Made by a program: the position numbers and the translations under genes. A DNA stretch of 25,891 bases from positions 1 to 25,891 of IMG/VR virus record IMGVR_UViG_3300027733_001470. One strand, written 5' to 3'. Each line of letters opens with the position of its first letter. Position 1 is the stretch's first letter. Below are positions 1 to 25,891 of this stretch, one piece after another. The notes under the pieces were generated by a model, which made no database searches, was not told the DNA's origin, and worked only from the letters and a program-made list of their open reading frames with translations. The stretch is from a virus.

Positions 1-1
1 A

Positions 2-613
2 GCATTTGGGGGTATATCAACTGCTACATATGCTAGTGGGGTATTATCATTAGGTAGTAATGCCGACATTAAAATTACAGGTGGTACTAGTGGACAATTC
101 TTGTCAACTGATGGTGCTGGCAATCTATCTTGGGCAACAGGTGGAGGAGGAGGCGGTGGTGGAGCCAATATCGCAAATGGTACTAGTAATGTTAATATTG
201 CTACATCCGGCGGCAACATCACAATGGGTGTTGGTGGTGTAGCAAATGTAGTTGTAGTTAGTACTACTGGTATTTCAGCTGCCTTAAAACCCAGAGTTGT
301 AGCTATAGCAGATTCTTTATCAGTTACGATAAACGCAGATATCACTGATATGGCTACACAAACAAATACAGGTTCCGGAACAGTGACTATAAATGCCCCG
401 ACAGGTACACCGTACGATGGGCAAAAACTTTTATTTAGAATACAATCTACTAACAGTTTAACATTTAGTTTTAATGCAATCTTTAATGGATCAACAGATT
501 TAGCACCACCTACAGTAACGTCTGGTAGTAATAAATATGATTATATGGGATGGATATATAATAGTCCAGATTCTTCATGGAATCTTATTTCTAGAAACTT
601 TGGTTTTGCTTAA
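2..613 (+). CDS. Tail fibre / tail structural protein, 5' truncated
   Basis: The window opens inside this gene; the frame is open from base 2 and ends at a TAA at 611-613, leaving 203 residues. The visible part is rich in Gly, Ser, Thr and Asn. It contains the phrase GGTSGQFLSTDGAGNLSWAT, typical of phage tail-fibre repeats, followed by a run of eight glycines (140-163) that probably acts as a hinge. The C-terminal 100 residues (VTINAPTGTPYDGQKLLFRI, then a YMGWIYNSPDSSWNLIS ending) match the small beta domain that often ends phage fibre and collar proteins. It probably forms part of a trimeric host-contacting fibre. The N-terminal, particle-attaching part lies outside the window, so the exact fibre type is unknown. 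Confidence 0.75.
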   Translation, partial: AFGGISTATYASGVLSLGSNADIKITGGTSGQFLSTDGAGNLSWATGGGGGGGGANIANGTSNVNIATSGGNITMGVGGVANVVVVSTTGISAALKPRVVAIADSLSVTINADITDMATQTNTGSGTVTINAPTGTPYDGQKLLFRIQSTNSLTFSFNAIFNGSTDLAPPTVTSGSNKYDYMGWIYNSPDSSWNLISRNFGFA

Positions 614-621
614 TATAAATA
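614..621 (+). promoter_or_regulatory. T4-type late promoter box TATAAATA
   Basis: A perfect TATAAATA lies directly after the tail-fibre stop codon in the longest gap of the window (614-679), about 60 bases before the next start. This is the T4 late-promoter -10 consensus. The genome is AT-rich and the same 8-mer also occurs inside coding sequence (2988-2995 and 3108-3115), so position is the main support. Confidence 0.5.
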
Positions 622-679
622 TATTATTAATTTGTAAAAACTTTAACTTTGTTTAACATATAAGAAAGGAGATATCAAA

Positions 680-979
680 GTGGAAGATATTATTAATCAA
701 ATAGATGGAAATGTACAGGTAATTTTTGAAATTATACCCGATGTTGGATTTCCTTATAAGGATGCGTTATGGTTTACACAAGAAGTGTATGATACACTAA
801 CTCAAGCAGAAATCAACACAATAAAACAACAACGATTTGACAATTACCTTGCCCTGCTAGCATCATCTCAAGATTTGACGGATGAAGTAACTGATGTAGT
901 TACTGATGTAGTTACTGATGTAGTTACTGATGTAGTTACTGATACTTCAACCGTTGACCCATCACAACAGGCTATATAA
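680..979 (+). CDS. Small phage protein with VTDV tandem repeats
   Basis: Unrecognised 99-residue acidic protein. The GTG start at 680 is chosen because a strong ribosome binding site (AAAGGAG, 665-671) sits 8 bases upstream. The first 65 residues look like a folded domain with a helical stretch (LTQAEINTIKQQRFDNYLAL). The C-terminal third is a low-complexity tail made of four VTDV units, encoded by perfect 12-base DNA repeats. It lies between two tail-fibre-type genes, so a tail accessory or fibre-assembly chaperone role is plausible, but nothing in the sequence proves it. The repeat number could vary between related phages by slippage. Confidence 0.65.
   Translation: MEDIINQIDGNVQVIFEIIPDVGFPYKDALWFTQEVYDTLTQAEINTIKQQRFDNYLALLASSQDLTDEVTDVVTDVVTDVVTDVVTDTSTVDPSQQAI
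890..943 (+). repeat. 12-base tandem repeat, 4.5 copies
   Basis: The unit ACTGATGTAGTT is repeated four times without error (890-901, 902-913, 914-925, 926-937) and followed by a half copy, ACTGAT. It is in frame and encodes the VTDV tail of the small protein at 680-979. The unit is a multiple of three, so copy-number changes would keep the frame. Confidence 0.95.
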
Positions 980-1010
980 TAATTATGAAAATTAACAAAT
1001 AGTATACAAC

Positions 1011-1018
1011 AATAAATA
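1011..1018 (+). promoter_or_regulatory. Possible late promoter box AATAAATA
   Basis: AATAAATA lies 18 bases before the start of the 901-residue tail protein, inside a 56-base gap. It is one base away from TATAAATA. In such an AT-rich gap it could be chance. Confidence 0.3.
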
Positions 1019-1035
1019 GAATATAGGAAAAAACA

Positions 1036-3741
1036 ATGGCAGATAGATATTGGGTACTTGGTACTGGAACATGGGCAGCAACTGGAACCACAAGATGGTC
1101 CGCTTCACCAGGAGGACCAGCTGGTGCCTCGGTACCCGGCGCCGCGGACAACGTATTCATTAATAATAGCAGTGGTACCGGAACTATTACACTAACTTTG
1201 GGTAGTTGTTTAAATTTTTATGCAAACTCAACAAATGCAATCACTGTTGCCGGATCCGGTGTTCTTACCGTTCGTGGAGATTTTTATATATCTAGTGCAA
1301 TAACTTGGACTAATACGGCAACAGTAGCAGCCATTACTAATGGAGGCACAATATCAGCCGTACCTACCGGCGGCGCCCCGCCGATTAATTTAACCGGTTC
1401 CGCTCTTACTTGGAATTTAGCGGCAAATTATACTCTAAGGACCTTAACCGGTACAGCTGGCACCTTTACATTGACCTCAGGCACTATTAATTTAAATAAC
1501 TTTAACATTAATTGCGGAGTATTTTCAAGTAATGCTGCCGCTGTTAGAGTTATTAATTTTGGTACTGGTAATATTAATATGTTAAATTCAGCAGCCAATG
1601 CAAATATATTATTGATGGCAAGCGTATCATCACTGACATGTTCAGATTCCGGTGGCGGCTTTTATACAGATACATCAGTACAACGTCAAGTAATATTTGC
1701 GTCTACTGGTACCGGTGTTACCATCGATGGTGCCCCGCCAAATTTTGTTGTTGGACCCGGCGCTTCAACCATAACGAGTACCGGGGCCTTGCATGTAAAA
1801 AACTTAAATTTAAACAACGTTGCTGCAAATTCTGCATTTATGACTGCTTGTGTAATGTCATCAGTTAACTTTGCTAATAATCAAGCTAATTTAAATATAA
1901 GAATGACCAGTGCTAATTATTCAGGCAATACAACAATAAATTCAGGAGGATCCTATTTTGGAAATCTTTTAATTGGCAGTGTATATACTGAACTGCAATC
2001 GGCAATTGGTACCTTTAATACTACTTTCCCATTAATAGTTAACAATAGTGCTACTCTAGATTTTAAAGGATTTACTGCCGCCTTTCCAAATGCACAATCA
2101 CGAGTAGGTAGCGAGTCCTCTTCTCAAGGTCCAGGATTTTTTGTTAATACCGGAACATTGACTTTTTCTGCATTAGCAGTAGATATAGGAAGTAATCAAC
2201 TTAATTTTTCAAATGTTGCCAATGCGCCTGGTAACATTACCGGAAGTACCACATTTTCAAACAGTACTTCTGGCCTTTATTTGTGGTCCGGAACTATTAA
2301 TTATTATGGAACTCCTATAGATATTAGGGGATTAAATCTTGTTGGCACACAAAATCCTAAAACTTTTAATTTGTATGCCAACCTTATAGGTAATACTACT
2401 ACTGCCGTAACTTCTTCCCAATTAACTTTGGGTGGAAATACTACATTAAATCTTAATGGATATCAAATGAAATTTGGTTCTGGTGTAAGCTATGCTAATA
2501 GTGGTATTATTACAGGATCTACTCAATACCTTAATTTTCAAGGTGGTAATATTATTATAGAAAATCGCAGGACAGACGTAAACGCCGGGTTTACATGTGA
2601 TATGCCAGTTTTTACTAACTTTTTTACTGATGCGGCAACCACTATGGGAAATGGTGGATTTCAATTTGGATATTATGTTACAGGTGCGCCGTTAGTCAGC
2701 GCCCTGTGCATTGGCAATGCTTCTGGAATTACCAATGTGTCCGCTAGACAAAATGCATTTAATGTTTATATGTATGGTAATAGAGCAGCTAATATTGCAG
2801 GTATTGCAGCTAAAATGTTTGACACAAACACATTAGGCTATACTGGTTCAATTCAAGCCAATAGTCTTATAAATTTTCAAAGTTTGAATATAGGAACTGG
2901 AACTACAGGTTGGGATAGCTCTCCTGCACCCAACCTTACTTGTAATACAACCGGAGTTGTAGGAACTATAACATTAAATAATAGTAATATAAATAATATT
3001 ACTTTTGGTAATACCTTTGGTAGTATGACCTTTTTAGATTCAGGTAATGTAAGTAATTTTATTGTTGTGTCCGGATCCGGCGATATAACTCTCAACACCG
3101 GAGTCACTATAAATATAGGTAATGTATTAACTTTATTACGAACAGTTGGTACCGGTTATTTAAATGGTCCGGGAAACATAAATCTTACCGGATTACCTAG
3201 TGGAAGAGGATCAATGAATTCAGGAAGTGCAAATAATTTAGGATCAGCGCCTGGCCTTCCTGTACCAAATATATATTTTTCTAACGTTAGTGGCTCAACA
3301 GGAAACACCGCTGTTAGTTTGGGTAAATTAGCTAATTTGAATGGCGGCACATACGGTAATATAATTAATAACAGCGCCAGTAATCTTTATATACTAAATA
3401 GTGGAACAGTAAACGACATACAAACTACGGTTGGAGGATCAAGAATTCTAGTCGGTGCAGGTGTGACACTTACAGTAGCTAACTTTTCCTACAGTGGTAC
3501 TCCTGGAAATCCATCAGCAATACAATGTAACGTTTCCGGATCGCAATGGGGTATTTATAAAACAAATACTGGTAATACTGCAAATATACAATACGCAAAT
3601 ATTAGAGATGCGTTTATAACCTCACCTTATACTTTCTTTGCTAGTAATAACTCATCAGGAAACTTAGGTAATAATCAAGGACCATGGGACTTTGGTGCAG
3701 GCGCTTCTATGGTTCAATGTAATATGGCTCAATTCTTCTAA
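1036..3741 (+). CDS. Large beta-rich tail fibre / tail adhesin protein
   Basis: A 901-residue protein made almost entirely of short Gly/Ser/Thr/Asn-rich beta repeats, as in beta-helix or beta-solenoid phage fibres. The N-terminus (MADRYWVLGTGTWAATGTTRW, then a GGPAGASVPGAADNVFI stretch) matches a recurring start seen in environmental-phage tail proteins. No signal peptide, membrane segment or catalytic motif is visible. The ATG at 1036 is preceded by ATAGGAAA, an acceptable ribosome binding site. It follows another fibre gene and a small putative accessory protein, so this is a host-recognition locus. The gene is richer in G/C words such as ACCGG and TCCGGA than its neighbours, consistent with exchange of adhesin genes. 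Whether it is the tip adhesin or a shaft is not visible. Confidence 0.75.
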   Translation: MADRYWVLGTGTWAATGTTRWSASPGGPAGASVPGAADNVFINNSSGTGTITLTLGSCLNFYANSTNAITVAGSGVLTVRGDFYISSAITWTNTATVAAITNGGTISAVPTGGAPPINLTGSALTWNLAANYTLRTLTGTAGTFTLTSGTINLNNFNINCGVFSSNAAAVRVINFGTGNINMLNSAANANILLMASVSSLTCSDSGGGFYTDTSVQRQVIFASTGTGVTIDGAPPNFVVGPGASTITSTGALHVKNLNLNNVAANSAFMTACVMSSVNFANNQANLNIRMTSANYSGNTTINSGGSYFGNLLIGSVYTELQSAIGTFNTTFPLIVNNSATLDFKGFTAAFPNAQSRVGSESSSQGPGFFVNTGTLTFSALAVDIGSNQLNFSNVANAPGNITGSTTFSNSTSGLYLWSGTINYYGTPIDIRGLNLVGTQNPKTFNLYANLIGNTTTAVTSSQLTLGGNTTLNLNGYQMKFGSGVSYANSGIITGSTQYLNFQGGNIIIENRRTDVNAGFTCDMPVFTNFFTDAATTMGNGGFQFGYYVTGAPLVSALCIGNASGITNVSARQNAFNVYMYGNRAANIAGIAAKMFDTNTLGYTGSIQANSLINFQSLNIGTGTTGWDSSPAPNLTCNTTGVVGTITLNNSNINNITFGNTFGSMTFLDSGNVSNFIVVSGSGDITLNTGVTINIGNVLTLLRTVGTGYLNGPGNINLTGLPSGRGSMNSGSANNLGSAPGLPVPNIYFSNVSGSTGNTAVSLGKLANLNGGTYGNIINNSASNLYILNSGTVNDIQTTVGGSRILVGAGVTLTVANFSYSGTPGNPSAIQCNVSGSQWGIYKTNTGNTANIQYANIRDAFITSPYTFFASNNSSGNLGNNQGPWDFGAGASMVQCNMAQFF

Positions 3742-3744
3742 ATA
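3737..3744 (+). promoter_or_regulatory. Late promoter-like box TCTAAATA
   Basis: TCTAAATA overlaps the stop codon of the large tail protein and lies 39 bases before the next start. CTAAATA is close to the late-promoter box of T4-like phages. The same arrangement, stop codon inside a CTAAATA box, recurs at 12823-12829. Confidence 0.4.
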
Positions 3745-3763
3745 TCTATAACAATATTTTAAT

Positions 3764-3783
3764 TTAGATAAGTAGTTATCTAA
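3764..3783 (+). promoter_or_regulatory. Perfect hairpin touching a start codon
   Basis: TTAGATAA (3764-3771), loop GTAG, then TTATCTAA (3776-3783) form a perfect 8-base-pair AT-rich inverted repeat. The last base is the A of the ATG at 3783. No ribosome binding site is visible upstream of that ATG, so the structure may influence initiation there. The stem is weak because it is nearly all A-T. Confidence 0.45.
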
Positions 3784-4220
3784 TGAATACATTTCAATCG
3801 TCTTACGACAATAGATTACAATCTTGGTACAACTTACGCAATCAAATCAAATCACTTGATTTAAGTCAACAATGTGTGGAAATAGATAAATGGTGGCAAC
3901 AAACACCATTAATCAATCACTATCTACACCCATCTGATTTACCCAATTGGCCCGGTCCTTGGGAACTTTTGGTAGAAAACACCTATTGTACTCTTGCTAG
4001 AGGTCTAGGAATGTGTTATACTCTACTGTTAATGAACATTATTGATATAGAATACGTTTTGGCTAAGGATATTGATGACAACGAAGTACCATTAGTCTTG
4101 GTAGACAACGCAAAATATATACTTAATTATTGGCCAGACACGGTGATAAGTAATAATCTACAAGAATTTAAAATAGTAAGTAAACTAGATATAACAACAA
4201 TTAATAATAAGATAAGGTAA
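3783..4220 (+). CDS. Conserved-looking phage protein of unknown function
   Basis: A 145-residue soluble protein that I cannot assign to a named family, although its overall look is familiar from T4-like environmental phages. It has a Trp-rich first half (WW and NWPGPW), a central hydrophobic segment with two cysteines (YCTLARGLGMCYTLLLMNII), and a C-terminal part with LVDNAKYILNYWPDTVIS. There is no signal peptide. It has no clear ribosome binding site; the start codon touches a hairpin. It ends three bases before nrdA, so the two are probably cotranscribed. A link to nucleotide metabolism is only guilt by association. Confidence 0.6.
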   Translation: MNTFQSSYDNRLQSWYNLRNQIKSLDLSQQCVEIDKWWQQTPLINHYLHPSDLPNWPGPWELLVENTYCTLARGLGMCYTLLLMNIIDIEYVLAKDIDDNEVPLVLVDNAKYILNYWPDTVISNNLQEFKIVSKLDITTINNKIR

Positions 4221-4223
4221 AAC

Positions 4224-6542
4224 ATGAAAATATACGTCACTAAGAGAAATGGGACAAAAGAGCCATTAATGTTAGAAAAATGGCAAGCGCAAGTGGCAAA
4301 AATATGTGTAGGGATAGCTGATGTTAGCCCTTCTATGGTAGAAATAAAATCACAACTTCACTTCTATGATGGTATCACTACACATCAAATAGATGAAATT
4401 ACATTACGTGCGGTTGTAGACTTAATTGACGTAGAAAATAATCCAGATGTAGGACATACAAACTATCAATATGTAGCAGGTAAACAACGTCTATCAATGC
4501 TACGTAAAGATGTTTATGGCAACTATGAGCCTCCCCGTCTGTACGATATCGTAGTAACTAATGTTGCTACAGGATTATATACACCAGAACTACTAGAATG
4601 GTATAGTGAAGAAGATTGGAACAAGATGGATGACATGCTTGACCATTCTAAGGACGAACAATACAGTTATGCCGCCATTGAACAACTGATTGAAAAATAT
4701 TTAGTAAAGAATCGTTCTACTAAACAAACGTATGAAACACCACAAGTTCGCTATATGATAGCGGCAGCTACTGTATTTCATAGTGAAGAACCCAACAACG
4801 CTAGAATGCGTTATATAAAGGAATACTACAATGCCGCAAGTGATGGATTATTTACTCTTGCTACCCCTGTCCTTGCTGGTCTCGGTACCCCTACTAAACA
4901 ATTCAGTTCGTGCGTACTTATTCGCAGTGATGATGACTTGGATAGTATTTTCGCTTCTGGTGAAATGATGGCAAAGTATGCTAGTAAACGTGCTGGCATT
5001 GGATTAGAGATAGGCAGATTACGCCCGTTAGGTAGTCCTATTCGTGGTGGCGAGATTATGCACACCGGCATGATTCCGTTCTTAAAGAAATGGTTCGGTG
5101 ATTTAAGAAGTTGCTCACAGGGAGGTATCCGTAATGCTAGTGCTACAGTATTCTATCCAATTTGGCATCATCAGTTTGATGATCTTATTGTACTTAAAAA
5201 CAATCAAGGTACTGACGAAACTCGTGTTCGTTTCATGGACTACGGGGTTGTCTTGTCCGCTTTCTTCTGGAGACGTTTCAAAAATAAAGAGCAGATCACC
5301 TTTTTCGACCCAAATGAAGTGCCTGATTTGTACGAAGCGTTCTACAGAAACACCGCCCTGTTTGAAGAACTCTACGTAAAATATGAAAAACGTAAAGACT
5401 TACGTAAGAAAACAATGTCGGCTGAAGAAGTATTCAAGTCTGGCATATTAAAAGAACGAACAGATACAGGTCGTATCTACCTAGTGTTCGTTGACAATGT
5501 TATGAATCAAGGACCATTTGATCCTGAATATCATACAATTTACCAGAGTAACTTATGTTGTGAAATTCTTTTACCTACTAAATCCTTTAAACGTCTGGAT
5601 GACAGCGATGGTCGTATCGCTCTTTGCACATTGGGCAGTATCAATTGGGGTGCGTTCCGTAATCCAGAAGACATGCGCCGTGCTTGTCGCATATTGCATC
5701 GTAGCCTCAATAACATTCTTGACTATCAAGACTTTCTATCCATTCAGTCTAAACTATCAAACGATGAAATCAGACCTCTCGGAATTGGAATCACTAATCT
5801 TGCCTACTGGCACGCCAAACGAAGTTTCAAGTACGGAGAAAAAGACGCCCTGGCTGAAGTCAAGACGTGGATGGAACACTTATCCTTCTACTTAACTGAA
5901 GCAAGTGTAGAACTAGCACAAGAACGTGGAAGATGTGAACATAGTGACAAGACACGTTATGGTCAAGGCATTTTCCCCTGGGAGTTACGTGCTAAAGGTG
6001 TTAACGAATTAGCTAACTTTACTCCCGAATTAAACTGGGAAGGACTACGTGCTATGATGCGTAGTCATGGTGTCCGTAATGCTACACAAATGGCTGTAGC
6101 TCCTGTAGAATCTAGTTCAGTAGTTATCAACAGTACAAATGGTATTGAAATGCCAATGAGTTTGATATCAGTTAAAGAAAGTAAAGCAGGTAGTTTTGTA
6201 CAAGTTGTACCCGAATACCATAGATTGAAAAACAAATATCAATTGATGTGGGATCAAAAAGATTGTGATGGTTACTTAAAGACAGCGGCAGTGATTGCAG
6301 CCTACGTTGACCAAAGCATAAGCACTAATACTTTCTATAACCCAGCACATTTCCCTGAGCGTAAAGTTCCAACAACATTGATTGCTAAGAACTTGATGCA
6401 GGCACATATGTGGGGATTAAAGACATTCTACTATAGCTTGATTAATAAAGCAGGTAGTAAGAGCCAAGATGAAACTGTATTAGATTTGCCAAGTGGCTTT
6501 AATGATATGGATGAAGAAGATTGCGAAGCATGTAAATTATGA
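4224..6542 (+). CDS. nrdA: Ribonucleotide reductase class Ia, large (alpha) subunit
   Basis: This catalytic subunit reduces ribonucleoside diphosphates to deoxyribonucleotides, feeding phage DNA synthesis. It is full length at 772 residues. Residues 1 to about 90 form an ATP-cone. The redox-active pair is C230 (QFSSCVLI) and C468 (ALCTLGSINWG). The active site has N443, C445 and E447 in SNLCCEI, and the radical-transfer tyrosines are Y736 and Y737 (KTFYYSL). The C-terminus DCEACKL supplies the swinging Cys pair, C767 and C770, re-reduced by glutaredoxin. All catalytic residues are present, so it should be active. It overlaps nrdB by ATGA (6539-6542), indicating coupled translation. The retained ATP-cone suggests overall activity may still be allosterically controlled. 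Confidence 0.97.
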   Translation: MKIYVTKRNGTKEPLMLEKWQAQVAKICVGIADVSPSMVEIKSQLHFYDGITTHQIDEITLRAVVDLIDVENNPDVGHTNYQYVAGKQRLSMLRKDVYGNYEPPRLYDIVVTNVATGLYTPELLEWYSEEDWNKMDDMLDHSKDEQYSYAAIEQLIEKYLVKNRSTKQTYETPQVRYMIAAATVFHSEEPNNARMRYIKEYYNAASDGLFTLATPVLAGLGTPTKQFSSCVLIRSDDDLDSIFASGEMMAKYASKRAGIGLEIGRLRPLGSPIRGGEIMHTGMIPFLKKWFGDLRSCSQGGIRNASATVFYPIWHHQFDDLIVLKNNQGTDETRVRFMDYGVVLSAFFWRRFKNKEQITFFDPNEVPDLYEAFYRNTALFEELYVKYEKRKDLRKKTMSAEEVFKSGILKERTDTGRIYLVFVDNVMNQGPFDPEYHTIYQSNLCCEILLPTKSFKRLDDSDGRIALCTLGSINWGAFRNPEDMRRACRILHRSLNNILDYQDFLSIQSKLSNDEIRPLGIGITNLAYWHAKRSFKYGEKDALAEVKTWMEHLSFYLTEASVELAQERGRCEHSDKTRYGQGIFPWELRAKGVNELANFTPELNWEGLRAMMRSHGVRNATQMAVAPVESSSVVINSTNGIEMPMSLISVKESKAGSFVQVVPEYHRLKNKYQLMWDQKDCDGYLKTAAVIAAYVDQSISTNTFYNPAHFPERKVPTTLIAKNLMQAHMWGLKTFYYSLINKAGSKSQDETVLDLPSGFNDMDEEDCEACKL

Positions 6543-7639
6543 GTAAACAACAATACAACTTAAACACTAAGACAGATTATTTGAACAGAAAAATGTTTTT
6601 GGACCCGGAAGGTCCCGTAACCATTCAAAGATTTGAAGAGGTTAAGTATAAAAAGATTGCCGACTTTGAAACAACGGCGCGTGGCTTCTTCTGGGTCCCA
6701 GAAGAAATTTCATTAACTAAAGATGCCAATGATTTCAAAGACTCAAGCGATACAGTAAAACATATCTTTACTAGTAACTTACTAAGACAAACAGCATTAG
6801 ACAGTTTACAAGGACGAGCACCAAGTCAAGTATTCACTCCAGTAGTATCGTTACCTGAATTAGAAGCATTGATTTACAACTGGACATTCTTTGAAACCAA
6901 CATTCACAGTCGTAGTTACAGCCACATCATTCGTAACATTTATAATGTGCCTAAAGATGTATTCAATACTATCCACGATACAAAAGAGATTGTAGATATG
7001 GCAAGTAGTGTAGGTAACTACTATGATGCATTACACAAAGTTAATTGTCGTAAAGAATTGGGTGAAGATGTTAATGAAAAAGAACATATTAAAGCAATTT
7101 ATCTGGCACTACATGCTAGTTACGCATTGGAAGCATTCCGATTTATGGTATCATTTGCTACATCGTTAGCAATGGTTGAGAACAAAATCTTTATTGGTAA
7201 TGGCAATATTATCAGTTTAATTCTCCAAGATGAACTTCTCCATAAAGGGTGGACTGCTTACCTTATTAATCAAGTAGTTAAAGAAGACAGCCGTTTTGCA
7301 CAAGTTAAATCAGAATGTGAAGGTGAAGTCTATCAGCTTTATATGGATGTTATACGTGAAGAAAAAGAGTGGGCTGATTACTTATTTAAGTTTGGTCCAG
7401 TTATTGGATTGAATTCAACTGTATTAAAAGACTTTGTTGATTATACTGCTGTAGGAGCATTGAAAGAGATTGGTATTAAATATAATAGTCCTGCCCCAAA
7501 AAGCACACCTATTCCATGGTTTAATAAACATAGTGATACGAGTAAGAAGCAGTCCGCACTTCAAGAAACGGAAAGCACAAACTATGTAATAGGAATTATG
7601 TCAGAGTCACTGGATTATGATGACTTACCAAATATTTAA
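6539..7639 (+). CDS. nrdB: Ribonucleotide reductase class Ia, small (beta) subunit
   Basis: This subunit holds the di-iron centre and tyrosyl radical needed by NrdA. It has 366 residues, close to the usual length. Probable iron ligands and radical site are D88 (LDSLQGR), E119, H123 and radical tyrosine Y127 (ETNIHSRSYSHIIRN), followed by the glutamate in YALEAFRF and the ILQDELLHKG motif. The C-terminal tail ends in acidic residues (SESLDYDDLPNI), as expected for docking to the alpha subunit. One oddity: compared with E. coli NrdB as I remember it (ETIHSRSY), there is one extra residue, Asn, between the Glu and His ligands. The gene overlaps nrdA and is followed after 11 bases by glutaredoxin, a standard phage arrangement. 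Confidence 0.96.
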   Translation: MSKQQYNLNTKTDYLNRKMFLDPEGPVTIQRFEEVKYKKIADFETTARGFFWVPEEISLTKDANDFKDSSDTVKHIFTSNLLRQTALDSLQGRAPSQVFTPVVSLPELEALIYNWTFFETNIHSRSYSHIIRNIYNVPKDVFNTIHDTKEIVDMASSVGNYYDALHKVNCRKELGEDVNEKEHIKAIYLALHASYALEAFRFMVSFATSLAMVENKIFIGNGNIISLILQDELLHKGWTAYLINQVVKEDSRFAQVKSECEGEVYQLYMDVIREEKEWADYLFKFGPVIGLNSTVLKDFVDYTAVGALKEIGIKYNSPAPKSTPIPWFNKHSDTSKKQSALQETESTNYVIGIMSESLDYDDLPNI

Positions 7640-7650
7640 GGAGAATAATA

Positions 7651-7881
7651 ATGAAAGCAATCGTATGGAGTAAATATCACTGTCCCTATTGTGACCAAGC
7701 AAAAGCATTGTTGGGTCAACGAGAAATCCCGTTTGAAGAAAAGAAAATCGGAGACGGGTACACTAAAGAAGAACTATTAGAAGCAATTCCATCAGCACGA
7801 ACAGTACCACAAATTATCATTGATGGTGAATTGATCGGTGGATTTAACGAACTTAAACAATTTTTAACAAAGGCAGCGTAA
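7651..7881 (+). CDS. Glutaredoxin
   Basis: A 76-residue thiol-disulfide oxidoreductase that most likely re-reduces the C-terminal cysteines of the phage ribonucleotide reductase. It has the classic dithiol active site C11-P-Y-C14, the cis-proline loop TVPQI (P53) and the glutathione-binding GG of LIGGFNEL. The start has a strong ribosome binding site (AAGGAG, immediately after the nrdB stop). It sits directly downstream of nrdA and nrdB in the same orientation, which fixes its role well. It ends with a one-base overlap with the next start (TAATG). Confidence 0.95.
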   Translation: MKAIVWSKYHCPYCDQAKALLGQREIPFEEKKIGDGYTKEELLEAIPSARTVPQIIIDGELIGGFNELKQFLTKAA

Positions 7882-8186
7882 TGCAAATATCAATACAACC
7901 AAACACTGTATACACATTTAAACTTAACTCAGGAGAAGAACTTATTGCTAAAGTAATTCAAGCTGGTAGTGAGTTTATTCAGATTGAAGAACCGGTATCT
8001 ATTGCACCAAGTCAACAAGGTATGCAAATGATTCCAAGTATCTTTACCGCAGATCCGAAGGGCGAATATAGACTAAATACTACTAGTGTTGCAATGTATG
8101 CAGAGACAGATGACAACATAAAAGATAAGTACCTAGAAGCAACAACTGGCATTAAGGTACCTAGTAAAAAAATCGTATTGGGATAA
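7881..8186 (+). CDS. Small Sm/LSm-like phage protein
   Basis: A 101-residue protein whose N-terminal half has the look of an Sm fold: a strongly bent sheet starting with VYTFKLNSGEELIAKVIQAG, then FIQIEEPVSIAP. The pattern of hydrophobic strand, SGEELIAKV turn and an IEEP strand resembles the Sm1 motif, where Hfq and related proteins bind RNA. Related short proteins are common in T4-like phages. There is no clear Sm2 signature, so RNA binding is not shown. It starts in the overlap with glutaredoxin and is followed after one base by the PAAR gene, bridging the metabolic and tail blocks. The Sm assignment is an inference from sequence pattern. Confidence 0.5.
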   Translation: MQISIQPNTVYTFKLNSGEELIAKVIQAGSEFIQIEEPVSIAPSQQGMQMIPSIFTADPKGEYRLNTTSVAMYAETDDNIKDKYLEATTGIKVPSKKIVLG

Positions 8187-8187
8187 A

Positions 8188-8472
8188 ATGGCAAAACTAA
8201 GTCGTGTGGGTGATACAAATCAGGAAGGCGGCGCAATAATGCGTGGTGCTAGTACTGTATTTGCGAATGGAATTCAAGTTGGATTACATGTTAGTCAGAT
8301 TACCCCACACGCTCCTTGGGCTAGAAAACCTCATCCACCGCACAAAAACGCATCAACTACTGAAGGTAGTCCTACTGTATTTTGTGAAGGTGCACCAGTA
8401 CTTAGAGTAGGATCAGGAAACACTTGCGGTCATAGTATCGTACAAGGTAGTCCTGATGTGTTTGTTCCATGA
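8188..8472 (+). CDS. PAAR-type tail spike tip protein
   Basis: A 94-residue PAAR protein that caps the baseplate spike and sharpens the tip that punctures the host outer membrane. The hallmarks are the N-terminal GDTNQEGGAI, the repeated GSPTVF and GSPDVF phrases with a Pro-containing turn, and a VFANG turn. His-rich (HAPWARKPHPPH) and Cys/His (C80, H82) segments likely supply the metal site. It has no C-terminal extension, so it carries no effector domain. It overlaps the next gene by ATGA and is followed by two tail structural genes, matching the hub region of contractile-tailed phages. Confidence 0.9.
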   Translation: MAKLSRVGDTNQEGGAIMRGASTVFANGIQVGLHVSQITPHAPWARKPHPPHKNASTTEGSPTVFCEGAPVLRVGSGNTCGHSIVQGSPDVFVP

Positions 8473-9575
8473 GCGATACAGGTAAACAAAGTCCATTAGG
8501 TGTTAACACATTAAGTTCATTATTACAAAATATTGGATTTAATATTAACCCTATTATGATAGACTTTACTGGTTCTAGTACCAGTGCGTCATCTGCTACT
8601 CAATTAGGTAAGATTGTTAATGATACTTGTTTAAGATTACTTACATATGCTATCAATGATGCTTATGCTAGAGGAGCTCCTGGATGGGCTACTAATATTA
8701 ATAGTACAACCTATAATAATTTAATATCTATAGGTTCTACAAGTATTCCTGCGTTAGGCAATAGTCCACCATCAACATTTAACTGGACTGGTTATCCTAA
8801 TTGGGCAAGCAACTATACATATACAAATGAAGTAACACGTTGGGGTTATGTGAGATTGTTTGCTTTGCAAGGTTATAACGAATTTAATTATAATAGTGGA
8901 CTATCAGCAGATAGCGGTGCATATAAAGATTTCTTATCCGGCTTTATGTCATCTTATAGTTTTATTGAATCTAGTAATGATGCTATATTAGCAGTAAACA
9001 ATTCACAAGAATTCTTAGATGGTACATATAGTAATATGAACGATTTAATAACAGGTGATATTACTGGTGTAAGTGTAGCAACTACTGTATTTGGGCAAGA
9101 TTTAATTGCTAGTGGTAAAGCAATAAATTTACAAACTATTGCTACATTTGGGTTGCCTAGTAATTTATTATCCACACTACAAAAAAATAATGCTATTACT
9201 AAATCAGTAAGTCTTGCTTTGATTGCTAGTAATATAAATGTAACCGAGTTAGAACAGATGCTGGGAAATATATCAGCAGTGACAAAAGAACAAGAACGTA
9301 AGATATACGGCGCGTTTGGTATTATATTAGGACAAGATTTAAAAGATGTATTAGTATCATTAAATTGTAAGACCGTGGGATTAGAATCATTAGCTGATTT
9401 ATTGAATCCAATAAAGTTATTTCCTAATAGTTATACAACATTAACAGTTCCAATATACAATACAGTTGGTGGACCGGCTAATAGCAAAATATATTATCCT
9501 ATCTATGTAAATGATGGATTAAACAGTCAACTAAGATCACCTACAGCAATCCAACAAAATGGAGTAGTAACATAA
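8469..9575 (+). CDS. Putative baseplate/tail structural protein
   Basis: A 368-residue protein with no family I can name with certainty. It is Ser/Asn/Thr-rich and lacks a signal peptide. It has an aromatic region around residues 95-140 (FNWTGYPNWASNYTYT, then RWGYVRLFALQGYNEFNYN) and a mostly helical middle. Its start overlaps the PAAR stop, and its end overlaps the next structural gene by one base. This tight coupling to a spike tip strongly suggests a virion protein of the baseplate or tail tube end. No enzymatic motif is visible. Confidence 0.65.
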   Translation: MSDTGKQSPLGVNTLSSLLQNIGFNINPIMIDFTGSSTSASSATQLGKIVNDTCLRLLTYAINDAYARGAPGWATNINSTTYNNLISIGSTSIPALGNSPPSTFNWTGYPNWASNYTYTNEVTRWGYVRLFALQGYNEFNYNSGLSADSGAYKDFLSGFMSSYSFIESSNDAILAVNNSQEFLDGTYSNMNDLITGDITGVSVATTVFGQDLIASGKAINLQTIATFGLPSNLLSTLQKNNAITKSVSLALIASNINVTELEQMLGNISAVTKEQERKIYGAFGIILGQDLKDVLVSLNCKTVGLESLADLLNPIKLFPNSYTTLTVPIYNTVGGPANSKIYYPIYVNDGLNSQLRSPTAIQQNGVVT

Positions 9576-11155
9576 TGGCTGGTTTTTTTCAAAATAATAG
9601 ATTAGTATCAGAGCGTAATGATATGGATGGTCCTGCTAGCAATGCATATGAAACTACTGCCCCTAGTACAAATGTTCCCCAATCTAGCACAGAACAAATT
9701 ACACCTGAAGGTACACAATCTAATACATTAGCAATACAAGCTATTCCGCAAGGGTTTGGTTCATACTTAGATGGTATACTACCACCTGATATTGCCAAAG
9801 CTGCCGGTTGTTTTAGTGCGTCAATTCAACAGATTAAAAACATATCAAGTATACCAATTGAAAAGTTTGCACAAGTAGTTAATAGTTTAGAAACAACTAA
9901 AAATTTGAGTGTCAGTGGTACCAGTGTTCCAACTGATACTACATTAGCAAGTCAAGGACTAGCATTAATTGCATTAGGTAATGGCCCATATGGCACGTAT
10001 ACCATGAGTAATTTCTTAGGATGTATGAGTGGATTACCTTATCTTGGTATAGATATTGATGGATTAACAAAGAATTTACAAACAACTACATTACTTAACA
10101 TTTATAAGCAATTATATTTGGCAGTAACATGGGAACGTGCAACTGCTACAATTCAATATACATATGATGGTATAAGCACATATACTACAACAGGAGTAAC
10201 ACTTACTGACCCGGGCGGTGGATATGGACGTGAAGGAGCAGCCGCTCCTGTAGTTACAGTTAATGGTGCTACTGTTACTGCCACTATCGGAACTGATGAC
10301 ACTGACATTACAAATTTTGGTAGAGTTACCACATTGAATTTTACTCCAGGCACATCAGGGTCCGTCCCTACAATATCAATAGCATATCCCCCGGGTGGCT
10401 CAAGTTTCTCTAATAGTATTGTTCAAGATTATATTGATGCTGCCAATGCTGAAATATTATCAATTAAAAATACTAAACCGGCAACTGCACAACAGTTAAT
10501 TACTAATTGGGAATTGACTGGTAAAATATTATCAACAGAACAACGTGCAATTGTTACTGGTTTGCCAATTAGAGTACCTAATAGTTCTCCGGACAATTTA
10601 AGAGAACCAACAATAGCGTCATACCCTACAACACAATATGCGTTTGTAGATACTATACCACGTTATGCTACATTTACACAACCGCATATGTATTCACAGA
10701 CACTGGAAGCTATCGCTGATTATAATACTGCGGGAGGGCAAAGTCTTGTGGCAATGTTACGTGAATCTCGCAATCAGGCTAGATTACAAGAAGCAGGTAT
10801 ACCAGTAGATAACAACATAGATAACAAATTAACTAAACAACAAGAATCAGAGTTAATTGCTAATGGAACATTGGGTGGTAGTATTCCAGCAACATTAGCA
10901 ACTGAGATTGGATCACCAATCCCAGCTGGATATTATAATCCAACTGATGAACGTTATTATAGTGACGGTCAGGCAATAGATGTAGGTGAAGCAGTTGAGC
11001 CAGGAAGTTTTGCTGGTTCAAGGTATAGTAATTTAATACCACCTCAATTATCGGTAATATATGCATCTGACATTTTATTACCTGCAACTTATTCTGTACA
11101 AGAAGCAATAGACGAAGTAATTCGTTGCAATTGTGATTGTTGGGATAATATTTAA
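9575..11155 (+). CDS. Putative baseplate/tail structural protein with inserted beta domain
   Basis: A 526-residue protein. The N-terminal 60 residues are polar and probably flexible. A helical region follows (IPIEKFAQVVNSLETTKNL), then a region similar in style to the previous gene product. Residues about 195-280 form an inserted Gly-rich beta domain (TGVTLTDPGGGYG, APVVTVNG, ISIAYPPGGSSF). This resembles the small GGGY beta repeats found in phage tail proteins and may face outward. The C-terminus ends in CNCDCWDNI, with three closely spaced cysteines. It is coupled to the previous gene by a one-base overlap. A virion role is likely; the exact position in the tail is unknown. Confidence 0.65.
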   Translation: MAGFFQNNRLVSERNDMDGPASNAYETTAPSTNVPQSSTEQITPEGTQSNTLAIQAIPQGFGSYLDGILPPDIAKAAGCFSASIQQIKNISSIPIEKFAQVVNSLETTKNLSVSGTSVPTDTTLASQGLALIALGNGPYGTYTMSNFLGCMSGLPYLGIDIDGLTKNLQTTTLLNIYKQLYLAVTWERATATIQYTYDGISTYTTTGVTLTDPGGGYGREGAAAPVVTVNGATVTATIGTDDTDITNFGRVTTLNFTPGTSGSVPTISIAYPPGGSSFSNSIVQDYIDAANAEILSIKNTKPATAQQLITNWELTGKILSTEQRAIVTGLPIRVPNSSPDNLREPTIASYPTTQYAFVDTIPRYATFTQPHMYSQTLEAIADYNTAGGQSLVAMLRESRNQARLQEAGIPVDNNIDNKLTKQQESELIANGTLGGSIPATLATEIGSPIPAGYYNPTDERYYSDGQAIDVGEAVEPGSFAGSRYSNLIPPQLSVIYASDILLPATYSVQEAIDEVIRCNCDCWDNI

Positions 11156-11190
11156 ATCCCTCACCGTTTAATAAGCAGAAAGGATAAATT

Positions 11191-11784
11191 ATGAATTTAA
11201 GCCAACCTATTAAAATTGTAATAGCAATTATATTTGTCACTCTAGTTCTTACTTTTGGGCCAATAATACCTGTAGAAAATAATACAATTGTTGAAGAAAT
11301 TAAAGTAGCAAAAATAGTGGATCCAAAACAATTAAACTGTTTAGCAAAAAACATATTCTATGAAGCAGGCAGTGAATCATTGAATGGGCAAGCGGCAGTG
11401 GCACGTGTAGTAATGAATAGAATCGCACATGGTTTTGGTAATAACCCATGTGCTGTAATATATCAAACATCTCAGGTAGATAAACTAGTAGATGATGAAG
11501 TACAGAAAGTTAAACTATGCCAGTTTAGTTGGGTATGTGAGGGTAAAAATGATCCTAATAAAAACAGTACAAAATATAAACAAGCAGAACAAGTAGCCTA
11601 TAATGTATTAGCATACGATGAATACAAGGATGTAATTCCCAGATCAGCATTATTTTTTCATAATTTAAGTGTAGATCCATTGTGGCCGTATAAACAAGTA
11701 GCCAAAATTGGCAATCATATATTCTATAGTAAGGCTAAAAAGCCTACCCAAAAGCCTACAGTTAAATCAGAAAATGATATATAA
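11191..11784 (+). CDS. Membrane-anchored SleB-type cell wall hydrolase (putative endolysin)
   Basis: A 197-residue Hydrolase_2 (SleB family) enzyme expected to cut the glycan strands of peptidoglycan. The probable catalytic glutamate is E58 in NIFYEAGSES, followed by LNGQAAVARVVMNRI and the CQFSWVC segment typical of the family. Residues 7-25 are hydrophobic with only one short positive region before them, forming a signal-anchor or signal-arrest-release segment. The protein would therefore be exported without a holin and wait at the inner membrane. The ATG has a good ribosome binding site (AGAAAGGA). The Lys-rich C-terminus is probably flexible. It could alternatively serve in infection rather than lysis, but no tail-attachment domain is visible. 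Confidence 0.85.
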   Translation: MNLSQPIKIVIAIIFVTLVLTFGPIIPVENNTIVEEIKVAKIVDPKQLNCLAKNIFYEAGSESLNGQAAVARVVMNRIAHGFGNNPCAVIYQTSQVDKLVDDEVQKVKLCQFSWVCEGKNDPNKNSTKYKQAEQVAYNVLAYDEYKDVIPRSALFFHNLSVDPLWPYKQVAKIGNHIFYSKAKKPTQKPTVKSENDI

Positions 11785-11790
11785 TAGCTA

Positions 11791-12267
11791 ATGAGCGACA
11801 AACCTAATTCAGCTAATGGCGTCAGTAGTTATGATTCTACTAGTTCCGGATCGTTGATTCATTTCTTTAATCGTAATGTAACACCCTACGCTACAGAAAG
11901 TTCAGGACCTAAATTTGATTTAGTACCAGTAGAGAAGCATAAAGACATTATGTTAAATGTTGCAAGGTTGCATGCCAAGCAAGAATATGACAGAATCATG
12001 GAACTAGTTGAAGTATTACAGAAGCAAGCAGAACAGATTAAGCATAGACTTGATTTGACTGATATGGTACATGCCGCAAAGTATGATTTTCAATTATCGA
12101 ATGGTAACATCTATTGGTTATTGTTTGACACACGTAAACAGATTACAAGATTGAGTATTAACGGACCTAATGATTGGTCAACCGGTAAGCCGATTGATTA
12201 CGAATATATATGTAAAGTTAAATGGTTAGGCGATCATACTTGGATAGAGGTTGAAGATGATAAGTAA
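11791..12267 (+). CDS. DUF2452-like protein of unknown function
   Basis: A 158-residue soluble protein. After a polar N-terminus comes a long amphipathic helix (residues about 50-90: VARLHAKQEYDRIMELVEVL continuing to KQAEQIKHRL). A beta part follows with YDFQLSNGNIYWLLFD and RLSINGPNDW, and the protein ends in KVKWLGDHTWIEVE. This helix plus GPxxW arrangement agrees with my recollection of DUF2452, found in bacteria and phages without a known activity. The start lies six bases after the lysin stop. The next gene overlaps its end. Confidence 0.6.
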   Translation: MSDKPNSANGVSSYDSTSSGSLIHFFNRNVTPYATESSGPKFDLVPVEKHKDIMLNVARLHAKQEYDRIMELVEVLQKQAEQIKHRLDLTDMVHAAKYDFQLSNGNIYWLLFDTRKQITRLSINGPNDWSTGKPIDYEYICKVKWLGDHTWIEVEDDK

Positions 12268-12826
12268 AAGTCCAAATCGTGGCACATTTCAAATTAAAAG
12301 ACTAGTTGAAGAAGTTGAGCTAGGTACTGCAAAGGCAGAAGATGTAGAAGGAACTATTCAAGTATATAAGTCATGGCAACAACAACGGCTTGAACTTGAA
12401 GAAACTGACGAGTGGAAAAAAGATAATATGGAGTATGACTTACGTAGTACTCAATGGATTATAGATAAAACTAAAGCTGATGATGTATACGCACAACATC
12501 TTTATGCTTCTATGTGTAACAATGATTTTACTAAAAATGATGTATGGCCTATATTAACTGAGAAAAAATGGAGTTGTAGTTGGAGACATGCCGGTGGTAT
12601 TATTGCTGATATGCAAGAGAAGGGTGACTACATTGATTGGTACTGTAGTGGTATTAAAGATAGTAAGATACTAGATGATGATGAATATCAAGCACTTACA
12701 AAAGAACAACAAGAAGGATATATACAAGGTAAAAAGTTTGTCCCAGAAAGTTGTGTAACTGATGAGATACGAGAAGATTTGTTAAAATTAGGCTGGATTG
12801 TAATTGATGATAAAGAAGAATACTAA
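12257..12826 (+). CDS. Unknown phage protein, Trp-rich and acidic
   Basis: A 189-residue protein of unknown function. I place the start at ATG 12257 because GAGG at 12247-12250 is well spaced to it; the in-frame TTG at 12251 is less likely. The first part is helical (FQIKRLVEEVELGTAKAEDV). The centre holds many aromatic and Cys residues (KKWSCSWRHAGGIIADM, then DYIDWYCSGI), and the C-terminus is acidic (LGWIVIDDKEEY). There is no signal peptide or membrane segment. It overlaps the preceding gene by 11 bases and is followed by a late-promoter-like box. Confidence 0.6.
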   Translation: MISKSPNRGTFQIKRLVEEVELGTAKAEDVEGTIQVYKSWQQQRLELEETDEWKKDNMEYDLRSTQWIIDKTKADDVYAQHLYASMCNNDFTKNDVWPILTEKKWSCSWRHAGGIIADMQEKGDYIDWYCSGIKDSKILDDDEYQALTKEQQEGYIQGKKFVPESCVTDEIREDLLKLGWIVIDDKEEY

Positions 12827-12829
12827 ATA
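12823..12829 (+). promoter_or_regulatory. Late promoter-like box CTAAATA
   Basis: CTAAATA overlaps the TAA stop of the preceding gene and lies 25 bases before a small membrane-protein start that has a strong ribosome binding site (AAGGAG, 12840-12845). It could start transcription of the IscU-rubrerythrin group. Confidence 0.4.
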
Positions 12830-12853
12830 CAATACATACAAGGAGTATATATC

Positions 12854-12970
12854 ATGTTAGAAACATTATTTTGGTTAGCACTGGGTGCTTTTATTGGTTG
12901 GAATTTCCCACAGCCTGAATTCGCAAAGAACATTCAAACAAAGATTTTGACGATGTTCAAAAAGGATTAA
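12854..12970 (+). CDS. 38-residue single-pass membrane protein
   Basis: A very small gene supported by a strong ribosome binding site 8-9 bases upstream and a tight fit between its neighbours. Residues 2-18 (LETLFWLALGAFIGWNF) form one membrane segment. They are followed by PQPEFAKNIQTK and a Lys-rich cytoplasmic end (MFKKD). Similar tiny membrane proteins with a GWNxPQP turn are familiar from T4-like environmental phages, but their function is unknown. The next gene, iscU, begins three bases after its stop. Confidence 0.7.
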   Translation: MLETLFWLALGAFIGWNFPQPEFAKNIQTKILTMFKKD

Positions 12971-12973
12971 TAT

Positions 12974-13363
12974 ATGGCTTATAGCGCACAAGTAATTGAC
13001 CACTATGAAAACCCACGAAATGTGGGAAGTTTTAGTAAAGATGAAGATGATATAGGTACAGGTATGGTAGGTGCCCCGGCATGCGGTGATGTGATGCGGC
13101 TCCAAATAAAAGTAAATAAAGAAACAGGAATAATAACAGATGCCAAATTTAAAACATATGGGTGTGGGTCGGCAATTGCTTCTTCAAGCCTTGTCACAGA
13201 CTGGGTCAAGGGTAAAACATTGGATGAAGCAACATCCATTAAAAACTCCCATATTGCCGACGAACTCAGCCTCCCCCCAGTTAAAATCCACTGTAGTATC
13301 CTTGCCGAAGACGCCATCAAAGCCGCAGTAGAAGATTATAGAAAGAGATATAATGGCCAATGA
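12974..13363 (+). CDS. iscU: Iron-sulfur cluster scaffold protein IscU
   Basis: A 129-residue scaffold on which [2Fe-2S] clusters are built from IscS-derived sulfur, then passed to target proteins. All cluster ligands are present: C37 and D39 (GAPACGD), C64 (YGCGSA), H106 and C107 (IHCSIL). The LPPVK motif recognised by the HscA chaperone is intact (L100-K104), so the protein could plug into the host ISC machinery. From memory it is strikingly close to bacterial IscU throughout (AYS..VIDHYENPRNVGSF start), with one extra residue in the first third. No iscS, iscA or hscA is nearby, so it would have to use host partners. The 3' half uses C-rich codons unlike its neighbours (31 G/C of 60 at 13261-13320), pointing to fairly recent capture from a host. 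Confidence 0.95.
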   Translation: MAYSAQVIDHYENPRNVGSFSKDEDDIGTGMVGAPACGDVMRLQIKVNKETGIITDAKFKTYGCGSAIASSSLVTDWVKGKTLDEATSIKNSHIADELSLPPVKIHCSILAEDAIKAAVEDYRKRYNGQ

Positions 13364-13655
13364 ATTAGCAAAATTTTTAAACTCACAACGCCGATATCGG
13401 GACGAAACAGCAGTTAAGAAACAAGTTAAGATAGCAAAAGCACACGGGTTAACTACTAAAGATAAAGTAGTAAAAGAACCACACAGGTTAACAAAACATC
13501 ATGTAATGGATTGTGGTAATAAAGAATGTTATATATGTGGCAACCCACGTAGGTCACATAAAGATAAACTAACAGCACAAGAGAAACGTTTATTTCAGGA
13601 TATTGAAAAAACAACAGATAAACACAGTAATGGATTAAAATCCACTGATGAATGA
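13353..13655 (+). CDS. Small basic Cys-rich (putative zinc-binding) protein
   Basis: A 100-residue, strongly basic protein that overlaps the end of iscU by 11 bases. The central segment KHHVMDCGNKECYICGNPR places C54, C59 and C62 next to H49/H50, a plausible single zinc site. The flanks are charged helices (KKQVKIAKAHG and AQEKRLFQDIEKTTDKH). Nucleic-acid binding is possible given the charge. The family is familiar from T4-like environmental phages, but I know no function. Its position among iron/redox genes leaves open binding of iron rather than zinc. Confidence 0.6.
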   Translation: MANELAKFLNSQRRYRDETAVKKQVKIAKAHGLTTKDKVVKEPHRLTKHHVMDCGNKECYICGNPRRSHKDKLTAQEKRLFQDIEKTTDKHSNGLKSTDE

Positions 13656-13676
13656 TTTACACACAAAGGAGAAACT

Positions 13677-14141
13677 ATGTCAGAAACTATAACTAGCCTA
13701 CAAGGGGCACTAGCCGGCGAAAGCCAAGCACATGTAAAATATAAATATTTTGCAAAAATAGCACGTGCTGAAGGATATGAGGATATTGCAAAACATTTTG
13801 AGCATACAGCAGACCAAGAGCTATTACATGCCTGGGGTCATTTAGAATTGCTTATTAAGAAGCCAGATACTAAACAATGTTTAGAGATGGCAATTGAAGG
13901 TGAGACTTATGAGTATCAGGTTATGTACCCTGAGTTCCGTGAGATTGCAGAATTTGAAGGTAATTTACTTGCGGCAAAAGAAGCACAACATCAGATTGAA
14001 GAATCACAGCGTCATGCTAGTGAATTCCAAACAATACTAAATAAAGCCGAAAAGCGTTTTGCCGCACTTGCTAAAGTAGAGAAGCGTCATGCAGAAGCAT
14101 ATCAACAAAAATTAGATGAACTAACAAAGGGAGCAGAATGA
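13677..14141 (+). CDS. Rubrerythrin-type di-iron protein lacking the rubredoxin domain
   Basis: A 154-residue ferritin-like four-helix di-iron protein, likely a peroxide-reducing rubrerythrin. Expected ligands are E15 (LAGESQAH), E48 and H51 (DQELLHAWGH), a glutamate in the IEGETYEY / YPEFREIAEFE stretch, and E125 and H128 (VEKRHAEAY). The protein stops where a classical rubrerythrin would continue into a C-terminal rubredoxin domain. That domain is instead encoded by the next gene, whose ATG overlaps this stop (ATGA). The ribosome binding site AAAGGAG is strong. It would reduce hydrogen peroxide using electrons from the rubredoxin, perhaps protecting the phage's many iron enzymes; that role is inference. 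Confidence 0.9.
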   Translation: MSETITSLQGALAGESQAHVKYKYFAKIARAEGYEDIAKHFEHTADQELLHAWGHLELLIKKPDTKQCLEMAIEGETYEYQVMYPEFREIAEFEGNLLAAKEAQHQIEESQRHASEFQTILNKAEKRFAALAKVEKRHAEAYQQKLDELTKGAE

Positions 14142-14269
14142 TGGATCATATATGCGTAATTTGCGGACATGTACATGATGAAGAAACAGAAGGAAAATGG
14201 GATGATCTACCAGAAGATTTTCCCTGCCCAGAATGCGGCGGCTTTAAAGTTGATTACGAAACTATTTAA
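14138..14269 (+). CDS. Stand-alone rubredoxin, 43 residues
   Basis: A very short gene that overlaps the rubrerythrin stop by ATGA and itself ends in a TAATG junction. It has both rubredoxin knuckles: C6-V-I-C9-G and C30-P-E-C33-G, with the intervening KWDDLPEDFPCPECGGFK segment typical of rubredoxins. These four cysteines bind one iron atom, and the protein should act as the electron donor to the rubrerythrin before it. It is shorter than normal free rubredoxins because the loop between the knuckles is reduced, as in the C-terminal domain of rubrerythrin. The position suggests a split rubrerythrin, either ancestral or the result of a new stop and restart. Confidence 0.88.
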   Translation: MMDHICVICGHVHDEETEGKWDDLPEDFPCPECGGFKVDYETI

Positions 14270-14817
14270 TGTTATTGAATGAGCTACATGATTCCTCTAA
14301 TAAGTTTGTAATGAACTTGTTAGAGGTTTCTCTTTCTAAGATAACAGATAATGATATTATCAAAAATTATCATCCTGATTACAAAAATGATCCTGCCAAT
14401 ATTTTTTATATATTGAATGATGTACACGGAAGATACAATCGTGGATGTTACTACGTGCTAGAAGATGAAGGCGAGTATGTATGTAGTGCTGGATACAATG
14501 AGTATGACTTAGATCAAACAATAGCACTCGCATTAACTAGGGCCTATATTAATCCAAAATATCGAACTAAATACTGCATGGGAGAATTTATTCTTCCAAA
14601 AATTATTGAAAATACGGTGCAGTACGACCATTTGTATATCACAGCAGACTCACATAATAGTGCAATATATCAATGGTTTGTACGGGCAAATGAAGGCAAA
14701 AGACCTGCAATGTTTAATCAATGGCCCGATATTTATAGAAAATTCAAACCCATAGGAAAAAAGAATATATACTACACTGAACAATATGTAGCAGAATTAG
14801 ATAGGACCATAAAATGA
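14269..14817 (+). CDS. GNAT-like N-acyltransferase (putative)
   Basis: A protein of 182 residues from ATG 14269, or 168 from ATG 14311 (MNLLEVSL), which would begin with a natural first strand. The pattern of strands and helices agrees with a GNAT fold: YYVLEDEGEYVCSAGYNEYD as a central hairpin, then HLYITADSHNSAIYQWFVRA as the helix and strand after the acyl-CoA site, and KKNIYYTEQYVAEL at the end. No clear pyrophosphate-binding Q/RxxGxG/A loop is visible, so the donor may not be acetyl-CoA. Its stop overlaps the start of an acyl carrier protein (ATGA). GNAT-fold enzymes that use acyl-ACP are known (LuxI-type and N-acyl amino acid synthases), making this a reasonable candidate. The first 60 bases overlap a strong hairpin. 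Confidence 0.55.
   Translation: MLLNELHDSSNKFVMNLLEVSLSKITDNDIIKNYHPDYKNDPANIFYILNDVHGRYNRGCYYVLEDEGEYVCSAGYNEYDLDQTIALALTRAYINPKYRTKYCMGEFILPKIIENTVQYDHLYITADSHNSAIYQWFVRANEGKRPAMFNQWPDIYRKFKPIGKKNIYYTEQYVAELDRTIK
14294..14336 (+). terminator. Strong hairpin with T-rich tail: terminator or attenuator
   Basis: CCTCTAATAAGTTT (14294-14307) pairs with GAACTTGTTAGAGG (14313-14326) over 14 positions, two of them G-U, around a 5-base loop. A pyrimidine stretch, TTTCTCTTTC, follows immediately. This is the look of an intrinsic terminator after the rubredoxin gene. It also lies within the first codons of the GNAT-like gene if that gene starts at 14269; the alternative ATG at 14311 lies at the loop/stem junction. 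It may separate the redox genes from the biosynthetic module or act as an attenuator. Confidence 0.55.
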
Positions 14818-15032
14818 CAGACCAAGAAAAAATTAAATTTATTGAAGATGCAGTTTTAACGCTTTTTAAAAAAACTATTAAATTATCACCGACGGATAAT
14901 CTTTTAGAAGTAGGTTTGGACTCATTAGATGTAGTTGAGTTACAAGTGTATTATGAGGAAGTTACTGCTAATGAAGTAAGTGATGATGCAAAAGCATCCA
15001 CTGTTGCTGAGTTAATGTCGCTTATGAAATGA
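14814..15032 (+). CDS. Acyl carrier protein
   Basis: A 72-residue acidic, helical carrier protein. S37 in GLDSLDVVELQ is the expected attachment site of the 4'-phosphopantetheine arm, added by a host phosphopantetheinyl transferase; none is encoded here. The protein would hold an acyl or aminoacyl group as a thioester. Helix 2 (DSLDVVELQVYYEEV) and the final TVAELMSLMK helix match the family. The sequence diverges from typical FabF-linked ACP, hinting at a specialised carrier. It overlaps the GNAT-like gene before it and the PP-loop ATPase after it (both ATGA), so the three are likely made together and may interact. Confidence 0.9.
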   Translation: MTDQEKIKFIEDAVLTLFKKTIKLSPTDNLLEVGLDSLDVVELQVYYEEVTANEVSDDAKASTVAELMSLMK

Positions 15033-15958
15033 ACTTCACATATAAAAATCACTTAACGTATTCAATTGGCGATATATTATTTGGTAATCGTGAGACACCT
15101 TGTGATAAATTTAAAGTGAATGTAGGTAAAATAGACCTGGATTACTATAAAACAAGTAATTGGTTAGAAGAACAATATCGTACTGCTGACTTGATACACA
15201 AAGAATATGGCAATGATTTTGTAGTAATGTTTAGCGGCGGCACTGATAGTGAAATAGTATTGCGAGCCTTTAAGCATATTGGAGTAAACCCTAGAGTTGT
15301 TTTTATTAAATTTAAAAATGATTACAACATTTCTGACTATCAAATAGCACAACGTATCACGGATGATATAGGTATGAAATTGGAATCAGTTGAATTTGAT
15401 GTAAAGGATTTTTATCATAGTGGTCAAGCATATGAATTTGCCGCAGATATACAATGTAGACAAATGGCATATTTAACGGTTTATCATCATATTCGTCAAA
15501 TGAAATTACCGGCAATTATGGGCGGGGAAATGATGTTACGTAGACATACTTTTCTAAATGGCAGTAAATGGTATTATTGTTTCAGAGAAAATGAAGATGC
15601 TAGTGCAATGCGATTTAGTTTAAAATATGGTATTCCATTAGTCAATGAATGGTTTAGCTATACTCCCGAAATGATGGGATATTACTTAGAGCACCCTAAA
15701 ATACAATGGCTAATTACGGAACGATATAATTATAAAACATCTAGTGTAAGTTCTAAGAATGATATTCTTAAAGAATTAATGCCTGATATCTTAGATAAAG
15801 TAAAAACACACGGTTATGAAAAATTGATGGGTTTTAACGGAGAAACCTACAATTCATTATATTTAAGTCATACCAAAAGATTAGAATCTAGTTTAGACGG
15901 AATCTTTATAGATGATTTGTACGCACAATTATTTGGGGAAAACTATGTCGGTTGTTAA
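15029..15958 (+). CDS. PP-loop ATP pyrophosphatase (adenylating synthetase-like) 1
   Basis: A 309-residue protein of the adenine nucleotide alpha hydrolase superfamily. The ATP-binding PP-loop is S69-G-G-T-D-S74-E in FVVMFSGGTDSEIVLRAF, followed by a strand with VVFIKF and a QRITDDIG helix typical of the fold. Enzymes of this group adenylate a carbonyl or carboxyl group and then attach nitrogen or sulfur (asparagine synthetase, QueC, ExsB, WbpG). A glutaminase domain and zinc site are absent, so the nitrogen donor would be free ammonia, an amine or another protein. GGEMMLRRHTF may line the substrate pocket. It directly follows the acyl carrier protein by ATGA overlap. Confidence 0.75.
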   Translation: MNFTYKNHLTYSIGDILFGNRETPCDKFKVNVGKIDLDYYKTSNWLEEQYRTADLIHKEYGNDFVVMFSGGTDSEIVLRAFKHIGVNPRVVFIKFKNDYNISDYQIAQRITDDIGMKLESVEFDVKDFYHSGQAYEFAADIQCRQMAYLTVYHHIRQMKLPAIMGGEMMLRRHTFLNGSKWYYCFRENEDASAMRFSLKYGIPLVNEWFSYTPEMMGYYLEHPKIQWLITERYNYKTSSVSSKNDILKELMPDILDKVKTHGYEKLMGFNGETYNSLYLSHTKRLESSLDGIFIDDLYAQLFGENYVGC

Positions 15959-16535
15959 ATTAACAAGTAAACATGCACTTGCTGTTAGAGATATTTTTAA
16001 ACATTCAAAATATATGGGAATTGATAGTGATAAGGTATATCAAGTAGAAAATACCGGGTTAAATGCACTAACTTATGATATATTTTGTGCTAACTATTTG
16101 AGTGATTTGAATAATTATCATGCGTTTGGCTATGTGAAAGATGGAATAGTAAAAGCATTAATATCATTTTATGAAAGTGTAGAAGAACCAAGTTGGTTTT
16201 ATACTTTATATAGAAGCTCCGGCGATAATAATTTATTAAAAGAAGTATTAGATGAAGTTATAAAATACAACGAAAGTAATGGAAGATTAAAGTTTTATAC
16301 ATTGACTCATAGCAGACATACTAGACTTTTAAGAAGATTCCATTGGAGTAAATATAACAATGAGCGTTATGGATATTTTGATGAATTCATTGTACCATCA
16401 AAAAATAAATGTTTTTATGTAAATGCATGGGAATTGCTATATAAGAGACTACTATTACCAGAAGATTCAATTGTAAGATGTAATTATTTAAAACAAGAAT
16501 ATAGGAATATATTACCAATTGGAGGAAATTTATGA
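15945..16535 (+). CDS. GNAT-like acyltransferase 2 (putative)
   Basis: A 196-residue protein. I choose ATG 15945 (MSVVKLTSKHA) because GGGG lies just upstream and it gives a normal GNAT first strand; the frame remains open further upstream inside the PP-loop gene. The strand-helix order fits GNAT: AFGYVKDGIVKALISFY as the central hairpin, WFYTLYRSS, a KEVLDEVIKYNE helix, FYTLTHSRHTRLLRRF, and a final strand FDEFIVPSKNKCFYVNAW. No textbook acetyl-CoA loop is obvious. It is basic in its C-terminal half. It ends by ATGA overlap with the desaturase, suggesting a shared acyl pathway. An unrelated fold is possible. Confidence 0.5.
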   Translation: MSVVKLTSKHALAVRDIFKHSKYMGIDSDKVYQVENTGLNALTYDIFCANYLSDLNNYHAFGYVKDGIVKALISFYESVEEPSWFYTLYRSSGDNNLLKEVLDEVIKYNESNGRLKFYTLTHSRHTRLLRRFHWSKYNNERYGYFDEFIVPSKNKCFYVNAWELLYKRLLLPEDSIVRCNYLKQEYRNILPIGGNL

Positions 16536-17326
16536 ATTATCTACAAACAATATCCAAATCATTTTGGTTTCAATTTGTTCCTGCATGGATATTTGGGCTA
16601 CTTACAATTGGACTACTTGTAGTTGGTGTTATACCTCCATACTATCTTATTGCAACATTCATTATGTGGGTATTAGTTTGCGGTTTGGGAATCGCTGTAG
16701 GATATCATAGAGTATTCAGTCATAGAACATATCACTTACCTAGATGGAAAGAGAATATTATTCTATTCTTTGCTACATTTGCAGGTCAAGGTGGAAGTAT
16801 ATTTTGGGCGGCAATGCATAGAGGATACCATCATCCACATAGCGACACTGTAAAAGACTTGCATAGCCCAATTACATATGATAAGAAAACTGCGTTTGTG
16901 GGATGGTACTTTAAAGTTACTGAGAAAGATAACCCCATTGGTTTAAAATATGCAGTTGACTTGTTAAGAAAACCAAATCATGTATTCTTCCACAAACATA
17001 GTATTAAAATACTATGGACAGTTCCTGCATTAGTTGCAATGTTTGACTGGAAGTTAGCATTAACTGCATTTTGGTTGGTAACATTAATTGGATCTACACA
17101 AGATAATTTAGTTAATGTGTTTGGTCATGTTAAAGGTTGGTTTGGATATAGAAATTTTGAAACCAAAGATAATTCACAAAATAATATTATATTAGGGTAT
17201 CTAGCATGGGGACAAGGATGGCACAACAATCATCATCATGCACCTGCGTCATATGATTTTGGTAAAGGTGTAAGTGGTAAACGGTGGGAATGGGACCCAT
17301 GTAACATTTTTAAAGTTTTGCTATGA
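16532..17326 (+). CDS. Membrane fatty-acyl desaturase
   Basis: A 264-residue integral membrane di-iron desaturase of the stearoyl-CoA/delta-9 type. All three histidine boxes are present: H59-x4-H64 (YHRVFSH), H96-x3-H100-H101 (HRGYHHPH), and H231-x2-H234-H235 (HNNHHHAP). Hydrophobic segments at about 17-55 and 75-95, and in the region 161-180, give the expected four-helix topology, with the boxes on the cytoplasmic side. It would insert a double bond into an acyl chain, either acyl-CoA, acyl-ACP or membrane lipid. A strong ribosome binding site (GGAGG) precedes the ATG, suggesting good expression. Sitting two genes after an acyl carrier protein, it may act on the chain that carrier holds, or it may adjust host membrane fluidity during infection. 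Confidence 0.92.
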   Translation: MNYLQTISKSFWFQFVPAWIFGLLTIGLLVVGVIPPYYLIATFIMWVLVCGLGIAVGYHRVFSHRTYHLPRWKENIILFFATFAGQGGSIFWAAMHRGYHHPHSDTVKDLHSPITYDKKTAFVGWYFKVTEKDNPIGLKYAVDLLRKPNHVFFHKHSIKILWTVPALVAMFDWKLALTAFWLVTLIGSTQDNLVNVFGHVKGWFGYRNFETKDNSQNNIILGYLAWGQGWHNNHHHAPASYDFGKGVSGKRWEWDPCNIFKVLL

Positions 17327-17922
17327 ATAAAAATGATTTATTTTGTCATTTAGGAAAAGATTTTAAAGTCGATTGGGATGTTGAATCAGTTTTAAGTAAA
17401 ATGAACAATTACATTGTTGATGAAACAGTCGGTCCGGATGGTGAGCATTATCCAGTCAAGAATATAACTTATCCTTGCTTTCAAATATACCCTAGCGGAG
17501 TAAATACAAGTCATACTTTTTGGAAATTCTTTACTGACGAATGTATTAATATTTGCGACAATTTAACTATATTAAAAAACACTATTAAACATGAAAACAT
17601 AAATTCTGTACTTGTTGAACATTTTATCAATACCGCATCATTTGAACCCAGATTTGTAAGATTAATAGAATGTCAAAGATCAGTAACACCACATGTGGAT
17701 TTAAGAGAATATGCACTTAATATAGGTTTAAAAAACTCATCAAACGCAATAACTAATGTTAGTGAATCAAAAGATAAGAAAAGAACCAAAGATATTCCTT
17801 CTTATCAATATCAAATGAATGACAGAGATGTTGTAATATTAAATACTCATCATGCTCATTGGGTAGATTTTATCAAAGCTGATACCAAAAGAATTATAAT
17901 TTCGTATAATTTAAAAGTCTAA
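17323..17922 (+). CDS. 2OG/Fe(II) oxygenase-like hydroxylase 1
   Basis: A 199-residue protein with the jelly-roll iron site pattern: H124 and D126 (VTPHVDLRE), a distal histidine in THHAHWV (H179 or H176), and R190 (TKRIIISYNL) placed to bind 2-oxoglutarate. The strand EYALNIGLKNSS after the HxD motif is typical. It would hydroxylate an amino acid side chain or small molecule. It overlaps the desaturase gene by ATGA. Its TAA stop (17920-17922) overlaps the TAG stop of the converging minus-strand gene (17919-17921). Confidence 0.7.
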   Translation: MNKNDLFCHLGKDFKVDWDVESVLSKMNNYIVDETVGPDGEHYPVKNITYPCFQIYPSGVNTSHTFWKFFTDECINICDNLTILKNTIKHENINSVLVEHFINTASFEPRFVRLIECQRSVTPHVDLREYALNIGLKNSSNAITNVSESKDKKRTKDIPSYQYQMNDRDVVILNTHHAHWVDFIKADTKRIIISYNLKV

Positions 17923-18521
17923 AATATGTAATTACCACCGGGTAATGCAACATCTATTATAACATGAACTCGTCCCTCTTCGCTGTGATTTTCTACCCGG
18001 TGTTGCGCCATATTATTCAATTGGCTTAGCATACCGTATGGTACATGTTCAGGAAAATCATAACTATCATCCCCGTAAAAAAGAACCTTCTCATTAGTTT
18101 TAAATGGTATATGAAATCGTGAATACACAGTAGAATAATCCCCGGGGCTCATTGAATCACAATGTATAGGTATTTTACCATGCGGTAACAAGTTAACTAT
18201 CATTATTTTTCCTAACACAAGCCCACCTAATTCTTTGCTTATCCATTCAGCTAAAGTAAAGGTTGAAGGATATATTACAATAAATTTAGGTTTATCATAA
18301 CATTCAGTTATAGTTAAATTTTCTGCATGACTTCTATTACAATTTTCTCTTAAATTGACCCCGCGAACCCCGCGAATTGGTATAGTAAGGCAATTTTTAA
18401 ATTCCGGCCGATTACCACGAACAGAATCAATATTAAAATTGATCCAATCAATAGTCGCAATTTCTTCTGCGGCAGGATTAAAAACGGCATCTGGGATTTT
18501 AAATAAAGTTTTGATTAACAT
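17919..18521 (-). CDS. Aspartyl/asparaginyl beta-hydroxylase-like oxygenase 2
   Basis: The only minus-strand gene in the window, 200 residues. It has the full Asp/Asn hydroxylase signature: H120-C-D122 (PIHCDSMSPGD), R135-F-H137-I-P-F, distal H174 followed by N178 (QHRVENHS), and R184 (EGRVHVIIDV) for 2-oxoglutarate. It is therefore predicted to be active and to hydroxylate an Asp, Asn, Arg or similar residue, free or in a protein. No signal peptide is present. It converges on oxygenase 1 with overlapping stops and diverges from oxygenase 3. A GATAAATA box lies on the minus strand 15 bases before its ATG. Isolated inversion suggests separate insertion of this gene into the module. Confidence 0.82.
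   Translation of the reverse strand: MLIKTLFKIPDAVFNPAAEEIATIDWINFNIDSVRGNRPEFKNCLTIPIRGVRGVNLRENCNRSHAENLTITECYDKPKFIVIYPSTFTLAEWISKELGGLVLGKIMIVNLLPHGKIPIHCDSMSPGDYSTVYSRFHIPFKTNEKVLFYGDDSYDFPEHVPYGMLSQLNNMAQHRVENHSEEGRVHVIIDVALPGGNYIF
17931..17946. terminator. Short inverted repeat between converging genes
   Basis: ATTACC (17931-17936) and GGTAAT (17941-17946) form a 6-base-pair stem with a 4-base loop just past the overlapping stop codons. In the minus direction it lies inside the last codons of oxygenase 2. No good T-run follows in either direction, so it is a weak candidate for a bidirectional terminator. Confidence 0.25.
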
Positions 18522-18535
18522 ATTATATTAAATTA

Positions 18536-18543
18536 TATTTATC
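18536..18543 (-). promoter_or_regulatory. Minus-strand late promoter-like box GATAAATA
   Basis: Read on the minus strand, GATAAATA lies 15 bases before the ATG of oxygenase 2 (18521). It would give a very short leader with no visible ribosome binding site. It sits in the only divergent gap of the window. Confidence 0.4.
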
Positions 18544-18546
18544 ATT

Positions 18547-18554
18547 GTTAAATA
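18547..18554 (+). promoter_or_regulatory. Plus-strand late promoter-like box GTTAAATA
   Basis: GTTAAATA ends six bases before ATG 18560. In T4 late promoters the box covers about -13 to -6, so transcription would start at or next to the A of the ATG and give a leaderless message. It lies back to back with the minus-strand box in the divergent gap 18522-18559. Confidence 0.35.
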
Positions 18555-18559
18555 CAAGT

Positions 18560-19135
18560 ATGAATATACAAAATATTGAAGATACTTGGAATACTCACAG
18601 GGGGTATTATTTAAAACCAAATATTACAACCTTGTTAGAAACAGTTGAGGGATATGAAAATAGCTATAATGAAATATTAAAAAATAAAAATATATTTACC
18701 GCACATTCGTATAATCCCGTGTATATTAAAACCGGGCCACTAAGAGAATGCATATCATCACATCTTATCAGGGACACAAAAGGTTTGATAAAATCAGATA
18801 AAGATAAATTTGTAGAAACATTTTTATTGTTAGATAGATTAAAAAAAATCATAGATCCAACAGATTCTAAGATTATAACAAGAGCATATGTAACTTGTCT
18901 AGGTACAAAAAAGCAAATATATTCACATTGTGATACTGATGGTCCGTATTGGGATACCATAAATCGTTATCAATTTTATTATACAGGTAATGATGAAATG
19001 ATACAAATAATAAATGATACTATATTTCCGGTTAGACCAGGCTATCTTTATCATTTTGATCATAGGCAAATACACAAATACCATAATAACAGTTCTCAAG
19101 ACTTAATATTAATGGTATTTGATTTAAATAAATAA
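18560..19135 (+). CDS. Aspartyl beta-hydroxylase-like oxygenase 3, possibly altered cofactor site
   Basis: 191 residues from ATG 18560; an in-frame TTG at 18545 is less likely. It resembles oxygenase 2: H123-C-D125 (YSHCDTDGPY), R136 (NRYQFYY) and distal H172 (RQIHKYHNNSSQD). However, the arginine that normally follows the distal histidine and binds 2-oxoglutarate is not seen; the matching segment reads NSSQDLILMVFDL. The protein may use another residue, bind a different cosubstrate, or be a non-catalytic partner. It lacks any recognisable ribosome binding site and may be translated from a leaderless message. It lies 11 bases before the radical SAM gene. Confidence 0.65.
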   Translation: MNIQNIEDTWNTHRGYYLKPNITTLLETVEGYENSYNEILKNKNIFTAHSYNPVYIKTGPLRECISSHLIRDTKGLIKSDKDKFVETFLLLDRLKKIIDPTDSKIITRAYVTCLGTKKQIYSHCDTDGPYWDTINRYQFYYTGNDEMIQIINDTIFPVRPGYLYHFDHRQIHKYHNNSSQDLILMVFDLNK

Positions 19136-19146
19136 TAGGGAAATTT

Positions 19147-20472
19147 ATGTTTTGTAAAACAGTTTGGAACGGAATGCATATTTTACCTGATGGTTATATC
19201 AGATTATGTTCAATTGGTACAAATTCAGATAAAAGTTTAGATATGCAGAGAGCCAGAGATAAAGATGGCAATATTATGCATATACTAACCCATAGTATCA
19301 ACGATATTATGAATAGCGATAAACATCGTCAGGTGAGATTATTTAATACTAATAATCCTGATAAATGGAGCCCTCATTGCGATTGTTGTGAAAATAGAGA
19401 AATAATCACAAATCATGACAGGGAACATAAAAATAAAAGTCGTAGACTTTATTTGATGAATATTGAAAATAATGATGTTGTTTCTGAATCTAATTATTCA
19501 AAAAATAAAATAGATGAGCAGGGCAATGTAGATTGGATGCCCAATTCGTTAGATATTCGGTTTGGTAATTTATGTAATCAAAAATGCGTAATGTGTAGTC
19601 CGGTGTTTAGTAATTTATGGTACGAGGAACATTTTGATTATTTTAATACTAACTCATTTGGGCACGGAACTAAGATAACTGTTACCAAAAATTTAACAAC
19701 AAATAAATGGATAGAGCCACCGGAATTACAATGGTTTGAAGATCCTAGATGGTGGCCCAAATTTGAAGAAATGATGCCGCATTTAAAGCATATCTATATT
19801 ACAGGTGGGGAACCAATGGTCACTCCTGCACACGATATTATGCTTGATAAATTAATTGAATCGGGGTATGCTAAAAATATATGGTTAGAATATGATACAA
19901 ATGCTAGTGCTATTAATGATAAGATAGCACAACGTTGGAGTCATTTTAAGAAAGTGCATATTCGTGCTAGTATGGATGCAATAGGAGATCAATATGAGTT
20001 GATACGATTTGGTGGCAAGTGGGAAAAGTTTCAAACTAATATTAACAAATTAAAACAATATCAAATTGATTCTAACAACAAAATAAAATTAATGTCAGTC
20101 AGTACATGCTTTCAAATTCCAACTTGCTATAGTATTATTGAAAGTGAAGAATGGTGCAAGTCAATTGGTGTAGACTTTCATCTAAGATTTTTAGAAGGCC
20201 CGGAACGGTTGTCTGTATCGTCATTATCAGATCAATCAAAGCAAGATTTAATAAAGTATTATATTGAGAATAAACACAACTCTGTAAAAGCAGATATGAT
20301 TATAACATATTTAAAAAATCATACGGGTGATGAATTTCATAAACCTGATAGCATCAAAGAATTTTTAAAATTTATGAACTATCTTGATGGCACTAGAAAC
20401 ACAGATTGGAAATCTGTATTTCCTAAAATAGTAGAAATGATAGAAAAAAATGAAATATCTAAAATTGGGTAA
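19147..20472 (+). CDS. Radical SAM enzyme with N-terminal twitch-like domain
   Basis: A 441-residue radical SAM protein. The [4Fe-4S] cluster that splits S-adenosylmethionine is bound by C143, C147 and C150 (CNQKCVMC), and the SAM-contacting GGEP motif is at 220-223. Before the core, residues 1-90 hold C3, C21 (IRLCSIG) and C78, C80, C81 (HCDCCEN). This resembles an N-terminal half-SPASM (twitch) domain that would carry a second cluster. Such enzymes modify peptides or small molecules by radical chemistry; the substrate here is unknown and no precursor peptide is evident. It needs Fe-S clusters, which the phage IscU could help supply. The ribosome binding site (AGGG) is well placed. The 3' end overlaps the next gene by 23 bases. 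Confidence 0.88.
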   Translation: MFCKTVWNGMHILPDGYIRLCSIGTNSDKSLDMQRARDKDGNIMHILTHSINDIMNSDKHRQVRLFNTNNPDKWSPHCDCCENREIITNHDREHKNKSRRLYLMNIENNDVVSESNYSKNKIDEQGNVDWMPNSLDIRFGNLCNQKCVMCSPVFSNLWYEEHFDYFNTNSFGHGTKITVTKNLTTNKWIEPPELQWFEDPRWWPKFEEMMPHLKHIYITGGEPMVTPAHDIMLDKLIESGYAKNIWLEYDTNASAINDKIAQRWSHFKKVHIRASMDAIGDQYELIRFGGKWEKFQTNINKLKQYQIDSNNKIKLMSVSTCFQIPTCYSIIESEEWCKSIGVDFHLRFLEGPERLSVSSLSDQSKQDLIKYYIENKHNSVKADMIITYLKNHTGDEFHKPDSIKEFLKFMNYLDGTRNTDWKSVFPKIVEMIEKNEISKIG

Positions 20473-21037
20473 ATTGCCTAAGGAGACTATTGACTTCTTT
20501 TTAATTGAAATATTAAAAAGAAAACAACCAAATATACCGTACCAATGGATCCATTTTGATGAGTATCTCAACAATGAATTTTTAAAATTGTTTATTAATA
20601 CAGAATTGAAAATACAATGTTCAGAAATCGGGCGTATACAAAAAGCGTTTTATTCAGATCCTGGCCATGGGTATAGAATTCATAAAGATGGCTTTAAATG
20701 CCAAAGTGCATTAAATATTGCCATATCATGTAATTTTGATGATTGGGTACGCTGGTATGATGAAGATTATATTAATAGTATATCAACCCTCAAATACTCA
20801 ACCAATTTGGGTAAGAGTAGAAATACCGACATATATGCATATGAAAATGTTCCATTTATAGAAGAATTACATAATGAAATTGGAGACGTGTATGCGTTAG
20901 ATGTAGATACCTATCATAGTTTTAAGTGTATTGGAGATAAACCTAGAATAATAATACAAACAAAATTTGACGGTTTCCCTTCCTTCAGTGAAATTGCCAA
21001 ATCTCTATCTAAAAAAAGTTTTAATAATTTAATTTAA
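20450..21037 (+). CDS. 2OG/Fe(II) oxygenase-like hydroxylase 4
   Basis: A 195-residue protein with a complete 2-oxoglutarate oxygenase pattern: H78 and D80 (YRIHKDGFKCQSALNIAI), distal H156 (DTYHSFKC) and R166 (DKPRIIIQTKF). The spacing fits the jelly-roll fold. It should be active on an unknown substrate. It starts inside the end of the radical SAM gene (23-base overlap), so the two are probably coupled and may act in sequence on the same substrate. The C-terminal 25 residues are Ser/Lys-rich and likely flexible. Confidence 0.72.
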   Translation: MKYLKLGKLPKETIDFFLIEILKRKQPNIPYQWIHFDEYLNNEFLKLFINTELKIQCSEIGRIQKAFYSDPGHGYRIHKDGFKCQSALNIAISCNFDDWVRWYDEDYINSISTLKYSTNLGKSRNTDIYAYENVPFIEELHNEIGDVYALDVDTYHSFKCIGDKPRIIIQTKFDGFPSFSEIAKSLSKKSFNNLI

Positions 21038-21069
21038 TTTTATATTTTTATCTACCTTAAAATTTTTAA

Positions 21070-21077
21070 TATAAATA
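21070..21077 (+). promoter_or_regulatory. T4-type late promoter box TATAAATA next to a start codon
   Basis: A perfect TATAAATA in a 45-base gap ends six bases before ATG 21083. With T4 late-promoter geometry, transcription would begin at the A of the ATG, giving a leaderless message; no ribosome binding site is visible. It probably restarts transcription of the second half of the module. Confidence 0.55.
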
Positions 21078-21082
21078 GATTT

Positions 21083-21682
21083 ATGAAACATATCATTGTA
21101 GATATAAAGACTAGCCTAATCCTATCACAAACTGAAGATTCCAAAGTTGCCACTGCGATCAAAAACGCCATAATAGATGTAGAAGTATTGACAATTTTTA
21201 AGGCAGGCATACATAGTACCTTTTATGATACAATTACCGACCACAATATTAAAAATATGTGTATACTTTATAAAAACAGAATAATAACTGTATTAGATAA
21301 CATTGAAGTAAATACAGCAATCATTCAAAAAAAAGAATTAACATTTACAAAAAAATCAGTAATAGAACATTTGTATAATCTTGTGGCTACTCCAATATCG
21401 CATTGTTCATATTTTATAAATCCGTATATTCCGCATTTGTTCGAATCTATGCTTGCTGGTAATGAAGAAAAATATTTAACAGAATACTTGGAGTATAGGA
21501 AATTACCAAGACATGAGGCAATAAAAGATATTGAGATTAAAATTAATAGTTACAAAGGTTTATTAATTAAGGTGCAATCGGTTGTTGATTGTTATACTGA
21601 GCAAATAATATTAGAGAACGATGTAGAAAAATTGGAAATGATGATTCATGAATTTGCAGAAAGATTACGTATATGGAATTAA
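21083..21682 (+). CDS. Unknown protein, helical C-terminal half
   Basis: A 199-residue protein I do not recognise. The N-terminal half looks alpha/beta (HIIVDIKTSLILSQ and MCILYKNRIITVLDNIEV). The C-terminal 70 residues are a charged, probably coiled-coil helix pair (DIEIKINSYKGLLIKVQ, then DVEKLEMMIHEFAERLRIW). Catalytic motifs, signal peptide and membrane segments are not seen. It is placed between oxygenase 4 and PP-loop ATPase 2 and overlaps the latter by 10 bases, so it may be a partner subunit of that enzyme. It starts right after a late promoter box. Confidence 0.6.
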   Translation: MKHIIVDIKTSLILSQTEDSKVATAIKNAIIDVEVLTIFKAGIHSTFYDTITDHNIKNMCILYKNRIITVLDNIEVNTAIIQKKELTFTKKSVIEHLYNLVATPISHCSYFINPYIPHLFESMLAGNEEKYLTEYLEYRKLPRHEAIKDIEIKINSYKGLLIKVQSVVDCYTEQIILENDVEKLEMMIHEFAERLRIWN

Positions 21683-22788
21683 TAGCATATCAAAGTCGGC
21701 AATTTATTGATCAGGCTAATAAATTTTCAGAGTCTGAATACTGGAAACAATTATTTAAAATTATTGGTGATAAAAATATTGGATTAAACGATAGGTCGCG
21801 GGTATTTAAATTTCCTATTAATACATATGTGCCTGACAGATTTAATATACCTGTTAGTAATAATCAATCATATAGTTATGAAGAATGTGCTTTATTAAAA
21901 ACTCAACAAATATTAGATAGACAGATTCAAATAGATAAACCAATATACCTAATGTACAGTGGTGGAATAGATTCTAGTGTAGTATTGTGTTCTTTTATTA
22001 AACTTTTAGGTGTGGACAAAGCAAAAAAAAGAATTAATATAATTATGAACAAGCAAAGTATTGATGAAAATCCTGAGATGTGGTATTCTTTTATACGTCC
22101 TCACTTTAATGTAGTAAACAGTGACTTCAGTTACAATGATACAGACATTACTAAAATGATATATGTATCCGGTGAGCTAAATGATCAATTATTTGGCGCC
22201 GATATACAACAAAGTTATGAAATGTTTGCCGGCAGCAATAGTCTATCTTGCCCATTAAATTACAATTTGTTATTTAAGTTTATAACAGAAGGTAAAAAAG
22301 TTAATGCCAATGCGGCGCATTTTTGGACAAGTGTTTTTATTAAAAATTTAGAATCGTGTCCCCGGACAGATCATACAATGTGGGATGTATTTTGGTGGTA
22401 CAATTTTACATGGAAATGGATTTATGTTTATTATAGAGTATTCCTGTTTAGTAGGATAGCTACAGAGGTTGATACTGACTGGATTGAAAAAGACTACTTT
22501 CCTTTCTTTAGTTCAGATGAATTTCAATTGTGGTCAATGTATTCAGATGAGCCTAAAAATTACGGGTCTTGGGATTCGTATAAATTTACTGCTAAAAAGT
22601 TAGTAAGTAATTTTATTGGAACTGATTTTTATATGCAAAAAACTAAAAGACAAAGTTTAAAAAATATTGTATATTTAAGACAACGAAGTGGTTCATTAAG
22701 TGGTGATTTAAAAATTTATAAAAATTTAGATATCAATACGGTGTATCAATCAGATAATATAATTAAAAATTATGAAAAGAATTTATAA
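21673..22788 (+). CDS. PP-loop ATP pyrophosphatase 2, asparagine-synthase-like
   Basis: A 371-residue protein with an intact PP-loop, S96-G-G-I-D-S101-S in IYLMYSGGIDSSVVL. Downstream, VSGELNDQLFGADIQQSYEM resembles the GELGDELFGG segment of the asparagine synthetase C domain, where substrate and magnesium-pyrophosphate are held. The N-terminal 75 residues do not form a glutaminase domain and lack an N-terminal cysteine, so this is a synthetase domain alone. This resembles beta-lactam-synthetase-type or other amide-forming relatives more than true asparagine synthetase. Expected chemistry is adenylation of a carboxylate followed by attack of an amine. It overlaps PP-loop ATPase 3 by 17 bases. 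Confidence 0.75.
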   Translation: MELIAYQSRQFIDQANKFSESEYWKQLFKIIGDKNIGLNDRSRVFKFPINTYVPDRFNIPVSNNQSYSYEECALLKTQQILDRQIQIDKPIYLMYSGGIDSSVVLCSFIKLLGVDKAKKRINIIMNKQSIDENPEMWYSFIRPHFNVVNSDFSYNDTDITKMIYVSGELNDQLFGADIQQSYEMFAGSNSLSCPLNYNLLFKFITEGKKVNANAAHFWTSVFIKNLESCPRTDHTMWDVFWWYNFTWKWIYVYYRVFLFSRIATEVDTDWIEKDYFPFFSSDEFQLWSMYSDEPKNYGSWDSYKFTAKKLVSNFIGTDFYMQKTKRQSLKNIVYLRQRSGSLSGDLKIYKNLDINTVYQSDNIIKNYEKNL

Positions 22789-23659
22789 TTTTAATCCAGT
22801 CTCTTTTGAATTTAGTTACTCGTTAGACGGTATTGATGATATAACCACAATTGATTTTATTGATGCAATTGATCAAGCTTGTAACAATTTAAAAAATACA
22901 ATTATCAATAATAACTGCAATACTGTTGCTTTATTTTTGTCAGGGATAGATAGTGAACTTATTGCCAGGTCTCTTTATAACCAAAAAATATCCACAGAAT
23001 ATTATTTTCTTCATATATTAGATGTAAACGAATTAGATTTATTGTTGGTAAGAAAAATAGCTGAAAAATACAACACTAAACTAAATGTGATTACAATTAA
23101 ATTCAATGAACTACTTAGTAACATAAGTATTGATAATTTTAATATACATAAAATTTGTTTTCCAACATATGCATCAGTTCCGTATTTAATAAAACATGTA
23201 CCTGACGATTATTATATTGTAATAGGTGAAGGTGATATTGAAAAAACCAATGATGTAAAGTATTCAAAACTTTTTAATGAAAAAATAACCTATTATGACC
23301 CTAATTATCTATATGTACCTATGCATTTAAGCGAGATTTCATATAACCTTAGCCTTGAGTATTATAAGAAAAAAGGTGAGGGTAATTTCTTTAGTACAGA
23401 TTTTAATCTATGGTATCATATACTAAATAGTACTGAATTAATATCAAATGGAAAGTATCGTTACGATCCTAAGACTAATTTTTTACAAAATATTAAAGAT
23501 CGATTAAATTTGTTATCCCCCATAAAAACTTTAAATTTTGAAAATCAATATTATTGGAAATTACTATTTGACCATTTGCATTCTTACGGGACTAATATTA
23601 CTAATTGGTCTAGTGGAATAGGAGATATTGTTAAGATACACCGAGATTATTTAAAATGA
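22772..23659 (+). CDS. PP-loop-like protein 3 with variant ATP loop
   Basis: A 295-residue protein with the general PP-loop ATPase layout. The ATP loop reads L56-S-G-I-D-S61-E (VALFLSGIDSELIARSLY) instead of SGGxDS: the first Ser and the first Gly of the motif are replaced. The following strands (YYFLHILDV, LNVITIKF) and VIGEGDIEK fit the fold. The changed loop may lower or alter ATP use, so it could be a regulatory partner of ATPase 2, with which it overlaps by 17 bases. Base composition is very AT-rich, like its neighbours. Confidence 0.65.
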   Translation: MKRIYNFNPVSFEFSYSLDGIDDITTIDFIDAIDQACNNLKNTIINNNCNTVALFLSGIDSELIARSLYNQKISTEYYFLHILDVNELDLLLVRKIAEKYNTKLNVITIKFNELLSNISIDNFNIHKICFPTYASVPYLIKHVPDDYYIVIGEGDIEKTNDVKYSKLFNEKITYYDPNYLYVPMHLSEISYNLSLEYYKKKGEGNFFSTDFNLWYHILNSTELISNGKYRYDPKTNFLQNIKDRLNLLSPIKTLNFENQYYWKLLFDHLHSYGTNITNWSSGIGDIVKIHRDYLK

Positions 23660-24306
23660 ATATAATTAAAACCAATGAAACAATTTATATATCTGATAGG
23701 ACTATATTATCGGTAACTAATCAATCAGACGCCATTGATACCATTAGTGAAACAAGTCATTGTAAATTTATTATGGCCACACATGCAAAATGTAATACTG
23801 ACGACTTTTCGATCTCTGGGTGTTTTGCAGTAACTACACGTAAAAAAATTACCTTATCAAAAATGGATAATACTGGAAAAATTGTTATTATACATGCCAC
23901 GGGATTTAATGGTCTTGATGACAAAGCTACTATATTGAATAATGTAAATACTCCTGGACATTTAAGTTATATTGATGGTTGTAGTAATAGTAATATAATT
24001 GATCCTCCACGAAACGGTGATCCGTGCGTTAACTATTTGTTTATTCCAAAAAATACAGACCAAACTTTTCATACGCACCCTAGTGTTCGTATCATACTTA
24101 TATTAAGTGGACAAGGAGTATGTTCTTTAAAAGATTCAGAAATACCTTTAATTCCCGGACAGGTATATAATTTACCTAGACACACCATACATAGATTTAA
24201 GACAACCGATGACTCTTTATCTGTTATGGTATTTCATCCAGACAGTGATTCAGGCCCCAAAGATGAAGCCAATCCCATGAAAACTAGAACTTTGATAAAT
24301 AATTGA
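23656..24306 (+). CDS. Cupin-domain protein
   Basis: A 216-residue protein with a C-terminal cupin barrel. H139 and H141 (FHTHPSVRIILILSGQG) and H166 or H169 (LPRHTIHRF) can hold a metal, followed by the IPLIPGQVYNLP turn. The glutamate usually found a few residues after the HxH is missing, so the metal site has three His at most. The first 120 residues may form a second, degenerate barrel. Cupins in such clusters can be isomerases, dioxygenases or binding proteins, including nucleotide-sugar enzymes; the sequence does not decide. It overlaps the PP-loop gene before it by ATGA. Confidence 0.7.
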   Translation: MNIIKTNETIYISDRTILSVTNQSDAIDTISETSHCKFIMATHAKCNTDDFSISGCFAVTTRKKITLSKMDNTGKIVIIHATGFNGLDDKATILNNVNTPGHLSYIDGCSNSNIIDPPRNGDPCVNYLFIPKNTDQTFHTHPSVRIILILSGQGVCSLKDSEIPLIPGQVYNLPRHTIHRFKTTDDSLSVMVFHPDSDSGPKDEANPMKTRTLINN

Positions 24307-24323
24307 TAACAGGAGGTAAGTTA

Positions 24324-24623
24324 ATGATTAAAATTAAAAGACAATATACAAGACCATCAGTAGATATACCATGGCATGGTAATATACTATCATCTACAGA
24401 ATTTAAATTAAAACTTCAAACATATATAGATTCGGGTAAGCATATTTCATATAACGTTTCATTTAGCGAAGATGGATTGCAAATGTTTTATGAGGGAGTT
24501 TGGGCCAGTCGTGAAGATTTTGACGAATATGACGTAGATCCTGATCTTACTCCATACTGGGATATAAGAAATGCATACAACGAAGCAGTTGGAATTACCA
24601 TCGGCCCTAAAATATTTGAATAG
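24324..24623 (+). CDS. Small unknown protein, possibly ferredoxin-like fold
   Basis: A 99-residue protein. I choose ATG 24324 because a perfect AGGAGG (24311-24316) stands seven bases before it; an upstream in-frame start at 24303 would cover that site. The order of segments (a helix starting SSTEFKLKLQTYIDSG, a strand ISYNVSFSEDGLQMFYEGVW, then an acidic helix) could be a small alpha/beta sandwich. No catalytic motif is visible. It has the best ribosome binding site in the module, so it may be made in larger amounts than its neighbours. Confidence 0.6.
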   Translation: MIKIKRQYTRPSVDIPWHGNILSSTEFKLKLQTYIDSGKHISYNVSFSEDGLQMFYEGVWASREDFDEYDVDPDLTPYWDIRNAYNEAVGITIGPKIFE

Positions 24624-24637
24624 ACCTCCTATTAGGT

Positions 24638-25768
24638 ATGATTCAAACAGAGAAATATGGCTATTGGACAGTTAATGATCAAAAATATTTGAACAAATAT
24701 GATGCATTAGTAAGTGCATCCCCAACTACCTTTCCAATAAATTTTCATTATCACAATAACGTGTGGAATAACTTTGATCGGTCTCAGTTAGGCAAACGTT
24801 CACTTAATGAGTTGTATAGAGATAGAGCGCAACAACTCAGGGATACATATGATTATTTGATATTGTATTATAGTGGTGGCGCAGATAGCCACAACATACT
24901 ACGCACCTTTGTTGATAATGACATCAAACTAGATGAGGTTTGTGTAAAGTGGCCCAAAACATTAATGGATGGTATGTTCTATTCCCCGAACAGTAGTGAT
25001 ACCTCAGCAAGAAACTACTGGAGTGAATGGAATTATGCTATTAAACCGATACTTGAATGGATGGCAAAAAACAAACCAAACGTTAAAATAACAATTAAAG
25101 ATTACACTGAATCAATTGATACGTTAAATGTTGATGAAATTTTTGAAAAATTGAATTTTGTAAGGGGTGGTGGTATTTTACTAAACAGTGTAATGTCTGA
25201 TAGTAATCTGTATTTTAACAGTAAAAAAGTATCGCATATATATGGCATAGATAAACCATTATTGTTTACTCATAAACAAAAGATTTATATGTTTTTTACT
25301 GATGTATGTTTGGATCAGGCTGGACGTGGAAACATTGATTCAGAAAATACTGAGTGTTTTTATTGGACGCCTGATTTCCCTATACTACCTTTTGAACAGG
25401 CATATCAATTAGCGTTATATTATAAAGCAAATCCTGATAAGCAAAAATTTCTATGGAATATTACAACTAGGCCACCTGAAGAAAAAGTCATAGTTAACCA
25501 GTTTCAAAATGATTTGTCTAGGAGTTTATTATATAGTAATTGGGATAATCGATTTCAAGCGGACAAACCAAATAGTGCTAGTAGAACAGATAAATTCTTT
25601 TGGTTTTATGAACATCCGGAATTGTCTACTATTAGAGAGAAATATTTTCACAATGTTGTTACTAGGGTAAATATGATTGACGATAGATTTCTAACAAAAA
25701 AATCTTCCACGGGTCCTCAAGTATATGAGGTAACCTCGTCAAAATACTTTTATGTAACCGACATATGA
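24638..25768 (+). CDS. PP-loop ATP pyrophosphatase 4
   Basis: A 376-residue protein with an intact PP-loop, S79-G-G-A-D-S84-H in LILYYSGGADSHNILRTF, followed by the strand LDEVCVKWPK. The preceding ELYRDRAQQLRDTYDYL helix is typical of stand-alone phage members of this superfamily. It has no glutaminase or carrier domain. The C-terminal half is rich in Trp, Phe and Asn and probably forms the substrate-specific lid. The short upstream gap holds only a weak AGG ribosome binding site. It overlaps the Bug receptor gene by ATGA. It is the fourth member of this superfamily in about 10 kb. Confidence 0.75.
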   Translation: MIQTEKYGYWTVNDQKYLNKYDALVSASPTTFPINFHYHNNVWNNFDRSQLGKRSLNELYRDRAQQLRDTYDYLILYYSGGADSHNILRTFVDNDIKLDEVCVKWPKTLMDGMFYSPNSSDTSARNYWSEWNYAIKPILEWMAKNKPNVKITIKDYTESIDTLNVDEIFEKLNFVRGGGILLNSVMSDSNLYFNSKKVSHIYGIDKPLLFTHKQKIYMFFTDVCLDQAGRGNIDSENTECFYWTPDFPILPFEQAYQLALYYKANPDKQKFLWNITTRPPEEKVIVNQFQNDLSRSLLYSNWDNRFQADKPNSASRTDKFFWFYEHPELSTIREKYFHNVVTRVNMIDDRFLTKKSSTGPQVYEVTSSKYFYVTDI

Positions 25769-25891
25769 AAAAATTTATAACAATATTTTTACTTACAATA
25801 TCATCTTTATGTTCAGCCCAGTTATTTAATTCAGATAAAAATTCTGTAAAAATGATTATACCATTTCCACCGGGGGGCGGAACAGATATTG
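25765..25891 (+). CDS. Bug/TctC-type periplasmic solute receptor, 3' truncated
   Basis: Only the first 42 residues are in the window. A clean signal peptide (MKKFITIFLLTISSLCSA, cleavage probably before QLFNSD) is followed by VKMIIPFPPGGGTDI. This matches the N-terminal ligand-binding loop (PFPPGG..DI) of the Bug family, the receptor of tripartite tricarboxylate transporters. The protein would be exported to the periplasm and bind a carboxylate or amino acid-like ligand. Such receptors are abundant in Burkholderiales, supporting a betaproteobacterial host. Its ATG overlaps the stop of the PP-loop gene. Whether membrane components TctA and TctB follow cannot be seen. Confidence 0.82.
   Translation, partial: MKKFITIFLLTISSLCSAQLFNSDKNSVKMIIPFPPGGGTDI

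Follow-up and report, generated by a model that had tools for sequence, protein, structure and literature searches.

The usual explanation for the auxiliary genes of phages is that they boost pathways of the host. In the JamABC and TtuABC systems, a membrane desaturase acts on an acyl chain held by an acyl carrier protein (ACP), and this dedicated ACP is encoded alongside. FeeM-type N-acyl amino acid synthases, which work with an ACP, and SbzC and SbzI are GNAT-fold enzymes that form an amide or ester with an acyl group drawn from a carrier protein, and they set the precedent for GNATs that use such donors (PMC6331615). SCD-like desaturases are encoded by cyanophages and by sea-ice and cryopeg viruses and have been reported as lone auxiliary genes that affect membrane fluidity (PMC7300359). 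The PP-loop ATPases asparagine synthetase (AsnB), QueC and LarE have in common an SGGxDS motif and an ATP-pyrophosphatase half. The nearest sequenced relative of the locus described here is an island in Pelagibacter phage Mosig EXVC030M (MT647606.1, ~54-67 kb).

The window analysed here is a 25,891-nucleotide stretch of a T4-like phage contig from IMG/VR. It contains an AT-rich island (14269-25768; 30% GC compared with 37%) that borders eight tRNA genes and holds 16 mostly overlapping ORFs, all present where the original prediction had placed them:

14269..14817, +, GNAT-fold protein (GNAT1), slot 1 of the core
14814..15032, +, acyl carrier protein (ACP)
15029..15958, +, ATP-pyrophosphatase-type PP-loop protein (PP-loop1), anchor of the cassette
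15912..16535, +, second GNAT-fold protein (GNAT2)
16532..17326, +, SCD1-like membrane fatty-acid desaturase
17323..17922, +, 2OG/Fe(II) oxygenase-like protein (OG1); HVD at 124; PF13759 at 0.039, below cut-off; in 17 loci
17919..18521, -, Asp/Asn beta-hydroxylase-type (AspH) oxygenase; PF05118 at 2.3e-6, above cut-off; family in 32 loci
18545..19135, +, 2OG/Fe oxygenase-like protein (OG3); HCD at 128; linked by profile to the AspH family (98.1%)
19147..20472, +, radical SAM/SPASM "twitch" enzyme; in 19 loci
20450..21037, +, 2OG/Fe oxygenase-like protein (OG4); HKD at 78; profile links to OG1 (92.9%) and to family f53 (96.9%)
21083..21682, +, unknown protein without a confident family
21673..22788, +, PP-loop2; SGGIDS; variable; profile link to PP-loop1 over the P-loop region, 92%
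22772..23659, +, PP-loop3; degenerate SGIDSE; variable
23656..24306, +, cupin protein; PF07883 at 1.1e-7, above cut-off; variable
24303..24623, +, small unknown protein without a confident family; homologs in a few loci
24638..25768, +, PP-loop4; SGGADS; variable; family in 27 loci; profile link to PP-loop1, 97%

As had been predicted, genes are coupled by ATGA overlaps, at 14814 (GNAT1 and ACP), 15029, 16532, 17323 and 23656; the overlap at 24303 is TTGA. The predicted enzyme classes were also recovered. The ACP scores above the cut-off of PF00550 (4.6e-5; 24 vs 20.8 bits), matches solved ACPs by profile (9e-12) and carries the phosphopantetheine serine of a DSL motif, Ser37, invariant in 16 aligned sequences. 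The desaturase passes PF00487 (7e-12; 46.1 vs 29.7 bits) and matches the SCD1 profile (1.6e-19); its invariant histidines (59, 64, 96, 100, 101, 231, 234 and 235) make up three histidine boxes, HRVFSH, HRGYHH and HNNHH, of which the second is one residue longer than the HRAHH of SCD1. The radical SAM enzyme has PF04055 (4.5e-8) and SPASM matches above cut-off, a match to the NCBIfam N_Twi_rSAM model NF033640 at 2.2e-80 (270.7 vs a cut-off of 170 bits), and CNQKCVMC at 143, which fits CxxxCxxC. An HxD followed by a distal His is present in 4/4 of the 2OG-like proteins, with only the reverse-strand gene (17919-18521) passing a Pfam cut-off. The SGGxDS motif is found in the PP-loop proteins encoded at 15029, 21673 and 24638 and is degenerate in the one at 22772.

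The original prediction treated the entire 11.5 kb as a single module. This holds for the first five genes (14269-17326), which travel together, but is ruled out for the whole because the genes after 17326 are patchy. Rather than being scattered among related phage contigs, which would have refuted the idea of an undescribed acyl, amide and oxidation module, the core genes co-occur across IMG/VR loci, where the cassette GNAT1-ACP-PP-loop-GNAT2-desaturase recurs in many phages. Dozens of uncultured phages share the PP-loop enzyme, two acyltransferases and the desaturase, often with the ACP. In 50 dereplicated loci anchored on PP-loop1, GNAT2 was nearby in 50/50, the desaturase in 49/50, a GNAT1-family protein in 46/50 (families GN1, GNAT71 and f12 counted as slot 1) and the ACP in 21/50. 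PP-loop1, GNAT2 and desaturase occurred together in 49 of these loci, and GNAT2 was the immediate next gene after PP-loop1, likewise in 49. Reciprocal anchoring found PP-loop1 within about 5-6 kb of GNAT2 in 60/61 cases, of the desaturase in 71/77 and of GNAT1 in 45/47. For the core, chance co-location is ruled out by the searches in both directions, and co-occurrence far beyond chance is confined to the first five genes. Core order and spacing are kept down to ~40-60% protein identity while the flanking genes differ, and divergence is correlated between PP-loop1 and GNAT2 (r 0.66), PP-loop1 and ACP (0.59) and GNAT1 and ACP (0.59; all p<=0.0005). Three profile-distinguishable GNAT families fill the GNAT1 slot (links to GNAT1 of 99.7% for GNAT71 and 91.8% for f12), which by analogy resembles swappable pathways.

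A search for an ACP elsewhere in 22 large ACP-less contigs found a distant one in a single contig (L079), which also encodes its own phosphopantetheinyl transferase. In another locus (L015), GNAT1 and ACP form a single 255-aa ORF. We do not take this as proof of interaction: a tcATGA overlap is still present in the other frame of the DNA, and the joined ORF is explained by an indel of one base, whether genuine or a sequencing error.

Neither GNAT-like protein matched a GNAT family, but both are predicted to adopt the fold: GNAT1 with an AF2 pLDDT of 91 (Foldseek to GNATs, probability 1.00, E 3e-5) and GNAT2 with a pLDDT of 77 (probability 1.00, E 7e-7). For GNAT1, neither Pfam (E<=0.1) nor NCBIfam (<=0.01) gives a family, and a search by sequence for relatives of the two GNATs among solved structures returned nothing credible. 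GNAT2 may start at an internal ATG at 15945 (MSVVKL), where its relatives begin. Set against the FeeM, LuxI and OlsB acyl-ACP N-acyltransferases, GNAT1 fails their Pfam and NCBIfam models but has their GNAT fold in its predicted structure and a dedicated carrier protein beside it in the window and the 21 ACP-bearing loci (absent elsewhere). GNAT1 likely transfers the acyl group from the ACP.

PP-loop1 carries SGGTDSE (SGGTDS at residue 69) and is presumed to activate a carboxylate or amide. It matches the AsnB model TIGR01536 at 3.6e-5 over residues 64-157 only (23 bits vs a cut-off of 267) and stays below the cut-off of asparagine synthetase PF00733 (14.7 vs 21 bits); its matches to the Pfam PP-loop clan are weak. 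The profile alignment with AsnB spans only 70 columns, in the P-loop half, and does not reach the C-terminal half, which is family-specific; a full-length AsnB match was not found. We rejected the identification as asparagine synthetase, since profile alignment with Bdellovibrionota AsnB proteins does not support an AsnB-like C-terminus. Distant relatives of PP-loop1 itself, with K243, K259, G262 and E264 in common, are encoded beside the same kinds of genes in a few Bdellovibrionota genomes (17 of 291 searched). One cluster (L031) combines the relative with desaturase, GNAT2-like, ACP, 2OG and B12 radical SAM genes, and three others (L033, L193 and L199) have subsets of these. Unlike the window, they have a different gene order, and identity to the window protein is 17-28%.

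The genes after 17326 (2OG oxygenases, radical SAM, the other PP-loop proteins and cupin) belong to recurring families that are freely swapped. OG1 and OG4 have profile links to each other and to other 2OG-like families of the islands, and 2OG and radical SAM families are enriched beside the core, at 31% of ORFs at 1.5-3 kb compared with ~10% at 6-9 kb. The protein encoded at 21083-21682 had no relatives beyond its own contig in the related-loci search. Coming from a recurring but variable pool, the genes after 17326 would be tailoring genes or cargo and not required parts.

That no single known phage function needs such a set, as had been proposed, holds for the composition searched, but a related island without PP-loop1 does exist in Mosig. 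It shares the desaturase, GNAT1-family, AspH-type, TauD and radical SAM genes and instead carries aminotransferase, nitroreductase and carbamoyltransferase genes; PP-loop1 had no match in the whole Mosig record, nor GNAT2 or ACP in its island. A BLAST search of 50,697 sequenced phages gave no match for the PP-loop, GNAT1, GNAT2 and radical SAM proteins, and we found no description of this gene set in phages in the open-access papers searched. The FeeM and SbzC/SbzI systems lack the set of PP-loop1, GNAT2 and desaturase. The island resembles JamABC/TtuABC in encoding a membrane desaturase with a dedicated ACP, but a fatty acyl-AMP ligase was not found among the window proteins, and an AMP-binding (acyl-activating) gene is absent from 16 of 18 contigs. 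Unlike the single viral desaturase genes, the one here is part of a multi-gene cassette. A desaturase match in Acinetobacter "phage MD-2021a" was set aside: its neighbours are trp, bae and further genes typical of bacteria, and it is therefore likely host DNA. PADLOC, run on ten window proteins, gave no credible defence genes; its matches, to QueC (9e-5, in the PP-loop region) and to JetC (0.006), were weak.

Our preferred reading, to which we give a probability of roughly 45%, is a biosynthetic gene cluster carried by the phage: its core would be fixed and its tailoring genes interchangeable, and the product would be a lipid-like N-acyl amide. The gene families are consistent with the predicted chemistry of desaturation, N-acylation and hydroxylation. 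Gene content, conserved linkage, folds and main motifs are observed; the catalytic steps and the sequence in which they occur, as well as the substrate and any part played in infection, are inferred as follows. The host would supply a fatty acyl group, to be loaded onto the phage ACP or, in phages that lack one, onto the ACP of the host, and the membrane desaturase would introduce a double bond. GNAT1 would then move the acyl chain from the ACP onto an amine, giving an N-acyl amide. PP-loop1 would spend ATP on adenylating a carbonyl or carboxylate group in this conjugate, which it would then join to ammonia or to a second amine, and GNAT2, encoded beside it, would cap or extend the conjugate. 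The 2OG oxygenases and radical SAM enzymes, which vary between loci, would decorate the product, and this product might insert into the membrane of the infected cell or be released. Several observations weigh against this pathway: the AsnB-like reading of PP-loop1 is confined to the P-loop half; most contigs lack an acyl-activating gene; the ACP is absent from 29/50 loci, so that acyl-ACP may not serve as the donor in general; and neither a precursor nor an exporter or regulator was found.

There are four other possibilities. It is unlikely that the genes decorate a surface glycan, which would be either the LPS of the host or a phage-directed sugar, thereby changing a receptor or excluding competitor phages. 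Here a GNAT and a PP-loop amidotransferase would make acylamino or amidino sugars, like PseH and PseA-type enzymes, and the oxygenases would diversify them. PP-loop1 weakly matches WbuX, a model for N-acetyl sugar amidotransferases (0.0085), which points this way. So do some islands that also encode a likely glycosyltransferase and members of an epimerase family, and the amino-sugar-type aminotransferase of Mosig, which adjoins tail-fibre genes. However, AsnB scores better than WbuX among the NCBIfam matches of PP-loop1, and the conserved core has no sugar genes, yet retains a fatty-acid desaturase almost throughout.

Remodelling of host membrane lipids to aid infection, by an ornithine-lipid-like aminolipid route or by making lipids more unsaturated, is rather improbable. 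A change in host membrane fluidity has been proposed for viral desaturases (PMC7300359), and N-acyltransferases make aminolipids with acyl-ACP (PMC11631085). For a simple fluidity change, however, two GNATs and a PP-loop enzyme would be superfluous, and no OlsA-like O-acyltransferase was found among the scanned window proteins. Nor does GNAT1 match Acetyltransf_5/OlsB, as it matches nothing in Pfam.

In other systems, peptides are substrates of the radical SAM/SPASM and Asp/Asn hydroxylase families. If the target were a lipidated ribosomal peptide, a structural protein of the phage or a protein of the host, a GNAT would add the fatty acyl group, residues would be altered by the radical SAM and 2OG enzymes, and PP-loop enzymes would form amides. 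The island does contain small unassigned ORFs, such as 24303-24623, but the family survey of loci revealed no conserved small ORF beside the core, and radical SAM genes lie near it in only 17 of the 50 loci; we consider this very unlikely. Least probable is a hyperplastic region in which unrelated auxiliary genes accumulated as cargo and the pathway is only apparent. This does hold for most genes after 17326, which vary between loci, and suits the tRNA-bordered site, but it is rejected for the core by its fixed order, near-universal co-occurrence from four anchors, correlated divergence and presence in unrelated contexts.

Specialised metabolism, and not a metabolic boost, has this architecture of several core enzymes that stay fixed while the tailoring genes are swapped. 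It is conceivable, though doubtful, that T4-like and other large uncultured phages carry widespread, undescribed natural-product-like pathways, in which an unsaturated N-acyl amide made by the conserved core is diversified by phage-specific oxygenases and radical SAM enzymes, its decoration is varied by phage-phage or host competition, and distant cousins exist in predatory bacteria. The small Bdellovibrionota clusters offer a cellular comparison, and phage Mosig a sequenced relative as a starting point. If a defined molecule is made, the PP-loop1, GNAT1 and GNAT2 families, which have no confident Pfam or PHROGs entry, would be given a function, and lytic-type phages would assemble their own chemicals during infection.

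The island comprises 16 ORFs over 14269-25768, fifteen on the plus strand and one on the minus strand, with junctions that are mostly ATGA or short overlaps. The first five lines below are its core:

14269..14817, plus strand, GNAT1
14814..15032, plus strand, acyl carrier protein (ACP)
15029..15958, plus strand, PP-loop1
15912..16535, plus strand, GNAT2
16532..17326, plus strand, desaturase
17919..18521, minus strand, AspH-type oxygenase
24638..25768, plus strand, PP-loop4, a PP-loop protein and the last ORF of the island

Searches of IMG/VR started from PP-loop1 and, in separate runs, from alignments of PP-loop1, GNAT1, GNAT2 and the desaturase. The PP-loop1-anchored set comprised 50 loci, dereplicated at 95% identity and with at least 2.5 kb on each side. 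GNAT2 lay near PP-loop1 in all 50 (as its immediate neighbor in 49). The desaturase was nearby in 49 loci and a member of the GNAT1 family in 46. One or more 2OG-type genes accompanied PP-loop1 in 41, the ACP did so in 21 and a radical SAM gene in 17. Reciprocally, PP-loop1 was present in 60/61 GNAT2 loci, 71/77 desaturase loci and 45/47 GNAT1 loci. Protein divergence was correlated among the core genes, which sit on contigs of ~5 to 525 kb with varying neighboring genes. A test for scattering among related phages had been set beforehand for the gene set, and in these IMG/VR loci the core came out unscattered in both anchoring directions. Genes downstream of 17326 are patchy among relatives.

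In loci without GNAT1, the slot is usually filled by a related GNAT, either GNAT71 or f12 (profile probability to GNAT1 of 99.7% and 91.8%, respectively), the latter often upstream and on the opposite strand. The ACP is commoner with GNAT1/GNAT71 (18/34 loci) than with f12 (2 of ~12), and was found in 6 of the 22 large contigs searched. On the contig of related locus L079 (G306:C1:9954-10121 and 11445-11744), an ACP lies distant from the core, along with a phage-encoded phosphopantetheinyl transferase of its own (ACPS, 7e-20). AMP-binding enzymes were absent from 16 of 18 contigs; therefore, acyl groups would derive from host fatty-acid synthesis. At another locus (L015:9237-10004), one 255-aa ORF spans GNAT1 and the ACP, which may reflect a one-base indel because the ATGA overlap persists in another frame.

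The ACP, desaturase, AspH-type oxygenase, radical SAM/SPASM protein and cupin scored above curated cut-offs. From predicted models, we are confident that GNAT1 (pLDDT 91; PDB GNATs, probability 1.00) and GNAT2 (pLDDT 77; probability 1.00) are GNAT-fold proteins. PP-loop1 carries an SGGTDSE motif, and its PP-loop family matches are weak, the top one being AsnB over residues 64-157. Assignment of three further PP-loop-like and three further 2OG-like proteins relies chiefly on motifs and on profile-level similarity to other families of the island. The second histidine box of the desaturase (window 16532-17326), HRGYHH, is one residue longer than the HRAHH of SCD1 and is kept in aligned phage relatives.

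The window, taken from an IMG/VR record, is a fragment of a T4-like phage, because an essentially identical 62.7-kb contig (L016/L021, G314) encodes a T4-type major head protein (phrog_138, 6e-97), baseplate proteins and NrdA/NrdB. The nearest sequenced relatives of NrdA are from Xanthomonas and Stenotrophomonas phages (54-59%). GC content is 30% in the island versus 37% in the remainder of the window. To the left lies an endolysin/NifU/rubrerythrin region; its NifU-type Fe-S scaffold (1e-53) and rubrerythrin-like gene (window 12974-14141), directly before the island, might support the island's Fe enzymes. To the right, the DNA just beyond the window carries a gene for a TctC-like periplasmic solute receptor (L021:16619-17509, starting at about window 25765), which shares an ATGA overlap with PP-loop4. 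This gene is unusual cargo for a phage and had no PHROG match; a similar family is present in 13 related phage loci. Eight phage tRNA genes (Arg, Lys, Ser, His, Leu, Met, Ile, Gln; L021:18224-18883), likewise just outside the window, flank the island on that side.

Against 50,697 phage records, tblastn gave no match for PP-loop1, GNAT1, GNAT2 or the radical SAM protein, and the desaturase matched only Pelagibacter phage Mosig and one record resembling host DNA. The Mosig island is the closest known relative. It lacks PP-loop1 but combines a desaturase and a GNAT1-family protein with TauD, AspH-type oxygenases and radical SAM genes. The Mosig island (L212, MT647606.1 52771-67283; radical SAM, nitroreductase, aminotransferase, desaturase, TauD, GNAT and AspH-type genes) occupies two strands and adjoins tail-fiber genes.

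In a GTDB scan, which depends on short exact motifs and so gives a lower bound, the only relatives of PP-loop1 came from Bdellovibrionales MAGs and, as weak matches, from Aegiribacteria; 17 of 291 Bdellovibrionota genomes carry one. The best Bdellovibrionota locus (L031) has, consecutively, PP-loop1, a desaturase, a gene of no assigned family, a GNAT2-like gene, an ACP and a second desaturase, adjoined by B12-radical SAM and 2OG genes; L033, L193 and L199 hold subsets. Both halves of PP-loop1 are under constraint, since S69, G70, G71, D73, S74, E75, N100, K243, K259, G262 and E264 are conserved across the phage and Bdellovibrionota sets. Directly upstream of one Bdellovibrionales relative, a gene (L032:3377-4933) shows, by eye, an asparagine-synthetase-like SGGLDT plus GGEFLGG pattern.

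In JamABC-type cassettes a membrane desaturase is accompanied by a dedicated ACP, and PP-loop enzymes activate a carbonyl or carboxylate by adenylation, which prepares it for attack by a nucleophile. GNATs that depend on a carrier protein are established (FeeM; SbzC and SbzI; PMC6331615). Taken together, these precedents make an N-acyl amide route with variable oxidation the most economical reading, in which step order, substrates and biological role are what we infer. As rival readings, the cassette may decorate a glycan, make an aminolipid or lipidate a peptide. Phage auxiliary gene islands are already known as a kind. The open-access literature searched contained no description of a fixed acyl/amide core whose tailoring genes are exchangeable, an arrangement absent from sequenced phages except for the partial Mosig relative. 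We therefore rate the island a variant of that kind, and there is a real chance that it is more than a variant.
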